DNA from: Paludisphaera borealis
GTDB taxonomy: Bacteria > Planctomycetota > Planctomycetia > Isosphaerales > Isosphaeraceae
Assembly: GCF_001956985.1 (NCBI RefSeq)
Contig: NZ_CP019082.1
Span: forward strand, 5,828,001 to 5,892,000
Length of the DNA stretch: 64,000 bases
Direction: 5' to 3'
Part shown: piece after piece, positions 1 to 64,000 of the stretch
Layout: every line of letters begins with the position of its first letter
Numbering within the stretch: position 1 is the stretch's first letter
Program-made: the position numbers and the translations under genes
Notes under the pieces: generated by a model
The model's input: the letters and a program-made list of their open reading frames with translations, nothing else
The model's database searches: none
Told to the model about the DNA's origin: nothing

Positions 1-54
1 GCCGCCGACCGCGAGCCGATCGACCCGCGCATGCCTCACCTCCCGCCGGCGTGA
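1..54 (+). CDS. 3' end of an upstream gene (partial)
   Basis: The frame from base 1 stays open for 17 codons and stops with TGA at 52-54. Its codons are G/C-rich at the third position, as in the genes downstream. The visible tail (ending DPRMPHLPPA) is too short to assign. Given the hydrogenase accessory genes that follow, it may belong to a hydrogenase structural or accessory gene, but that is inference only. Confidence 0.4.
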   Translation, partial: AADREPIDPRMPHLPPA

Positions 55-83
55 CACGATCGCGGACGATGAGGAGCCTTACC

Positions 84-716
84 ATGAAAATCGAAACGCG
101 CGTCGAGGGCCGCGAACAGTCGGTCTTCGCCTCGATCCGCCGGTACGCTCGACCTCGACAGGCCCGCGAGCGGTGTGGCATCTGCGACGCGGGGCTTGCC
201 GCCGAACACGCGCACCTTATCGAGACGGCCGTCGGCCGGCTGACTTGCGCCTGCGAGCCCTGCGCGATCCTGTTCGGCAATCAGGACGCCGGGCGCTATC
301 GCCGCGTGCCGAGGGACGCCTGGTTCCTGCCCGAGTTCCAGCTTTCGGACGTGGCGTGGGAGGGCTTCTCAATTCCGATCAATCTGGCCTTTTTCGTCCA
401 CAGCACGCCGGCAGGCCGCGTGGTCGCGTATTATCCGAGCCCCGGCGGGGTCGTCCAGTCGCTCGTCTCGCTTGATGAATGGGCCGCTCTAGTCGCGGAG
501 AACCCGGTCCTTGGCCGCTTCGAGCCGGACGTCGAGTGCCTGCTGGTGAACCGTGTCGGGGAGACGTGCGACTGCTATCGGGTGGGGATCGACGCGTGCT
601 ACAAGCTCGTCGGCCTCGTCCGGATGAACTGGCGCGGGATGACGGGCGGGACGGCGGTCTGGAATGAGATCAATCGCTTCTTCAACGGTTTGAAGGAGCG
701 GTCGAGCCATGCCTGA
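84..716 (+). CDS. DUF5947-like hydrogenase-associated protein
   Basis: This 210-residue soluble protein resembles the DUF5947 family, which I know from [NiFe]-hydrogenase loci, mainly in actinobacteria; its biochemical role is unknown. Cysteines C31/C34 (CGIC) and C55/C57/C60 (CACEPC) look like a metal or Fe-S site. The ATG at 84 is chosen because GAGGAG at 71-76 lies 7 nt upstream; an in-frame GTG at 51 and ATG at 69 lack such spacing. The stop overlaps the next start by 8 bases, so the two are translationally coupled. No signal peptide or membrane segment is visible. Function is inferred from context only. Confidence 0.75.
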   Translation: MKIETRVEGREQSVFASIRRYARPRQARERCGICDAGLAAEHAHLIETAVGRLTCACEPCAILFGNQDAGRYRRVPRDAWFLPEFQLSDVAWEGFSIPINLAFFVHSTPAGRVVAYYPSPGGVVQSLVSLDEWAALVAENPVLGRFEPDVECLLVNRVGETCDCYRVGIDACYKLVGLVRMNWRGMTGGTAVWNEINRFFNGLKERSSHA

Positions 717-1371
717 CCTGAACTTCCAGGTGGAGGGAGTCGAGCCCCAAAAGTTTGCGGCCGAGCCGTTGCTGCTGTTCAAGCTCCGCGTCTCCGAAGC
801 CCTGAACAACGGCCTGGCGCCGACGCCGGTCCACACCGTCGCGCTTCGCTGCCAGGTGCGAATCGAGCCCGGCCGGCGAACCTATCAGGCAGCGGAGCGC
901 GAGCGACTGCTCGGCCTGTTCGGCGCTCCCGAGCGCTGGGGGCAGACGCTGAAGCCGATGCTTTGGAGCCATGTCTGCGTCGTCGTCCCGTCGTTCGAGG
1001 GCGAGGTCGTCGTCGACTTGCCGATCCCGTGCAGTTTCGACTTCAGCCTGGCGGCGACGCGGTATTTCAGCGCGCTCGACGGCGGCGACCTGCCGCTCGG
1101 CTTCCTGTTCAGCGGCACGATTTTCTTCGCGACGGAAGAGGGCGATTTGCAGGTGCGACCGATCGCGTGGGACAAGGAAGCCTCGTTCCGGCTCCCGGCC
1201 TCGACCTGGCGCGAGCTGATGGACGTGTTCCATCCCAACACCGCCTGGCTGTCGATCCGCCGCGACGTCTTCGACCGACTCGACCGCTACAAGACGGAGC
1301 AAGGCATGCCGACATGGGAACGGGCTCTTGAGCGGCTGCTCGCCACGGCCGAGGAGGGAGCGACGCCATGA
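709..1371 (+). CDS. DUF6084-like hydrogenase-associated protein
   Basis: This is a 220-residue cytosolic protein beginning MPDLNFQVEGVEP. It looks like the DUF6084 family, which I recall as a regular partner of DUF5947 in hydrogenase operons. No catalytic motif is obvious. Tryptophan and aromatic residues recur through the middle (for example CSFDFSLAATRYF), suggesting a beta-rich fold. It overlaps the gene before by 8 bases and the next by 4 (ATGA), so it sits inside one compact transcript. It may help mature or couple the hydrogenase, but nothing in the sequence proves this. Confidence 0.72.
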   Translation: MPDLNFQVEGVEPQKFAAEPLLLFKLRVSEALNNGLAPTPVHTVALRCQVRIEPGRRTYQAAERERLLGLFGAPERWGQTLKPMLWSHVCVVVPSFEGEVVVDLPIPCSFDFSLAATRYFSALDGGDLPLGFLFSGTIFFATEEGDLQVRPIAWDKEASFRLPASTWRELMDVFHPNTAWLSIRRDVFDRLDRYKTEQGMPTWERALERLLATAEEGATP

Positions 1372-2438
1372 ACCGCGCGCTGGTCGACCGCATCGCCGAC
1401 GCCGTTCTGTATGAAGGGTACATCCTTTACCCCTACCGCCCGTCGATCAAGAACCATCAACGCTGGACCTTCGGCGGCCTCTTTCCCGAGAGCTACACGC
1501 GGTCCCAGCGCAACGGCGACGCGTCGAGCAATCGGACCGAATGTCTGGTCCACGGGACGCGCGCGTCGGCGATCGACGTCCGGGTCCGCTTCCTCCATCT
1601 GACGGCCCGTCAGGTGGGCTTCCTCGATCCGCCAAGCGCTGAATGGCCCGAAGACGGCCCGGAGCCGCCGTTCCAACCGGTCGAGTCGCTCCGCGCGGGC
1701 GGGGCGATTCACCAGACGTGGCAGGAGGCCGAGGAGCGCGAGGCGAGCCTGGGCGAAACGACGATCGACGACCTCATCACTCGACCGCGCGAGACGACCT
1801 TCGCGTTCGTGGGAGGACGACGGTGGGAGCCGATCCGCGTGCCGGGCCGAGGCGTCGTCGGCGTCATCGTCCGCGATCAACAGCCCGTCGCGGGGGGCGT
1901 CGAGGCGTCGGCCGTCGAGGTCGCCGAGGGATTGTTCCGCCTCTCGATTCGCGTCGCCTGTCGGTCGTCGATGGAGGATGCGGCGGTCGCGGATCGCGAC
2001 GCCGCGCTGCTCCGGTCGCTCGTCGCCACGCACGCGATTTTGACCGTCCGCGACGGCGCGTTCGTATCGCTTCTGGAACCGCCCGCGTGCTGGCGTGACG
2101 CCGCCGCGGCGTGTCGGAACGTCGGCGGATGGCCGATCCTGGTTGGCGAGGAAGGTTCGACGGATACGATGCTGGCGTCGCCGATCATCCTCTACGATTA
2201 CCCTCGGATCGCACCCGAGAGTCCGGGCGACTTCTTCGACGGCACGGAGATCGACGAGATCCTTTCGTTGCGGATCATGACGCTCACCGACGACGAGAAG
2301 GCGTGCATGGCCGCGATCGACGACCGCGCGGGGGCCCTGCTGGCCAGGACCGAGGCTATGGCCCGTGAACAGCTTCTCGGGCTTCACGGTACGGTGCGCG
2401 GCTGTTCGGGGGGTTCGGGGGAGGCCGATCATGGATAG
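1368..2438 (+). CDS. conserved hydrogenase-locus protein of unknown function
   Basis: This 356-residue protein starts MNRALVDRIADAVLYEGYIL. That N-terminal pattern (IADAVLYEGYxLYPYR) is one I associate with conserved unknown proteins in actinobacterial hydrogenase loci. It has no signal peptide, membrane segment or recognised active site, and cysteines are sparse. Its start overlaps the preceding stop (ATGA at 1368-1371) and its end overlaps the next gene by 8 bases. The tight coupling suggests stoichiometric expression with its neighbours. Function unknown. Confidence 0.75.
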   Translation: MNRALVDRIADAVLYEGYILYPYRPSIKNHQRWTFGGLFPESYTRSQRNGDASSNRTECLVHGTRASAIDVRVRFLHLTARQVGFLDPPSAEWPEDGPEPPFQPVESLRAGGAIHQTWQEAEEREASLGETTIDDLITRPRETTFAFVGGRRWEPIRVPGRGVVGVIVRDQQPVAGGVEASAVEVAEGLFRLSIRVACRSSMEDAAVADRDAALLRSLVATHAILTVRDGAFVSLLEPPACWRDAAAACRNVGGWPILVGEEGSTDTMLASPIILYDYPRIAPESPGDFFDGTEIDEILSLRIMTLTDDEKACMAAIDDRAGALLARTEAMAREQLLGLHGTVRGCSGGSGEADHG

Positions 2439-2724
2439 CTGGGGCTTCGAGAACGAGCGTCGATGCGTCGAGTGCGTCCACATCGGCCCGGTCGAGCTGC
2501 GAAGTGGGAGTCGCGTGCGGCTTCGCCCTCGCGGCCGCGCCGACATCATGGATATGGTGCTGGCCGGGAAGACCGCGATCGTCGAGGCGATCGAGCAGGA
2601 TTTCGAGGGGAGGATTTACCTCGCGGTCGCCGTCGACGACGACCCCGGCCGTGACCTCGGCATGCTTCGCCAGCCCGGCCACCGCTTCTTCTTCCAGATG
2701 GACGAGATCGAACCCCTCTCGTGA
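2431..2724 (+). CDS. small conserved hydrogenase-locus protein
   Basis: This 97-residue protein contains RVRLRPRGRADIMD, then a central VEAIEQDFEG and a C-terminal RQPGHRFFFQMDEIEPL. The same pattern occurs, in my recollection, in unannotated small proteins of hydrogenase clusters. The ATG at 2431 is used rather than an upstream in-frame start at 2365, because the longer form would run deep into the previous gene; the chosen start gives an 8-base overlap like others in this operon. The arrangement suggests a small beta-barrel-like fold, which is speculative. Confidence 0.7.
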   Translation: MDSWGFENERRCVECVHIGPVELRSGSRVRLRPRGRADIMDMVLAGKTAIVEAIEQDFEGRIYLAVAVDDDPGRDLGMLRQPGHRFFFQMDEIEPLS

Positions 2725-2733
2725 GGTGATGTC

Positions 2734-3291
2734 TTGAGCGTCCGCTACGTGTTCGACAAGAGGCAGAGCCAATTCACCGTGCAGGCGTTCAAGACCGGCC
2801 TGCTCTCGACGTTCGGCCACAGCCCGACGTTCGCGGTCGGCGACTATTCCGGCGAGGCGCGGTTCGGAGCGGGTGGACTTGCAAGCTTTTCACTGGAATT
2901 GACCGTCGTCGCCGACTCGCTGAGTCTGCTGGACCGGGTCGGCGTCACCGACCGTCGCGAGATCGAGAGTCGAATGCGCGACGATGTGCTCGAAACGCGA
3001 GCCCATCCAGAGATCCGTTACCGGGCGGAGCGGCTCGCCGACGAGCGCATCGCTCCCGGGCGGTATCGGATTCGGATTGGCGGCCCCCTGTCGCTGCACG
3101 GCGTGACGCATCCTCACCAGATCGACGCCGAGTTGACTGTCTTCAACGACGCGCTTCAGCTTCGCGGAGGCTGCGCGCTCCGGCTTTCGGACTATCAAAT
3201 CAAGCCGGTGTCCGCGCTCGCCGGCGCGATCAAGCTGAAAGACGAATTGCAGTTGACCTTCGACCTCAACGCCCCCAAGGAGGAGACATGA
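2734..3291 (+). CDS. YceI family protein, cytoplasmic
   Basis: This 185-residue protein fits the YceI lipocalin-like family: an N-terminal VFDKRQSQFTVQAF, a central DVLETRAHPEIRY and LSLHGVTHPHQIDAELT. YceI proteins form beta-barrels that can bind polyisoprenoids. Most are periplasmic, but this one has no signal peptide, so it should stay in the cytosol. The start is TTG at 2734 with GAGGTGA at 2723-2729. Its stop overlaps the hydrogenase protease gene by ATGA. A YceI gene inside a hydrogenase accessory operon could mean quinone handling; that is a hypothesis. Confidence 0.82.
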   Translation: MSVRYVFDKRQSQFTVQAFKTGLLSTFGHSPTFAVGDYSGEARFGAGGLASFSLELTVVADSLSLLDRVGVTDRREIESRMRDDVLETRAHPEIRYRAERLADERIAPGRYRIRIGGPLSLHGVTHPHQIDAELTVFNDALQLRGGCALRLSDYQIKPVSALAGAIKLKDELQLTFDLNAPKEET

Positions 3292-3839
3292 TGCAGCCAC
3301 GCATCCTGGTCGCGGGGATTGGCAACATCTTCCTGGGCGACGACGCGTTCGGCGTCGAGGTCGTCGGCCACCTGATGAACCGCCGACTGCCGGACGAAGC
3401 GCTCGTCGTGGATTTCGGCATTCGGGGGCTCGACTTGGCCTACGCTTTGCTCGATGGTTACGAGGCGGTCGTCCTGGTGGATGCGACTCCGCGAGGCGGC
3501 CCGCCCGGCAGCTTGTACGTCCTGGAACTGGACGCGGACGCGACGGTCGGGCCGGAAGGCCAGGAGCCGTCGATCGAGGCGCACAGTCTGGACCCGGTTC
3601 GGGTGCTGCGACTGGTCAGATCGATGGGCGGCGCGGTCGGCCGGATCTTGCTGGTTGGCTGCGAGCCGTCGCCGTTCGAGGAGTCGGACGACCTACGCGA
3701 CGGCCTGAGCACGGCCGTCGACGCCGCCGTGGACGAGGCGGTCGTCCTCGTCGAATCGCTCGTCAAGCGGCTGCTTCGAGGCGAGGGGGTCGGTGCGAGT
3801 GATCACCGCGTCATTTCCGAGGAGGAGGTTGGAAGATGA
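3288..3839 (+). CDS. [NiFe]-hydrogenase maturation endopeptidase
   Basis: This 183-residue protein belongs to the M52 (HybD/HyaD/HupD) protease family, which removes the C-terminal peptide of the hydrogenase large subunit after nickel insertion. The signature GIGNIFLGDDAFGVEV lies near residues 10-25. By alignment to HybD, nickel-sensing ligands would be D19 (Glu in HybD), D65 (LVDATP) and H99 (IEAHSLDP). It overlaps its neighbours by 4 bases on both sides. It implies a processed large-subunit gene nearby, outside this window. Confidence 0.9.
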   Translation: MMQPRILVAGIGNIFLGDDAFGVEVVGHLMNRRLPDEALVVDFGIRGLDLAYALLDGYEAVVLVDATPRGGPPGSLYVLELDADATVGPEGQEPSIEAHSLDPVRVLRLVRSMGGAVGRILLVGCEPSPFEESDDLRDGLSTAVDAAVDEAVVLVESLVKRLLRGEGVGASDHRVISEEEVGR

Positions 3840-4012
3840 ACAGTCTCATGCCGGGTCAGCATGCGTCGTTGTCGCGTTGGCCGCACGAGGAGCGGACGGT
3901 TCCTCACAAGGGCCTGTTGATCGCCGGCGTCGTGGTCGTCGGGCTGGGCCTGCTGGCCTGGACCTACCTCGGTTCCGACTTCAAGCGGTATATGAAGATC
4001 CAGCGCATGTAG
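3836..4012 (+). CDS. 58-residue one-helix membrane protein (DUF6893-like)
   Basis: The ATG at 3836 overlaps the protease stop (ATGA), with GGAGGAGG just upstream. The product is 58 residues: a polar N-terminus with PHEERTVPHKG, one membrane helix at about residues 27-45 (GLLIAGVVVVGLGLLAW), and a basic tail ending KRYMKIQRM. I associate this tail and layout with small DUF6893-type proteins of hydrogenase loci. It could anchor the otherwise soluble complex to the membrane, since its tail is well placed to contact a cytosolic partner. The anchoring role is inference. Confidence 0.75.
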   Translation: MNSLMPGQHASLSRWPHEERTVPHKGLLIAGVVVVGLGLLAWTYLGSDFKRYMKIQRM

Positions 4013-4034
4013 GGAATCGATTGGGGCGTTTCGC

Positions 4035-4376
4035 ATGCACGAGCTGTCCATCGCGTTGAGCATTCTGGACATGGCCGAGGAGGAAGCCGAACGGCGGGGA
4101 GGGCGCATCGTTGCCGTTCATCTGAAGCTCGGCCCTCTCTCCGGCGTGGTCGCCAGGGCGCTGGCGTCGGCCTATGAGATGGCCCGCGAGGGGACCCCCC
4201 TTGATCAGGCCGAGCTGGTCATTGAGGAGGTCCCGATCGTCGCTTACTGCGCGACGTGCGACGTGGAGCATTTGCCGGATGCGTTCGACCTGCGATGTCC
4301 CGGCTGCGGCGCGCCGACGCCCACGATCCGCGGCGGTCGAGAGTTGGAAATCGTCGCCCTGGAGATCGTCTCATGA
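4035..4376 (+). CDS. hypA: hydrogenase nickel incorporation protein HypA
   Basis: HypA (113 residues) delivers nickel, together with HypB, to the hydrogenase large subunit. The N-terminal MHELS gives the nickel-binding His2. The structural zinc site is C72/C75 (CATC) and C88/C91 (CPGC). Length is typical. It starts 22 bases after the small membrane gene and its stop overlaps hypB by ATGA. The other maturation genes (hypC-F) are not in this window. Confidence 0.95.
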   Translation: MHELSIALSILDMAEEEAERRGGRIVAVHLKLGPLSGVVARALASAYEMAREGTPLDQAELVIEEVPIVAYCATCDVEHLPDAFDLRCPGCGAPTPTIRGGRELEIVALEIVS

Positions 4377-5074
4377 CCGAGCAACCGCGGATGGTCCAGG
4401 TTCGTCAGCGCGTCTTGAAGCGCAACGACGTCGCCGCCGGCATGCTGCGGGGACGGTTTCATGAGGCCGGCGTCTTCGTCGTGAGCTTGGTATCGAGCCC
4501 CGGCGCCGGCAAGACGGCGTTTCTCGAACGCGTGCTGCGCGGGCTTCACGGTCCGTTCCGGGTCGCCGCGCTCGTCGGCGACCTGGCGACCGACAACGAC
4601 GCCCGGCGGCTGGCCCGCAGCGGCGCGCCGGTCAAGCAGATCGTGACGGGAACGGTCTGCCACCTCGACGCCGAGATGGTGGCGTCCGCCCTGGACGGCT
4701 GGACGATCGACGAGCTCGACTTCCTGTTCCTGGAGAACGTCGGCAACCTCGTTTGTCCCGCGAGCTTCGATCTTGGCGAGAGCCTTCGCCTGGTCCTGTT
4801 CTCCGTCACCGAGGGGGAGGACAAGCCGCTCAAGTACCCGACCATCTTCAACACGGCCGACGTGGCGCTCATCACCAAGACCGACATGGCGACGGCCGCC
4901 GAATTCGACGCCCAGCTCGCGCATCAGAGCATTCAGTCGGTGCGCCCCGGCATGGAAGTGTTCGAGGTGTCGGCGAAGACCGGCGCGGGGGTCGAGGAAT
5001 TTCTGGAGTTCCTCCGCGACCGCCGCGCGGCGTTGCGTACGTACGAGCCAGGCGAGGTTGTCTCCAAGGGATAG
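4373..5074 (+). CDS. hypB: hydrogenase nickel incorporation GTPase HypB
   Basis: HypB (233 residues) is a SIMIBI-class GTPase that loads nickel onto HypA and the hydrogenase. The P-loop is SSPGAGKT at residues 41-48, and later motifs include ENVGNLVCP and ITKTDM. The ATG at 4373 overlaps the hypA stop; an upstream in-frame start at 4256 would run through hypA and is rejected. The N-terminus lacks both the CxxCGC nickel site and the histidine stretch of some HypB proteins, so metal storage by this protein is unlikely. Confidence 0.95.
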   Translation: MTEQPRMVQVRQRVLKRNDVAAGMLRGRFHEAGVFVVSLVSSPGAGKTAFLERVLRGLHGPFRVAALVGDLATDNDARRLARSGAPVKQIVTGTVCHLDAEMVASALDGWTIDELDFLFLENVGNLVCPASFDLGESLRLVLFSVTEGEDKPLKYPTIFNTADVALITKTDMATAAEFDAQLAHQSIQSVRPGMEVFEVSAKTGAGVEEFLEFLRDRRAALRTYEPGEVVSKG

Positions 5075-5104
5075 GGCCTCGCCCAAGAACGAGGGGAACG
5101 ACTC

Positions 5105-6448
5105 ATGTCGGATTCGTCTTCTCATCACGGGGCGGTCTTCGCTGTGCGCGAGGCCGCTCGGCCCCTCACGGGGGCTTCCGCCGACTACGACTACTTGCTC
5201 GATCGGATCGGTGACGCCCGATTCGTGCTTCTCGGAGAGGCGTCTCACGGCACCCACGAGTTCTACTCCGAGCGAGCCCGGATCACGCGCAGGCTGATCG
5301 GGGAAAAGGGCTTCACGGCCGTCGCCGTCGAGGCCGACTGGCCCGACGCCTACCGTGTCAACCGATACGTCCGCGGCGCCGGCGATGATGACTCAGCCCT
5401 GGCGGCGGTCGGCGATTTCCATCGGTTCCCGACCTGGATGTGGCGCAACGCGGCCGTGCTCGAGTTTATCGAGTGGCTCTACGATCACAACGGAGGGGTA
5501 GTCAAGGCCGGCTTCTACGGTCTCGACCTTTACAGCCTCCACGCCTCGATCCGCGCTGTCGTCGACTATCTCGACAAGATCGATCCCGAGGCGGCTGGGC
5601 GGGCCCGTCGCCGGTACGCGTGCTTCGATCATTCAGGCGAGGACACTCAGGCCTACGGCTACGCCGCGAGCCTCGGCCTTGATCGATCGTGCGAGAACGA
5701 GGTCATCGCCCAGCTCGTCGACCTCCGCCGCCGCGCTGTCGAGTATGCGAGGCGCGACGGCCTGGTCGCGGAGGACGAGTACTTCCAGGCCGAGCAGAAT
5801 GCACGACTAGCCAAGAACGCCGAAGAGTATTACAGGTCGATGTTCCGGAGCCGCGTCTCATCGTGGAATCTGCGTGATCTTCACATGGTCGAGACGCTCG
5901 CCGAGCTGGTTGGGCACCTCGATCGCACGACCGGCCGTCCCTCGAAGGTCGTCGTCTGGGCGCACAACTCCCACCTGGGAGACGCCCGCGCTACCGAGAT
6001 GGGCGAGCGCGGCGAGTGGAACGTCGGTCAGCTTGTCCGCGAGCGTTGCGGCGACGACGCAGTCAACATCGGATTCACGACTTACACCGGCACTGTGACG
6101 GCGGCATCCGATTGGGACGGACCGACCGAGCGGAAGCGCGTCCGCCCGGCGCTGCCGGGCAGCTACGAGGCTCTCTTCCACGAGGCCGGCTCACCGCGGT
6201 TTCTGATCGACCTCCGCGACGGCGGCGACGCGACGGAAGCCCTTCGCGAACCACGGCTGGAGCGGGCCATCGGCGTCATCTATCGGCCGGACACGGAGCG
6301 TCGGAGCCACTACTTCCACGCGCGGCTGGCCGAACAGTTCGACGCCGTGATCCACATCGACCAGACGCGGGCGGTGGAGCCCCTCGATCGCGATTCCGGT
6401 TGGGAGGAGCAAGGCGAAGTTCCCGAGACCTACCCCGCGGGCGTCTGA
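5105..6448 (+). CDS. erythromycin esterase family protein
   Basis: This 447-residue protein matches the erythromycin-esterase fold family (EreA/B, succinoglycan biosynthesis proteins). The diagnostic N-terminal motif LLGEASHGTHEFY gives candidate catalytic E45 and H48, and VAVEADWPDAYRVNRYV follows. A RBS-like GAGGGG lies 8 nt before the ATG. It starts 30 bases after hypB and could be co-transcribed with the hydrogenase genes. Most members are not macrolide resistance enzymes, so resistance should not be assumed. It ends 24 bases before the convergent TolC-like gene. Confidence 0.88.
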   Translation: MSDSSSHHGAVFAVREAARPLTGASADYDYLLDRIGDARFVLLGEASHGTHEFYSERARITRRLIGEKGFTAVAVEADWPDAYRVNRYVRGAGDDDSALAAVGDFHRFPTWMWRNAAVLEFIEWLYDHNGGVVKAGFYGLDLYSLHASIRAVVDYLDKIDPEAAGRARRRYACFDHSGEDTQAYGYAASLGLDRSCENEVIAQLVDLRRRAVEYARRDGLVAEDEYFQAEQNARLAKNAEEYYRSMFRSRVSSWNLRDLHMVETLAELVGHLDRTTGRPSKVVVWAHNSHLGDARATEMGERGEWNVGQLVRERCGDDAVNIGFTTYTGTVTAASDWDGPTERKRVRPALPGSYEALFHEAGSPRFLIDLRDGGDATEALREPRLERAIGVIYRPDTERRSHYFHARLAEQFDAVIHIDQTRAVEPLDRDSGWEEQGEVPETYPAGV

Positions 6449-6472
6449 ACTACGGGCCTGACTCGCTGGGTT

Positions 6473-8137
6473 TCAATTCGGAGGGGGCGGCGCGGTCTCG
6501 AAGATCGGGGGGACGGCCGAGTCCGGGCCGGGAGTGGCGTCGTGCTGGGCCTGAGCGAGCATTCCGCGAATCATCGTGGGGGTCCCGATCGCCAAGAGCA
6601 GGTCGGCCTGCGCCTGGGTGGCCTGCCAGACCGCGTCGAGCTGGGCGTTCTGGAGCTGGATCAACCGCTGGCGGGCTTGCATGAGCTTCGTCAGGTCGGA
6701 CTGACCCGCCTGAAACAACCGCTCAAGGACGGAAACCTCCTGGGCGAGTTCGTCGATCAGGCCGGCCGACTCGTTGACCAGCTCCCGGGCGCCGTTCCAT
6801 TTGGCCACGCTGGCGCGGACCTGGGAGACGGCTCTTTGTTGAACCTGCTGCAACGCCACGTGCGCCCGGCGATGCTCGGCCTCGCGCTGCTTGACCAGCG
6901 GCGTGCCGTTGTTGACGATCGGCAGCGGGGAGATGAAGACGAGCCCGACGTATTGAACGCCGACCTCGTCGATTTCCCACTCCGGGCCGATGACGGGAGT
7001 CGGGATGCGGTCGGCCTTCGCAAGCCGGACCGATGCGTCGGCGCCCCGGGCGAAGGCTCTCGCCGCATGAATGTCCGGGCGGTTTTGCAGGGCCGTCTGG
7101 ATCATGAGCTGCTCATCGACCTCCGGGACGTAGGTGGGGAGCGTGAATTCCCCCAGCGGCTCGACCGTTCCGGCGGTCTCGGGGACGCCGATCTGGTTTC
7201 GCAAGTCGGTCAGCGCGACGACGTACGTCTGCCGCGCCGCCTTGACGAGCTGCCGCGCCGCGCGACTCTCGACCCGCGCCAGCGCCACGTCGGCGGCGGT
7301 GACCTGGTTGGCTTCCAGACGTCGCTGAAGCGATTCCAGCAGCTTGTCGTTGAACGAGGCCAGCTCCTCGGCTACGCGGGTCCTCTCGCGGTTGTAAGCG
7401 GCGGTCTGAAAGAAGCGATAGGTCTGGACCAGTGCGGTCAGCTCGGCCTGAAGCACGGTCCATTGCAGGCTGTCGTAAGCCGCCTTGGCGATGTGGTATC
7501 GGTGGGTGGTCTGGTGTCCCAGCTCGACCGGCTGCCGGAGCGAGAGATAGAGGTAGTTGCCGCCGTTGTGATAGAAGCTGCCATTCTTGGAGCTGCCGCC
7601 GCCGCCCGCCCCCGTGCCGAAGGTCTCGCGAGGGATGAGACTGATCGGCCGATAGTCGATCCAGAGGGTCGGGTTCAGCGTCGTCGGGAATCGCCGGGCG
7701 ACCTCGACGGCTTCGGCCGACGCCGCAGCCGGGTTCCCTTCCCGCAAGGCCACCAGGTCGGGATTGCCCGTCAGCGCGCCGTAGAGGGCGGCTTGCAGGC
7801 TGACGGATTGGTGCCCCACGGGGGGGGCCGGGCTGGCGAAGGGCGTGGGCATGACGAGCGCCGGCGCGTTGGGAATACCGACGTCGCCCGGCGTCGTTTG
7901 CACCCGGCGAACCGGTGCATCGACAGGCGGTCGGGGACGGACAGGCGGAGTCGCGGCCGGTGTCGGCGCTGTCGGCGGTGCGGTCTGAGGGCGGCGGAAT
8001 CGCTCGAAAAGCCGCCTCGGCGAAGGGTTTGCGGCGGTTGGCGGCGGCGACGGATCGCCGTCGGGCGCGTCAGCGGTCGCAAGCGTTCCAACGCTTGCCA
8101 CGAGGCCGAAAACCATCGGGCCCAGGATTCGTCTCAT
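6473..8137 (-). CDS. TolC family outer-membrane efflux protein
   Basis: This 554-residue protein has an N-terminal signal peptide (MRRILGPMVFGLVASVGTLA), then a proline- and threonine-rich linker to about residue 110. A TolC-type helical body follows, with two outer-membrane-efflux repeats recognisable by long Ala/Gln/Leu heptads and RPDIHAARA. It would form the outer channel of the efflux pump encoded divergently from 8405. The extended Pro-rich segment is longer than in enterobacterial TolC. Substrate cannot be told from sequence. Confidence 0.88.
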   Translation of the reverse strand: MRRILGPMVFGLVASVGTLATADAPDGDPSPPPTAANPSPRRLFERFRRPQTAPPTAPTPAATPPVRPRPPVDAPVRRVQTTPGDVGIPNAPALVMPTPFASPAPPVGHQSVSLQAALYGALTGNPDLVALREGNPAAASAEAVEVARRFPTTLNPTLWIDYRPISLIPRETFGTGAGGGGSSKNGSFYHNGGNYLYLSLRQPVELGHQTTHRYHIAKAAYDSLQWTVLQAELTALVQTYRFFQTAAYNRERTRVAEELASFNDKLLESLQRRLEANQVTAADVALARVESRAARQLVKAARQTYVVALTDLRNQIGVPETAGTVEPLGEFTLPTYVPEVDEQLMIQTALQNRPDIHAARAFARGADASVRLAKADRIPTPVIGPEWEIDEVGVQYVGLVFISPLPIVNNGTPLVKQREAEHRRAHVALQQVQQRAVSQVRASVAKWNGARELVNESAGLIDELAQEVSVLERLFQAGQSDLTKLMQARQRLIQLQNAQLDAVWQATQAQADLLLAIGTPTMIRGMLAQAQHDATPGPDSAVPPIFETAPPPPN

Positions 8138-8404
8138 GGCATCGCATCCTTCACGTCGTCCCCCCGCCCGCCAAATCCTTCGGCGGGCGGAAACGTCTTC
8201 CTTGAACCTCCGAGCAACGCTCGATCGATCGACGTAACCTATCTATTCGGCTTTCGGATCGAAGCGCGTTCGTCTGTAAGCGAAAACTAACCAAACTGCC
8301 CGTGCTACCTGGATCTTCATCCCGATACGCTTAGATACAGAATCGGAGTCCGCGGGGTGAACTTCGCCCCTGGATCTCGGCGGGAGTCACGAGGAGCGGC
8401 GGCG
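8138..8404. promoter_or_regulatory. divergent intergenic region of the efflux locus
   Basis: This 267-base gap separates the TolC-like gene (minus) from the adaptor gene (plus) and must hold both promoters. It is locally A/T-richer around 8220-8300 and contains CGATCGATCG at about 8220-8229. GAGGAG at 8391-8396 is the adaptor's RBS. I could not fix a -35/-10 pair or an operator with confidence. The linked response regulator (12913) probably acts here. Confidence 0.4.
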
Positions 8405-9751
8405 ATGTCGAAGCGATGGCGGCTGTTGGTAAGCTTGCTCTTGACCGGACTTATGGGCTGCGGGGCCAAGAGCGAACCGGAGCACGCGGAAGCCGAACAC
8501 GACCCGAGCGAGGCGACGGTGACGGTTCAGACGCTGCCGGCGAAGAAGGGGAAGCTGGCCGAGTTGATCGAGGGACTTGGTCGCACCGAGGCGATTCCCG
8601 ATCACCTCGCAACGCTCACCCCGGCCGTCGAGGGCCACGTCGAGACGCTTCTCGTCAAACAGGGCCAGTCCGTCAAGAAGGGACAGCCGATCGTCGAACT
8701 TGACAAGTCCGTCGCCCTGGCGGACCTCGCCGAAAAAGAGGCGACCCGCGACGGCCTCAAGGCGTCGTTGATTCTCCTCAAGTCGTTGCCACGTCCCGAG
8801 GAGCGCAAGGCGAACGAGCTGGCGATCGCGCAGGCCAAGGTGGCGGTCGTCCGGGCCAAGGCGACCGCCGACCGGCTCCGGCCGCTGCTCGCTCGCCACG
8901 AAGCGGCCGATGCGACGGTCTTCGACGCCGAGCAAGCGGTCGAGCAAGCCCTGCTCCAGCAACAGTCGGCCGAGGCCTTGCTACAGTCGACGATGATCGG
9001 ACCTCGCCCCGAAGCGGTGGCCGAGGCGGAAGCCAAGATCAAGACGGCGGAAGGCCTGGTCGCGTTTTCCAAGGCCCACCTCGCCTTCCACGTCATCCGG
9101 GCACCGATCGACGGCGTGCTCGACAGCCTGACTTGTCATCCGGGACAAACCCTCTCCGTCGGGTCGCCGATCGGCGAGGTCGTCGACTCCCGGCAAGCCT
9201 ACGCAATCGTCTGGCTTCCGCCCCGCTCGGCCCAGGCCGTTCATGAAGGCCTCGCGGCCCAGGTGGCGCCGGCTGACGCAACGCCGTCCCACGCGGAGGC
9301 GGAAGAAGAAGGCGAGAAGGGCGAGGCGCACGAGCCGGCCGAGGAAACCGCCTTGCCGGGCCAGGTTGAATCCATCAGCCGGATGGCCGACCCGCAAACA
9401 GGAAACCTCGCGGTCCGCGTGCTCGTCGAGAACCCCAAGGGGCGAATCGCACTGGGGCAGACGGTCCGGGCGACGATCGTGCTCGAAGAGCGGGATGACG
9501 TGCTCCAGGTGCCGGCCGTCGCGGTCTTCGACCTCGGCGAGGGGCCGGTGATTGGAGTGGTCCGCGACGGGAAGTCGGTCATGCTTCACCCCAAGATCGG
9601 AACGAAGCAAGGAGCGTGGGTGGAGGTCTCCGACGTCGACCTTAAGGAAGGCGAACTCGTGATCACCGAGGGCGGGTACAACCTGCCGGACGGCACGACC
9701 ATCGAGCTGGCCGATCCCCCCGCCGTCGCGAGCGCCGAGGCGGGCAAATGA
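8405..9751 (+). CDS. RND efflux periplasmic adaptor lipoprotein
   Basis: This 448-residue HlyD/AcrA-type membrane-fusion protein starts with a lipoprotein signal ending LMGC (C19). A biotinyl-lipoyl half (EGHVETLLVKQGQSVKKGQP), a coiled-coil hairpin of about 100 residues, the returning half (VIRAPIDGVLDSL) and beta-barrel segments follow. A Glu/His-rich insert (about residues 300-320) and an acidic N-terminal linker are unusual and could bind cations. The ATG at 8405 has GAGGAG 8 nt upstream, better than the start at 8357. Its stop overlaps the pump start. Confidence 0.92.
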   Translation: MSKRWRLLVSLLLTGLMGCGAKSEPEHAEAEHDPSEATVTVQTLPAKKGKLAELIEGLGRTEAIPDHLATLTPAVEGHVETLLVKQGQSVKKGQPIVELDKSVALADLAEKEATRDGLKASLILLKSLPRPEERKANELAIAQAKVAVVRAKATADRLRPLLARHEAADATVFDAEQAVEQALLQQQSAEALLQSTMIGPRPEAVAEAEAKIKTAEGLVAFSKAHLAFHVIRAPIDGVLDSLTCHPGQTLSVGSPIGEVVDSRQAYAIVWLPPRSAQAVHEGLAAQVAPADATPSHAEAEEEGEKGEAHEPAEETALPGQVESISRMADPQTGNLAVRVLVENPKGRIALGQTVRATIVLEERDDVLQVPAVAVFDLGEGPVIGVVRDGKSVMLHPKIGTKQGAWVEVSDVDLKEGELVITEGGYNLPDGTTIELADPPAVASAEAGK

Positions 9752-12700
9752 CTCAACTCATGGAACCCGAGACCATCGGTCGCGCCACGCCGAGCCGAGG
9801 TCTGAACCTGATCTCGCTGGCTCGTCCCTATTTCGGCCTGATCGTGCTGACGGCGGGCCTGCTGTCGGCGTACGGCGTCTATTCGATGTTCCGGATGCCC
9901 AGCGGCATCTACCCCGAGGTGAATTTCCCCCGGGTCGTCGTCATCGCGCAGACGCCGGGGCTGTCGGTCAAGGACGTCGAAGTCGCCGTGACCCGGCCGA
10001 TCGAGGAGGTCGTCAGTATCGTCCTGGGGGTCGAACGGGTGCGGTCGAAGTCGGTTCGGGGGGCTTCCGAGCTTTCGGTCGACTTCACCCCCGGAACGAA
10101 CATGATTCAGGCCCTCAACGACGTCCGCGCCCGGATGGCGGAGGTCGGGGCCAAACTGCCGCCGGGGACGACGACCCTGACCGAGCGGCAGACGCCGTCG
10201 GTCTTCCCGATCATCTCGTTCGTCGTCACGGGCGGCCGGAATCCCTCCGAGCTGCACGACTACGCCTATTACGTGCTGAGGCCGCGCGTCAGCCGCGTCC
10301 CCGACGTTTCGTACGCCACTGTGCAAGGCGGCGACGTCCGCGAGATCGTCGTCGAGGTCGATCCCCAGGCGCTGGTATCGGCCGGGCTGTCGATCTCCGA
10401 CGTGGCCGATCGGCTGAACAAGGAGCACCGGCTCAAGGCCGTCGGCCGGCTCGATCGGGGGACGCTCCAGTATCAGGTTCTGACCGACACGCTGGCGACC
10501 GACCCCCTCGACCTGGAGAACATCGTCGTAGCCGACAAGAACGCCCAGCCGATCCGCGTGAAGGATCTCGGCAAGGTGACAGTGTCGCACGAGGACCGCA
10601 TGGTGGCGACCCGGGCCAACGGCAAGGACGCCGTCGTCTTGACAGTCTTCCGACGCCTCGGAGGGAACACGCTGACGGTCTCGCGCGAGCTGGACGCGGC
10701 CCTCGCCGACGCGGCCAAAAACGCCCCGCCCGGCATCCACATCGAGCACGTCTACGACGAGGCGCTGCTGGTTCAGACGGCGATCGACAACGTCCGCGAC
10801 GCCATTTTCATCGGCGGCGCGCTCAGCGTCGTGGTTCTTCTGTTGTTTCTCCGAAGCGTGCGGGCCACGCTGATCGCCGCGCTGTCGATTCCCTTGAGCC
10901 TCGTCATCAGCTTTGTCTTCCTCAACCTGAGCGGCGACACGCTGAACCTGATGTCGCTGGGCGGCCTGGCGGTCGCGATCGGCCTGATCATCGACGATAC
11001 GGTGGTCGTGATCGAGAACATCGCGCGGCATATCGCCGACGGCGACCGCGGCGACGAGGCGGTGGACCGGGCCAGCAAGGAGATCAGCGGCGCGGTGGTC
11101 GGCTCGACCTTGACGACGATCCTAGTGTTCCTGCCGCTGGCCTTCGTCCAGGGGATGGTCGGGCAGTTCTTCCAGTCGCTCAGTCTGGCGCTGTCGGTCT
11201 CGCTGCTGGTGTCGATGGTGGTCAGTCTGACGATCATCCCCGTTCTCGCCGCCCGCTACCTGGGTCGTCGCCCGATGGCGCACAACGGCCCCGTCTACAA
11301 CTTCCTGGCGGACCGCTACGAAGGCCTGCTGAGGATCGGCCTGAGGTTCCCCCGGACGACCATCGCGCTGTTCGTCCTCGCCGTGGTCCCTCTGGTGTGG
11401 ATCTACTCGCAACTGGAGACGGGCTTCATGCCCGACATGGACGAGGGGACGTTCGTGCTCGACTACCAGATGCCCGTCGGCACTTCGCTCGAACAGACGG
11501 ACCGCGTGCTGCGGCGAGTCGAGGACGTGCTCTTGAAGACGCCGGACGTCGAGGGCTACATTCGCCGGACCGGGGCCGAGTTGGGCTTCTTCGCGACCGA
11601 GTCGTACACCGGCGACGTCCTCATCGTCTTGAAGCCCCGCAGCCAGCGCCGGCCGATGGCCGAGATCGTCGAGGAGCTTCGCGAAGCGATCCCCAAGGTG
11701 GTTCCCGAGCTGGAGACCGAGTTCGTTCCGACGATTCAGGACCAGGTCGACGACCTGGCCGGGGCCGAGAGCCCCATCGAGGTGAAGATCTTCGGCAGCG
11801 ACCAGGCGGAGCTTCGCAAGCTGGCCACCGAGGTCGGCGAGATCCTCGAAAAAATCTCCGGCGTGGTCGACGTCAATACAAACGTCGTGATGGGCAACCC
11901 CGACATCATGGTCCGTCCCGACAGCGTCCAGACGGCGCGGGTGGGCTTGTCGGTGATGGACGTCGAGAACCAACTTAACGCCGCGCTCTACGGCCAGGTG
12001 GCCAGCACGCTCCCCGAGCAGGACCGGATGACGAACATCCGGGTCCGCTACCCCGATCACATCCGGTACGATCGCGACCGGCTCGCCCAGTTGCCGATCA
12101 GCCTGGCGACCGCCGCGACTTCCGCCGCGCATTCGACCGCCGCTGCTGGGATCGGCTTCGTCCCGCTCGGCCAGCTTGCGACGATCCGTCTGATCCGCAG
12201 CCCCAACGAGCTGAAGCGCGAGAACCTTCAGCCGGTCATCAACGTCACGGCCTCGCTCGACAAGCGGGACCTGGGATCGGCCAACACGGAGATCCAGGCG
12301 AAGCTCTCGGAACTGAAGTTCCCGCCGGGCTACCGCTGGGAGGTGGCCGGCGACTTCAAATCGCAGCAGGATTCGTTCGCCAGCCTGTTGACCGTGTTGA
12401 TCGTCTCATCGGCCCTGGTCTTCCTGTTGCTGGGCTTTCAGTTCAAGAGCCTGACGCTGCCGATCCTGATCTTCCTGGCCCAGCCGATCTCGATCGCGAG
12501 CGCCTTCTTCGCGCTCTGGATCACCTCGACGCCGTTGAACATCTCGTCGTTCCTGGGCGCGATCCTCTTGATCGGCCTCGATGTCAAGAACGGGATCATC
12601 CTGATCGAATACATCGACCAGCTTCGCGCGGGGGGGATGCCGATCCGCGAGGCCGCGCTCAAGGCGGGTCGCGTCCGGTTCCGGCCCATCCTGATGACAA

Positions 12701-12882
12701 GCCTCTGCACGATTCTCGGCCTGGCGCCTTTGGCCCTGGGCATCGGACCTGGCGCGCAAATGCAGCAGCCGCTGGCGATCGCCGTGATCGGCGGCCTGTT
12801 CACCAACATGCTGTTGACCCGCCTGCTCATCCCGGTCGGCTACCTGGTGTTGAAGGGCGACGATAAGCCGGCGGCCGTCTGA
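9748..12882 (+). CDS. RND efflux transporter permease
   Basis: This 1044-residue AcrB-family proton antiporter has the expected two repeats of six membrane segments with large periplasmic loops. The TM4 proton-relay pair is D416-D417 in AIGLIIDDTVVVIEN. A DD pair is typical of hydrophobic/amphiphilic (HAE) pumps, whereas heavy-metal pumps usually show DAA-type motifs. It overlaps the adaptor gene by 4 bases, and regulator and sensor genes follow. Drug, solvent or metabolite export is more likely than metal export, but the context does not identify a substrate. Confidence 0.94.
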   Translation: MTQLMEPETIGRATPSRGLNLISLARPYFGLIVLTAGLLSAYGVYSMFRMPSGIYPEVNFPRVVVIAQTPGLSVKDVEVAVTRPIEEVVSIVLGVERVRSKSVRGASELSVDFTPGTNMIQALNDVRARMAEVGAKLPPGTTTLTERQTPSVFPIISFVVTGGRNPSELHDYAYYVLRPRVSRVPDVSYATVQGGDVREIVVEVDPQALVSAGLSISDVADRLNKEHRLKAVGRLDRGTLQYQVLTDTLATDPLDLENIVVADKNAQPIRVKDLGKVTVSHEDRMVATRANGKDAVVLTVFRRLGGNTLTVSRELDAALADAAKNAPPGIHIEHVYDEALLVQTAIDNVRDAIFIGGALSVVVLLLFLRSVRATLIAALSIPLSLVISFVFLNLSGDTLNLMSLGGLAVAIGLIIDDTVVVIENIARHIADGDRGDEAVDRASKEISGAVVGSTLTTILVFLPLAFVQGMVGQFFQSLSLALSVSLLVSMVVSLTIIPVLAARYLGRRPMAHNGPVYNFLADRYEGLLRIGLRFPRTTIALFVLAVVPLVWIYSQLETGFMPDMDEGTFVLDYQMPVGTSLEQTDRVLRRVEDVLLKTPDVEGYIRRTGAELGFFATESYTGDVLIVLKPRSQRRPMAEIVEELREAIPKVVPELETEFVPTIQDQVDDLAGAESPIEVKIFGSDQAELRKLATEVGEILEKISGVVDVNTNVVMGNPDIMVRPDSVQTARVGLSVMDVENQLNAALYGQVASTLPEQDRMTNIRVRYPDHIRYDRDRLAQLPISLATAATSAAHSTAAAGIGFVPLGQLATIRLIRSPNELKRENLQPVINVTASLDKRDLGSANTEIQAKLSELKFPPGYRWEVAGDFKSQQDSFASLLTVLIVSSALVFLLLGFQFKSLTLPILIFLAQPISIASAFFALWITSTPLNISSFLGAILLIGLDVKNGIILIEYIDQLRAGGMPIREAALKAGRVRFRPILMTSLCTILGLAPLALGIGPGAQMQQPLAIAVIGGLFTNMLLTRLLIPVGYLVLKGDDKPAAV

Positions 12883-12912
12883 CCCGAGCCGCTTTCGCAT
12901 GAAAGGCCGCAC

Positions 12913-13590
12913 ATGCCGCGCGTGCTGATCGTCGAGGATCAAAGGAAGCACCGGGAAAGCCTTCAGCGCGGCCTGGAGGCGGAAGGGTACGAGGTCGTCG
13001 CCGCGGCGACGGGCGAGGAAGGCTACGAAGCCGCGCTCAGCCAGGCGCCGGACGTCGTGGTTCTTGATCTGATGCTTCCCGGCCGGCACGGTCTCGACGT
13101 CCTCCGCGATCTGCGGGCCGTCGAGTTCAGCAAGCCGGTCTTGATCCTCACGGCGCTCGACGCGGTCGAAGAGCGAGTTCAAGGCCTGGACAGCGGCGCG
13201 AACGACTACCTGGTCAAGCCGTTCGCGTTCGCCGAGCTGCTCGCCCGACTCCGCGTCCTGTTGCGCAAGGACGTCAAGGAGCGGGAGTTGCTGCTGCGGG
13301 CCGACGACCTGGAGATGGACCTGCTCTCCCGCCGGGTCGCCCGGGGTGGAACCGTGCTCGATCTGACTCCCCGCGAGTACGAGCTGCTGGAATATCTGAT
13401 GAGCCATAGGAACGAGGTGGTGACCCGCGATATGATCGCGCTAGAGGTCTGGAAGGAGCCGACCGGATCGATGACGCGGATCATCGACGTTTACATCAAC
13501 GGCCTCCGCAAGAAGGTCGAGCAAGCCGGCCGGCTTCCGTTGATCCAGACCGTTCGCGGTGTCGGCTATGCATTGAGGGACGGCTCATGA
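12913..13590 (+). CDS. OmpR/PhoB-type response regulator
   Basis: This 225-residue regulator has a receiver domain (residues 1-115; phospho-acceptor D52 in VVLDLMLPG; K in YLVKPF) and a winged-helix DNA-binding domain (LTPREYELLEYLM ... YINGLRKKVE). It lies 30 bases after the pump gene and its stop overlaps the sensor start (ATGA). It most likely controls the efflux genes it sits beside. No binding site was identified. Confidence 0.94.
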   Translation: MPRVLIVEDQRKHRESLQRGLEAEGYEVVAAATGEEGYEAALSQAPDVVVLDLMLPGRHGLDVLRDLRAVEFSKPVLILTALDAVEERVQGLDSGANDYLVKPFAFAELLARLRVLLRKDVKERELLLRADDLEMDLLSRRVARGGTVLDLTPREYELLEYLMSHRNEVVTRDMIALEVWKEPTGSMTRIIDVYINGLRKKVEQAGRLPLIQTVRGVGYALRDGS

Positions 13591-15023
13591 ACCGCCTGCC
13601 GATTCGATGGCGGTTGACCCTGTGGTACGGGGTCGTGCTTTCGGCGATCCTCATCGTTTTCAGCGGCACCGTCTATCTGCTGATGCGCCGGCATCTGCTG
13701 GCGCTGACGGACGCCGGCCTGGCCGAGGAAGTCGTCGAGGTGGGAGACGAGCTGGGGCGAATTCATCACGCCTCGAAAGTGTCGCGGCTGCTCGGCCTGC
13801 GGTTCGCCAAGCACGAAGGCTTCGAACACCTGGTGACGGACGCCGCAGGAAAGGTCTTGTTCCAGAGCGACTCAGACGTGGGGCCTTGGCCGTCGGGTAA
13901 GGCTGTCGAGGGCCTGGACAGGCTCGCGTATCAGACCGTGGATATGAACCGCATCGGCCACGCCCGCCTGGTGAGTCGGCGGGTCGCCGGCCCCGAGGGG
14001 CCCGTGACGATCCAGACGGTGGTCTCGCTCGCGCCGAACGATCGGGCGCTGCGAGAGCTGGTGACGATCTTGCTCACGATCGGCCCGATCGCCCTGGGCG
14101 GGACGCTCGGCGGCGGTTACTGGCTGGCGCGCAAGGGGCTGGCCCCGGTCGATCGCATGGTCGCCGCGGCGGCTGAGATCACCTCCTCTCGTCTCGACCG
14201 CAGGCTGGAGACCGGCAATTCGCGGGACGAACTGGGGCGGTTGGCCCATACCTTCAACGACATGATCGCGCGGCTCCAGATCTCCTTCGAGGAGGTGCGC
14301 CGGTTCACCGCCGACGCCGCCCATGAGCTGCGGACGCCGTTGTCGATGATGCGTACCGAGGCCGAGGTCGCCTTGCGGGCGCCGCGCTCGCCGTCGCAGG
14401 ACGCCCGGGTCTTTGAGAGCGTGCTCGAAGAGACCGAGCGGCTCGGCCGCCTCGTGACGCAGATGCTCTTCCTTTGCCGCGAGGACGCCGGGATCGCGAC
14501 GGGCGACCAGCGTCCCGTGGTGATCGACGACCTGATCCGCGAGGTCGCGGATCACATGCGGGTCGCCGCCGACGAGAAGGGGCTGACGCTGAAGGCCGAC
14601 GCGCGGATCGCGGGCCGGGTCGTCGGCGACCCCGACCGCCTGCGGCAGATCCTGTTCAATCTCCTGGACAACGCGATCAAATACACGCCTCCCGGCGGCG
14701 AGGTCGCGATCCGAGGGGAATCCCCGAACGGCTGCGCGAGGATCATCGTCGCCGACACCGGCGTCGGCGTCGCGCCCGAGCATTTGCCCCACCTGTTCGA
14801 TCGCTTCTACCGGGTCGATTCGTCTCGCGGCAACGAGACGGGGGGGACGGGGCTCGGCCTGGCGATCTGCCGCGCCATTGCCGAGGCGCACGGCGGCCGA
14901 ATTCACATCGAGAGCGAATTCCACCGAGGCACCCGGGCCGTGCTGACCCTGCCGATTGCAACGCCCGCGGAGCATGCCGACGGCCCGACGCGACGGGCTC
15001 AAACCTTGGGCGAGGTCGGGTGA
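13587..15023 (+). CDS. sensor histidine kinase of the efflux locus
   Basis: This 478-residue membrane kinase has one membrane segment at about 12-32, a periplasmic sensor region of about 125 residues, a second segment at about 158-180, then HAMP, HisKA (H246 in AAHELRTPLS) and HATPase_c (DNAIKYTPPGG, DTGVGVAP, GGTGLGLAICRAI). The architecture is that of CusS/EnvZ-type sensors. It pairs with the regulator immediately upstream. Its 3' end overlaps the convergent DUF190 gene by 25 bases. Confidence 0.94.
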   Translation: MNRLPIRWRLTLWYGVVLSAILIVFSGTVYLLMRRHLLALTDAGLAEEVVEVGDELGRIHHASKVSRLLGLRFAKHEGFEHLVTDAAGKVLFQSDSDVGPWPSGKAVEGLDRLAYQTVDMNRIGHARLVSRRVAGPEGPVTIQTVVSLAPNDRALRELVTILLTIGPIALGGTLGGGYWLARKGLAPVDRMVAAAAEITSSRLDRRLETGNSRDELGRLAHTFNDMIARLQISFEEVRRFTADAAHELRTPLSMMRTEAEVALRAPRSPSQDARVFESVLEETERLGRLVTQMLFLCREDAGIATGDQRPVVIDDLIREVADHMRVAADEKGLTLKADARIAGRVVGDPDRLRQILFNLLDNAIKYTPPGGEVAIRGESPNGCARIIVADTGVGVAPEHLPHLFDRFYRVDSSRGNETGGTGLGLAICRAIAEAHGGRIHIESEFHRGTRAVLTLPIATPAEHADGPTRRAQTLGEVG

Positions 15024-15736
15024 TTCACGTAGCGGATCGCGCGGAGGTCTTGAACGACGATCAGGCCCCCTTCGACCATCTCCTCCAGGACCGGTAGGAT
15101 CTCGGCGATCCGGTCGGGGCGGTCGACGATCTCGATCTTCTCGGGCAGGCCCGCCGAGAGGCCGAAGAGATGGGTCCGGTGGATGACGGAGTGTTTGCCG
15201 AAGCCCAGGACGCCCAAGCTCGCCGTCGCGCCGGCCATGCCCAACGCCCGGCAGCGTTCGATGATCGCCATCGCCAGGTTGCCCCCTTGCCAGGTGTCGG
15301 AACTGCCGATGTAGACCGTGACCTTCTGGACGTCGCCTTCGATCGACATTTGAGCCCCTCCCTCCCGTGAGACCGCGAGGCGATCCGCCGTCGAGGCGAC
15401 GGCCTCCTCATGATGAGCGTAACGGACCACCCGGACGGGCTCGACGGTGACCAGGCCGTCCACGACCATCGTCGCCAGTCCGGCGACCAGCGCATCGACG
15501 CGGTCCGGGGCGTCGACGACCTCCATCACGACCGGGATGTCGACGAAACTATATTCATTCTTCGCGTCGCGCAGTCGGTGATGCGCGCCGAAGCTGAGGT
15601 CGACCAGGAAGACTGATGCGCCCGCCACCGGCAGGGCGCGGGCCGTTTCGACGGCCGCTCGGTACAAGGGCTGGCCGCGCCAGCGACGGCTGGCGTTGAG
15701 GTAGACGTGAAGCAGGCAGGACTCGGCTGGGATCAT
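14999..15736 (-). CDS. tandem DUF190 protein
   Basis: This 245-residue protein contains two DUF190 units. The first spans residues 1-110 (LHVYLNASRRWRGQPLYRAAVETARAL) and the second about 130-240 (VTVYIGSSDTWQGGNLAMAIIERCRAL). DUF190 proteins have a PII-like fold and often sit next to CrcB. Each unit has the expected ferredoxin-like pattern, ending VVRYAHH and AIRYVNH. The start at 15736 overlaps the crcB stop (ATGA). It may sense a ligand and tune fluoride or ion export; that is inference. Confidence 0.85.
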   Translation of the reverse strand: MIPAESCLLHVYLNASRRWRGQPLYRAAVETARALPVAGASVFLVDLSFGAHHRLRDAKNEYSFVDIPVVMEVVDAPDRVDALVAGLATMVVDGLVTVEPVRVVRYAHHEEAVASTADRLAVSREGGAQMSIEGDVQKVTVYIGSSDTWQGGNLAMAIIERCRALGMAGATASLGVLGFGKHSVIHRTHLFGLSAGLPEKIEIVDRPDRIAEILPVLEEMVEGGLIVVQDLRAIRYVNHPTSPKV

Positions 15737-16185
15737 GGCCTCTCCTTGCTCGGCGCCGCTTCGATCGTCGATGGTCGTTCGGCCACGGCGGCCCGCTCCC
15801 TGGCGGGGATCACGACGTCGCGAGCCAACGCCATCCCTGCGAGCGCGGCGGCCATCCCGACGACGAGGCTGCCGAACAGGTTGACGAGCGCCAGGTTCTT
15901 CTCCCCGCGATCCCAGAGCACGGCCGACTCGAAGGCCCAGGTCGAGAACGTCGTGTAGCCGCCTAGGAATCCGGTGAGGATCAAGAGTCGGACGTGGGGA
16001 TGCGGCAGCCAGCGCGCGAGCGTCATCGACAGGAACCCGATCGCGAACGACCCTGACATGTTGATCGTGAACGTGGCCCAGGGGGCGGCGGTCCACCGGC
16101 TCATCCAGACGCCCAGCCAGTAGCGGGCGTTGACCCCCAGCACGCCGCCGATCGAGAGCGAAATCACCCGCGTCCAGACCTCCAA
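15733..16185 (-). CDS. crcB: fluoride exporter FluC/CrcB
   Basis: This 150-residue four-helix channel exports fluoride as a dual-topology dimer. Key signatures are GGVLGVNARYWLG, FTINMSGSFAIGF (the Asn of helix 2) and GFLGGYTTFSTWAFE (the Phe/Thr track). It starts 12 bases downstream of the CocE-like stop and overlaps the DUF190 gene by 4 bases. With so short a gap there is no room for a fluoride riboswitch directly before it, so expression probably depends on read-through from 18093. Confidence 0.94.
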   Translation of the reverse strand: MEVWTRVISLSIGGVLGVNARYWLGVWMSRWTAAPWATFTINMSGSFAIGFLSMTLARWLPHPHVRLLILTGFLGGYTTFSTWAFESAVLWDRGEKNLALVNLFGSLVVGMAAALAGMALARDVVIPARERAAVAERPSTIEAAPSKERP

Positions 16186-16197
16186 CGGTTACCTCCT

Positions 16198-18093
16198 TCA
16201 GCGTGGGAGTTCCAGGACTTCGAGACGCGAGGGCGTTCCGGGCGCGCGGTAGACGCGCTGGACGGCCTTCTGGAAGTCGGTTTCCTTCGCGGTGTAGATG
16301 TCGACGAACGTCTGGGGGTTCCGGTCGACGAGCGGGAACCAGGTGCTTTGGATCTGGATCATCAGCTTGTGGCCGGAACGGAAGGTGTGGCCGACGTCGG
16401 GGAGCGTGAAATCGACGGCGGTCGGCTGGTTGGGCGTGAACGGTTCGGGAGAGGTGAGGCTCTTGCGAAACCGGCCGCGCATCACGTCGCCGCGGACCAA
16501 CTGCTGGAAGCTCGCCAGCGGCGCGCCGCCGATCGCTTCGCCCGGGTGGTCGTCGGGAAACACGTCGATGAGCTTGACGATCCAGTCGGAGTCGGAGCCC
16601 GAGGTGGAGACGAACAGGCGGGCCTGGATCGGTCCGACCAGCGTCATGTCTTCAGCCAGCTCTTCGGTCTCGTAAACGAGGACGTCCGGCCGTCGCGCGG
16701 CGAACCGCTGATCCTGGATCATGTAATCGCTCGTCATCCGGTTGGCGATGTGGTCGATAAACTCGACTGGCTTGGCCGGATCGCTGACGTACTCGTCGTA
16801 ATCCGGGCCTTGCGAAGCTTCGGGCGCCGAGAACGCCACCCGGCCGCCCGGGGCGAGGTACAGCGACCGCGGCTTGGCCTGGCGCGGGGGCCAGGCGTCG
16901 AAGGAACGCCACTGGTTGGTGCCGGTCTCGAAGACCCAGGCTTCCGGCAGGCTCGGGGCGCCTCGTCCCTTCAAATAGTATTGAAAGAACGGGAACTCGA
17001 TCTGTTCGCGATAGTTCGCCGCGGTGTTCGAGTTGAACGCGATCGGCCCGAGCGACGCGCCGTCGCCGTGCGCCCAACCACCGTGGAGCCACGGGCCCAT
17101 GACCAGCATGTTCGTCGCGCGGGGGCTGGAGGCTTCGACGGCCTTGTAGGTTTCGAGCGCGCCGAAGAGATTCTCGGCGTCGTACCAGCCGCCCACGGTC
17201 AGCACGGCCGGCTTGATGCTCTTGAGATGCGGCCGGATGTTCCGCGCGGCCCAGAAGTCGTCGTAGCTCGGATGCTTGAGCATCTCGTTCCAAAACGGGA
17301 CGTCGTCCTTGTAGTACCGAGCGTTGGCGTTCGAGAGCGGCCCCAGCTGGAGGAAGAAGTTATAGCCGTCGGCCTTCACATACTCGAACCGGCTGTGGTC
17401 CTCCTTCTTGGTCGGCCGCGGGCGGGGATGGCCGAAGCCCGACATGAAGTTGAAGGCGTGGGGCAGGAAGAACGCCCCGTTGTGGTGCCAGTCGTCCCCC
17501 GCGAACCAGTCGGCGATCGGCGCCTGGGGCGAAGCGGCCTTGAGGGCGGGGTGGGCGTCGATCATCCCCATCGACGTGTAGAAGCCGGGATAGGAGATCC
17601 CCCACTGGCCGACCTTGCCGTTGTTGTTGGGGACGTTCTTGACGAGCCAGTCGATCGTGTCGAACGTGTCGGTACTCTCGTCGATATCGGCGGCGTCGGC
17701 CTTCAGAGGCCGGTGCGGCCGCACGTTGACGAACTCGCCCTCCGACATCCACCGGCCGCGGACGTCCTGATAGGCGATGATGTAGCCGTCGCGACTGAAC
17801 AGCGACGACGGACCGATCTCGTGGCGATACGAATCCGCCCCGTAAGGCGCTACGCTGTACGGCGTGCGGTTCAGGAGGATCGGGTAAGGGCGCGTCGTTT
17901 CCTTGGGGACGTAGACCGCCGTGAACAGGCGGACGCCGTCGCGCATGGGGATGCGGAATTCGTACTTCGTGTAGTTCGCCTTGATGTACCCGTCGTCCTC
18001 GCCGGCCGCGACCGCGATCGCCGGATGGAAGATCGACAGAGCGAGCAGGGCGGTGCTTGCGACGAACGAGACTCGACCCGATCGGCCCGACAT
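16198..18093 (-). CDS. CocE/NonD family secreted hydrolase
   Basis: This 631-residue alpha/beta hydrolase of the X-Pro dipeptidyl-peptidase (S15)/cocaine esterase type has a signal peptide (about residues 1-30, ending IAVAAG). The nucleophile is S167 in GQWGISYPG, within FDTIDWLVKN...GKVGQWGISYPG. The C-terminal galactose-binding-like jelly roll holds SDSDWIVKLIDVFPD and GHKLMIQI. It likely acts on esters or amides in the periplasm. It lies 110 bases downstream of the BMC operon, with a hairpin between. Confidence 0.9.
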   Translation of the reverse strand: MSGRSGRVSFVASTALLALSIFHPAIAVAAGEDDGYIKANYTKYEFRIPMRDGVRLFTAVYVPKETTRPYPILLNRTPYSVAPYGADSYRHEIGPSSLFSRDGYIIAYQDVRGRWMSEGEFVNVRPHRPLKADAADIDESTDTFDTIDWLVKNVPNNNGKVGQWGISYPGFYTSMGMIDAHPALKAASPQAPIADWFAGDDWHHNGAFFLPHAFNFMSGFGHPRPRPTKKEDHSRFEYVKADGYNFFLQLGPLSNANARYYKDDVPFWNEMLKHPSYDDFWAARNIRPHLKSIKPAVLTVGGWYDAENLFGALETYKAVEASSPRATNMLVMGPWLHGGWAHGDGASLGPIAFNSNTAANYREQIEFPFFQYYLKGRGAPSLPEAWVFETGTNQWRSFDAWPPRQAKPRSLYLAPGGRVAFSAPEASQGPDYDEYVSDPAKPVEFIDHIANRMTSDYMIQDQRFAARRPDVLVYETEELAEDMTLVGPIQARLFVSTSGSDSDWIVKLIDVFPDDHPGEAIGGAPLASFQQLVRGDVMRGRFRKSLTSPEPFTPNQPTAVDFTLPDVGHTFRSGHKLMIQIQSTWFPLVDRNPQTFVDIYTAKETDFQKAVQRVYRAPGTPSRLEVLELPR

Positions 18094-18128
18094 GTTGCGA
18101 TTCTCCTCGCCTCAAGTTCGATGGTACA

Positions 18129-18164
18129 CGAGTCGGCCCGTCTCCGAGGAGAATGGCCGACTCG
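18129..18164 (-). terminator. hairpin after the BMC operon
   Basis: CGAGTCGGCC (18129-18138) pairs perfectly with GGCCGACTCG (18155-18164). Within the loop, TCTCC and GGAGA (18141-18152) can extend the stem. It lies about 40 bases beyond the last BMC gene and just upstream of the CocE-like start. No T-run follows, so it may be a factor-dependent terminator, an mRNA-stabilising end, or an operator for the CocE gene. Confidence 0.5.
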
Positions 18165-18203
18165 TCGATCATCGAACCAGAGTAAGAGAATCGCCGGTTC
18201 GAA

Positions 18204-19538
18204 TCAGCGCCCCAGTCCCAGCCGCTGGCGATGGTACGCGAGCCGGTCGGTCGGAGTCATGCGGGCGAAGTCGGGGCGTCCGTTGACCTGGAACGAGGGC
18301 GTCTCGCTCGCGGACGTCAGCTTCGACTCGGTGACCAGCGGCTTCGGCTGCTCGAAAACGGCCGCGAAGCTGTTGCCGTTGGCGTGGGTCGCCGCCGGCT
18401 TGCCGTGGTCGTGGCACGAGCAGGCGTGCGCGCCGTTGGACGAAGGCGAAGGCAGGGGCGCGGTCGTCGGTCCGACGGCCGCGGGTTGCGCCGGCACCGT
18501 CACGAGCCCGCCGCCCGCGTAGCTCATCGATTGCGTCGTGACCTTGAGGTCGTCTTCAAGCCGGCGCTGGGGCGCGACGCCCAGGCGGGCGAGGACCGCG
18601 TGGTACGCCTTCACGGCGTCGACCGGGCCGATCTGGCCGTCGACGATCAGCCGCAGGAACTGGACGAAGGCGAGCTGGTTCTCGGCGTTGTTGATCTTGC
18701 GACCGAACAGGGCCACCTTGGCGCCGTACTTCTGGGCGTCGGCCAGGAGCTGGAAGGCGTCGCGGGTGGTTCCCGACGAACCGCCGAGGATGCCGACGAT
18801 CAGGTTCCGGTCGAAGCGGACCAGTTCCTCCATCGCCTTGGGGCCGTGATACACGATCTTGAGGAAGTCCGGCCGACCCGCCGGGGCGACGCCCGCCAGC
18901 ATCCGGGTGATCATGTCGTTGAGGTAGTGTGGCACGATCGCGGGATCGAGGCCGGTCGCGACGTTCGGGTCGAAGACTTCGAGGAAGTAGCGAAAGCCCT
19001 TGCGCTCGGCCTCTTCGCGAAACGCGTGGAACCTTTCGAGCGTCTCCACGTCGCGCCGGAGGTCGTTGTTGAAGGTGACGCTGTAGAGCCCGAGGTTCGC
19101 TCCGCGCGTGCGCTCCTCGGGCGAGCAATCGAGGTGGCCGCACTGGGCGTGGTCGATGCTGGCGGTGCGGAAGGGCCGCGAGGCCTCGGCGGCGTAGGAC
19201 GAGCCGCGCGCCAGGTGGATGTCGGTCGTGTCGTTGGCGCGGATCGCCGGGGTGACGGCCGTGCCGTCGAACAGCCGCTCGCCGAACGTCAACGCGTAAT
19301 TCGAACTCGCCGACATGAGCATGATGTCGACCAGACCCTGACGGGTGATCAGCCGCATTTGCTCGCGGTACTGTTCAAGCGTCTTGAACCGCACCTCGCC
19401 CGCGTGCAACTCGGGCGACTGTCCCGGTGCGCCCAGGCCCGTCGCCATGTCGGCGTCCTTGGCGTCGGCGAGGATGAACTCGCCGCAGTTCGGATTCGCG
19501 TGAATGGCCGCGAGTTTTCGATCGAGCGACTTGATCAT
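18204..19538 (-). CDS. BMC-associated class I (DhnA/LsrF/DeoC-like) aldolase homologue
   Basis: This 444-residue protein has a TIM-barrel-like core up to about residue 320. FLKIVYHGP (K227, candidate Schiff-base lysine), LIVGILGGSSGTTRD and GAKVALFGRKINN resemble the terminal strands of DhnA/LsrF-type aldolases. A Pro/Ala/Ser linker with ACSCHDH (residues 372-378) follows, then an amphipathic C-terminal helix (DFARMTPTDRLAYHRQRLGL) that looks like an encapsulation peptide. It is the last gene of the BMC operon, 1 base after the dehydrogenase stop. Its substrate is unknown; it may handle another phosphorylated sugar or aldehyde inside the shell. Confidence 0.72.
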   Translation of the reverse strand: MIKSLDRKLAAIHANPNCGEFILADAKDADMATGLGAPGQSPELHAGEVRFKTLEQYREQMRLITRQGLVDIMLMSASSNYALTFGERLFDGTAVTPAIRANDTTDIHLARGSSYAAEASRPFRTASIDHAQCGHLDCSPEERTRGANLGLYSVTFNNDLRRDVETLERFHAFREEAERKGFRYFLEVFDPNVATGLDPAIVPHYLNDMITRMLAGVAPAGRPDFLKIVYHGPKAMEELVRFDRNLIVGILGGSSGTTRDAFQLLADAQKYGAKVALFGRKINNAENQLAFVQFLRLIVDGQIGPVDAVKAYHAVLARLGVAPQRRLEDDLKVTTQSMSYAGGGLVTVPAQPAAVGPTTAPLPSPSSNGAHACSCHDHGKPAATHANGNSFAAVFEQPKPLVTESKLTSASETPSFQVNGRPDFARMTPTDRLAYHRQRLGLGR

Positions 19539-19539
19539 C

Positions 19540-20637
19540 TCAGCGGCCCCCTCGGCCGTTGCCGTTGCCCAGTCCGGAAATCGTCACCCGCGAGCTGCCG
19601 CTCACGACGTTGCCGCCGCCCGAACCCATCGTCACTCGCACCGGGCGGGGGCCGGACTCGGCCGGCTTGCTGGACGACCCCGCGACGGCCTTGCCGGCGG
19701 CCTTGGGATTGGTCTTGAGCACCTGATCGATGGTCTCGCGAAGCACCTGCGCCGAGTGCTGAAGCGCCGAGGTTTCCTTCGGCCACAGCTCGATTTCAAG
19801 CTGCGACTGCACGCCCGAGCGGCCGACGACTGTGGGGACCGAGATGCAGACGTCGCGCATCCCGTACTGGCCGTTGACCAGCGACGAGACCGGCAGGATG
19901 CGCCGAGAGTCGAGGGCGATGGCGTGGACGACCTCGCGGATCGACAGGCCGACGGCGAAGCCCGCGCCACCTTTGAGCTTGATGACCTCGGCGCCGCTCC
20001 CCTTGGTCTTCGTGAACAGAGCGTCGGCCGTCGACGCGTTCCAGCCGGGGAACTTCTCCAGCGGCAGGCCGGCGGCCTGGGCGGCCGACCAGATGGGGAC
20101 CATGCTGTCGCCGTGCTCGCCGAGGATCGTCGCCGTGACCTGGGTCGCGGGCAGCTTCAGGTGGTCGGCGATCAGGCTGCGGAACCGGGCCGAGTCGAGC
20201 TGGGTCCCCAGGCCGATCACCTGCGAGGCGGGCAGGCCGAGCTGCGTCGTCGCCAGGTACGTCAGGACGTCGACGGGGTTCGAGACCACCAGGATGATCG
20301 CCTCCCGCTTCAGGCCGGCCGATTTGACGCTGCCGAGGATGCTCAGGAACAGCTCGACGTTGCGATTGATCAAGTCGAGGCGGCTCTCGTCAGGCTTGCG
20401 ACGGAGGCCCGCCGTGATCACGACGACGTCGCTTTCGGGGATGGCCTCGTAGCCCGTGGCCCGAATCCGCTGGTCGGCCACCAGCGACGCGCCGTGCAGC
20501 AGGTCGAGGGCCTGGCCCTTGCAGCCGTCGGCGTTGAGGTCCATCAGGTCGAGACCGCTGACGAGGCCCCCGCACTGGAGGGCGTAAGCCGCGCACGACC
20601 CGACCAGGCCGCCGCCGCCGATGATGCTGACCTTCAT
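19540..20637 (-). CDS. lactate/malate-type dehydrogenase of the BMC operon
   Basis: This 365-residue NAD-dependent 2-hydroxyacid dehydrogenase has a Rossmann start (VSIIGGGGLVGSCAAYAL), D148/R151 (QLDSARFR) and catalytic H175 (GEHGDS). The specificity loop reads TAGLRRKPDESRLDL; aligned to LDH/MDH the discriminating residue is R80, as in malate dehydrogenases, while the following ESRLDL is LDH-like. A low-complexity Gly/Ser/Asn tail of about 50 residues (from about 310) is extra to the family. In the pathway it may interconvert lactate and pyruvate or recycle NAD. AGGAG lies before the ATG. Confidence 0.87.
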   Translation of the reverse strand: MKVSIIGGGGLVGSCAAYALQCGGLVSGLDLMDLNADGCKGQALDLLHGASLVADQRIRATGYEAIPESDVVVITAGLRRKPDESRLDLINRNVELFLSILGSVKSAGLKREAIILVVSNPVDVLTYLATTQLGLPASQVIGLGTQLDSARFRSLIADHLKLPATQVTATILGEHGDSMVPIWSAAQAAGLPLEKFPGWNASTADALFTKTKGSGAEVIKLKGGAGFAVGLSIREVVHAIALDSRRILPVSSLVNGQYGMRDVCISVPTVVGRSGVQSQLEIELWPKETSALQHSAQVLRETIDQVLKTNPKAAGKAVAGSSSKPAESGPRPVRVTMGSGGGNVVSGSSRVTISGLGNGNGRGGR

Positions 20638-20681
20638 TGAGTCGTTCTCCTAGGCGTTGCTGTTGGCTTGTATGGGGGTGG

Positions 20682-21656
20682 TCACTTGCCGGTGCCGCTG
20701 AGGGCGCTCATGACCTGTTCGGTGATCGACCGGACCAGGGCGTCGACGTCGGGGCTCGATACGCCGCCGTTTCCGTTCGACGACGGCTGGGCCTGGGCCT
20801 TGGGGGCCGCGACGGCCGCCGGGGCGTCGTGGGAGTGGCACGAGCAGGCGTTGGATTCGCCCGACTGGGTCGCCTGGTTGAGCAACTTGGGATGGATGAA
20901 GACGCGGGGCTCGGGGCTGAAGTCGCCGTAGCCTTCGCGGAACAGGCTGTTGCCGCAGAGGTCGCAGTTTTCGAGCCCGAGCCCGAGCCGGGGGTCGGGG
21001 ATGCCGAGACCGGGCTTGAGCCTGAGCAGTTCGGCGGCCTTCTCGTCCGAGTAGTAGTTCACCCGGCCGAGCTGCTTGGCCAGCAGCAGAATCCGGCAGT
21101 AGGCGTCGATGATCTCGGTCTTGAAGTAGGCGTCTTCGAGGTCGATGCCCGAGGTGATCGTGCCGTGGTTGGCCAGCAGGATCGTGTCGGTGTCCTTGGC
21201 GTACGGCAGGATCGTGTCGGCGAACTTCTGGCCGCCGGGGGTCTCATAAGGGGAGATGGCGACCTCGCCCAGGAAGACCTCGATCTCGGGGAGCACGCAC
21301 TTGGGGATCGGCTCCTTGGCGACGGCGAAGGCCGTGGCGTGGGGCGGGTGGCAGTGGACGACCGAGCGGATGTCGGGCCGAGCCTTCATGTAGGTCAGGT
21401 GGAGCAGCATCTCGCTCGAACGCTTCCGCTTGCCGGAGATCTGCTTGCCTTCGAGGTCGATGATGCACAGGTCGTCGGGCTTCATGAAGCCCTTCGAGAC
21501 GCGGGTCGGCGTGCAGAGGACGCGGTCCTCGCTCAGCCGGTAGCTGATGTTGCCGTCGTTGGCCGCCGCGAAACCCTTGGCGTAGATCCGCCGGCCGATC
21601 TCGCACATCTGCTCCCGCAGCTTCCACTCGTTCATGACGTTGCCGTTCGTGCTCAT
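20682..21656 (-). CDS. class II fuculose/rhamnulose-1-phosphate aldolase, BMC-targeted
   Basis: This 324-residue zinc aldolase should cleave L-fuculose-1-P or L-rhamnulose-1-P to DHAP and L-lactaldehyde. Zinc ligands are H101/H103 (HCHPPHA) and H164 (ANHGT); the catalytic glutamate is E82 (SSEM). Beyond the catalytic domain come CDLCG (231-235), ACSCHSH (270-276), a Pro/Ala/Gln linker and the encapsulation-type helix VDALVRSITEQVMSAL (304-319). The ATG at 21656 has GAGGGG upstream; a start at 21746 is longer than family norms. It sits 62 bases after a shell gene. Confidence 0.92.
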   Translation of the reverse strand: MSTNGNVMNEWKLREQMCEIGRRIYAKGFAAANDGNISYRLSEDRVLCTPTRVSKGFMKPDDLCIIDLEGKQISGKRKRSSEMLLHLTYMKARPDIRSVVHCHPPHATAFAVAKEPIPKCVLPEIEVFLGEVAISPYETPGGQKFADTILPYAKDTDTILLANHGTITSGIDLEDAYFKTEIIDAYCRILLLAKQLGRVNYYSDEKAAELLRLKPGLGIPDPRLGLGLENCDLCGNSLFREGYGDFSPEPRVFIHPKLLNQATQSGESNACSCHSHDAPAAVAAPKAQAQPSSNGNGGVSSPDVDALVRSITEQVMSALSGTGK

Positions 21657-21718
21657 GGCTTGCCCCTCGCCGTCGTCAGAAGTTTTCCGGGATTCGTATC
21701 GTTTGTTTCGTCTGCGAT

Positions 21719-21997
21719 TCAGAATGAGAGCTGGTCGATCAGGCACGCGCAGTAGGCGTCGATCGGCGTCTTTTGCTTGCCGAACGGGTTTGCGGCCTCG
21801 CCGCCCTCGCTGAGGCCGATCAAGGCGCCGACTCCCGCGCCCAGCCGGTCGTACACGACGACCTCGTCGCCGCGCTCCGGACCGCCGTCCCTCAAGGCCG
21901 ACAGCGGCATGGGCAACGCCAGGGCGAACCGGCCGCCGCGGAGGCTGGGATGCGACCGAGACAGCGTGACCCGACCGATGACTTCGGCGATCCTCAT
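21719..21997 (-). CDS. BMC-P pentameric shell protein (EutN/CcmL)
   Basis: This 92-residue vertex protein begins MRIAEVIGRVTLSRSHPSL, has VVVYDRLGAGVGALIGLSEG in the middle and PIDAYCACLIDQL at the end, the standard EutN/CcmL beta-barrel layout. Five copies cap a shell vertex. Its ATG overlaps the stop of the RpiB-like gene. It is one of three BMC-P paralogues in the operon, which differ enough to occupy different vertices or assembly states. Confidence 0.93.
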   Translation of the reverse strand: MRIAEVIGRVTLSRSHPSLRGGRFALALPMPLSALRDGGPERGDEVVVYDRLGAGVGALIGLSEGGEAANPFGKQKTPIDAYCACLIDQLSF

Positions 21998-22776
21998 CCT
22001 TCCGTCTCCTTCAGCCATGACGGCCGTTCGGCGAACCGAGGCGCTCCGGCCTGTCGGAAGGCGGTCGCCAGTTGCTTGATCCACGACAGCGATTTGCCGG
22101 TCGGCTCGACCACGATCAGGTTCGCGCCCATCGACCGCGAGGCGCGGTGGACGTCGGCCGGCTCGGCGGCGACCGCCGCGCGAACTCCGGGGGCCTGGCA
22201 GGCTCGCCAGACCGCGAGCGCCCCGTCGGTCGTCACCAGGAGCGCGCCTCGTCCCTCGCCAGCCTGAATCCAGCCCGAAAGATCGTCGAGCGCCGGCCCT
22301 AGCTCGGTCCAGCGGCCGGCGTCTTCCAGCAACGACCGTCGCAGAGCGTGAAGGTATCCGAGGTCGGAGTCGATCGCGAACGCCCATTCGCCGCGCGCCG
22401 ACGCCCCGAACTCCGTGAGACCCGCGAGCTGGATGACGACGCCTTGCCGCTTCATCAGGTCGCGGGCCAGGGGGGTGACGACCGTTCCGGGGGCGATCCG
22501 GACCACCCGCGTTCCGGGCGAAAGCGTCTCGGCGTGACGGAGCGAGAACAGCCGATCGGCGAACACCGGGGCCGACGCGCGTTGCGCCGGCCGCGTCGCC
22601 GCGTGCAGCTCGGCGAGGACCGTCCGGACGGCCGCGTCGACGATCGAGATCGGGTCGGGGCCGAACGACGGCGAACCGAAGGCGCGCGGCGACGGCGGCA
22701 GGCTGGCGCCCCGCGTCCCGACCGCGATCCGACTGTTCAACGTCGACTGCAACATCAGAAAAACGTCCTCGATCAA
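21994..22776 (-). CDS. BMC-operon protein with RpiB-like C-terminal half
   Basis: This 260-residue protein is not confidently assigned. Residues 90-120 (VVRIAPGTVVTPLARDLMKRQG) resemble the TPxARD motif of EutT-like and other BMC-associated proteins. The C-terminal half (ACQAPGVRAAVAAEPADVHRASRSMGANLIVVE) follows the pattern of RpiB/LacAB sugar-phosphate isomerases, but the catalytic CGTG motif is absent (VTTDGALAV instead). It could be a degenerate isomerase, an assembly factor or a ligand-binding scaffold. Its stop overlaps the next BMC-P start. Confidence 0.72.
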   Translation of the reverse strand: MIEDVFLMLQSTLNSRIAVGTRGASLPPSPRAFGSPSFGPDPISIVDAAVRTVLAELHAATRPAQRASAPVFADRLFSLRHAETLSPGTRVVRIAPGTVVTPLARDLMKRQGVVIQLAGLTEFGASARGEWAFAIDSDLGYLHALRRSLLEDAGRWTELGPALDDLSGWIQAGEGRGALLVTTDGALAVWRACQAPGVRAAVAAEPADVHRASRSMGANLIVVEPTGKSLSWIKQLATAFRQAGAPRFAERPSWLKETEG

Positions 22777-22783
22777 CCTGTGC

Positions 22784-23041
22784 TTATCTGCGATCCGGAA
22801 CCGCCAGGACGCTCCAGCGCCCCGGCGAGTTGATTCCGACCATTTCCCGGAGAATTTTCGCGTCGGTCGTGCACATCACCAGGTCGCCTCGGCCGGCGCC
22901 CAACCGATCGAAGACCAGGACGGGTTCGCCGTCCGGGCCGCCGTCGGCGGTTTCAAGCTGAACGACGAGCAGCCGTTCACCCTGAAACGTCGGGTCTTTC
23001 ACCGTGGAGGTCGCCGTTCCGACGACTTGGCCGAGCTGCAT
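22784..23041 (-). CDS. BMC-P pentameric shell protein (EutN/CcmL)
   Basis: This is the shortest vertex protein of the operon at 85 residues. It has MQLGQVVGTATSTVKDPTF, LLVVQLETADG, PVLVFDRLGAGRGDLVMCTTD and a final MVGINSPGRWSVLAV. The GAGxGDxV pore-side turn is typical. It lies between the aldehyde dehydrogenase and the RpiB-like gene on the same strand and should be co-translated with them. Confidence 0.93.
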   Translation of the reverse strand: MQLGQVVGTATSTVKDPTFQGERLLVVQLETADGGPDGEPVLVFDRLGAGRGDLVMCTTDAKILREMVGINSPGRWSVLAVPDRR

Positions 23042-23067
23042 CGAACCAGGCTCCTGATGACGGAAGG

Positions 23068-24498
23068 TCAGGCGAACCGCAAGCCGCCGGTGACGGCGGT
23101 CCGGCGCTGGCGGCAGAAGGTCAGGGGGGTGGTGACGCCCTCGCCGGTCGGGCCGGCGATCGAGAACGAAGGGACGCCTTCGCCGCCGGCGCCCAGCCCC
23201 GCGATGCTCGGGCCGTTGATGACGAAGATCGTGCAGTCCATCACCTTGCCCATCTTCGACATCACCGAGACGTCGCGCGAGTGGAGCACGGCGGTGTGGC
23301 CGAAGTCGTGTTCGCTCTCCTTCGCCAGGGCGATGGCGCGGTCGACGTTCGGGACCTTCACGAACGGCACGAAGGGCATCATCTGCTCTTCCTGCACGAA
23401 CGGATGGTCGAAGCCGGTTTCGCCGTAAAGGAGCTGCGTGCCTTCGGGAACCCTGATGCCCGCGAACTCGGCGAGGAAGGCCGGGTCCTTGCCGACGAGG
23501 TCCTTGTTGACGTGCGGCTTGCCGTCGGAGCCGGTCTCGAAGGCCGCGCGGGTGAGGGACTCGATCTGCGGGGCCGAGAGCCGGAAGCCGCCGTGCTTGG
23601 CCATCGTGTCGAGCAGCTTGTCGAAGATCTCGGCGACGGCGAAGACCTGCTTCTCGCCGATGCAGAGCAGGTTGTTGTCGAAGGCGCCGCCGATCACGAT
23701 CGACTTGGCCGCGTTGTCGAGGCAGGCGGTGGCGTCGACGACGACCGGCGGGTTGCCGGGGCCGGCGACGATCGCGCGGCGCTTGCTCGCCAGCGCCGCC
23801 CGGGCGACGGCCGGACCGCCGGTCACGACCAGGAGCCGGATCTTCGGGTTCTCGAACAGGCCGGCGGCCGTCTTGAGAGTCGGCGGGTCGATGATCGTGA
23901 TCAGGTTCTCAAGGCCCGTCGCCTCGGCGATCGCCTTGTTGAACAGCCGGACGCCGTGGGCCGCGATGTTCGAGCCCGACGGGTGGGCGTTGACGACCAT
24001 CGTGTTGCCGGACGCCAGCATGTTGATGGCGTTGGCGGCCAGCGTCGGCAGGCTGTGGGTGACCGGCGTGATGGCCCCGATGACGCCGAACGGCGTGTAG
24101 TCGGTGAGCGTCAGGCCGTCGTCGCCGCTGTTGAGATCGGTGCGGAGGTACTCGACGCCCGGGATCAGCGGAATCGTCCCCCGCAGCTTGGCGATCTTGT
24201 GGTCGAGCCGGCCGATCTTGGTCTCTTCAAGCTCCAGCCGGCCCAGCTCTTCGGCCTGCTCGACGCAGATGTCGCGGATGCAGGAGACGGCCTTCTTGCG
24301 GTCGGCCAGGCTGCTGTTGCGGAACGTCTGGAAGGCCGATTCGGCCGCGTCGACCGCCGCTTCGACGGTCGGGAACACGCCGTAGTCGCCCCCGGACGCC
24401 TTGCCGTTGCTGCTGCCGTTGGTGGGAGCGGCCCCGGTCCCCATCTGGTTGAGGACCTGCTGGACCACGCTGCGGATCAGATCTTCACTCATTTGCAT
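23068..24498 (-). CDS. CoA-acylating aldehyde dehydrogenase, BMC-targeted
   Basis: This 476-residue PduP/EutE-like enzyme oxidises an aldehyde, here presumably lactaldehyde, to acyl-CoA with NAD. The N-terminal SEDLIRSVVQQVLNQMG is a classic encapsulation helix followed by a Gly/Ser/Asn linker. The catalytic cysteine is C279 (DNNLLCIGEKQV); NAD-site motifs include TPVTHSLPT and VTGGPAVARAAL. Two close starts exist (ATG at 24498 and at 24492); the first is given, without a decisive RBS. It shares the operon with PduL, which uses its acyl-CoA product. Confidence 0.94.
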   Translation of the reverse strand: MQMSEDLIRSVVQQVLNQMGTGAAPTNGSSNGKASGGDYGVFPTVEAAVDAAESAFQTFRNSSLADRKKAVSCIRDICVEQAEELGRLELEETKIGRLDHKIAKLRGTIPLIPGVEYLRTDLNSGDDGLTLTDYTPFGVIGAITPVTHSLPTLAANAINMLASGNTMVVNAHPSGSNIAAHGVRLFNKAIAEATGLENLITIIDPPTLKTAAGLFENPKIRLLVVTGGPAVARAALASKRRAIVAGPGNPPVVVDATACLDNAAKSIVIGGAFDNNLLCIGEKQVFAVAEIFDKLLDTMAKHGGFRLSAPQIESLTRAAFETGSDGKPHVNKDLVGKDPAFLAEFAGIRVPEGTQLLYGETGFDHPFVQEEQMMPFVPFVKVPNVDRAIALAKESEHDFGHTAVLHSRDVSVMSKMGKVMDCTIFVINGPSIAGLGAGGEGVPSFSIAGPTGEGVTTPLTFCRQRRTAVTGGLRFA

Positions 24499-24571
24499 GG
24501 CGGACACCGGGGGTTTTGGGCCTGGTCGAAAATCCAAATGTGTTTCGCGGTACGAGCCGGGGGCGGGCCGT

Positions 24572-24889
24572 TCAGCCGTCGCTTCGCGTCGAGTAGACGA
24601 CCTGGCCGCGGAGATCGACGGTGTCGACCAGTCCGATCACCACGGCGTCGATGGGGAGCTTGTCGGTCTCCGGCGTCAGCCGGGCGCTCGAGCCCTGGCA
24701 GATCAGGACCATCTCGTCGATCCCGGCGCCCAAGGTGTCGACGACGACGAACGTCCGGCCCGTGGGGACCAGGCGGTCGCGGCTCTTGTCGTCGATCCGG
24801 TAGGGCTCGACGATGAGCAGCTTTTGTCCGGTCATCGAGGCGACCTTCTGGGTCGCCACCACGCTTCCAGTCACCCGGGCCAGGAACAT
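24572..24889 (-). CDS. BMC-P pentameric shell protein (EutN/CcmL)
   Basis: This is the longest vertex protein here, at 105 residues. MFLARVTGSVVATQKVASM opens the barrel, LLIVEPY and FVVVDTLGAGIDEMVLICQGSSAR follow, and PIDAVVIGLVD near the end is conserved in the family. The extra length lies in the DDKSRDRLVPTGR loop. It sits between the kinase and the aldehyde dehydrogenase. Confidence 0.94.
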   Translation of the reverse strand: MFLARVTGSVVATQKVASMTGQKLLIVEPYRIDDKSRDRLVPTGRTFVVVDTLGAGIDEMVLICQGSSARLTPETDKLPIDAVVIGLVDTVDLRGQVVYSTRSDG

Positions 24890-24935
24890 CGTCGAAAGGT
24901 CCTGTGAGTCTTGACGGCTGTCTTCGATTCCACGG

Positions 24936-26141
24936 TCACGCGGACGAGCGGGCGCCCGATTTCAGCAAGGCTTCCGACTGGCGGGCGACGACGAGTTCCT
25001 CGTTCGTCGGCACGGTCCAGACTTCGACGCGCGAGCCGTCGGCCGAGACCCGGCGCTCGGCCGGCCCCTTGGCGTTCCGCTCGGGATCGAGGGTGATTCC
25101 GAACCATTCGAGTTCGCGGCAGGTCTCGGAGCGAATCCACTGCGAGTTCTCGCCGATGCCGCCGGTGAAGACGATCGCGTCGGCTCCGCCCAGTTCGAGG
25201 AGGTAGGCCCCGAGGTAGTGGCGGATCGAGGCGACGAACAGGTCGATGGCCAGCTTGGAGCGGGCTTCGCCGGCCGCCGCCGCCGCTTCGATGTCGCGGA
25301 GGTCGCGGTGTCCGGAGATCCCTTCGAGACCCGACTGATTGGCCAGGATGTCGAGGATCTCTTCCAGGCTCTTGCCCGTCTCGCGGAGCAGGACGGGGAG
25401 GGCGAAGACGTCGAAATCGCCGACCCGATTGTTGTGGGGCAGGCCCGATTGCGGGCTCATGCCGAGGCTGCACGCCACCGACTCGCCGTTGCGAATCGCC
25501 GTCAGCGACGAGCTGCCGCCGAGGTGGCAGGAGATCACCTTGATGTCTTTGCGGCCGAGCAGCTCGGGCATTCGCCACGAGATGTAGCGATGGCTCGCGC
25601 CGTGGAAGCCCCAGCGGCGGACGCCCAGGCGGGTCGACCAGTCGTCGGGGATCGCGTAACGCTGGGCCGCTTCGGGGATCGTCCGGTGGAACCCGGTCTC
25701 GTACGCCGCGACCAGCGGGAGGTTCGGGAAGCGTTCCCGGAGCATCCGCATGGCCTTTGTGTAGGGGGGATTGTGGGCCGGGCAGACGTCGGCGAACGCC
25801 TCCATCGCTTCCAGCACCGGCTCGTCGACCAGGTGGACCCCGGTGAGGTTGCGGGCGTGGACCGCCTTGAAGCCGATCGCCGAGACGTCGGACGCGTCGT
25901 CGAGCACCCCGATCTCGGGGTCGGTCAACTGGTCGAGGCAGAGCTGGACCGCATCGCCGTGGTCGGCGATCGGCCGGTCCATCTCGCGCTCGCCCTTGAT
26001 CGACTTGATCACGATCTTGGCCGAGGGGGCGCCGATGCGCTCGATCGCCCCTCGGGCCAGGACTGGCTCGGCCGGGTCGCCCAGGTCGAACAGGCGGTAC
26101 TTGAAGCTGGTGCTGCCCAGATTCGCGACGAGGATCTTCAA
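24936..26141 (-). CDS. acetate-kinase-family acyl kinase with altered active site
   Basis: This 401-residue ASKHA kinase should convert acyl-phosphate plus ADP to carboxylate plus ATP, ending the BMC pathway (probably lactyl-phosphate). Family motifs are ILVANLGSTSFKY, RRWGFHGASHRY, VFTGGIGENS and TNEEL. Aligned to Methanosarcina AckA, N7, S10 and S12 are kept, the R241 equivalent is kept (NNRVGDFD), but H90-R91 become F91-K92 (IGFKAVH) and D148 becomes E148 (AYETGFH). These are conservative changes at catalytic positions. The start overlaps a BMC-H stop. Confidence 0.9.
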   Translation of the reverse strand: MKILVANLGSTSFKYRLFDLGDPAEPVLARGAIERIGAPSAKIVIKSIKGEREMDRPIADHGDAVQLCLDQLTDPEIGVLDDASDVSAIGFKAVHARNLTGVHLVDEPVLEAMEAFADVCPAHNPPYTKAMRMLRERFPNLPLVAAYETGFHRTIPEAAQRYAIPDDWSTRLGVRRWGFHGASHRYISWRMPELLGRKDIKVISCHLGGSSSLTAIRNGESVACSLGMSPQSGLPHNNRVGDFDVFALPVLLRETGKSLEEILDILANQSGLEGISGHRDLRDIEAAAAAGEARSKLAIDLFVASIRHYLGAYLLELGGADAIVFTGGIGENSQWIRSETCRELEWFGITLDPERNAKGPAERRVSADGSRVEVWTVPTNEELVVARQSEALLKSGARSSA

Positions 26142-26422
26142 CGCGACCCTCCCGCGTACGCCTGGACGATGGCCTGACCGGGACGGGGGATGACATGCGC
26201 GGCGCGAAGTTCGCCGCTCTTGGAAGCGGCCTCGGCGCCGGCCTCGACCGCTGCGCGGACGCTGCTGACGTCGCCCCGCACCATCACGCTGACGACGCCG
26301 CCGTCGAGCTTGATGATCGGGCTGGCCAGCTCGACGCTCGCCGCCTTGAGCATGGCGTCGACCGAGGTGATCAAACAGACCAGGCCCATCGTCTCGATCA
26401 GGCCCAGCGCGTTGCCGTTCAT
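26138..26422 (-). CDS. BMC-H hexameric shell protein
   Basis: This 94-residue shell tile has the Pfam BMC pattern: ALGLIETMGLVCLITSVDAML, GGVVSVMVRGDVSSVRAAVEAGAEAA and AAHVIPRP. Hexamers tile the facets and their central pore passes small molecules. It overlaps the kinase start (ATGA). It lacks the N- and C-terminal extensions of the other two paralogues. Confidence 0.95.
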   Translation of the reverse strand: MNGNALGLIETMGLVCLITSVDAMLKAASVELASPIIKLDGGVVSVMVRGDVSSVRAAVEAGAEAASKSGELRAAHVIPRPGQAIVQAYAGGSR

Positions 26423-26473
26423 ATACTCAGGCTCCCTGTCAGAGGAAACTCGTGGGGTGGAGGGGAAAGAGCC

Positions 26474-26797
26474 TCAGCCGATGAACGTCCGGAGGACGGC
26501 GGGATCGGGACGAGGGATCACGTGGGCGCTGACCAACTCGCCGACCCGGCTGGCAGCCTCGGCGCCGGCTTCGACGGCCGCGCGAACGCTGCCGACGTCG
26601 CCGCGGACCAGGGTCGTGATGAACGCCCCGCCGACGGAGATCTTGCCGGCCAGGGTGACGTTCGCCGCCTTGAGCATCGCGTCGGTCGCCTCGATGACGC
26701 CGACCAGCCCCTTGGTCTCGATCAAGCCCAGTGCTTCGCCGTTCACGTTGCTGCTCCCGATGTTCGTTCGCGTCGCGGGTTTTTGTGCGGTCGCCAT
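26474..26797 (-). CDS. BMC-H hexameric shell protein with N-terminal extension
   Basis: This 107-residue tile carries about 18 extra N-terminal residues (MATAQKPATRTNIGSSN) before ALGLIETKGLVGVIEATDAML. The core has GGAFITTLVRGDVGSVRAAVEAGAEAA and SAHVIPRPDP. The ATG at 26797 is used; a longer frame to 26881 runs into the neighbouring shell gene. Only 4 bases separate it from that gene's stop. Confidence 0.95.
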   Translation of the reverse strand: MATAQKPATRTNIGSSNVNGEALGLIETKGLVGVIEATDAMLKAANVTLAGKISVGGAFITTLVRGDVGSVRAAVEAGAEAASRVGELVSAHVIPRPDPAVLRTFIG

Positions 26798-26801
26798 GGC
26801 G

Positions 26802-27131
26802 TCAAGCCCCCCCGTTCGAGCCGGCCTTGCCAGCGGCGGCCTGGGCCTTGTTGAACGACAGGATGCCGCCGAGGTCTTCATGCGGGCGGGGGATCACCTG
26901 GACGCTGACGACCTCGCCGATCCGGCTGGCTGCCGCCGCGCCGGCGTCGACCGCCGCCTTCACCGCCGCCACGTCGCCGGCCACGAAGGCCGTGACCAGG
27001 CCGCTGCCGACCTTGTCCCAGCCGACCAGCTCGACGTTGGCCGCCTTGAGCATGGCGTCGCTCGCCTCGACCAGCGCCACGAATCCCTTGGTCTCGATCA
27101 TTCCGAGCGCTTCGATAGATGCTGAGGCCAC
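26802..27131 (-). CDS. BMC-H hexameric shell protein with C-terminal extension
   Basis: This 109-residue tile opens [21 protein letters not shown] and closes [15 protein letters not shown], followed by a tail rich in Ala/Gly/Asn (about 20 residues). It is the first shell gene of the operon, 84 bases downstream of pduL. Its higher position in the transcript fits a role as the major tile, which is inference. Confidence 0.95.
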
Positions 27132-27215
27132 TTGGGCCCTCCTTCCACGGGTTGAGTCGATCTGCTACCGCGTTCCGTCAACGATTCGTCAGGAGTCGAT
27201 CCGTCGTCGAGAAGC

Positions 27216-27899
27216 TCACGCCTTGGTCAAGATCACGTTGCTGGCGTGCGACAGGTCGCACGCGTTGGCTTCGTCGGTGTCGATGTGCACCTCCAGCTTC
27301 CAGTCCGGATGGGTCCGGACGAGCAGGCCCTCCAGGGTGCTGGGGCAGGTGCTTTCCACCCTCATGTTCATCCGGTCCAGGTGCTTCACGCCGTAGTACT
27401 CGGCGTCCTCGGGTCCCATGTGGACGTGCCGCTCGGCCCGGATCACGCCGTTGGGCATCGCCAGCGACCCCTTGGGGCCGATCAGGAGGCAGCCGGGAGT
27501 TCCCTCGATGTCGCCCGAGAGCCGGACCGGCACGTCGATGCCCAGGCTGATGGCGTCGGTGAACGCCAGCTCGACCTGGCTGAACTTGCGGCAAGGGCCG
27601 AGGATGCGCACGCCGGGGATCATCCGCTGCCGAGGGCCGACCACCGCGACCGTCTCGTTGGCCGCGAAGTCGGTGTCCTGATAGAGCCGCTTCATCGCCG
27701 TGAGCTGGTAGCCCTGGCCGAACAGGACGTCGACGTCGGCCTGCGTCAGATGGCAGTGACGCGCCGAGATGTTGACGACCACCTTGGGCGGAACCGTCGC
27801 CGTCGCGTGGCCGTTGGTCGGCAACGCGCCGTTCAGATGCTTCAGGATGATCGAGCGGACCAGGTTTTCGACCTGGTCGCGGGTCGCCGTTGCACTCAT
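27216..27899 (-). CDS. pduL: PduL-type phosphotransacylase, BMC-targeted
   Basis: This 227-residue enzyme transfers the acyl group from CoA to phosphate inside the shell, regenerating CoA. The N-terminal helix RDQVENLVRSIILKHLNG is an encapsulation peptide. Two zinc-site clusters are visible: H48/H50 (SARHCHL) and H158/H160 (ERHVHM), with H205 (EVHID). The conserved GPRQRM loop contributes the catalytic arginine region. Its ATG overlaps the stop of the DeoR gene. Confidence 0.95.
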   Translation of the reverse strand: MSATATRDQVENLVRSIILKHLNGALPTNGHATATVPPKVVVNISARHCHLTQADVDVLFGQGYQLTAMKRLYQDTDFAANETVAVVGPRQRMIPGVRILGPCRKFSQVELAFTDAISLGIDVPVRLSGDIEGTPGCLLIGPKGSLAMPNGVIRAERHVHMGPEDAEYYGVKHLDRMNMRVESTCPSTLEGLLVRTHPDWKLEVHIDTDEANACDLSHASNVILTKA

Positions 27900-28729
27900 A
27901 CCTCGGTCCTCACACTCTGATTGCGAGTCGATTCGTGGGGGACGACCCCGTTCGAGCCGTGTTGTTCATCCGCCGGCGCGGTGTGGACGACGACTCCGGC
28001 CGCTTCGAGCGTCGTCCGGTACGCATCGGGCATCCGGGAATCGCTGACCAGCCGGGCGACCTCTTCGAGGCCGCACAGCCGCGAGAGGGCCAGCCGGCCG
28101 AACTTGGTCGAGTCGGCCACGATGACGACCTCTTGCCCGCAGGCCATCATCTGCCGCTCGGTCTCGACCAGAAGGAGATTCGAGTTGTAGATCCCGTCGG
28201 CCATGATCCCGCCGGCCCCCAGGATCGCCTTGCGGACCCGGATGCCCTGCATCATGGCGATCGCCAGCGGCCCGAGCGCCACGCCCGTCCGGGGATAGAC
28301 GTAGCCGCCGATCAGGATCAGGTCGGTCTGCTGGCTCGACGCCACGAGCTGGGCGATCGGCAGGCTGTTGGTGACGACCTGGATCCGCCGCCCGATCAAC
28401 GCCCGGGCGACCTCAAGGGTCGTGGTGCCGCCGTCGAGCAAGACCGTGTCGCCGTCTTCGAGCAGGGCCGCCGTCGCCTGGCCGATCGCACGCTTCTCGG
28501 CCGCCGCCGTCTGCGTCCGCTCGTCGAAGGCCGGCATGGCGCGGACCTCGCCCGAGTAAACCGCGCCGCCGTGCGTCCGCTTCACCGAACCCGCCAGGTC
28601 CAGCGATTCCAGATCGCGGCGGACCGTGCTCTCCGACACCCCGAGCGACTTCACGAGCTCTTCGAGCGTCGCAAAGCCCTGGCGGGAGATCAGTTCGAGC
28701 AGTTGTCGCCGGCGGGTCTCAGGCAGCAT
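27896..28729 (-). CDS. DeoR family transcriptional regulator of the BMC operon
   Basis: This 277-residue regulator has an N-terminal DeoR helix-turn-helix (RRRQLLELISRQGFATLEELV ... SESTVRRDLESL) and a sugar-phosphate-sensing C-terminal domain (LLDGGTTTLEVARAL, LGAGGI, VIVADSTKFGR). The ATG at 28729 (MLPETRRRQ) matches how the family begins and has AGGG 5 nt upstream; a TTG at 28771 is possible. It is the first gene of the operon, so it probably represses its own promoter until a sugar-phosphate inducer binds. Confidence 0.93.
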   Translation of the reverse strand: MLPETRRRQLLELISRQGFATLEELVKSLGVSESTVRRDLESLDLAGSVKRTHGGAVYSGEVRAMPAFDERTQTAAAEKRAIGQATAALLEDGDTVLLDGGTTTLEVARALIGRRIQVVTNSLPIAQLVASSQQTDLILIGGYVYPRTGVALGPLAIAMMQGIRVRKAILGAGGIMADGIYNSNLLLVETERQMMACGQEVVIVADSTKFGRLALSRLCGLEEVARLVSDSRMPDAYRTTLEAAGVVVHTAPADEQHGSNGVVPHESTRNQSVRTEV

Positions 28730-28766
28730 GAACGCCCTGTTCTGGAAGAATTCTCGCACGACATCC

Positions 28767-28793
28767 GTCAATAGTGTCTATCGTGGTCAATAG
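28767..28793. promoter_or_regulatory. direct repeats before the BMC operon (candidate DeoR operator)
   Basis: GTCAATAG occurs at 28767-28774 and again at 28786-28793, 19 bases apart from start to start, with a third GTCAA at 28797-28801. On the minus strand the last one forms TTGACA (28801-28796), a perfect -35 element for the operon; no -10 at the ideal 17-base spacing stands out. DeoR-type repressors often bind such spaced repeats over the promoter. Confidence 0.45.
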
Positions 28794-28801
28794 AATGTCA
28801 A

Positions 28802-28827
28802 GAACTTTCAGAAATCGTGAAAGGTTC
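28802..28827. promoter_or_regulatory. imperfect inverted repeat between BMC operon and mutM
   Basis: GAACTTTCA (28802-28810) and TGAAAGGTTC (28818-28827) form an inverted repeat with a one-base gap, around the spacer GAAATCG. It lies just upstream of the candidate -35 of the BMC operon and about 100 bases from mutM. It could bind an activator or repressor dimer. Confidence 0.4.
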
Positions 28828-28925
28828 TGAGTGAATCTTCTCGGTTTCTTGCTCGCTTCTTCACGGGGGTTGGCGACTGCTACAATGGGGAGACGCTGTT
28901 TCGACTGCTGGACTGGAGGCTTTTG

Positions 28926-29777
28926 ATGCCGGAACTCCCCGAGGTGGAAACGATGGTGCGCGGGCTCCGCCCCGCGCTGGTCGGTCGAACCGTCCCGCGG
29001 ATCGAGCTTCACGACCCTTTCCTGCTTCAAGGATGCACGGCGGAGGAGTTTTCGCGGCGGGGTAGGGACATCAAGGTTGCGGAGGTGTCGCGCCGGGGAA
29101 AATGGGTCGTGATCGGACTCGTCGGTCATGAGGGGTTGATCGTCATTCAGCCCCGGATGACTGGAGGGTTTTGGCTCGTCGAGCCGCCCCGACCCGAACA
29201 CATCCGCCTGACGTTCCGACTGGCGGAACCCGACGCGTCGGTCTGGTTCTGCGACGCGCGGAGGCTGGGGAAGATCATCTGGTTCGACGACCGCGCGCAG
29301 GCCGAGGCGGCCTTCGCCCGATCGCACGGCCCCGACGCGCTGGCGATCACCCGCGCCGAGCTGGCCGAGCGGCTTAAGCGGACGGCCCGAAGCATCAAGC
29401 CCACGCTGATGGATCAGAAGGTGGTGGCGGGGATCGGCAACATCTACGCCGACGAGATCCTGTTCGCGTCGGGGATTCATCCGACCCGCGAATCCAGCCG
29501 GCTGACGGCGGCCGAGCTGGACCGCTTGCACGCCGCGATCGCCCCGGTGCTGGCAACGGCGATCGCCGCCGAGGGGTCCAGCTTCGACGCCGGCTACCGG
29601 ACGGTCCTGGGCCTCGAAGGGGGCTTCTTGGCCGTCAATTCGATGTACGGCCGCGCCGGCGAACCGTGCAAAGGCTGCGGTTCTCCCGTCGAGAAGACGA
29701 AGATCCCCGGCCTGATCGGCCGCCCCACCTATCTTTGCCCGCGCTGTCAGCCCGTGCGACCTTCTCGCGGCAAGTGA
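28926..29777 (+). CDS. mutM: formamidopyrimidine-DNA glycosylase
   Basis: MutM/Fpg (283 residues) excises 8-oxoguanine and related lesions. After Met removal the catalytic Pro of MPELPEVET is exposed; E3 and a conserved Lys (KVAEVSRRGKWVV region) follow. The H2TH region reads MDQKVVAGIGNIYADEILF, and the C-terminal zinc finger is CKGCGSP...YLCPRCQ. The ATG at 28926 is required for the N-terminal proline; GGAGG lies at about 28916-28920. It is divergent from the BMC operon. Confidence 0.96.
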   Translation: MPELPEVETMVRGLRPALVGRTVPRIELHDPFLLQGCTAEEFSRRGRDIKVAEVSRRGKWVVIGLVGHEGLIVIQPRMTGGFWLVEPPRPEHIRLTFRLAEPDASVWFCDARRLGKIIWFDDRAQAEAAFARSHGPDALAITRAELAERLKRTARSIKPTLMDQKVVAGIGNIYADEILFASGIHPTRESSRLTAAELDRLHAAIAPVLATAIAAEGSSFDAGYRTVLGLEGGFLAVNSMYGRAGEPCKGCGSPVEKTKIPGLIGRPTYLCPRCQPVRPSRGK

Positions 29778-29831
29778 CGTGCAACCGCGGAGCCGGGAAT
29801 CGTGGGAACGTTGGGCGACTCGTTCGCATTG

Positions 29832-29918
29832 ATCACGTAGGGGCGCCCCTTGTGGGTGCCCGATCCGGATCGGCGACCTTGGCGATTCGGGCACCCACAA
29901 GGGGCACCCCTACGTGAT
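29832..29918. repeat. long inverted repeat, family 1
   Basis: Arms 29832-29863 and 29887-29918 (32 bases each, starting ATCACGTAGGGGC) are inverted copies with one mismatch around a 23-base loop. A related element lies at 56932-57017. It sits between the convergent mutM and ceramidase-like genes and can be read through in either direction as a strong hairpin. Confidence 0.9.
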
Positions 29919-30003
29919 GCGGTCTTCCGGCCACGCCGGGTGTGCGCAACTCGATAGCTGAATCGCTCCAGCCGTTGGACTCGTGCAACCAAGCCGGGCT
30001 CGA

Positions 30004-31464
30004 TCAGCCTTCGGGCCAGAGTGCGTTGATCAGCTCCAACGTCTGATCGACGAGGGCCTGGCCGCCTTCGGGGCCGACGAGGTTGCTCTCGGCGATCGCG
30101 CTGTAGCCGCCGCCGCGCTTGGCGCGCTCGGTCGGCAGGTACGAGCCCGGCCCGGCGAGCTGGATGACGAACGTCTGGAGCGCCCGGCTGCGGGCCTTGA
30201 TCTGGATGCCGAAATCGGTGAACAGCTCGAAGACGTTGGTGGTGATCGCGACGTCGCCAAGGCGGATCACGTGGAGTTCCATGGTGAAGGGGTCGACGGT
30301 CCCGGCCTTCTGACGCTCGAAGCGGTCGACGACCGTTTGATGCCAGCCGACGAGCGTGCGGTTATTGGGATCTTTGGAGAGGGTCTCGACTTTCGTTCTC
30401 GCCTCGGCGGCCTCGGCGTCCGTGACCTCCCGGACGGGGAGCTTGATCGTCGCGGTTTTGTGGACTAGCGCCGCGTCGGCGTGCTGTTCCTTCTGGGCGC
30501 CTTCGTACGCTTCTTCCCAGGCTCCGACGACGCGTTTGGCCAGCTCATCCAGCCGCGACAGGCCGCGAAGCGTCCGCATCCGTTCCTCGGCCCGTTTCCG
30601 GTACATGAGGTGGGGCGACTGGTCGCCCGCCGCGCCGGTCCAGCTCAGAACCAGCAGGCTCTTGCCGTGTCGCGCCCGGAGGGATTCGCGCACCTGGTGC
30701 CAGAAGTCGGCGTTCACGGCCGAGAGCCCCTCGACCTCCTGCGACGGGCAGGCGACGTTGACGGCCGTCGCGATCAAGTTCCCCGCGCCGTCCCAGAAGA
30801 ACAAGACCTCGACGCCATGGTCCTCGGGCCCTTCGATGTTCCGGAAGTCGGGCTTGTCGGTCGGTCCGTACATCACGGCCCGACCGTCAGCGTAGACCGA
30901 GCGGCGGTTCTGAGCCACCACGGCATGGCCGAGCCCCCAACCGGCGCGACCCGGCTTGCGCGATTCCCAGGCTTTGACCGCCGCATCGGCGACCCGCGAA
31001 GAGAGGAAGTCGAGGTACTCTTTCGGCTGCATGACGCCGTCCTTGGGGATCTCGTAGTCCCCTTCCTTCATGACGGGCGCGGTGTGCGTGTGGGTCGCGT
31101 TGAGGACCAGCTTGTTGACGTCGAAGTCCGGCATCCGCTCCTTCACGCGCCGTCGGGTCTCATTGAGGACCGCGGCGTCGATCGCGACCAGGTCGCACGA
31201 GACCAGGATCGCCAGGTCGAGGCTCTTGTCGCCATCGCGGGACTCAAACGCCAGGGCGGTCGCCGTCACGGGGCTTTCGACTTCCTTCGCCACCCGGGTA
31301 TGCATCTGGCCCGCCAATGCCACGGGGCGATCGGGCGTGATACTGACGGTCGCGCCCCCGACATGGAATTCGGCCGCCCGGGATTCGACCCGAACCCCAG
31401 CGACCACCAGAGTGACGAGGATCAGGATCGAAGACGACGGCCGGCCTGGTTTCGATGTCAACAT
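30004..31464 (-). CDS. neutral/alkaline ceramidase-like secreted hydrolase
   Basis: This 486-residue protein resembles the neutral non-lysosomal ceramidase family common in planctomycetes. A signal peptide covers about residues 1-30 (SILILVTLVVAGV). The metal-site region includes NATHTHTAPV; later regions include WTGAAGDQSPHLMYRKR and GPGSYLPTERAKRGGGY. The ATG at 31464 gives a normal signal peptide, whereas TTG at 31488 adds only polar residues. Substrate may be a sphingolipid or another amide; family membership does not settle it. Confidence 0.85.
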   Translation of the reverse strand: MLTSKPGRPSSSILILVTLVVAGVRVESRAAEFHVGGATVSITPDRPVALAGQMHTRVAKEVESPVTATALAFESRDGDKSLDLAILVSCDLVAIDAAVLNETRRRVKERMPDFDVNKLVLNATHTHTAPVMKEGDYEIPKDGVMQPKEYLDFLSSRVADAAVKAWESRKPGRAGWGLGHAVVAQNRRSVYADGRAVMYGPTDKPDFRNIEGPEDHGVEVLFFWDGAGNLIATAVNVACPSQEVEGLSAVNADFWHQVRESLRARHGKSLLVLSWTGAAGDQSPHLMYRKRAEERMRTLRGLSRLDELAKRVVGAWEEAYEGAQKEQHADAALVHKTATIKLPVREVTDAEAAEARTKVETLSKDPNNRTLVGWHQTVVDRFERQKAGTVDPFTMELHVIRLGDVAITTNVFELFTDFGIQIKARSRALQTFVIQLAGPGSYLPTERAKRGGGYSAIAESNLVGPEGGQALVDQTLELINALWPEG

Positions 31465-31809
31465 GCGTTGGAACCCCGTGAAGATCAATCGTCGGAAATC
31501 GGTCGCTCATCTTACGGCATCAAACAACCGTGCTGAAGCGCGTTGGCCGGTTCGTAGTCACACAGAACACCGAGGAACGTTTCGGAGTGGGCCCCGATCG
31601 AGATGCACTCCTGCACGAATGGTCGATCTTGCGGGTTACCCGTCATGGACCGAATCGGCTTTCTCTGGCTGAAAAGTTGTTCGCTGGACGCGGCATTGTA
31701 GGTTCTATTATGGAATGCCAGTGGCTGGTCATGCAGCCATGGTTGAAGCAACGAGGGATCGACTCGTCGACCGCGCGTTCCAGGTCAAGGTTCGAAGGGA
31801 GTTCTGGAA
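31465..31809. other. intergenic region between divergent genes
   Basis: This 345-base gap separates the ceramidase-like gene from the kinase gene. I see TATTAT at 31706-31711, which could be a -10 element for the kinase, but no good -35 at the right distance. A 79-codon open frame on the minus strand (31512-31751) has no recognisable features and is not called. Confidence 0.4.
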
Positions 31810-33330
31810 ATGAGTTCTCCGGTCCGAGTCGTCTGCCGGGGATGTTTGCGAAGCGTGGAGATCGGAGCCGGCGACGACCTCGACGTCGAGCCGAGTGGAG
31901 AGTGTCCTTTTTGCGGGCAGCCGCTCGACAGCCGGTCGCCGGCGACCGGCTCGACGGCGGACGGCGACGGCGCCGACGATTCGAACGAGCGGAACGGCGT
32001 AAGTTCTCACTCGACCTCGGATTGGGTGACGACCTGGAGCCGAGGCTCGCTCGGCAGCCTGGGCCGGTTTCAGCTTCGCGAGCGGCTGGGCGACGGCGGT
32101 TTCGGCGAGGTCTTCCTGGCCTACGACCCGAGGCTCGACCGTGACGTCGCCCTCAAGGTGCTGCGCCTGGCCAATCCCAGCGAGCGGGTGATGGAGCGCT
32201 TCTTTCGCGAGGCGCGCGCCGCGGCCCGGCTCGATCATCCCAACATCGTCGCGGTGCATGACGCCGGGTTCGACAAGGGGCGATGCTGGGTGGCCTACCA
32301 TCACGTCAGCGGCCGGCCGCTCTGGTGGTGCCGCGACCACCATCCGTTCGATCCGGCGGCCGCGGCGCGGATCCTCCGCGAGCTGGCCGACGCCGTCGAT
32401 CACGCGCATCAGCTCGGCGTCTTGCACCGCGACATCAAGCCGGCCAACATCCTGATCGACGACCACGGCCGTCCCCGGCTGATCGACTTCGGCCTCGCCC
32501 GCAGGTCCGATCTCGACTCCAGCCTCACCCACGACGGCGCCATCGTGGGGACGCCCGCCTACATGAGCCCCGAGCAGGCGCTCGGCCTGAGCCGGCAGGT
32601 CGACGAGCGGAGCGACGTCTTCAGCCTGGGCGTGATCTTCTTCGAGATCCTCGCCGGACGGCGGCCGGGGCTTTCCGCGACCCTCGCGACCCCGAACGCG
32701 ACGAGCCTCGACGGTCAGAAGCCCAATCGAGCCGATCGAACGTCACCTCTCGCGATCAATCCGGCCGTCCCCCCGGCGCTCAACCGGATCTGCATGCGGG
32801 CGATGGCCGACAAGCCTGATGAACGCTACCCCACCGCGCGGGCGCTCGCCGACGACCTCGACGCCTGGCTGCACAAGCAAGTAGGCCGGAAACGAGGGGG
32901 CGCGGCCAAGAAAGCCGTGATCGCAACCGGGCTCGTCCTGCTCTCGCTGGCCAGCGTCGCCTCGGGCTGGATGCTCGCGAACTTAAGACCGTGGGGAGCC
33001 GCCACGCGCGGCGCGTCGCCGGAGATCAGCCGGTTGCTCAGTCCTTCCACGGACGACGACGGTCGGGAGATCCCGACTTCGACTCCAACTCAAGCTCCGT
33101 CGCCGACTTCGCGCGAGCCGCACGCTTCCACCGTGGCCCTCGGCGACTCCAGGTTCGTGGGAAACCTGAGGAAGAAGCGCTACCATCTCGCCACGTGCGA
33201 CGACGTGAAGGCGATGGCGGGCGCCAACATTTATCGCCTCAAGGATCTCGCCGAGGCGGTCGAGCTGGGCCTCAAGCCGTGCGATCACTGTCAGCCCGAC
33301 TCTCAGCCGGTTCCTCAAAGCAAGGAGTGA
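31810..33330 (+). CDS. membrane Ser/Thr protein kinase with two zinc-type modules
   Basis: This 506-residue PknB-like kinase begins with a zinc ribbon (C9/C12 and C32/C35). The kinase domain spans about 86-355: P-loop LGDGGFGEVF, K116 (VALKVL), HRDIKPAN (D208) and DFG. A membrane helix lies at about 369-389. Beyond it is a Ser/Thr/Pro stretch and a terminal domain of Ada-like metal-binding type, RYHLATC...LGLKPCDHC. Planctomycetes encode many such kinases. The outside domain may sense a metal or ligand; this is inference. Confidence 0.93.
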   Translation: MSSPVRVVCRGCLRSVEIGAGDDLDVEPSGECPFCGQPLDSRSPATGSTADGDGADDSNERNGVSSHSTSDWVTTWSRGSLGSLGRFQLRERLGDGGFGEVFLAYDPRLDRDVALKVLRLANPSERVMERFFREARAAARLDHPNIVAVHDAGFDKGRCWVAYHHVSGRPLWWCRDHHPFDPAAAARILRELADAVDHAHQLGVLHRDIKPANILIDDHGRPRLIDFGLARRSDLDSSLTHDGAIVGTPAYMSPEQALGLSRQVDERSDVFSLGVIFFEILAGRRPGLSATLATPNATSLDGQKPNRADRTSPLAINPAVPPALNRICMRAMADKPDERYPTARALADDLDAWLHKQVGRKRGGAAKKAVIATGLVLLSLASVASGWMLANLRPWGAATRGASPEISRLLSPSTDDDGREIPTSTPTQAPSPTSREPHASTVALGDSRFVGNLRKKRYHLATCDDVKAMAGANIYRLKDLAEAVELGLKPCDHCQPDSQPVPQSKE

Positions 33331-33366
33331 GCGAGCAGGGGAAAGCAAGGAGTGAGCGAGCAGGGG
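33317..33366. repeat. perfect 25-base tandem duplication over the kinase stop codon
   Basis: The unit AAAGCAAGGAGTGAGCGAGC plus AGGGG occurs at 33317-33341 and again, without change, at 33342-33366. The first copy contains the kinase stop TGA (33328-33330); the second lies wholly in the 3' untranslated region. It looks like a recent slippage or duplication event. Confidence 0.9.
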
Positions 33367-33386
33367 CGACCGGTCGGTCCGTCGCC

Positions 33387-33416
33387 TTGCTCCGAAGTGG
33401 CGTCTCGTCATACAAT
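33387..33416 (+). promoter_or_regulatory. candidate promoter for chdC
   Basis: TTGCTC (33387-33392) and TACAAT (33411-33416) are separated by 18 bases, a sigma-70-like arrangement about 50 bases upstream of the chdC start. This suggests chdC has its own promoter rather than depending on the kinase gene. Confidence 0.45.
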
Positions 33417-33464
33417 CGCATTCAGAGAAACGCGACGAGAGACGCATTCAACAGAGGATCGGCG

Positions 33465-34379
33465 ATGTCTAGCGAAGCGACGACCACGACGCACGGCGGG
33501 GCCTCCGAACAGGGTGCCAAGGCGCACCCGGCGCAACACGGGCACCGGCCCGCCGCCGCGGCGAAGATCCCCGCGACGTTGATTCCCGAGACCGGCTGGC
33601 ACTTCTTCCACCTGTTCTACAAAGTCGATCGCGATCGCCTGCGAGGGTTCAGCGAGGCCGAGCGCAACGCCGGCCGCGACGAGCTGGCGAAGGTGCTGGG
33701 GACGAAGCAGCCGGGGGCGGTCGAGCAGATTCAATGCTTCGCGGTTCCCGGCCATAAGGCGGATTTCGGCGTCATGGTGGCGGGGCCGGACCTCAAGGCG
33801 CTGCACGCGGTCGAGACGGCGATCGCGGCGTCGCCGCTGGGTGCCGCCCTGGTTCAATCGTACTCGTTCTACTCGGTCACCGAGGTCTCGGAGTACGTCC
33901 CCGACGCCGACCAGTACGCGGCCATGCTCCGCGATCGCGAGCATCTCGACCCCGAGAGCAGCATGTTCAAGACCAAGGTCGCCGCCTACACCGAGCGACT
34001 CGGTCCGATGAACCAGCAGCGGCTGTATCCCGATTTTCCGGACTGGCCCTGCTTCTGCTTCTACCCCATGAGCAAGATGCGCAGCGGCGAACAGAACTGG
34101 TATCTGCTGCCGTTCGAGGAGCGCTCCGAGCTGATGTCGCAGCACGGTCGAAGCGGCATGAGGTTCGCCGGCCGGGTCAGCCAGCTCATCACCGCCTCCA
34201 CCGGCCTGGACGACTGGGAATGGGGCGTGACTCTCTGGGCTCGCAACCCGCTCTACCTCAAGGACATCGTCTACACGATGCGATTTGACGAGAGTTCCGC
34301 GAAATACGCCCTCTTCGGCGATTTCTACTTCGGCTACTTCCTCTCGCCCCGCGAGCTGGTCGACACCCTCCGCATTTAA
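33465..34379 (+). CDS. chdC: coproheme decarboxylase (HemQ/ChdC)
   Basis: This 304-residue member of the chlorite-dismutase family performs the last step of coproporphyrin-dependent heme synthesis. The signature MSQHGRSGMRF...LITASTGLDDWEWGVTLWARNPL...MRFDESSAKYALFG matches ChdC rather than true chlorite dismutases. A catalytic tyrosine candidate is in SYSFYSVTEVSEYV. It carries a His/Ala-rich N-terminal extension of about 35 residues not needed for catalysis. AGAGGA upstream supports the ATG at 33465. Confidence 0.92.
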   Translation: MSSEATTTTHGGASEQGAKAHPAQHGHRPAAAAKIPATLIPETGWHFFHLFYKVDRDRLRGFSEAERNAGRDELAKVLGTKQPGAVEQIQCFAVPGHKADFGVMVAGPDLKALHAVETAIAASPLGAALVQSYSFYSVTEVSEYVPDADQYAAMLRDREHLDPESSMFKTKVAAYTERLGPMNQQRLYPDFPDWPCFCFYPMSKMRSGEQNWYLLPFEERSELMSQHGRSGMRFAGRVSQLITASTGLDDWEWGVTLWARNPLYLKDIVYTMRFDESSAKYALFGDFYFGYFLSPRELVDTLRI

Positions 34380-34451
34380 CCATCTGTGAGGCCGCCGAGA
34401 CACCTGCCCTCATGAAAATGGGGGCGCGCGGTCGTTACGCGGCCGGCCCCC

Positions 34452-34547
34452 AATACGAGCCCGAAACGCGAGCGAGTGCATGGTCTTGCATTCGCCTATT
34501 CCGCACACCAGGTGGGAATTCACTCGCTGGCGCTTCGGGCTTGTATT
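34452..34547. repeat. inverted repeat, family 2, copy A
   Basis: Left arm 34452-34481 (AATACGAGCCCGAAACGCGA...) and right arm 34518-34547 (...GCTTCGGGCTTGTATT) are imperfect inverted copies. It lies between the convergent chdC and a minus-strand hypothetical gene. The arms diverge more than in copies B and C, so this looks like an older copy. Confidence 0.85.
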
Positions 34548-34565
34548 TCGCTTCCCGAGAGTCCC

Positions 34566-35273
34566 TTACTGGCTCAGGAACGCGGGGACCGACTCGCCGA
34601 CGGCAGGGAGCGAGACCCAGCTCGGCATTCCCGGGCGCGTTTGCACCATGTACGCCCAGTGGCCGATCTGAAGTTTCTCCGTGGGCGATGTGAACATCTG
34701 GTTCTCCATCGTCCACTGGCCGAATCTCTTCGTCATCTTGCCGAAGCCCTGGGTGACCGAAGGGCTCGAATTCGTACTCGTCAGCGTGAACGTCAGCAAT
34801 ACCTGGCCCTCGGGCGTGACCGATCCGAGCATGGATGAGGTCGACGCTGACGTCGAACCGAGCTGAGTGACCGCTTTTCCCCAGAAATAGCCCTTGCTGT
34901 ATCCCTCGATATGGAAGACGGTCTGGTCGCTGACTAGCGTCGATTCGCCCGAGGACGCATTGTAGAGAATCGCGGGCAGATTCGCGGTCGGCACATACCA
35001 GTACGTATCGGCGAGCCAGGACCACCGCTTCGACGTGGGAAAGGCGGCGGGGCCGGCCGGGGTAGGTGAATGATGGCCTGCCGCGTGAATCGTCGAGCGA
35101 GCCTGAATGGGCCTGGCGTGGACCACGGCGCGGTCGTCGGACGCTGCGACGAGGACGTGCGCGGACGGACTCGGGATCGAACGACCGATCGTGCTCATGA
35201 GCACCCGATCCTCGACGGCGTACGATCCGTCCATGACGAAGAGTCGTTCCTTTCGCGCCCGGTGCAGCTTCAT
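34566..35273 (-). CDS. hypothetical protein
   Basis: This 235-residue protein is not recognised. The N-terminus (MKLHRARKERLFVMDGSYAV) is basic and lacks a normal signal peptide. A Ser/Thr-rich middle includes LGSTSASTSSMLGSVTPEGQ and a later VLLTFTLTSTNSSPSVTQGFGKM; these resemble extracellular or lipocalin-like beta segments. GGGAGG lies 4 nt before the ATG at 35273, which supports translation. It is convergent with chdC across a palindrome. Confidence 0.65.
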   Translation of the reverse strand: MKLHRARKERLFVMDGSYAVEDRVLMSTIGRSIPSPSAHVLVAASDDRAVVHARPIQARSTIHAAGHHSPTPAGPAAFPTSKRWSWLADTYWYVPTANLPAILYNASSGESTLVSDQTVFHIEGYSKGYFWGKAVTQLGSTSASTSSMLGSVTPEGQVLLTFTLTSTNSSPSVTQGFGKMTKRFGQWTMENQMFTSPTEKLQIGHWAYMVQTRPGMPSWVSLPAVGESVPAFLSQ

Positions 35274-35505
35274 ACGACCTCCCTTTTGCAATCAGTACGA
35301 CAACGCCTCGCCAGGAATATAGAACATCCCGGTGCCTCGTGTTTGTTATCGTCCATGCGTTCTCGGGCGCTTCATGCCTTGGAGCGTGCGGGCTTGACCA
35401 CAGGCCGCACGGACGGGCAGAATCGTCGCATCGGGAACGAACGCGTCGGCCCTTTCTCGGCCGCGATTCGACGTCGAACCGCGCTGACCCCATGTTGAGA
35501 AGCGC

Positions 35506-35841
35506 TTGAAGAACTACGTCCCCATCCTTGTCACGGTCGGATTCAGCATCGTCGGGGTCGTCGGCGATTATCTCCTGAAGCTCGCCAGCTCACAGAAGGA
35601 CCCGCTGCGTTCGGGCTGGTTTTACGTCGGCTTCGCCGTCTACGCCTCGACGGCGTTCGGCTGGGTGTACGTCATGCGCCACCTGAAGCTGGCGACCATC
35701 GGCGTCGTTTATTCGGTCTCGATGATCCTGTTGCTGACGGCGATCGGCGCGGCGGGATTCAAGGAGACGCTCAACGCCTACGAAATCGCCGGCCTGCTGA
35801 TGGCGGTCGGCTCGCTGATCCTGCTCATGCGGTTCGCGTAA
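35506..35841 (+). CDS. small four-helix transporter of the SMR/EamA type
   Basis: This 111-residue protein has four predicted membrane helices (about 5-25, 36-57, 62-82, 90-110). It resembles half-size drug/metabolite transporters. When aligned with EmrE around LLKLAS, the catalytic Glu14 position is not acidic (SIVGVVGDYLLK), so classical drug-proton exchange is doubtful. The start is TTG at 35506 with GAGAAG just upstream. It is convergent with the hybrid kinase gene, 10 bases apart. Confidence 0.78.
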   Translation: MKNYVPILVTVGFSIVGVVGDYLLKLASSQKDPLRSGWFYVGFAVYASTAFGWVYVMRHLKLATIGVVYSVSMILLLTAIGAAGFKETLNAYEIAGLLMAVGSLILLMRFA

Positions 35842-35851
35842 GCTGGGCCGG

Positions 35852-37369
35852 TCAGCGGGGGGCGGTCGGACCGTCGCCGAGCAGGGCCAGGAGGTCGTCG
35901 CGATCGATGGGTTTGACGAGGTAATGCTGGAACCCGGCCTGGCGCGCTTTCTCGTCCTCGGCGTAGCCGGTCATGGCGATCAGCAGGGCGTCGCTCTCGC
36001 GGTTGAGAACCTCGGCGACCTCGTAGCCGCTCATTCCGGGCAGTCCGATGTCGAGCATGACCACGTCGGGACGGAGTTCGCGAGCCATCTCCAGGGCCGT
36101 CGGGCCGTCGTGCGCGACGAAGGTCTCGTGGCCGGAGAGTTCCAGCAAGAGCCCCAGGCTGCGCGCGGAATCGACGTTGTCCTCGACGATCAGAATCCGC
36201 CGGGACGGCGCGTCCGGAGCGCCGGTATCGCCGTCGGCGACGGCTTCGGCCTCGACTTTCTTCGGAAGGACGGGGAGCCGGACCACGAACACGCTCCCCT
36301 TGCCCGGTCCGTCGCTGTGGACCTCGACGAGCCCGCCGTGCAGCTCGACGAGGTTGCGCACCAGGGCCAGGCCGATGCCCAGCCCCCCCTGCCTCCGGGA
36401 GAGCGAATGATCGGCCTGGGTGAAGAGTTCGAAGACCCGGGCGAGCATATCGGGAGCGATCCCCACGCCGCTGTCGCGCACTTCGACGACGACCTCGGCG
36501 GCTTCCAGACGGCTCGTCAGCCAGATTTTTCCGCCCGATTCCGTGAACTTGGCGGCGTTGGTCAGCAAGTTGACGAAGACCTGGACGAGTCGAACGGGGT
36601 CGGCTTCCAGCAGGACGTCGGCGGTGGCGTCCATTCTGAGCGTCAACTCCTGGTGACGCTCCGTGGCGAGCGGCCGCACGTCGTCGACCGCGTGGCGAAG
36701 AATCTCGCCGAGCGCGACCGGCCGCTTGTCGAGCACGAGCTTCTGCTTGGCGATCCGCGACACGTCGAGGAGGTCGTCAATCATCCGCTTGAGGCTCATC
36801 ACCTGCCGTTCGATGGTCTTGCACGTCGTCATGATCATCGGGTCGTGCGAGCCGAACCGGTTGTTGAGGATGTAGACCGAATTGAGGATTGGCGACAGGG
36901 GATTGCGTAGCTCGTGCGAGAGCATGGCCAGGAACTCGTTGCGGCGTCGATCGACGTCGCGGAGATCTTCCGCCTGCCGGCGCAGCTCGTCCTCCATGCG
37001 CTTCCGTTCGGTGAGGTCGCGAAACGCCTTGACGAACCCGCGCGGCGTGCCGTCCTCGGCCCTGAGCACGCTCAGGAAGCCGAAGCCCCAGAACCGGGTG
37101 CGGTCCTTGCGGACGTGCCATCGCTCGTCCCTCGCCCTCCCCGTCGCCAGCGCCGTGTTCAATTCTTGCTCGGGCACCCCGTTCGCAACGTCTTCCTCCG
37201 TATAGATGATCTTCGACGGCTTTCCCAGCACCTCCGCTTCCGTGTGCCTCAGCAGCCGTTCCGCGCCGTAGTTCCAGCTCGCGATGTTTCCTGCCGTGTC
37301 GAGGAGGATGATCGCGTAGTCCTCCACGGTCTCGACCCACGCGCTCAGCAAGTCTTCGGAATGGCTCAT
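35852..37369 (-). CDS. PAS hybrid histidine kinase with C-terminal receiver
   Basis: This 505-residue soluble kinase has PAS (about 10-125, ending VKAFRDLTERK), HisKA with H152 (FLAMLSHELRNPLSP), HATPase (NLLTNAAKFTESGG, GGLGIGLALVRNL) and a receiver (RILIVEDN, VVMLDIGLPGMSGYE, LVKPI). The ATG at 37369 starts at the PAS domain; a GTG at 37468 would add 33 residues with no domain, and neither has a clear RBS. No DNA-binding output is present, so it should signal to another protein. Confidence 0.92.
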   Translation of the reverse strand: MSHSEDLLSAWVETVEDYAIILLDTAGNIASWNYGAERLLRHTEAEVLGKPSKIIYTEEDVANGVPEQELNTALATGRARDERWHVRKDRTRFWGFGFLSVLRAEDGTPRGFVKAFRDLTERKRMEDELRRQAEDLRDVDRRRNEFLAMLSHELRNPLSPILNSVYILNNRFGSHDPMIMTTCKTIERQVMSLKRMIDDLLDVSRIAKQKLVLDKRPVALGEILRHAVDDVRPLATERHQELTLRMDATADVLLEADPVRLVQVFVNLLTNAAKFTESGGKIWLTSRLEAAEVVVEVRDSGVGIAPDMLARVFELFTQADHSLSRRQGGLGIGLALVRNLVELHGGLVEVHSDGPGKGSVFVVRLPVLPKKVEAEAVADGDTGAPDAPSRRILIVEDNVDSARSLGLLLELSGHETFVAHDGPTALEMARELRPDVVMLDIGLPGMSGYEVAEVLNRESDALLIAMTGYAEDEKARQAGFQHYLVKPIDRDDLLALLGDGPTAPR

Positions 37370-37574
37370 GGAGTTCTGGCTCGGCGATGCTCGGGAGATG
37401 AACAAGCTTGCTGCATTGAGGGCTTCGAGCGATAGCGAATGCGAGGCGCGTCTCAACGAGACGTTCACCGTAGACGATGACGTGGAAGGATGTCAATCTT
37501 CGGTCACACGGTTCCACGACCCGACCATCCCGGCCATGTGTCGAGTGACGCATCCATCAAAGGAGTTTCGTATC

Positions 37575-38168
37575 ATGAACCCGATCCGTCGCCCCGAAGT
37601 CGTCCTCGCGAGCACGTCGCCCTATCGGAGAGCCCTGATGGAGCGGCTGGGGATTCCGTTCCGGTGCGAGCCGCCGAACTTCGACGAATCGTCCGTCGCC
37701 GCCGACGAACTCTCCCCCCGGCTCCTGGCCGAAACGCTCGCGATCGGCAAGGCCGAGAGCCTGTCCAGGCTCGATCCGACGGCCGTCGTCGTCGGCTGCG
37801 ATCAGATCGTCCACCTGGAGGGCCGGATTCTCGGCAAGCCGGGGGGGATTCCCCAGGCCGTCGCCCAGCTCGAAGCGATGTCGGGCCGGATGCACGAGCT
37901 GATCACGGCGATGGTCGTGATCAGCGGGGAACAACGGTTCGCGCACACCGACGTCGCCCGCCTGCGTATGCGCCGGCTCGATCGGCGTCGGATCGAGCGG
38001 TACGTCGAGAGCGACCAACCACTCGATTGCGCCGGGAGTTACAAGATCGAGGAACGCGGCGTCGTCCTCTTCGAGCGGATCGAGAGCGAGGACTTCACCG
38101 CGATCACCGGTCTGCCGCTGCTCGCGCTGACGCGCATCCTGGCGGAACTGGGCTTCGAGACGCCTTGA
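37575..38168 (+). CDS. Maf/YceF family nucleotide pyrophosphatase
   Basis: This 197-residue protein matches the Maf family, in the YceF subgroup that hydrolyses m7GTP-type nucleotides as a clean-up enzyme. Signatures are VVLASTSPYRRALMERLGIPF, VVGCDQIVHLEGRILGKPG and AGSYKIEERG. AAAGGAG lies 9 nt before the ATG. It is divergent from the hybrid kinase and convergent with the stand-alone receiver. Confidence 0.92.
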   Translation: MNPIRRPEVVLASTSPYRRALMERLGIPFRCEPPNFDESSVAADELSPRLLAETLAIGKAESLSRLDPTAVVVGCDQIVHLEGRILGKPGGIPQAVAQLEAMSGRMHELITAMVVISGEQRFAHTDVARLRMRRLDRRRIERYVESDQPLDCAGSYKIEERGVVLFERIESEDFTAITGLPLLALTRILAELGFETP

Positions 38169-38195
38169 GGATCGTGAGGCGGCGGTGGACGAAGG

Positions 38196-38606
38196 TCAGG
38201 CCTCGTCGTCGAAGCCCGCGCCGCCGCCGGCCTTGACGCCGAGCACCTTGTCGATCGCCCGGACGAGCTTTTCCATGGCGAACGGCTTGCGGATGTAATC
38301 GCGGACGCCGAGCATCTCGGCGTAGGCGCGGTGACGGCTCCCTTCGTTGCCAGTGATCATGATCGTGGGGATCATGCCGCCGGGCCGGCTGCGGAGCTTC
38401 TCCAGGACGAGGAAGCCGCTCTTCTTGGGCATCATCATGTCGAGGATGAGCAGGTCGGGATTCTCGCGCTCGGCGACCATCAGGCCCGAGTTGCCGTCGC
38501 GGGCGACGAGGATGCGATAACCCTTGTTCTCGAGGATCGTGCGCATCGACTCGACGATCTCGTGATCATCGTCAACCAGGAGAATGGTGCGTTGTTGAGG
38601 ATTCAT
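38196..38606 (-). CDS. stand-alone response regulator receiver
   Basis: This 136-residue protein is a single CheY-like receiver: ILLVDDDHEIVESM, phospho-acceptor D56 (LLILDMMMPKKSG), T in IMITGN and K in YIRKPF. A Gly/Ala/Asp tail of about 12 residues follows. GAGAG lies 7 nt before the ATG at 38606. It could take phosphate from the hybrid kinase at 35852, but they are separated by the Maf gene and no interaction is shown. Confidence 0.9.
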   Translation of the reverse strand: MNPQQRTILLVDDDHEIVESMRTILENKGYRILVARDGNSGLMVAERENPDLLILDMMMPKKSGFLVLEKLRSRPGGMIPTIMITGNEGSRHRAYAEMLGVRDYIRKPFAMEKLVRAIDKVLGVKAGGGAGFDDEA

Positions 38607-38936
38607 GGTGGGCTCTCGGATCAAGGCGATGCGCGATACGTCGACTTCGCGGCACGCTGCGGCTCGGGCGTGTTTTCTGAAGAGAGCTTACCCCGCTTTC
38701 GGCCGACAGGCAAGTGGTTGGAACGCGCTCGATTTCAGATGTGACGAACTGCTGATCGAATCGCGGCCTTCCGGCCGCTCCGGCGCGTTCAAAATACGAT
38801 CACCCTCTTCCACGCGGTCGATCCGAAAGTCATAATTCATGATAGTACTTGCGTGGGGATCGCGGGGCCGACGCCTCGGGTCCGCGAGGGGCCTGGCGAC
38901 GACGTCCAGGAATGCAGGGGAAAGGAACGCGGCGCG
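38607..38936. other. intergenic region between divergent genes
   Basis: This 330-base gap separates the receiver gene (minus) from a lipoprotein gene (plus) and should hold both promoters. It includes a relatively A/T-rich stretch at 38785-38850 ending CATAATTCATGATAG. I see no coding sequence and no convincing -35/-10 pair. Confidence 0.35.
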
Positions 38937-40046
38937 ATGAAACCATGGATTGCGTGGTTGTACAGCCTCGGTTTCGCGGGAATCTGTCTGGTGGGCGCCG
39001 CCGGCTGCGGAGGCGGCGACGTCCCGGACGCGAGCGACACGGGCTCGGCGGCCGCCGGAGACGCTCCGACCGAGCCGACGCTGCCGCCCCCCGAACCCGC
39101 CGCCCGTCCCGCGGTCGCCGCGCAACCCGGCGGGGCACCGCCGCCGGCGGCTGGGGTCGCCGAGCCCGAGGCCGCCGCGGTCGCCGCGCCCGCCGAGACG
39201 GCAGGCGAGGCCGCGCCGGCGAAGGCGGAAGGCAATTCGGCGACCGCCGAGATGCTGGCCATCGCGACCGGCGGCAATCAGCCGAACGCGGAGGCCGGCG
39301 CCGACGCCGCCGCCGCGCCCGGTCCCGGTGGGATGATGGCGGGAATGAGGCCGCCTGGAGGTCCGGGGGGCCCTCAGCAGGGCATGAGCGGCATGATGAT
39401 GCGGCCGCCGGGCCAGCAGGGCGCCGCTGGCGGCGCGCCCAGCGCCTCGCAGATGGAAATGATGGCCCGCATGGGGCCGCAGGGTAAGGCCGGACAGCCC
39501 GGCGGCGGCGCCGAAGCGAACGGCATGAACAGTATGGCTGCCTCCATGATGGCGCAGCAGGGGCGTGGGATGCAGGGGCCGGGCGGGGCCTTCGGATTGG
39601 GAGGACCAGGAGCCGGCGGAAAGGCCGAGGCCGGCGACACGAACTCGCCGGACGGCGCGGTCAAGGCCTTCCTGAGCGCCCTTGAGGATAAGGACCGCGA
39701 CCGGCTGACCGAGGCGACCGCCCTTCGCGCGACGTCGGCCGAGGAAGGCGGGAAGTATCGCGACCTGTTCTCCCGGATCATCGACAGCAGCATCTCCGAC
39801 TCCGAACTGAGCGACCTGGCCTCCAAGCTCGAAGGCTTCAAGGTCTCCGGCGAGAACCAGGTCAAGAGTACGGGCCGGCTCGGAGTCACGGTGCGGAAGC
39901 CGACGGACTCCGGCGGGATGTTGCAGCGGACCGTCACCGTGCGCAAGGAGAAGAAAGGCTGGGGCGTGCTCGACATCTCCGGCCAGACCGAATTCAAGAG
40001 CGGCGGCATGAGGAACGTGAACAAGGGCGCCCAAGGCAAGAAATGA
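38937..40046 (+). CDS. low-complexity lipoprotein
   Basis: This 369-residue protein has a lipoprotein signal ending LVGAAGC, then about 220 residues biased to Ala, Pro, Gly, Met and Gln (GGMMAGMRPPGGPGGPQQ). A folded C-terminal part from about 240 (DGAVKAFLSALEDKDRDRLTEATAL...) looks like the SnoaL/DUF4878-type helix that lies in many planctomycete lipoproteins. RBS GGGGAAAGGA precedes the ATG. Function unknown; the Met/Gly-rich linker may span the peptidoglycan or bind metals. Confidence 0.8.
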   Translation: MKPWIAWLYSLGFAGICLVGAAGCGGGDVPDASDTGSAAAGDAPTEPTLPPPEPAARPAVAAQPGGAPPPAAGVAEPEAAAVAAPAETAGEAAPAKAEGNSATAEMLAIATGGNQPNAEAGADAAAAPGPGGMMAGMRPPGGPGGPQQGMSGMMMRPPGQQGAAGGAPSASQMEMMARMGPQGKAGQPGGGAEANGMNSMAASMMAQQGRGMQGPGGAFGLGGPGAGGKAEAGDTNSPDGAVKAFLSALEDKDRDRLTEATALRATSAEEGGKYRDLFSRIIDSSISDSELSDLASKLEGFKVSGENQVKSTGRLGVTVRKPTDSGGMLQRTVTVRKEKKGWGVLDISGQTEFKSGGMRNVNKGAQGKK

Positions 40047-40135
40047 TCCACTCGGCCGGGCGGAACGACGCATCCGACCGCCCCGGCGTTCGTCTTCTGT
40101 AATTCTGACGAACCCGATCGTGTAAAAACCGCCAT

Positions 40136-40174
40136 GGCCCGCGTCGAAATTTTCGGCGTCGGGCCGTTTTTTTC
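40136..40174 (+). terminator. rho-independent terminator
   Basis: GGCCCG (40136-40141) pairs with CGGGCC (40060-series arm at 40160-40165), and the inner CGTCG/CGGCG pairs extend the stem with one bulge. GTTTTTTTC follows (40066-series tail at 40166-40174). It should end the lipoprotein transcript. Confidence 0.75.
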
Positions 40175-40345
40175 TCAAGTTTTCCTCTTGAGGCGCCGGA
40201 CGAAGCGGAATTCGGCGCTCGGAAACGACTTTGGTACGCCGCGTGCTCTATGGACTCGCCGTTCAGCCCGCCAAATCGCCCTAATCGATAGAATCGTCGT
40301 TCCGGCGATCCCGACACAGGAACCAAGGAAGGAGCCTGTCAACTC

Positions 40346-40663
40346 ATGTTCATTTCCCATCCTAATTTCTGCGGCGTGTTCGAGATGCTCGTCATGTTCT
40401 TCCAGACGTGCGGCGTCATGTGCCTCTGTCTTTGCCGGCTCATGCCCCGGTCGTCGGCCTTGTGCCACTGGGGGCGCGCCGGGTTCATCGTGTCACTCTT
40501 CGGCCTGGGGATTTCGGGGGCCCTCTGCGGAGGACACGACTCGGAGTTCGCCCTCTTCGCCGGCGGGACCATGACGCTCTTGCTGATCGGCATGACCATG
40601 GGAAGCGGCGCGACCGATCCCATCGATGCGACCCCGTCGCTCGCCTCGCCCGACGCGGCCTGA
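40346..40663 (+). CDS. small cysteine-rich membrane protein
   Basis: This 105-residue protein has two hydrophobic segments, about 12-32 and 47-62, plus a third near 70-88. Six cysteines lie in the first half (FCGVFEM ... CGVMCLCLCRLM). GGAAGGAG lies about 12 nt before the ATG, and a strong terminator follows the gene. No homologue is recognised. The cysteine cluster at a membrane helix could bind metal or form disulfides, but this is speculative. Confidence 0.6.
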   Translation: MFISHPNFCGVFEMLVMFFQTCGVMCLCLCRLMPRSSALCHWGRAGFIVSLFGLGISGALCGGHDSEFALFAGGTMTLLLIGMTMGSGATDPIDATPSLASPDAA

Positions 40664-40718
40664 TCGGAGAGAATTCCTTCGACTTGTAAAAGCATGTCCA
40701 ATTTCGATTTAGAGCTTT

Positions 40719-40746
40719 CGGGGCCATCGCGCCCCGATTTTTTTTT
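40719..40746 (+). terminator. rho-independent terminator
   Basis: CGGGGC (40719-40724) pairs with GCCCCG (40731-40736) over the loop CATCGC, followed by a run of nine T. It ends the small membrane gene transcript. Confidence 0.85.
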
Positions 40747-41042
40747 GGCTCTGATTTGACCCCCCTCGAAACGCGCGCCATAGTTTCGGCGAATTGGCTT
40801 CAAACGCCGGACTGGTGCGTTCCGACTCCCACCTCGATTCCACATCTCTTTCGGCCAGTCCTCCACGCGTCTCGTCTCGAGACCGCGATTCTGCGACGAC
40901 CCCGAGCCTCTCGCTCGTGATCGTCGCCGGGTCCAGGTTCGAGCCGGAGGCTGACCGTCACGAAAGATCACTCACCGACCCGGACGGCGCGCCCGCTCGC
41001 CGTTCGCCATCTGGTCGAGTCGGATTCTTGCGGGGTAAGGAC
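40747..41042. other. leader of the BON-domain gene
   Basis: Nearly 300 bases lie between the terminator and the ATG at 41043. The frame is open upstream to 40794, but that segment would add 83 polar residues before a proper signal peptide, so it is taken as untranslated leader and promoter. GGGGTAAGGA is the RBS. No specific promoter was fixed. Confidence 0.4.
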
Positions 41043-41807
41043 ATGCCCAAAATGGTCGGACTGAAACGGATTTCAACCGTGGTCGGCGTTCTGGCCGTGA
41101 CGGCCTCGGCGGCCATGGCCCAAGGCGGCGCCAATCCCAACCAGGTCGTCGCCGACTCGGTCGCCGGCGCCATCAGCGGCAGCCGGGCGCTCGCCGCCAC
41201 TCGGATCGAGATCGAAGCCCAGAGCGGCATGGTCACGCTTTCGGGCGTCGCCGCCAGCCACGAGCTCAAGGCCGAGGCCATCGCCCGCGCCCAGAACGTT
41301 GCGGGAGTGCTCGGAGTCGTCGATCATCTTCAGGTGAGCGATCGCACGGTCCGCCCCGCCCAGTACGTCCCCCAGCAGGTCGCCCTCGGCCACGGCCGTC
41401 ACGGCGGCAACACGATCGGCCTCTCCGACGGCAACGCCGGCGGCATGGTCGGCGATCCCAACGCGATGGGCGGACAGGTTCAGGGGGGCTTCGTCAATGA
41501 CGGCAGCCCGCTTCCGGAAGGCCCGGCCGGCGGTGCGGGCGGTGGCGCCGGCGCCAACCAGCGCAACCCCAACTACGCCTGGCCGAGCTACGCCCCTCCG
41601 GGCAACTTCTCGGCGGTCGGCTACCCGACGGCCTACCCCTGGCAGGCGTTCCCGAACATCGGCCCCTTCTACCCGTACCCGGAAGTGCCCCTCGACTGGC
41701 GTGCCGTCACGCTCCGTTGGGACGACGGAATCTGGTGGCTCGACTTCAAGAAGCACTACACCCGCCCGTTCTTCACGCCGTACCCCTTCGGACTCTTCGC
41801 GTACTGA
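41043..41807 (+). CDS. secreted BON-domain protein
   Basis: This 254-residue protein has a signal peptide (MPKMVGLKRISTVVGVLAVT..., cleaved near AMAQ). A BON domain lies at about 35-100 (IEIEAQSGMVTLSGVAASHELKAEA...VVDHLQV); such domains bind lipids or envelopes. The rest is rich in Gly, Asn, Pro and Tyr (NYAWPSYAPPGNFSAVGYP), ending with a Trp-rich motif RWDDGIWWLDFKKHYTRPF. It probably sits in the periplasm or outer envelope. A perfect terminator follows. Confidence 0.87.
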   Translation: MPKMVGLKRISTVVGVLAVTASAAMAQGGANPNQVVADSVAGAISGSRALAATRIEIEAQSGMVTLSGVAASHELKAEAIARAQNVAGVLGVVDHLQVSDRTVRPAQYVPQQVALGHGRHGGNTIGLSDGNAGGMVGDPNAMGGQVQGGFVNDGSPLPEGPAGGAGGGAGANQRNPNYAWPSYAPPGNFSAVGYPTAYPWQAFPNIGPFYPYPEVPLDWRAVTLRWDDGIWWLDFKKHYTRPFFTPYPFGLFAY

Positions 41808-41845
41808 GCTGAAATCAGTCTGACCGACGAGCGTGCGACACTCCT

Positions 41846-41880
41846 GGCCGGCTGGGTTCATCCCCAGCCGGCCTTTTTTC
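41846..41880 (+). terminator. rho-independent terminator
   Basis: GGCCGGCTGGG (41846-41856) and CCCAGCCGGCC (41863-41873) form a perfect 11-pair stem with a six-base loop, followed by TTTTTTC. It ends the BON-domain transcript. Confidence 0.92.
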
Positions 41881-41928
41881 GTTGGCGGCGATCGCAGTTT
41901 ACCAATCATCGCATCGGCGAACGTTTTT

Positions 41929-42084
41929 CCCTCTCCCGCTGGGAGAGGGTGGCCGGAACGGCCGGGTGTGGGTCGTCGGATTCACCTTGGATCTCGGCTC
42001 GCTAACAGCGTTCGCCGCCCTGCACCTCGAAACGCCGGGACCCTCATCCGGCCCTGCGTGCCACCTTCTCCCGAGGGGAGAAGG
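41929..42084. repeat. double-hairpin intergenic repeat, family 3
   Basis: CCCTCTCCC/GGGAGAGGG (41929-41949) and CCTTCTCCC/GGGAGAAGG (42064-42084) are two perfect short hairpins. They flank a segment with CCGGAACGGCCGG and CCCTCATCCGGCCC. Elements built like this (a CTCTCCC hairpin, then CCCTCATCCGG, then a CTTCTCCC hairpin) are widespread intergenic repeats in GC-rich bacteria. It lies between convergent genes. Confidence 0.8.
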
Positions 42085-42125
42085 GATCATCACATCGGCA
42101 TGTTGTTTTGCCCGTGTGGGCCGCC

Positions 42126-45100
42126 TCAGTGATCCATGGCTTTCGGGCTCGCCAGGTTGCGGCGGATGAAGTCGACGATCAGCTTGTTGTAGTGGCCGCT
42201 TCCGATCCCGTGGCGCGAGCCGGGGTAGATCATCAGCTCGAAATCCTTGCCGGCGTCCTGGAGCGCCTGGACGAGCCGCATGGTGTTTCGCACCGAGACG
42301 TTGTCGTCGATTGCGCCGTGGATCAGCAGAAGCTTGCCCTTGAGGTTCTTGGCCGCGCCGACGACCGACGAGCCCTTGTAGCCGTCGGGGTTGTCTTGCG
42401 GCAGGCCCATGAGCCGCTCGGTGTAGATCGTGTCGTAGTCGTGCCAGTCGGTCACCGGGGCGCCGGCGATCCCGGCGGCGAAGAGGTCGCTGTGGGTCAT
42501 GGCGAAGGCGGTCATGTAGCCGCCGTAACTGTGGCCGGTCATGCCGATCCGACCGCCGTCGACGTACGGCTTCCGCTTCAGCCAGCCGATCGCGTCCTTG
42601 ATATCCTCAAGCTCCTGAACGCCCAGCTTCTTGTAGGCGGTCCAGGCCGAGACGGCGCCCTTGCCGCTGGCGGGCCGAGGATCGGCGCGGAAGACGATGA
42701 ACCCCTCGCCGGCCAGCGCCTGCTCCCAGAGCCGGCCGCCCGTCCACGTGTCGGTGACGGTCGGCGTGTGCGGTCCGCCGTAGGTCGTGAACCAGACGGG
42801 GTATTTCTTGTTCGCGTCGAAGTTCGGCGGCAGGATCAACTCGGCTTCCAGCACGAACCCGTCGCGGGCCGGGATCTGAAGCCGCTCGCGCGCGCCGAAG
42901 CGGTACTCCTTGAGCTTGTACACGGGGTTCGTGTCGATCGTCCGCACGAACCGGCCGTCGGCGGTGAAGAGCTTCGACTGCGACGGGGTCGTAAGGTCGG
43001 ACCACGTGGCCAGGTAATACCGCCCTTTGGGGCTGAACTCCGTCTGATAGCTTCCGGTCCCCGACGTGAGCCGTTCGACCGGACCGCCTGGCTTGACCCG
43101 GTAAAGCTGGGTCGCCATCGGGGCGTCCTTCGTGCCTGTAAACGTGATCCAGCCGGAATCCGCGTCGACGTGCTGGATAGCGCGGACTTCCCAGGGGCCT
43201 TCGGTGATCCGCTGCTTGAGGCCGCCGTCGGCCGCGTAATGGTAGATGTGCTTCCAGCCGTCGCGCTCGCTCAGCCAGAGGAACGAGCCGTCCTTGAGGA
43301 ACGTGATCGGCGGCTGGTCGGCGATCCACGCCTTGGTCGCGTCGCGAAACAGACGCTGGGGCTTGGACAGGGCGTCGGCGACGGGGATCTTGAGCAGGTC
43401 GAGCCAGGTCTGGACGCGATTCTGGACGTAGCTGTAGACCGCGGACGAGTCGGGCCACCAGCCGACGTCGCTGATCAGGAACGCCTCGGCCGAGTATTCC
43501 GAGAGGTCGGCCCACGCGATCGGCCCCCCCTGAGAGCCGACGACGCCGAGTTTGACGCGCGGATTCGGCTCGCCGGCGCGGGGGTACTTGTTGACCTCGA
43601 CCTTGCGCGGCGACTCGGTGTCGTCGAGCATCGTCAGCGTGCCGACCTCGGCGTCCTCGAACTCCATGAAGGCGATCTTCTTGGAATCGGGGCTCCACCA
43701 GAACGCCGACCACGAGCGGTTGAAGATCTCCTCGAAATAAACCCAGTCGGCCTCGCCGTGGCGGAGCGTGTCGCGACCGCCGGTCGTGAGCGCCCGCTCC
43801 TTCGGGTCGGCGACGTCGACGGCGTACAGGTCGTGATCGCGGACGAACGCCACCTGGCGGCCGTCGGGGCTGAACCGGGCTAGCGTCTCTTCGCCCGGAT
43901 GATCGGTCAGCCGCGCGCCCGCCGAGCCGTCCAGCGCGATGTAATAAAGGTCGTGGTCGTGCTGGAACACCAGCCCTTTGCGGGCCGGGTCGATCTCGCC
44001 CAGCAGCCGGCGCGCCAGGCCGGACGCGGTCGCGTCGTCGAGTCCCTTGATCCGCCGGAGCGACTGGAGAAGTTGATCGGAGGTGATGAACGGCTCGGAG
44101 CGGCCGGTGCGCGCCTCGACCTTCAAGACCGCGCCGTCGTGACGACGCAGCCAGTGTTCTTCGTCAAGCCAATTGACGGCGACCGGCGCCCCCGAGAACC
44201 AGCCGCCGCCGCGATGTCCGCCGGCCAACTCGAACGTGATGGGGAGGTCGCGCTTGCGCGTCTCGGCGAGCGGCTCGGCGGCGGTCGTCAGCAGCGGGGC
44301 CGGCTTCGGCAGACGGACCACGGGGAAATCGGCCGCGGCCTTGAGGCCGTCGAACTGCTTCCACGTCGCCAGCCCGTCCTCGGAGCGCGGTTCGAGCAGG
44401 TAGACCGCCAGGTCGCCGAGCGGCTGGGAGGTCTTGACCACCCGGGTTCCCGCCGGAATCCGCCGCGTCTCCTTGCGCGGCGTGACGCGTAGGTCGACGA
44501 CGTCCTGTCGATCCCAACTCGTCCCGGCCGGCTTGCCGACCTCGTCGATCCGGTACGCTTCGACGTCGAGATCGAGATCCTCGCGCAGCTCCTCGACGTC
44601 GAGGCCGTGGCGCTGGAGGGTTTCGATCGCCTGGCCGCGGTCCGCCGGGATCAGGTAGGCGAACGGCCGGGCGACGGTCTCGGCGATCGAGAATTCGTTC
44701 ATGACGGCGGCGGGATAATCCTTGGGCTCGTCGGTGCGGACGCGCTTGCCGTTCTCGTAGGTTTCGACGTAGCCGAGGATCGGCTCGGAGCTGTGCAGCG
44801 GCCTCGGCTCGGTGCGGATGGAGACCCGATCGTCGTCGCGCGGGGATTTGCCCGCCGCGACCACCTTCGTCTCGGCGTCGTCGAGCACCTTGCGGATCTC
44901 GTCCTTGTGGGACGACGCGATGTTCAGGGCCTCGCGGACGAAGTCGCGCGTCGCCAGCACGCGCGTCTTGTACGGGGCGTGGGCGTAGGCTTCCGACAGA
45001 ATTCCGATCCGGTTCCGCAGCCCGAAGTAGTTCGTGCTGTAGCGGCCCTCGGCCGGGAAGCTGGTCCAGTGGGTGTGGTCGCCGTCGAAATTGCCGTAAT

Positions 45101-45866
45101 AGTAGGCTCGCAGCCCCGTCGCCTTCTCGAAGGCCGCGTCGAGCGCGGGGATGAAACGATAGCGCGAGTACTCGATGACGCCCGCGTCGCCGTTCGGGTT
45201 GCGAGGGCCCTCGTAGGTGATCGTATAACGATGATGCGACCCGTTCGTGGTGTGCGTGTCGATGAACAGATGCGGCTTCCAGGTGTTGAAGAAGCCGACG
45301 ATCGCCCGGGTTTCGGGGGCTTCGAGCTTGATGAAGTCGCGGTTCAGGTCGAGGCCGCGCGCATTGCCGCGCTCGCCCATCCCTTCCTCGGGGCCGACCT
45401 GGCCGGGCCGGTTGGTCTTCGACACCCGCTCATTGCCGTCGGCGTTGATGATCGGGGCAAACGCCACGATCACGTTCTTCAAGATCGGGTGGTGAGGCGC
45501 GCTCAGCAGCTCGCGGGCGAGCATCGGCAGCGCCTCCTTGCCGCAGACCTCGCCGCCGTGGATGTCGCCGATCACGAAGACGACGAGCCTGCCGTCGCGC
45601 GCCGCGTCGGCGGGCGACTTGACGGGCGGATCGGCGAGAATCAGGAGGGGCAGGGGACGCCCCTCGACCGATTTGCCCAGCTCGGTGTAATGAGCGTTCG
45701 GCGACGACTTGGCGAGTTCCCGGCACAGCGCGACGACGTCGGCGTGCCGGGCCGTGGCCTTGTATTCGGTCCGCTCGGCGACCGTCCGGAGCGCATCGGC
45801 CGGCGGCGAAGGGACCTGGGACACGAGGGGCAGCAGCACCGTCACCAGGCTCGACAGAGATAGCAT
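42126..45866 (-). CDS. secreted M14 carboxypeptidase - S9 dipeptidyl-peptidase IV fusion
   Basis: This 1246-residue protein joins two peptidases. After a signal peptide (about 1-18), an M14-type zinc carboxypeptidase domain shows H103/E106 (DIHGGE), R176 (LDLNRD), H205 (DTHTTN) and E292 (GILSEAYAHA). A DPP4-type beta-propeller follows from about 590 (FLWLSERDGWKHIY), then an S9 catalytic domain with S1113 (GHSYGG), D1187 (GAIDDNV) and H1219 (GSRHG). The ATG at 45866 gives the signal peptide; 45959 would precede it with 31 residues. It likely trims extracellular peptides from both ends. Confidence 0.88.
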   Translation of the reverse strand: MLSLSSLVTVLLPLVSQVPSPPADALRTVAERTEYKATARHADVVALCRELAKSSPNAHYTELGKSVEGRPLPLLILADPPVKSPADAARDGRLVVFVIGDIHGGEVCGKEALPMLARELLSAPHHPILKNVIVAFAPIINADGNERVSKTNRPGQVGPEEGMGERGNARGLDLNRDFIKLEAPETRAIVGFFNTWKPHLFIDTHTTNGSHHRYTITYEGPRNPNGDAGVIEYSRYRFIPALDAAFEKATGLRAYYYGNFDGDHTHWTSFPAEGRYSTNYFGLRNRIGILSEAYAHAPYKTRVLATRDFVREALNIASSHKDEIRKVLDDAETKVVAAGKSPRDDDRVSIRTEPRPLHSSEPILGYVETYENGKRVRTDEPKDYPAAVMNEFSIAETVARPFAYLIPADRGQAIETLQRHGLDVEELREDLDLDVEAYRIDEVGKPAGTSWDRQDVVDLRVTPRKETRRIPAGTRVVKTSQPLGDLAVYLLEPRSEDGLATWKQFDGLKAAADFPVVRLPKPAPLLTTAAEPLAETRKRDLPITFELAGGHRGGGWFSGAPVAVNWLDEEHWLRRHDGAVLKVEARTGRSEPFITSDQLLQSLRRIKGLDDATASGLARRLLGEIDPARKGLVFQHDHDLYYIALDGSAGARLTDHPGEETLARFSPDGRQVAFVRDHDLYAVDVADPKERALTTGGRDTLRHGEADWVYFEEIFNRSWSAFWWSPDSKKIAFMEFEDAEVGTLTMLDDTESPRKVEVNKYPRAGEPNPRVKLGVVGSQGGPIAWADLSEYSAEAFLISDVGWWPDSSAVYSYVQNRVQTWLDLLKIPVADALSKPQRLFRDATKAWIADQPPITFLKDGSFLWLSERDGWKHIYHYAADGGLKQRITEGPWEVRAIQHVDADSGWITFTGTKDAPMATQLYRVKPGGPVERLTSGTGSYQTEFSPKGRYYLATWSDLTTPSQSKLFTADGRFVRTIDTNPVYKLKEYRFGARERLQIPARDGFVLEAELILPPNFDANKKYPVWFTTYGGPHTPTVTDTWTGGRLWEQALAGEGFIVFRADPRPASGKGAVSAWTAYKKLGVQELEDIKDAIGWLKRKPYVDGGRIGMTGHSYGGYMTAFAMTHSDLFAAGIAGAPVTDWHDYDTIYTERLMGLPQDNPDGYKGSSVVGAAKNLKGKLLLIHGAIDDNVSVRNTMRLVQALQDAGKDFELMIYPGSRHGIGSGHYNKLIVDFIRRNLASPKAMDH

Positions 45867-46021
45867 CGCCGCGTAATCCTCAATAGACCGATCCTCGCGC
45901 GGAACGCGGAGGATGACGAGTCGGACCCCATGGAGAGATTTCCAAGGTATCCGACCCATTCTCCCGATGCGAGCGCGAACACCGGCTTGGGATCATCTTA
46001 CGCGGCGGCGATCGTCGTCGC

Positions 46022-46774
46022 TCAGGCGGCCGGCTTCGGGAGTCGGCGCGAGGCGGCGGCGGCCGTAGCGAGGCCGATGGCGATCAGGCTGAGGGCCGAA
46101 GGCTCGGGCACGACGGGGGCGGCGCCCGCCGTGACCCAACGTGCGTCGTCGAGGCCCAGGACGTCGCCGGTGTCGTCCGCCTGCACGGTCAGGGTGATGC
46201 TGAGGATCAACCGTCCCGCGTCGGTGAACCCAAGAAACTGGGAGCCCCCGACGTTGAAACCCTCGTTGGGTATCGCGATCGTCTGCGACGTGCCGTCGTT
46301 GAACGTCACGGTCTCGCCGTCAAGCTCGACGCCGGTCAGATAAGCGCCGAACGCCTGAATCCCCTGGGCGAATGTGAATGTCAGCGTTCCACCCACGAGC
46401 TGGACGAACTTACTGCCGCCGGGGGTCGTGTTGTAGCCGTAGAGGCTGTCAGGGGTGCTGTACGGCGCGTTGGCGATGGTCTGCGGAAACCCATTGATGT
46501 CCTGACCATTCATGGAAACGCCGGGCGCGATGGTCAGGTTCGTGAACGAGCCGAGCGGGGCGGACTCGAAATCGACCAGCGTCGTTGAGCCCAGGAGGGC
46601 CGCCGCGGAATCGAAGCTGGCCGCCGCGGCGTCGGAATTCGGGCGAGGATCGGTCGACTTCGCGCCCACATCGAGGCCCGAAAAAATCACCAGCGCGGCG
46701 TCGACGCGGGGGGAGAAGCTGAGAATCGCCAGGGAGCACAGAGTAATCGTTCGGAGGTGAACAAGTCGTACCAT
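46022..46774 (-). CDS. PEP-CTERM sorted exported protein
   Basis: This 250-residue protein has a signal peptide (MVRLVHLRTITLCSLAILSF) and a C-terminal PEP-CTERM signal: VVPEPSALSLIAIGLATAAA then RR. The middle is beta-rich (LTFTFAQGIQAFGAYLTGVELDG, VTFNDGTSQTIAIPN), as in proteins displayed or exported by exosortase systems. An alternative start at 46789 adds 5 residues. The exosortase is not in this window. Confidence 0.87.
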   Translation of the reverse strand: MVRLVHLRTITLCSLAILSFSPRVDAALVIFSGLDVGAKSTDPRPNSDAAAASFDSAAALLGSTTLVDFESAPLGSFTNLTIAPGVSMNGQDINGFPQTIANAPYSTPDSLYGYNTTPGGSKFVQLVGGTLTFTFAQGIQAFGAYLTGVELDGETVTFNDGTSQTIAIPNEGFNVGGSQFLGFTDAGRLILSITLTVQADDTGDVLGLDDARWVTAGAAPVVPEPSALSLIAIGLATAAAASRRLPKPAA

Positions 46775-46990
46775 TATTGGGCCAGCCATGGGAAAAAGTG
46801 AAGCGCTTCCGTGCGATCGCGACCGCGTCCCGACACGCTACTCTGCATTGATGGAGAATCAGGCGATCCTCGAATCGTAGCCAGAGCGATTCGAGGCCGC
46901 AACGGAATTGATTGAAAAAAAACCAGGGGCGCCGTGTCGTGTTGTATTCAAGAAACGCGGACCGCCGCGGTTCGGCGGCCCGCCGGTGGC

Positions 46991-49138
<2,148 letters not shown>

Positions 49139-49223
49139 GATGGTTTTGGGCCCTTGTTTGTGAAATTCTTTACGTCGTTCGTCAGGCGAGAACGTGTTAT
49201 CGCATTGGCAAACGTTTTCCTCT

Positions 49224-49312
49224 CGGAATACAAGCCCGAAGCGCCAGCGAGTGCATGGTATTCGAGTGCTCGACTGGAAATGCACTCGCTGGCGCTTCGG
49301 GCTTGTATTCCG
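49224..49312. repeat. inverted repeat, family 2, copy B
   Basis: Arms 49224-49256 and 49280-49312 (33 bases each, CGGAATACAAGCCCGAAGCG...) are exact inverted copies around a 23-base loop. It lies downstream of the acyl-CoA dehydrogenase gene and upstream of the prolyl oligopeptidase start. Confidence 0.95.
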
Positions 49313-49333
49313 AGGGCAAAGGGCTCATCCCGG

Positions 49334-51124
49334 CTACCGTCGCAGCACCGTGCGGGCGGCTTCGAGGGTCTCGCGGTCGTGGTTTTTGTGGATTCCGCGG
49401 AGGGCGTCGTCGAACCGTTTGCCGGCCATGCGGAGGTACAACTCGGCGGCGGCTCGTTCGTCGTCGCGGGCGGCATGCAGGGAAAGCGCCGAGTCGATCC
49501 GCGCGAGGGTGCATGCCGAGGTCGTCAGCGCGATGGCCGCGTCGGCGATCCGTTCGAGGATCAACTGGCGGTCGAGGACCGACTCCCGGTGCGTGATCAG
49601 CACGCGCTCGACGACCCTGCCGAAGACGCTCACGCGGCGGGCGAGCCCCTGGGCGGCGGGGCGAAGCATCGGCGTGACGACCGGCACGTCGGGCGTTTTC
49701 ACCATGTGCTTCACGTGCTGGCTGGCGAACGACCAGAACGTCGGCAGGAACCGGCTGGGCTTCTTGAGCCCCTCCAGCGTGACCTTCAAACCCTCGGCGA
49801 CGTCGCGCATGCCGACGAGCGCGATGAACGACAGCAACACCTCGTTGGCGCCCTCGCCGATCGTGTTGATCCGGGCGTCGCGCATCAGCCGTTCGTACGG
49901 CTCGTCGGTGAAATAGCCTTGGCCGCCGTAAACCTGGAGCGTCTCGTAAACCCCTTGCCAGAGGGCGTCGGTCGAGAAGACCTTGAGGATCGCCGTTTCG
50001 AGCATGTAATCCTCGCCGCCTCGGTCGATCAAGGCGGCGGTCTCATAAGTCGTCGCCTCCATCGCGTAGGCCACGGCGGCGAGGTATGCGAGCTTCTTGC
50101 GGACGAGTTCCAGGTCGGCCAGCGGCCGGCCGAACTGGCGGCGCTCCTTGGCGTGGCGGACGGCCGCGTCGAGGCAGAATTTCGCCAGACCGGTACAGCT
50201 CGCGCCGAACGTGGTGCGGCCGAAGTCGAGGACCGTCAGCCCGACCTTCAGCCCCTTGCCGACGGGTCCGAGGATGTTCGCGGCCGGCACCGGCATGTCG
50301 TGGAACGCCAGCTTGGCCGTCGCCGTGCCTCGAATGCCGCACTTCCCCATCCGCGCCTCGACGACCTCGAAGCCCGGCATGTCGGGCGTGACCAAGAACG
50401 CCGTGATCTTCGAATCGCCCCCCTTCGGATCGGGCGTGCGGGCCATGACCGTGAGCACGTCGGCGATGGCGCCGTTGGTGATATAACGCTTCGTTCCGTT
50501 CAAAATATACGTCTTGCCGTCGGCACTCGGCACGGCCGTCGTCTGGACATTGGAGGCGTCAGAGCCGGCCTGCTCCTCAGTCAGCGCGAACGCCGCGAGC
50601 TTGTCGCCGCTGGTGAGCGCCGGCAGCCATTTTGCCTTCTGCTCGGTGGTGCCGAAGAGGATCAGCGCCCGGATGCCGATCGAGTGGTGGGCGTTGATGA
50701 ACACGGCCGTCGACGCGCAGTGGCCGCCGATCACCTCCATGATCCGGCAATAGCCTTGTTGTGAGAACCCCCGGCCGCCGAACTCGACCGGCGCGGTCAT
50801 CCCGAGCACGCCCAGCTCGGCCAGGCCGTGGACGACCGATCGAGGGATGTCGGCCTCTCGATCGATGGCGGCGGCGTCGATCCGCGCGTCGGCGAACGCC
50901 CGGACGGCCGCCACGGCCTTGTCGACCTCGGCCCGGTCGGTCGCCGAGAGCGCCGGATACGGGAACAGCGACGCGCCGTGGAATTCGCCCCGGAACAGGG
51001 CGCGGGCGAACCCGCCGTGCCCGGGTGCCGACTCGGTCAATTCCTCGGCCTGGCGGATCTGCTTGGCGCGGAGCGCGTCCGCGGCGGAAACCTGCGTGGT
51101 GGGCTCGGGCGCGTCGATCGACAT
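49334..51124 (-). CDS. acyl-CoA dehydrogenase (VLCAD-like)
   Basis: This 596-residue flavoenzyme catalyses the first step of fatty-acid beta-oxidation. The length and C-terminal extension (from about 420) fit the VLCAD/ACAD9 group rather than short-chain members. Motifs are AFALTEEQAGSDASN, YITNGAIADVLTV, RRQFGRPLADLELVRKKLAY and the catalytic region TIGEGANEVL. The ATG at 51124 follows AAAAAAAGGGGTC. It would work with the enoyl-CoA hydratase at 51731, although they are on opposite strands. Confidence 0.93.
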   Translation of the reverse strand: MSIDAPEPTTQVSAADALRAKQIRQAEELTESAPGHGGFARALFRGEFHGASLFPYPALSATDRAEVDKAVAAVRAFADARIDAAAIDREADIPRSVVHGLAELGVLGMTAPVEFGGRGFSQQGYCRIMEVIGGHCASTAVFINAHHSIGIRALILFGTTEQKAKWLPALTSGDKLAAFALTEEQAGSDASNVQTTAVPSADGKTYILNGTKRYITNGAIADVLTVMARTPDPKGGDSKITAFLVTPDMPGFEVVEARMGKCGIRGTATAKLAFHDMPVPAANILGPVGKGLKVGLTVLDFGRTTFGASCTGLAKFCLDAAVRHAKERRQFGRPLADLELVRKKLAYLAAVAYAMEATTYETAALIDRGGEDYMLETAILKVFSTDALWQGVYETLQVYGGQGYFTDEPYERLMRDARINTIGEGANEVLLSFIALVGMRDVAEGLKVTLEGLKKPSRFLPTFWSFASQHVKHMVKTPDVPVVTPMLRPAAQGLARRVSVFGRVVERVLITHRESVLDRQLILERIADAAIALTTSACTLARIDSALSLHAARDDERAAAELYLRMAGKRFDDALRGIHKNHDRETLEAARTVLRR

Positions 51125-51212
51125 GACGATGACCCCTTTTTTTGTCGAGGCCGACCTCCTCAAGAGCCGAAACCGAAGAAGAGGGGAGGCCGATGATTCC
51201 CCGACATGTGTT

Positions 51213-51650
51213 TCAATCGGAATGTGATGCAGTCATGTTCGGTTTGCCCGGCTTGCCGGCGCCGATCGATCCGAAATAGCCGGTCGCGCAGTCCTTGCCG
51301 AACAGGTAAGCGAAAAAGGCGCCGCCGGGGATCATCAAGAGCGTGACTGTGTTCAGGTGAGAGAGTTTGGATAAAAAATAACCGAGGCTCGGGTGGTTCT
51401 CGAACGGGAAGAGCCACCACTCGATGAACACGCCCAGGCCCAGCGCGGCGATCGCGCAGGCCACGCCTCGCGGCGTCGACGGGTGGCGGGCCAGAAACCC
51501 GCAGCCGAGCCCGAGCATCGCCCCGGGGATCATCATCCCGTAAAATCCACGGTGATAAATCCACAGGAACGTGTAATATCCCAGGATCGCGCCCAGCGTC
51601 GCGCCGACTAGGCCCAGGAGGTTGCTGGCGATCCGGCTGGATGAAGTCAT
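51213..51650 (-). CDS. hypothetical four-helix membrane protein
   Basis: This 145-residue protein has four predicted membrane segments (about 10-30, 36-54, 62-82, 100-118), with GMMIPGAMLGLGCGFLARHP and LLMIPGGAFFAYLFG as repeated GxMxxG-like turns. No homologue is recognised. The two MIPG motifs suggest an internal duplication of two-helix units. It is divergent from the enoyl-CoA hydratase gene by 80 bases. Confidence 0.75.
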   Translation of the reverse strand: MTSSSRIASNLLGLVGATLGAILGYYTFLWIYHRGFYGMMIPGAMLGLGCGFLARHPSTPRGVACAIAALGLGVFIEWWLFPFENHPSLGYFLSKLSHLNTVTLLMIPGGAFFAYLFGKDCATGYFGSIGAGKPGKPNMTASHSD

Positions 51651-51730
51651 TTCGGTCCGACTCCCGGTGGTGATGGCGTGGATTCTTTACCCCCCTTCGG
51701 AAATCATAACGCTCAGGAGAGGCAAAGACC

Positions 51731-52603
51731 ATGACCGTAGATACGACTCGAACGGCCTGGCGGTGCGATCGCGGCGAGGACGGAATCTGGACGCTCTGGT
51801 TCGATCAACCGGGCAAGTCCCACAACATCCTCACCGCCGACGCCTTCAACGAGCTGGACGACCGCCTTGCCGAGATCGAGGAAGACGACTCGGTGCGCGG
51901 GGTCTTGATCCGCAGCGCCAAGGAGGCCGGCTTCTGCGCCGGGGCCGACCTTCGGACCATCCAGCAATCGCGTTCCGCCGCCGACGTCGAGGCCTACCTG
52001 CGGCGGGGGATCGAGGTTTTCGATCGGCTCGCCCGGCTCGACCCGCCCACCACGGCCGTCTTGCACGGCGTCTGCCTCGGCGGCGGCTTCGAACTGGCGC
52101 TGGCCTGCCAGCACCGCGCGGCGTTGGCCTCGCACACGGCCCTCCAGCTTGGCACGCCCGAAGTTCACCTCGGCCTGATCCCCGGCTGGGGCGCCATCGA
52201 GCACCTCACGCGGCTGCTCGCCCCCAAGGACGCGCTCGATCTGCTGCTGTATGGCAACCCGATCGGCTTTCTTCACGCCAAGTCGCAAGGCGCAGTCGAC
52301 CGCCTGGTCTCGCACGACGAACCGGAACGGCTCACCGAGACCCTGACTCTCGCCCCCGCGCCGGAGCGCCCGTTCCTCGCCGAGATCTGGAACGACGAGC
52401 TCGATTTCGCCCGAGCCAAGCTGGCCCAGCAGCCGGTCGGCTTCCCCGAAGCCCAGGCGGCGATCCTCGAAGTCATCGAGATCGACCTCGCCGAAGGCCC
52501 CGAAGCCGCCCGCGAAGCCACGATCGAGCGGCTCGTCGAGCTGATGCTCAGCGAGCCCTCGCGGCACGCGATCGACGAGTTCTTCCATCGCGCCCGAGGC
52601 TGA
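51731..52603 (+). CDS. enoyl-CoA hydratase/isomerase family protein
   Basis: This 290-residue crotonase-fold protein has the oxyanion-hole motifs AGFCAGADLRTI and LHGVCLGGGFELALAC, then GLIPGWGAIEHLTRLL. The pattern is closest to the hydratase part of FadB/FadJ, here without the dehydrogenase domain. GAGAGGCAAAGACC precedes the ATG. A catalytic Glu pair is present only in part (TPEVHLGLIPG), so hydratase versus isomerase activity is undecided. Confidence 0.9.
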   Translation: MTVDTTRTAWRCDRGEDGIWTLWFDQPGKSHNILTADAFNELDDRLAEIEEDDSVRGVLIRSAKEAGFCAGADLRTIQQSRSAADVEAYLRRGIEVFDRLARLDPPTTAVLHGVCLGGGFELALACQHRAALASHTALQLGTPEVHLGLIPGWGAIEHLTRLLAPKDALDLLLYGNPIGFLHAKSQGAVDRLVSHDEPERLTETLTLAPAPERPFLAEIWNDELDFARAKLAQQPVGFPEAQAAILEVIEIDLAEGPEAAREATIERLVELMLSEPSRHAIDEFFHRARG

Positions 52604-52608
52604 TTGCT

Positions 52609-52728
52609 CCGAGCCCCCGAAATACAAGCCCGATGCGCAAGCGAGTGCATTCCCAGCCAAAGGGCTGAATCAGCAAACGCAAAACCATGCACTCGCTTGC
52701 GCATCGGGCTTGTATTTCGAGGGCTCGG
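52609..52728. repeat. inverted repeat, family 2, copy C
   Basis: Arms 52609-52650 and 52687-52728 (42 bases each) are inverted copies with a single mismatch. They contain GATGCGCAAGCG where copy B has GAAGCGCCAGCG, and the other arm carries the matching change. The element fills the gap between the convergent hydratase and ammonium transporter genes. Confidence 0.95.
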
Positions 52729-52736
52729 GAGTCACT

Positions 52737-53981
52737 TTATGCCCCCAGCCGCTCGCCTTCGCCGAGGATGTAGCCGCGCTGGCCGTGCTCGGCGAGGTCG
52801 AGGCCGAGTTCTTCGTCTTCGGGGCTGGCGCGGAGGCCGAGCAGGCGATCGACGGCGATCAAGAGGCCGGCGGTGACGACGAACGTGTACGCGACGACGA
52901 CCCCGGCGCCGACGAACTGGACGGCGATCAGGTCGGCGTTCCCCTGGAACAGCCCGACGACCTCGGCGTCGATCGCGGGGTCGGCGAGCAGGCCGACGGC
53001 CAGCAGCCCCGCGACGCCGCCGACGCCGTGGACCCCGAACACATCGAGTGAATCGTCGTAGCTGAGCCTCCGCTTGGCCGCGACGGCGGCGTAGCAGAGC
53101 GCCGAGACCACCAGGCCGATCGCCGACGCGCCCAGGGGCGTCACGTAGCCCGCCGCGGGCGACACGCCCACCAGCCCGGCCACCGCGCCGGTGCATGTTC
53201 CCAAGAGCGTCACTTTCCCCTTCTGCAACTGTTCGATCAGCGACCAGGCGATCATCCCCGCGCCGCCGCCGAGGATCGTCGCCGCCAGGGCCGCGATCAT
53301 CGAGGGAGAGACTTTCCAGGCGTGGGCCGTGTTCAGGCCGATCCAGCCGAACCAGAGCAAGCCCGACCCGATCGCCGTCAGCGTGAGGTTGTGCGGATGG
53401 AGGTTCTCGGAGTCGAGCCCGCGCCGCTTGCCCAGGATCAGCGCGCAGCAGAGCGCGGCGACCCCCGCCGTCGCGTGGACGACCAGCCCTCCGGCGAAAT
53501 CATGGACGCCCAGCTTCTTGAGCCAGCCGTCCGGCGCCCAGACCCAGTGCGCGACCGGATCGTAAACGAGCGTCGTCCAGCCGAGAATGAAGACCGTCAT
53601 CGGGCCGAACCGCACCCGCTCGACCACCGCGCCGGAGATCAACGCCGCCGCGAACACCGCGACCGTCAGCTCGAACAGCAAGAAGACCGGCTGCGGGATC
53701 GTCGCGGCGAAATCCGCGTCCGGCGCGAACGAGAAGCCGAGCATCGCCCCGCCCGGCACGCCGATCCAACCCCCCGCCGCGCCGCGCCCGAACGCCAGCC
53801 CGTGCCCCACCACCAGCCACTGCAACGCGACGGCGCCCAGCAGGATGAAACAGCCCTGAAACGTCGCCAGCACGTTCTTGCGCCGGACCATCCCGCCGAA
53901 GAACAGACCCAGCGCGGGAGTCATCAGCATGACCAGCGCGGTACAGAAGACCACGAGCAACGTATCGACCGGACTGATCAT
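52737..53981 (-). CDS. amtB: ammonium transporter
   Basis: This 414-residue AmtB-type channel has about 11 membrane helices. Typical motifs are PALGLFFGGMVRRKNVL, the twin-histidine positions in GLVVHATAGVAAL and FGVHGVGGVAGLL, and DSENLHPHNLTLTAIG. The C-terminus (DEELGLDLAEHGQRGY) is the cytosolic tail that contacts PII proteins in relatives. The ATG at 53981 has GGTGGAG 8 nt upstream; a start at 54050 would add 23 polar residues. No glnK lies beside it. Confidence 0.94.
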   Translation of the reverse strand: MISPVDTLLVVFCTALVMLMTPALGLFFGGMVRRKNVLATFQGCFILLGAVALQWLVVGHGLAFGRGAAGGWIGVPGGAMLGFSFAPDADFAATIPQPVFLLFELTVAVFAAALISGAVVERVRFGPMTVFILGWTTLVYDPVAHWVWAPDGWLKKLGVHDFAGGLVVHATAGVAALCCALILGKRRGLDSENLHPHNLTLTAIGSGLLWFGWIGLNTAHAWKVSPSMIAALAATILGGGAGMIAWSLIEQLQKGKVTLLGTCTGAVAGLVGVSPAAGYVTPLGASAIGLVVSALCYAAVAAKRRLSYDDSLDVFGVHGVGGVAGLLAVGLLADPAIDAEVVGLFQGNADLIAVQFVGAGVVVAYTFVVTAGLLIAVDRLLGLRASPEDEELGLDLAEHGQRGYILGEGERLGA

Positions 53982-54268
53982 CGAGCGAAACTCCACCAGG
54001 ATGCTGGACGGCCGAATCCGACCCGGTGAGAGGACGCGGGCGACACTCATCTTAGCGATCGGCGTGAGCGTGGGAAGATAGGCACGTTGGGTCTTGATGA
54101 TTCGTCCCCATCGGAGAGGGTTGACGACGTCGTCTGAACGCGTCGCTTATGGAGGCAAAATTTACAATCCGGAATCTTCCTCTTGGTTTTCTTGGAGGAA
54201 TCGGCAAAGTCCTGTCGAGGAATCAGGTGATGACCGTCGATCTCGGGTTGCTCCGAGTTGAGGGGACC

Positions 54269-56836
54269 ATGTTTCAGACACGGACGCGACGAAGGTTGAT
54301 TCCTGCGCGGCTTGCATTTACGGCGATCTTGACGGTCGGCGGCGGGTGCTCGACGTTCAACGGATGGCCCGATCCGACGTCGCGTCGCGAGCCCGTCGCG
54401 CCGTCGCTGCTCCAGGCCGAGCAGCGGATCGACGATCTCGACCGGATCATGACGGCCAACGGGACGATCGGGGTCAAGTCGCCCGACGTCTGGGGTCAAG
54501 ACCGGCTGGCCAAGTTCCGCTCCGAGTATGAGACGCAGATGGCCCAGTGGCTGAAGGTCGGTTTCAAGGGGGTCATCAACGCCTCGATCAGCCGGAACGA
54601 GGCCGACGCCAAGCGCGTTCAGCTTGCGGCCGGCCTGAGCGACCCCACGGCCAAGACCACTGCCGCGACCGACGACGCCGCCAAGTCGATGCTGGCGGCT
54701 CTGTCGAGCATGGGGTCGAGCAACTCGGCCGCAACGGCCGCGGCGACCGCGACGGCGAGCCCTGCGCCGATGGAGCGGACGGCGACCGTCCTGGAGCCGA
54801 CGGTCGTGCTCGACGAGCACTCGAACTATCTGAACCATCTGAACCAGCTTCGCCGGATCAACGCCGGCGACGACCTCACCGATCGGCCGGGCTACGGCCT
54901 GTACCTCGTCCGCATCCCCGTGACGCTCACCCCCGGCCCGAAGAGTCGCCGGGGGCGCGGGGCGATCATCACGGTTTCCGCCAAGTCGTTGATGGTCAAG
55001 GACACCCTCCGCTACACCCTACGCAACGCCGTGATCAATGAGACGGTCGGCAGCCTCACGCAGGCCATCTGCAACGACGCCGACAAGGAGGGCGATCCCA
55101 ACTCCGGGCCAGGGATGGGGCCGATCTCGCTGGTCGCGTTCGCCGACTCCGAGGTCTATTACGGGCCCGAGAACATCGTCTTCCTGCGCAAGGAGGCCGA
55201 GCGGCAACTGGCCCGCGAGTTCAACGACGAGCCGTACCATCGCAGCGCCCGGGTGTCGGAATGGCTTCGCGGTGAGCTTGAGGCGTCGTACTCGCTGCTC
55301 GAACAGTCCGTGGCTCCGCCGGCCGTCGCCTCCGGTCAGTCGGCCGAACGCGGCGATCCGCTCGAACGGATCGCCGCCTTGGTGGTCCAGCGCGACTTCG
55401 ACGGGGTCGCCAAGCTGCGGCAGGGGGGGCTGGGCGACTCGTCCGTTTTGCTCGCCGGCGGGGCCCAGGCCTCGACCCCGGGCGATCCGCTCGCCGTCCA
55501 GCGGCGTAAGGCCGTGGGCCTGTTCGGCTTCGCGCTTCGCATCCAGGCGGCGGCCCTCAACGCGCGGCTCAAGCAAGACATCGTCGATCAGCTTCCCGAG
55601 CTGAAGCTGGAACAGCTCCGGAACGTGAACTTCTTCGATCCCAACGCCACCGACGACGCCATCCAGCTTTTCGGCAGGTACGTCAATGCCAAGTGGCCGC
55701 TCCGGGTCTACGCGATCGAGCCCGTCATCGCCCAGCAGAACGTGGCCGACGCCGTGGGCCGTCGCTCGCTGTCGGCCCTCGACCTGCTCGGCGGGGTGCC
55801 GCTCGGCCCGTTCAGGGCGGCGGGCGCGTTTTCAACCGATCGCCGGATCAGCGAAGACGAGGCGGCCATCCGGCTCAATCCGACCATGGTCGGCTTCGGC
55901 GCCGGCGAGAGCACGTTCGGCTGGATCTTCTACCCGAGGCTCCAGACGACGCGCACGCCCTACCGCAGCCTTTCCACCGCCGCCTCCCGCCTCATCCATG
56001 CACAGCTCCCCCAGGGCGACAAGGAACAGAGCATCGAGCCCGGCCAGCGCGAGTGCACGGCGCTTATCGTGATGCCCAACTTCATCCCCAAGATCGAGTT
56101 CGTCACGGTCGCCAACTGGTTCCGCACCGGCGACCTCAACGAGCGTCAGGCCTCGAACATCGAGCGCTCGTCCGACCTCGCCAGCCGGCTTGTCGAGGCC
56201 GAGGACGTCCTCAATCGGGTCCAGTCGGCCGGCGAGTTCCGGCCCGAGGAACTCCAGATCGCCCTCGAACGCCTGAACCAGCTCAAGAGCCTAATGCCCA
56301 CCCAGCGGATGGTCGTCCGCGTCCCGTTCACCGGCGACGTCAACGACTCGCGGATCTTCTGCTCGCGCGGCGGTCAGCTTCGCCCCGCGCTCCTGGCCTG
56401 GCACGGCAAACCTCCCGAGCCGGGGGGCGAGGCGACGATCTTCCTCGAAGGCAAGAACTTCAGCGTTCACGACACCCACGTCATCGCCGGCGGCAAGCCC
56501 GCCGAGTCGGTCCTCGTCAGCCGCAATCTGATGCAGGTCACGATCGCCAAGGAGGCGCTCTCGACGCTCAACGCCGACGGCGCGCCGCTGATGGACGTCA
56601 GCGTCGCCACCCCCAACGGCGCTTCCAACCACCTGTTGATCCGGATGCGGCCCACGCAATCGCAGAACGCCCAACTGAACACCGCGGCGCGCACGCCCGA
56701 AGCCCCCAAGCCGGAGCTGGTCGGACCTCCCTGGCCGCCCAGCCAGACCCCACCGCCGCCGCCTTCCCCCGATCCCGCCGTCGTCCGCGCCTCGGACGCC
56801 AAGCCGCCGGCGGACGCGACGAAGGTCCAGAAATAG
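54269..56836 (+). CDS. large planctomycete-type lipoprotein
   Basis: This 855-residue protein has a lipoprotein signal ending TVGGGC. An Ala/Ser/Thr-rich stretch at about 125-175 leads into a conserved-looking body without known domains (LRRINAGDDLTDRPGYGLYLVRIPVTL). Near the C-terminus, EATIFLEGKNFSVHDTHVIAGGKPAESV resembles an IPT/TIG immunoglobulin-like domain. A proline-rich tail (QTPPPPPSPDP) ends it. AGGGGACC precedes the ATG. It is probably an envelope surface or scaffold protein; the function is unknown. Confidence 0.85.
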   Translation: MFQTRTRRRLIPARLAFTAILTVGGGCSTFNGWPDPTSRREPVAPSLLQAEQRIDDLDRIMTANGTIGVKSPDVWGQDRLAKFRSEYETQMAQWLKVGFKGVINASISRNEADAKRVQLAAGLSDPTAKTTAATDDAAKSMLAALSSMGSSNSAATAAATATASPAPMERTATVLEPTVVLDEHSNYLNHLNQLRRINAGDDLTDRPGYGLYLVRIPVTLTPGPKSRRGRGAIITVSAKSLMVKDTLRYTLRNAVINETVGSLTQAICNDADKEGDPNSGPGMGPISLVAFADSEVYYGPENIVFLRKEAERQLAREFNDEPYHRSARVSEWLRGELEASYSLLEQSVAPPAVASGQSAERGDPLERIAALVVQRDFDGVAKLRQGGLGDSSVLLAGGAQASTPGDPLAVQRRKAVGLFGFALRIQAAALNARLKQDIVDQLPELKLEQLRNVNFFDPNATDDAIQLFGRYVNAKWPLRVYAIEPVIAQQNVADAVGRRSLSALDLLGGVPLGPFRAAGAFSTDRRISEDEAAIRLNPTMVGFGAGESTFGWIFYPRLQTTRTPYRSLSTAASRLIHAQLPQGDKEQSIEPGQRECTALIVMPNFIPKIEFVTVANWFRTGDLNERQASNIERSSDLASRLVEAEDVLNRVQSAGEFRPEELQIALERLNQLKSLMPTQRMVVRVPFTGDVNDSRIFCSRGGQLRPALLAWHGKPPEPGGEATIFLEGKNFSVHDTHVIAGGKPAESVLVSRNLMQVTIAKEALSTLNADGAPLMDVSVATPNGASNHLLIRMRPTQSQNAQLNTAARTPEAPKPELVGPPWPPSQTPPPPPSPDPAVVRASDAKPPADATKVQK

Positions 56837-56847
56837 CGAGTGGAGCC

Positions 56848-56880
56848 TGAAATACGAGCCCGAAGCGCCAGCGAGTGAAT
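56848..56880. repeat. half copy of inverted repeat family 2 (copy D)
   Basis: TGAAATACGAGCCCGAAGCG... at 56848-56880 matches one arm of copies A-C, ending GCGAGTGAAT. No matching second arm is found before the family 1 element at 56932. It appears to be a truncated copy just after the lipoprotein stop. Confidence 0.75.
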
Positions 56881-56931
56881 TCCCCGCTGGCCGACCGGCG
56901 CTGCTCTGTAAATTCCGGTCCGTGGTTTGCC

Positions 56932-57017
56932 GTAGGGGCACCCCTTGTGGGTGCCCGATCGGCGAGCGTGAGCGGCCGGCGTGAAACGAACCGGGCACCC
57001 ACAAGGGGCGCCCCTAC
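56932..57017. repeat. long inverted repeat, family 1, second copy
   Basis: Arms 56932-56957 (GTAGGGGCACCCCTTGTGGG...) and 56992-57017 are inverted copies with one mismatch, sharing the arm core of the element at 29832. The loop sequence differs. It lies between the convergent lipoprotein and ispH genes. Confidence 0.92.
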
Positions 57018-57113
57018 CGGACCTGATCGTGACGCCGTGCGAGAAGCCCCTCATTTTCATGAGGCCGGGCGACCCAAACAGGGGGCATGACGATTCGCTC
57101 GGCCGGCGTCTGT

Positions 57114-58076
57114 TCAGGCACGGTCGGCGACGGGCGCGGCACCCTGGTCGAGCAGTTCGCGGAGCGACCTGGGGAGGGGGAAGTGGACGTTCTCCTCGCG
57201 GACGAACGACTCTTCGATGGTCGCGCCGCAGTGGTTCTGGAGGTAGTCGACGCACTCCTGCACTACGTCTTCCGGGGCGCTCGCGCCGGCGGTGATGAGC
57301 ACAGTCTCGGCGCCTTCGAACCACGACGACTGGATCTCGGAGACGCCGTCGATCAGGTGCGACGGGATGCCCATCGAGTGCGCGATCTCGGCCAGCCGGC
57401 GGCTGTTGGAGCTGTTCTGGCTGCCGAGCACGAGGACGACGTCGGCCCGCGCGGCGAGTTCGCGAACGGCCTCCTGGCGGTTCTGCGTGGCGTAGCAGAT
57501 GTCGTCCTTGGGCGGGTTGGCGATCTTGGGGAACTTCGCCCGCAGCGCGGCGATCACGATGTTGGCGTCGTCGACGCTGAGGGTCGTCTGGGTCAGATAG
57601 GCGACCTTGTCGGGGTCGGGCAGCTCCAGCTTCTCGACGTCCTCAGCGGTCTCGACGAGCACCATCTGGTCGGGGGCCTCGCCCATCGTGCCGATCACCT
57701 CGTCGTGCCCCTCGTGGCCGATCAGGATGATCGTGTAGCCTTCGCGGGCGTACTTGATCGCTTCGAGATGGACTTTGGTCACCAGCGGGCAGGTGGCGTC
57801 GATCGCCAGCAACCGCCGGCCCTTGGCCTCCTGGCGGATCTCGGGCGAGACGCCGTGCGCGCTGTAGAGCAGCGGCGAACCCTCGGGAACCTCGGCGAGC
57901 GTCTCGACGAAGACCGTCCCGCGCTTGGAGAACCGGTCGACCACGTACTTGTTGTGGACGATCTCGTGATAGACGTAGACCGGCGACCCGAAGTAATCAA
58001 GCGCCCGTTCGAGGCACTCGATCGCCATGTTGACCCCCGCACAGAAGCCTCGGGGGTTGGCCAGGAGGATTTTCAT
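57114..58076 (-). CDS. ispH: 4-hydroxy-3-methylbut-2-enyl diphosphate reductase
   Basis: IspH/LytB (320 residues) makes IPP and DMAPP in the last step of the MEP pathway. The [4Fe-4S] cysteines are C12 (GFCAGV), C96 (DATCPLV) and C194 (DICYATQ). Substrate-binding H41, H74 and catalytic E126 (HEGHDEVIG) are present. The ATG at 58076 gives the standard N-terminus MKILLANPRGFCAGV; a longer form is rejected. Confidence 0.97.
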   Translation of the reverse strand: MKILLANPRGFCAGVNMAIECLERALDYFGSPVYVYHEIVHNKYVVDRFSKRGTVFVETLAEVPEGSPLLYSAHGVSPEIRQEAKGRRLLAIDATCPLVTKVHLEAIKYAREGYTIILIGHEGHDEVIGTMGEAPDQMVLVETAEDVEKLELPDPDKVAYLTQTTLSVDDANIVIAALRAKFPKIANPPKDDICYATQNRQEAVRELAARADVVLVLGSQNSSNSRRLAEIAHSMGIPSHLIDGVSEIQSSWFEGAETVLITAGASAPEDVVQECVDYLQNHCGATIEESFVREENVHFPLPRSLRELLDQGAAPVADRA

Positions 58077-58241
58077 CGCGGGGGCGGCTCCATCATCGCG
58101 GGCGGGATAAGTTGCCTCCCATCGTACGTACCCGGCTGTTCGAGGGGAAGGCGACTCGGAGCGACGGGAGGCTCCGGGCCGGCGCCGAGGCAACCGAGCG
58201 AGGCGCCGAGCTCGGGCTTACCGCGTCAGTTCGCGCCGATG

Positions 58242-59036
58242 TTAACGCCGGCGCAACCACTGGCGCAGCGAGGGCAGCCCCAGCACCACGCCGCCGACGA
58301 GAGCGAGGGTCAGCGTGGCGGGTTCCGGGACCGCGCCGGCCGAGCAGTTGGTGATGACGTTGGAGTCAAGCGTCACTTCGCCATTGCGAGCCAAGGCGCT
58401 CCCATCCAAGATGGTCGCGCCGGTGGTCATTGTGATGCTCGTCAACGCGAGGATGTGTCCCTCGAACGCGGTGCCCGTGCCGAGCGTCGCAGAACTTCCG
58501 ACCTGCCAGAACACGGTGCATCCGGACATCCCGCTGCCGTTGTTGATCGTCACGACCGACGAGTTGCTCGCGGTCGTCAGCGTGCTCCCGATCTGGAACA
58601 CGAATTGCGCATTCGGGTCGCCCTGCGCGTCGAGGGTGAGCGTCCCCGTCAGTTGAGCCGACGACGCGAAGAAGTAGACGCCCGCCGTGAGCGTGAGTCC
58701 GCCAAGATCCTGGCCGGTCAAGACCTGGGTGTGCGCCAAGCCCGCCGCTTGATTGTACGCGGTGGTGAGGTCGGTCTGGGCCTGAGCCGCTACCGCATCG
58801 CCCGCATGGGTCGTATATGGCGGCGTGATGCTTCCCGGGGGGAAACCGGTGATTGCAGACCCGGGACTGACTCCCACATCTCCTCCATTGATCACGGTCG
58901 GGCCGGTATTGGTCACCGTCGAGCCGGCCAGGACCGCGAAGTCCCCCGCCGTGCCCAGTAAGATGGCGGCCGTTGCTTGCGAAGGCAAGCCGACGAACGC
59001 CGTGATCGCCAGTAAAACAAGCGTTTTTGTTCGCAT
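58242..59036 (-). CDS. ice-binding-like (DUF3494) protein with PEP-CTERM signal
   Basis: This 264-residue protein has a signal peptide, then the DUF3494 pattern: [33 protein letters not shown], later [32 protein letters not shown] and [23 protein letters not shown]. Family proteins form a beta-helix, and some bind ice or act in adhesion. The end carries [18 protein letters not shown] then RRR, a PEP-CTERM sorting signal. Ice binding is not certain from this. Confidence 0.9.
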
Positions 59037-59487
59037 TCAAGGACTCCTCATCCTGTCGAAGGGGCATCAAGAAAGATGTTGCTTGGCCGTCGTCTTAGCA
59101 AGTAGATGGCGAAATTCGCCAACCGAGGCTTGGGAGACATGTCGCACGCAAGGAGACTATTATGAACAGCTCCATGCGGGCAAGATTTAAATAAAAGTGA
59201 CTTCCTTTTTGTCGGAACGTTCCTTTTCCTCCACATGAACGTTGCGGCGGGAGGACTTCGCCGAGGCGTACGAGGGTGGACTTGCCGTCGCACTCACTCG
59301 ATCGATTGCAATGGAGACGTCATGCCCCCGGGCGGGCGCCAAGAGAGGCCGCGCAGGTTGATGGGGTTCGTCGAGCGACTTGCGTCGAGAAGGTTGAGGA
59401 AGGTGCGGTTCCTTGAATCTCTCGGCGAAAATCTGATAGAGTTCACCAACGGGTGCGGACGACTTGCGCGCGGCGAGCGAGGGCTTC
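59037..59487. other. leader region upstream of the pyr operon
   Basis: This 451-base gap separates the ice-binding-like gene (minus) from pyrR (plus). It contains an A/T-rich part at about 59190-59235 that could hold a promoter, and a candidate PyrR-binding RNA motif at 59336-59360. A short open frame on the plus strand (59235-59525) is not supported by any motif. Confidence 0.45.
59336..59360 (+). promoter_or_regulatory. candidate PyrR RNA-binding site
   Basis: GCGCCAAGAGAGGCCGCGCA at 59336-59355, followed by GGTTG, resembles the PyrR-binding loop (CCAGAGAGGCU then an A/G-rich half) known from pyr leaders. It lies about 130 bases before the pyrR start. If real, PyrR bound to UMP would act here to reduce expression. 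Confidence 0.35.
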
Positions 59488-60045
59488 ATGAGCTTCGACG
59501 ACGAGGGAGTTTGCGACGGCGTTGAGACCGGCGGGCTGATCGCGGCGATGTCCGAGCAGGTCTGGAAGGGCCGTCGGCCGGGGGTTCCGCTTCGGCTGAT
59601 CGGGGTCCGCGCCCGGGGGGTGCCGCTGGCCGAGCGGCTGGCGCGCGACGTTTCCGGTTCGGAGCAAGCGGCCGTGGTCGGCGCCGTCGACATCACGCTT
59701 TATCGCGACGATCTCGACCAGGCGAACCGCTGGCCGGTGCTGCGAGGGACCGAGATCCCGTTCGACGTCGACGGCGCCGATATCGTGCTGGTAGACGACG
59801 TGCTGTTCACCGGCCGGACCATCCGCGCGGCGATCAACGCGATCTGCGACCTCGGGCGGCCGTCGCGGATCAGGCTGGCCGTGCTCGTCGATCGCGGCTG
59901 TCGCGAACTGCCCATCCAACCCGACATCGTGGGGCTGCACCTGCGGATCGATCGCCGCGATCGCGTCCAGGTTCGGCTCCGTCCCATCGACCCGGTCGAC
60001 GAGATCGTCCAGATACCGGCGGCTCCCCGCCTCTCCCAATCTTGA
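59488..60045 (+). CDS. pyrR: PyrR bifunctional regulator/uracil phosphoribosyltransferase
   Basis: PyrR (185 residues) binds pyr mRNA in response to UMP and PRPP, and has uracil phosphoribosyltransferase activity. The PRPP loop is [18 protein letters not shown], and [18 protein letters not shown] and [10 protein letters not shown] are family motifs. The ATG at 59488 has GAGGG close upstream; a TTG at 59464 is possible. It starts the pyrR-pyrB-pyrC cluster. Confidence 0.94.
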
Positions 60046-60059
60046 GAGGAGCGTTCCCC

Positions 60060-61085
<1,026 letters not shown>

Positions 61086-61101
61086 AAAAGGCTCGAAAGA
61101 C

Positions 61102-62430
61102 ATGGGCAAACTCGCCTTGCCGACCATCCAGATCACCGGCGGACGCATCATCGATCCGGCGCAGGGACTCGACCACGTCGGCGACCTCTGGATCAGTCGC
61201 GGCCGGATCTTGCCGACGGGCGGGGTCAACGAAGAGGCCGAGGTCGTCATCGACGCGCGCGGCAAGATCGTCTGCCCCGGCCTGATCGACCTCCACGTCC
61301 ATCTCCGCGAGCCCGGCAACGAGGAAGACGAGACCATCGCCACCGGGGCCGCGTCGGCCCTCGCGGGGGGCGTCACCTCGGTCGCCTGCATGCCTAACAC
61401 GATCCCGCCGATCGACACCCAGGCCGCCGCCGAGTTCGTGGTGCTCCAGGGCCAGCGCGCCCGCCAGGCCAACGTCTACCCGGTCGGCGCGGTGAGCAAG
61501 GGGCGGAAAGGGGAGGAGCTGGCGGCTCTCGGCCAGCTCGTGGCCGGCGGCGCGGTCGCCTTCACCGACGACGGCGCCCCGGTGGCGAACGCCGGCCTGA
61601 TGCGCCGGGCGCTCGAGTACTCGAAGATGTTCGACCTCGTGATCATGCAGCACTGCCAGGTCCCCGAGCTGACCGTCGGCGGCGTCATGAACGAGGGGTT
61701 CGAGTCGATGCGGCTGGGCCTCGGCGGCATGCCCGCCGCCGCCGAGGACATCATGGTCGCCCGCGACATCCGACTCGCCGAGATCACCGGCGGCCGGCTC
61801 CACATCCAGCACATCTCGACCGCCCGATCCGTCGAACTCGTCCGCGAGGGCAAGGCGCGCGGGATCAAGGTCACGGCCGAGGCCTGCCCGCACCACTTCA
61901 GCCTGACCGACGAGTGCCTCCGGACATTCGACTCCAACTTCAAGATGAACCCGCCGCTCCGCACGGCGGCCGACGTCGAGGCCGTGATCGAGGGGCTCAA
62001 GGACGGCACGATCGAGATCCTCGCGACCGACCACGCCCCCCACGCCCGCGAGAAGAAGATGCGCGAGCTGGACCAGGCGCCGTTCGGCATCGTCGGCCTG
62101 GAGACGCTGATCCCGATCACCGTCAAGACGCTGATCGAGCCCGGCCACCTGACCTGGCCCGAGGTCATCCGCAAGCTGACGATCAACCCGGCCGAGCTGC
62201 TGCGCATTCCGAAGGGGACGCTTCGCCCCGGCGCCGACGCCGACGTCACCGTCATCGACGCCTCGACCACCTGGACCATCGACCCGACCCAGTTCCGCAG
62301 CAAGAGCCGCAACACGCCTTACGCCGGCTGGGAAGTCCGCGGCCGCGCCCACACCGTCATCGTCGGCGGCGAGGTCCGCTACACGCTCGGCGGGATCGTC
62401 CGGGAAGGGGTCGCGCCCGCCGCCGGCTGA
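61102..62430 (+). CDS. pyrC: dihydroorotase
   Basis: PyrC (442 residues) is a class I dihydroorotase. Zinc-site motifs are DLHVHLREPG, HHF (EACPHHFSL) and ATDHAPHAREKK, with GHLTWPEVIRKLTINPAELL near the end. It sits 16 bases after pyrB and is co-transcribed with it, completing the second and third steps of pyrimidine synthesis. Confidence 0.96.
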   Translation: MGKLALPTIQITGGRIIDPAQGLDHVGDLWISRGRILPTGGVNEEAEVVIDARGKIVCPGLIDLHVHLREPGNEEDETIATGAASALAGGVTSVACMPNTIPPIDTQAAAEFVVLQGQRARQANVYPVGAVSKGRKGEELAALGQLVAGGAVAFTDDGAPVANAGLMRRALEYSKMFDLVIMQHCQVPELTVGGVMNEGFESMRLGLGGMPAAAEDIMVARDIRLAEITGGRLHIQHISTARSVELVREGKARGIKVTAEACPHHFSLTDECLRTFDSNFKMNPPLRTAADVEAVIEGLKDGTIEILATDHAPHAREKKMRELDQAPFGIVGLETLIPITVKTLIEPGHLTWPEVIRKLTINPAELLRIPKGTLRPGADADVTVIDASTTWTIDPTQFRSKSRNTPYAGWEVRGRAHTVIVGGEVRYTLGGIVREGVAPAAG

Positions 62431-62527
62431 TTGATCCGCCCTTGCTTGAATAACGGGTACTCGCCCGCATACACTTTCTTGATGGGGGTTCGATGGATCG
62501 ATCACACGAAAGCTGGCCCGCGCAGCC

Positions 62528-63307
62528 ATGCACTGGCTCATTGACGGCTATAATGTGATGCACGCGGCGGGGGCGGTCGACGGCAAGTCGGGCCGAGCCC
62601 GGTTCCGGATCGCCCGGCGGCGGTTCCTCAACGAGCTGGCCGACGGCCTCGGCGCCCTCGTCCACGAGACGACGGTGGTCTTCGACGCCTCCAGGCCCCC
62701 CGGTGATTTTCCGGTCGAGTCGGTCTATAAGGGCATCACGGTCATCTTCGCCGTCGCTGACGAAGACGCCGACGCCCGGATCGAGCGGATCATCGCCCAC
62801 CATTCGAATCCCAAGGCGCTGACGGTCGTCTCGACCGACCGCCGCGTCCGCCTCGCCGCCACCCGCCGCAAGGCACACGCGCTGCGGGCCGACGACTTCC
62901 TCGACCGGATCACGACCCTCGCCCACGAACGCCCCAAGCCGACGGCCGCCGACAAACCCGACGCCAAGCCCCCCGCCGCACTCATGGACGACGCCGAAAA
63001 AGCCCATTGGATGCAAGTCTTCGGCTCGATCGACGACGAGGCCGCCGCCGAACCCCTCGACCCGAAGCCGGCCGGCGTCCAGGAACAGGAACGACCCCGG
63101 CCCAAGACCGATCAACCCCCCAGGCGGAAGGCCGTCGCCAAGCCCAACAAGGCCGCGATGTACGACGCCGAGAAGGCCCACTGGCTCAAGGTCTTCGGCT
63201 CGATCGACGATGACCCCGCCGTCCGCAAAGCCCTCAACTCCGAGCCCACCCTCCTGACCGACGCCGAGATCGCAAAGATCCAGCGCGAAATCGACCTCGA
63301 ACCGTGA
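62528..63307 (+). CDS. NYN-domain (YacP-like) nuclease with duplicated C-terminal motif
   Basis: This 259-residue protein has a YacP/NYN ribonuclease domain at about 1-130: LIDGYNVMH (D6), VVFDAS (D53), ADEDADARIERII and STDRRVR. Beyond it, two copies of DAEKAHWxxVFGSIDD lie at 155-170 and 213-228, joined by Pro/Lys-rich linkers. The repeats look like short linear binding motifs. It starts 97 bases after pyrC, on the same strand. YacP relatives act in RNA turnover. Confidence 0.88.
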   Translation: MHWLIDGYNVMHAAGAVDGKSGRARFRIARRRFLNELADGLGALVHETTVVFDASRPPGDFPVESVYKGITVIFAVADEDADARIERIIAHHSNPKALTVVSTDRRVRLAATRRKAHALRADDFLDRITTLAHERPKPTAADKPDAKPPAALMDDAEKAHWMQVFGSIDDEAAAEPLDPKPAGVQEQERPRPKTDQPPRRKAVAKPNKAAMYDAEKAHWLKVFGSIDDDPAVRKALNSEPTLLTDAEIAKIQREIDLEP

Positions 63308-63384
63308 CCTGGCCCCGACCGGGTTTGCCGCGATACGATGTCTTCAACGTCGCCAACCACGACATGGCAACAAGGAGACTTCGG

Positions 63385-64000
63385 ATGTCGACCCTTCTCG
63401 CGATCGGCCTTCTGGCGGTGTTTCCCCAGCAGCAGGACGCTCCACCGATCGCGGCCGACGCTGCGGCGATCCGGGGGGTCGTGATCGACACCAAGAACGG
63501 CGAGGTCGCGTTCGGAGCGACCGTCCAGCATCCGACCGGCAAGCCTTGCATCGACGCCTGGGGGCAGCGCCCGCAGGCGTTCGTCGGGACGAGGGTCGCG
63601 GGGGGCAAGCCCTCCGAGTTCGCCGACCACTTCGTCTTCCTCACCGACGCCGACGTCGAGGACGTCTATCGAGGGCTCGCCGAGGTCGGCCTCCAGATCG
63701 ACAAGCACGTCTCGCGCGCGGAGGGGAAGAAGGTCGCCGGCCGCGAATACCTGAAGGGCGACCCCGTCGCGATCGTCGTGACCTGGAAGGAGAACGGCAA
63801 GTGGGTCGAGAAGCCGTATGAATCGTTCGTCAAGCAGAAAGTCGTCGTCGACGGCAAGGAGGTCGTCAAGCCGTGGACGCCCAAATGGGTCTTCCACGGC
63901 AGCGGCGTGATCCACAAGGAAGCCACCGGCTGCATCGCCTGCCCCTGCGACTGCCCCGGCGGCCTGATCGCCGACGTCCGCAACCCAATCTTCGACCCCA
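63385..64000 (+). CDS. exported YdjY-like protein (truncated by window edge)
   Basis: The frame is open from ATG 63385 (AAGGAG upstream at 63372-63377) to the end of the window, 205 codons. The N-terminus (MSTLLAIGLLAVFPQQQ) is a short signal-like segment. Body motifs are DAAAIRGVVIDTKNGEVAFGA and DHFVFLTDADVEDVYRGLAEVG. Near the edge, CIACPCDCPGGLIADVRNP has four cysteines in a pattern like YdjY-type proteins of planctomycetes. Metal or Fe-S binding is possible. Assignment is by recollection and is moderate. Confidence 0.7.
   Translation, partial: MSTLLAIGLLAVFPQQQDAPPIAADAAAIRGVVIDTKNGEVAFGATVQHPTGKPCIDAWGQRPQAFVGTRVAGGKPSEFADHFVFLTDADVEDVYRGLAEVGLQIDKHVSRAEGKKVAGREYLKGDPVAIVVTWKENGKWVEKPYESFVKQKVVVDGKEVVKPWTPKWVFHGSGVIHKEATGCIACPCDCPGGLIADVRNPIFDP

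Follow-up and report, generated by a model that had tools for sequence, protein, structure and literature searches.

Microcompartment (BMC) types take their names from one aldehyde-making signature enzyme. In the PVM (fucose/rhamnose) microcompartment this enzyme is a class II aldolase, accompanied by a CoA-acylating aldehyde dehydrogenase (AldDH), the phosphotransacylase PduL, an acetate kinase-family enzyme (AckA), a lactate/malate-dehydrogenase-like protein (LDH-like), a DeoR-family regulator and the shell proteins BMC-H and BMC-P. Another type, the SPU microcompartment, uses the class I aldolase DeoC (PMC8217296, PMC4207490). The 64,000-nucleotide stretch of the Paludisphaera borealis genome analysed here (the window) contains every component of the PVM locus, and its operon adds a putative class I aldolase, which we call AldI and which is not named in the sections on PVM microcompartments of PMC4207490, PMC8217296 and PMC8857213. 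The SPU microcompartment and the one described here would then both have a class I aldolase supplying the BMC aldehyde, AldI belonging to another aldolase branch and being combined with the PVM shell and enzymes.

A PVM operon with two aldolases

The operon occupies the minus strand from position 28771 to 18204; it is a complete PVM microcompartment operon, syntenic with those of relatives. It opens with the DeoR-family regulator (27896..28771; PF00455/PF08220) and PduL (27216..27899; PF06130, E=1e-71), followed by three BMC-H shell proteins, one matched by Pfam (26474..26881; PF00936, E=1e-26) and the flanking two assigned from their reading frames and conservation in PVM loci (26802..27131 and 26138..26422). 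AckA (24936..26141; PF00871, E=1e-100) precedes the first of three BMC-P shell vertex proteins (24572..24889; an ORF for which the tblastn query matches the same position in PVM loci), AldDH (23068..24537; NF011927, E=1e-171), which carries an N-terminal encapsulation-peptide-like helix, the second BMC-P (22784..23041; PF03319, E=4e-19), a hypothetical protein (21994..22776) and the third BMC-P (21719..21997; PF03319, E=1e-18, over ORF residues 131-218). Next is the class II aldolase, AldII (20682..21746; PF00596, E=3e-46), which has an amphipathic, encapsulation-peptide-like C-terminal helix and the true start of which probably lies downstream of the ORF start. The LDH-like gene (19540..20637; Pfam Ldh_1_N, E=3e-33) and AldI (18204..19538) complete the series.

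AldI is an ORF of 444 aa whose start codon lies 1 nt past the stop of the LDH-like gene, and it is kept as the last PVM gene in relatives. An earlier sequence-only reading of the window had proposed a class I-type aldolase at the end of the operon, alongside the known class II enzyme; coordinates and terminal position of the gene agree with this proposal, the gene being on the minus strand, and AldII is indeed retained. The genome also encodes RhaA and FucI, the canonical rhamnose and fucose isomerases; ketohexokinase was not found in it.

The hypothetical protein amid the BMC-P genes bears a faint resemblance to RpiB/LacAB (PF02502, E=0.1) and to the NCBIfam D-erythrulose-4-P isomerase model (E=0.14). 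Among relatives it is either poorly conserved (22-61%) or not found.

Fold, active site and family of AldI

An AlphaFold2 model of AldI, built with 74 sequences, confirms the suspected TIM barrel: residues 1-340 (18519..19538, minus strand) form eight strands (22-27, 72-75, 96-100, 149-155, 183-189, 226-229, 248-251 and 275-278), with pLDDT mostly above 90, and the alignment of short relatives ends at Y340. Lys227, previously singled out as the candidate Schiff-base lysine, is located on strand 6 (codon 18858..18860, minus strand). It is invariant in all 114 sequences of a planctomycete-based set and in all 35 of another set, 16 of them proteobacterial homologues. The sequence-only reading would have been refuted by a predicted fold lacking a barrel active site or by a Lys227 not conserved among orthologues; neither was observed. 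The expected phosphate-site loops also have candidates, G252-G253 and G279-R280, which are likewise invariant in both sets. Besides these five positions, D25, K27, D28, D30, D71, R100, N102, D103, E187, D208, E286, Y312 and H313 never vary among the 114 sequences, and all of them except D103 are also invariant in the 35-sequence set. Glu187 (codon 18978..18980, minus strand), on strand 5, is a candidate acid/base and would occupy the position of the LacD/YihT glutamate, as judged from the fold and a MAFFT alignment only.

The best structural matches in the PDB (Foldseek) are LsrF (3glc, E=5.6e-10) and LacD (3mhg, 6.3e-10), followed by ADH synthase (2qji, 2.4e-9) and archaeal FBP aldolase (2yce/1w8s), with modest TM-scores of 0.42-0.47 by query and 0.55-0.77 by target. 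A profile of 30 diverse AldI members matched LsrF with 72% probability (E=3.4e-5), K227 falling on the lysine of the LsrF motif IIKTYY. In the proposed comparison with LsrF, FbaB and DeoC, LsrF is the closest fold; profile comparisons with FbaB and YihT were not significant. DeoC was tried as a relative and rejected, since it was absent from the best 50 Foldseek matches, reached a profile probability of 0.3% and had no Pfam match in AldI.

Sequence-level recognition is poor. Pfam returned no match at E 1, and both single-sequence and profile searches of PDB sequences gave nothing usable. The NCBIfam models for 2-amino-3,7-dideoxyheptulosonate synthase and class I FBP aldolase match weakly over residues 166-312, the best score being 20.8 bits against a curated cut-off of 241, with 13 bits for the archaeal FBP aldolase model; the LsrF model (PRK08227) gives weak, below-cut-off matches in some homologues and none for the AldI of the window. 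AldI passes no Pfam or NCBIfam cut-off, and its fold and strand-6 lysine fit a DhnA-like class I aldolase outside the named families. With the DhnA/LsrF/ADH-synthase/archaeal FBP aldolase family it shares the (beta/alpha)8 fold, the strand-6 lysine and the GG and GR phosphate loops, whereas it differs in its strand-5 glutamate, its gene context and its full-length sequence, which stays below Pfam/NCBIfam recognition. With LacD and YihT (tagatose-bisphosphate and sulfofructose-phosphate aldolases) it would have in common, by alignment, both the strand-5 Glu and the strand-6 Lys. The model and the invariant residues support the assignment of AldI as a class I (Schiff-base) aldolase.

Linker and C-terminal tail

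Beyond the barrel, residues 341-411 (18306..18518, minus strand) form a disordered linker with pLDDT below 50. It leads to a conserved C-terminal motif, PDFxxMxxxxRLAYHRxRL (residues 421-444; 18207..18278, minus strand), within which AlphaFold2 predicts a helix at residues 429-439 (pLDDT ~88). The motif was matched in 95 of 114 sequences, most of the others being stand-alone types, and both motif and linker are absent from the short stand-alone relatives, which end at about residue 340.

A short terminal helix behind a flexible linker, present only in the cargo form, is what is expected of an encapsulation peptide. The hydrophobic moment of the AldI helix is only 0.31, however, compared with 0.52 and 0.56 for the encapsulation peptides of AldII and AldDH, and 62% of shuffles reach it; unlike those two tails, the AldI helix is therefore not amphipathic. 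The helix described earlier as encapsulation-like merits that name for its location and its distribution; its sequence is of a different type. We regard the tail as a candidate targeting element of a different kind from typical encapsulation peptides, and its distribution supports AldI as a putative cargo of the organelle. It also offers a natural comparison of forms with and without a tail for the study of organelle targeting.

Association with the microcompartment

Of 18 context stretches of relatives, 16 have AldI at the end of the PVM operon or inside it, and two have it at another place in the genome. A scan of named genomes, from which the best 80 matches (nearly all Planctomycetota) were taken, gave about 63 loci linked to PVM genes, 14 unlinked and 3 at contig ends. 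Across 199 genomes of the class, 116 encode both AldI and BMC-P, 2 AldI only, 39 BMC-P only and 42 neither (Fisher p=5e-18, uncorrected for shared ancestry). When the short type is left out, all 106 AldI-bearing genomes possess BMC-P vertex genes, which makes AldI an optional yet BMC-bound component. Some BMC genomes have an AldI copy outside the BMC locus, with mixed and uninformative neighbours (sulfatases, TPR proteins, nitrilases).

The probable genome of Planctopirus limnophila, the organism in which the PVM organelle was characterised, contains a PVM locus with its class II aldolase; AldI was not found there and is thus dispensable for the characterised pathway. More than half of the genomes sampled in the class carry this conserved second aldolase and the probable model organism lacks it, which suggests that the commonest planctomycete organelle acts on a wider range of substrates than has been appreciated. 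The occurrence of RhaA does not follow that of AldI, with RhaA in about 24 of 106 AldI-bearing and 8 of 39 AldI-lacking BMC genomes, and neither FucI nor ketohexokinase separates the two groups across the class. The data consequently fit a broadening to further diastereomers and a role on new substrates alike.

The AldI homologues of two genomes (G131, G457) contain in-frame stops and are possible pseudogenes or assembly errors.

Phycisphaerae loci without a class II aldolase

Two loci from Phycisphaerae (L116, positions 9653-13154, and L125, positions 2-3369) have AldI directly after the third BMC-P and contain neither a class II aldolase nor an LDH-like gene. After AldI come a flavo-iron-sulfur protein resembling RnfC/PduS and a protein that carries two tandem BMC domains. 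Both genomes are MAGs, but in each the genes of the locus follow one another without a break. No class II aldolase homologue turned up elsewhere in the genome of L116, whereas that of L125 encodes one on a different contig, with no PVM genes around it. The two loci fall inside a Phycisphaerae clade most other members of which keep both aldolases, so the loss of the class II enzyme looks derived. In this lineage AldI replaces the class II aldolase.

Stand-alone relatives

Tail-less AldI proteins occur in the vicinity of enzymes of sugar metabolism. Two are encoded near a D-lyxose isomerase (Lyx_isomer) and a ketohexokinase (L150, L152), L150 also with a GH38 alpha-mannosidase; three adjoin PfkB kinases (L151, L153 and L160, with a 4-base overlap in L160); and one lies beside an aldehyde dehydrogenase (L154). 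A longer form from a genome region without a BMC locus (L120) likewise adjoins a PfkB kinase. The L150 genes (4524-11469) look like a mannose module composed of the GH38 alpha-mannosidase, the lyxose/mannose isomerase, the ketohexokinase and the tail-less AldI, an arrangement suggesting a route from mannose through fructose-1-P to DHAP and glyceraldehyde.

Homologues are also present on 47 plasmid records, mostly from Rhizobiaceae and two from Vibrio nigripulchritudo. They are mostly 41-54% identical to AldI, 330-343 aa long in the copies read and labelled 'hypothetical protein' where annotated. Shinella and Pararhizobium share the order sugar ABC transporter, AldI, PfkB kinase, with a 4-base overlap between AldI and the kinase. 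Agrobacterium, Martelella, Rhizobium daejeonense, Shinella and Vibrio combine AldI with an FGGY kinase, a GlpD-like FAD dehydrogenase and an ABC transporter; Sinorhizobium americanum and Pleomorphomonas combine it with a polyol SDR and an ADP-PFK/GK-like kinase, and Lichenicola with a DHA kinase, while the Aureimonas cluster has two sugar kinases. As a group, the rhizobial and Vibrio plasmid loci (L167-L183) are uncharacterised sugar/polyol operons built from ABC transporters, FGGY or PfkB kinases and GlpD-like dehydrogenases.

The main argument for the function of AldI comes from these contexts: the enzymes encoded nearby form or consume sugar phosphates but do not cover aldol cleavage, a step that AldI would supply. 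From gene content, we infer that it holds the place expected of an aldolase that splits a ketose-1-phosphate, giving DHAP and an aldehyde. A measured activity would put a name to a gene family found in several phyla.

Proposed function of AldI and alternatives

We consider it probable that AldI is a Schiff-base aldolase whose cleavage of a ketose 1-phosphate yields DHAP together with a short 2-hydroxyaldehyde, and that it is additional enzymatic cargo of the PVM organelle. Several observations count against this reading: scores for named aldolase families that stay far under the curated cut-offs, the modest TM-scores, a terminal helix that is not amphipathic, AldI copies lying apart from the BMC locus in some BMC genomes, and a RhaA distribution independent of AldI. 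The GG252-253 and GR279-280 loops would hold the phosphate of the substrate, Lys227 would form an imine with C2 of the ketose, and Glu187 and Asp25 would carry out the proton transfers, assisting C3-C4 cleavage. A precedent for such products is YihT, which yields DHAP and a lactaldehyde-like compound. AldI would constitute a second source of toxic aldehyde inside the organelle, and this aldehyde would enter the shared tail of the pathway, passing to acyl-CoA (AldDH), acyl-phosphate (PduL) and acid (AckA) while the LDH-like protein recycles NAD+. Evolutionarily, a free-standing aldolase of sugar/polyol catabolism may have been recruited by the organelle, gaining the linker and the terminal motif on the way.

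The likeliest role of such an enzyme is that of admitting further ketose-1-phosphates, be they other diastereomers or pentulose and hexulose phosphates giving glycol-, lact- or glyceraldehyde. The idea of a second substrate class sharing the same aldehyde tail, put forward in the sequence-only reading, survives in this form; deoxyribose-phosphate, one of its examples, is an unlikely substrate given the missing DeoC fold and profile matches. Since AldI is widespread, is additional to the class II aldolase and is the sole locus aldolase in one lineage, the PVM organelle probably acts on a broader set of sugars than hitherto assumed.

A narrower role is rather unlikely but deserves the most weight among the alternatives. 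AldI might be an isoenzyme that cleaves L-fuculose-1-P and L-rhamnulose-1-P as AldII does, each aldolase taking one diastereomer or AldI acting as a metal-independent back-up, with no new substrate class. In chemistry this is a sub-case of the preferred explanation; it is a rival in role. The shared operon and lactaldehyde tail, the ability of AldI to be the only aldolase of the L116 and L125 loci and the rhamnose and fucose isomerases encoded in the genome all agree with it, as does the loose C4 stereochemistry of LacD-type class I aldolases. It accounts less well for the lack of AldI in many BMC genomes, the probable P. limnophila genome among them, for relatives residing in operons for other sugars and polyols, and for the failure of RhaA to track AldI.

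The FBP and tagatose-bisphosphate aldolases among the nearest solved structures raise the question of whether AldI is instead a bisphosphate aldolase that condenses DHAP with glyceraldehyde-3-P and so removes DHAP, possibly in the cytosol. Bisphosphate substrates are possible, because in the archaeal route through ketohexokinase another kinase acts before an FBP aldolase (PMC11519228). Nevertheless, most of the inspected clusters have no obvious bisphosphate-forming kinase pair (Aureimonas, with its two sugar kinases, being the one to note), the tail is restricted to the BMC type, AldI co-occurs with BMC genes and the archaeal FBP aldolase model scores low; we judge this function improbable.

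Slightly more improbable still is a thiolase of the LsrF kind, transferring the acyl group of a phosphorylated diketone to CoA (to give DHAP and acyl-CoA) and so feeding CoA recycling within the shell. LsrF is the top structural and profile match and the organelle does have a CoA cycle, but LacD and FBP aldolases match nearly as well, the relatives keep company with ketose-phosphate-making kinases and isomerases, and no lsr-type genes were seen among the inspected loci. A DeoC-like deoxyribose-phosphate aldolase, for which the SPU microcompartments provide the precedent, can be dismissed with near confidence, as the relatives adjoin ketose/polyol kinases and isomerases rather than nucleoside genes and the fold and profile comparisons already exclude kinship with DeoC.

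Returning to AldI as a ketose-1-phosphate aldolase, a more far-reaching interpretation is possible, although we hold it tentatively and would not yet lean towards it. AldI may stand for a family of class I aldolases for ketose-1-phosphates, unnamed and spread across phyla, from which the PVM organelle obtained both a second signature enzyme and a targeting tail of a new type. PVM shells would in that case act as general compartments for 2-hydroxyaldehydes and serve several sugars. The Phycisphaerae loci in which AldI is accompanied by the RnfC/PduS-like protein and the tandem BMC protein, with no class II aldolase, would form a separate microcompartment type with a class I aldolase alone. No report of a PVM BMC containing a class I aldolase, or of an alditol/FGGY aldolase, emerged from a literature search, an earlier mention within a locus table being possible. 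The PVM organelle and class I aldolases are known kinds; as far as these searches go, their combination, the replacement of the class II enzyme and the cross-phylum family are new.

Other genes of the window

Two further groups of genes were noted by eye only. Hydrogenase-maturation-like genes (a protease, HypA-like and HypB-like) lie near the left end of the window (3288-5074), and a CrcB-like fluoride exporter adjoins DUF190-like repeats at 15061-16185.
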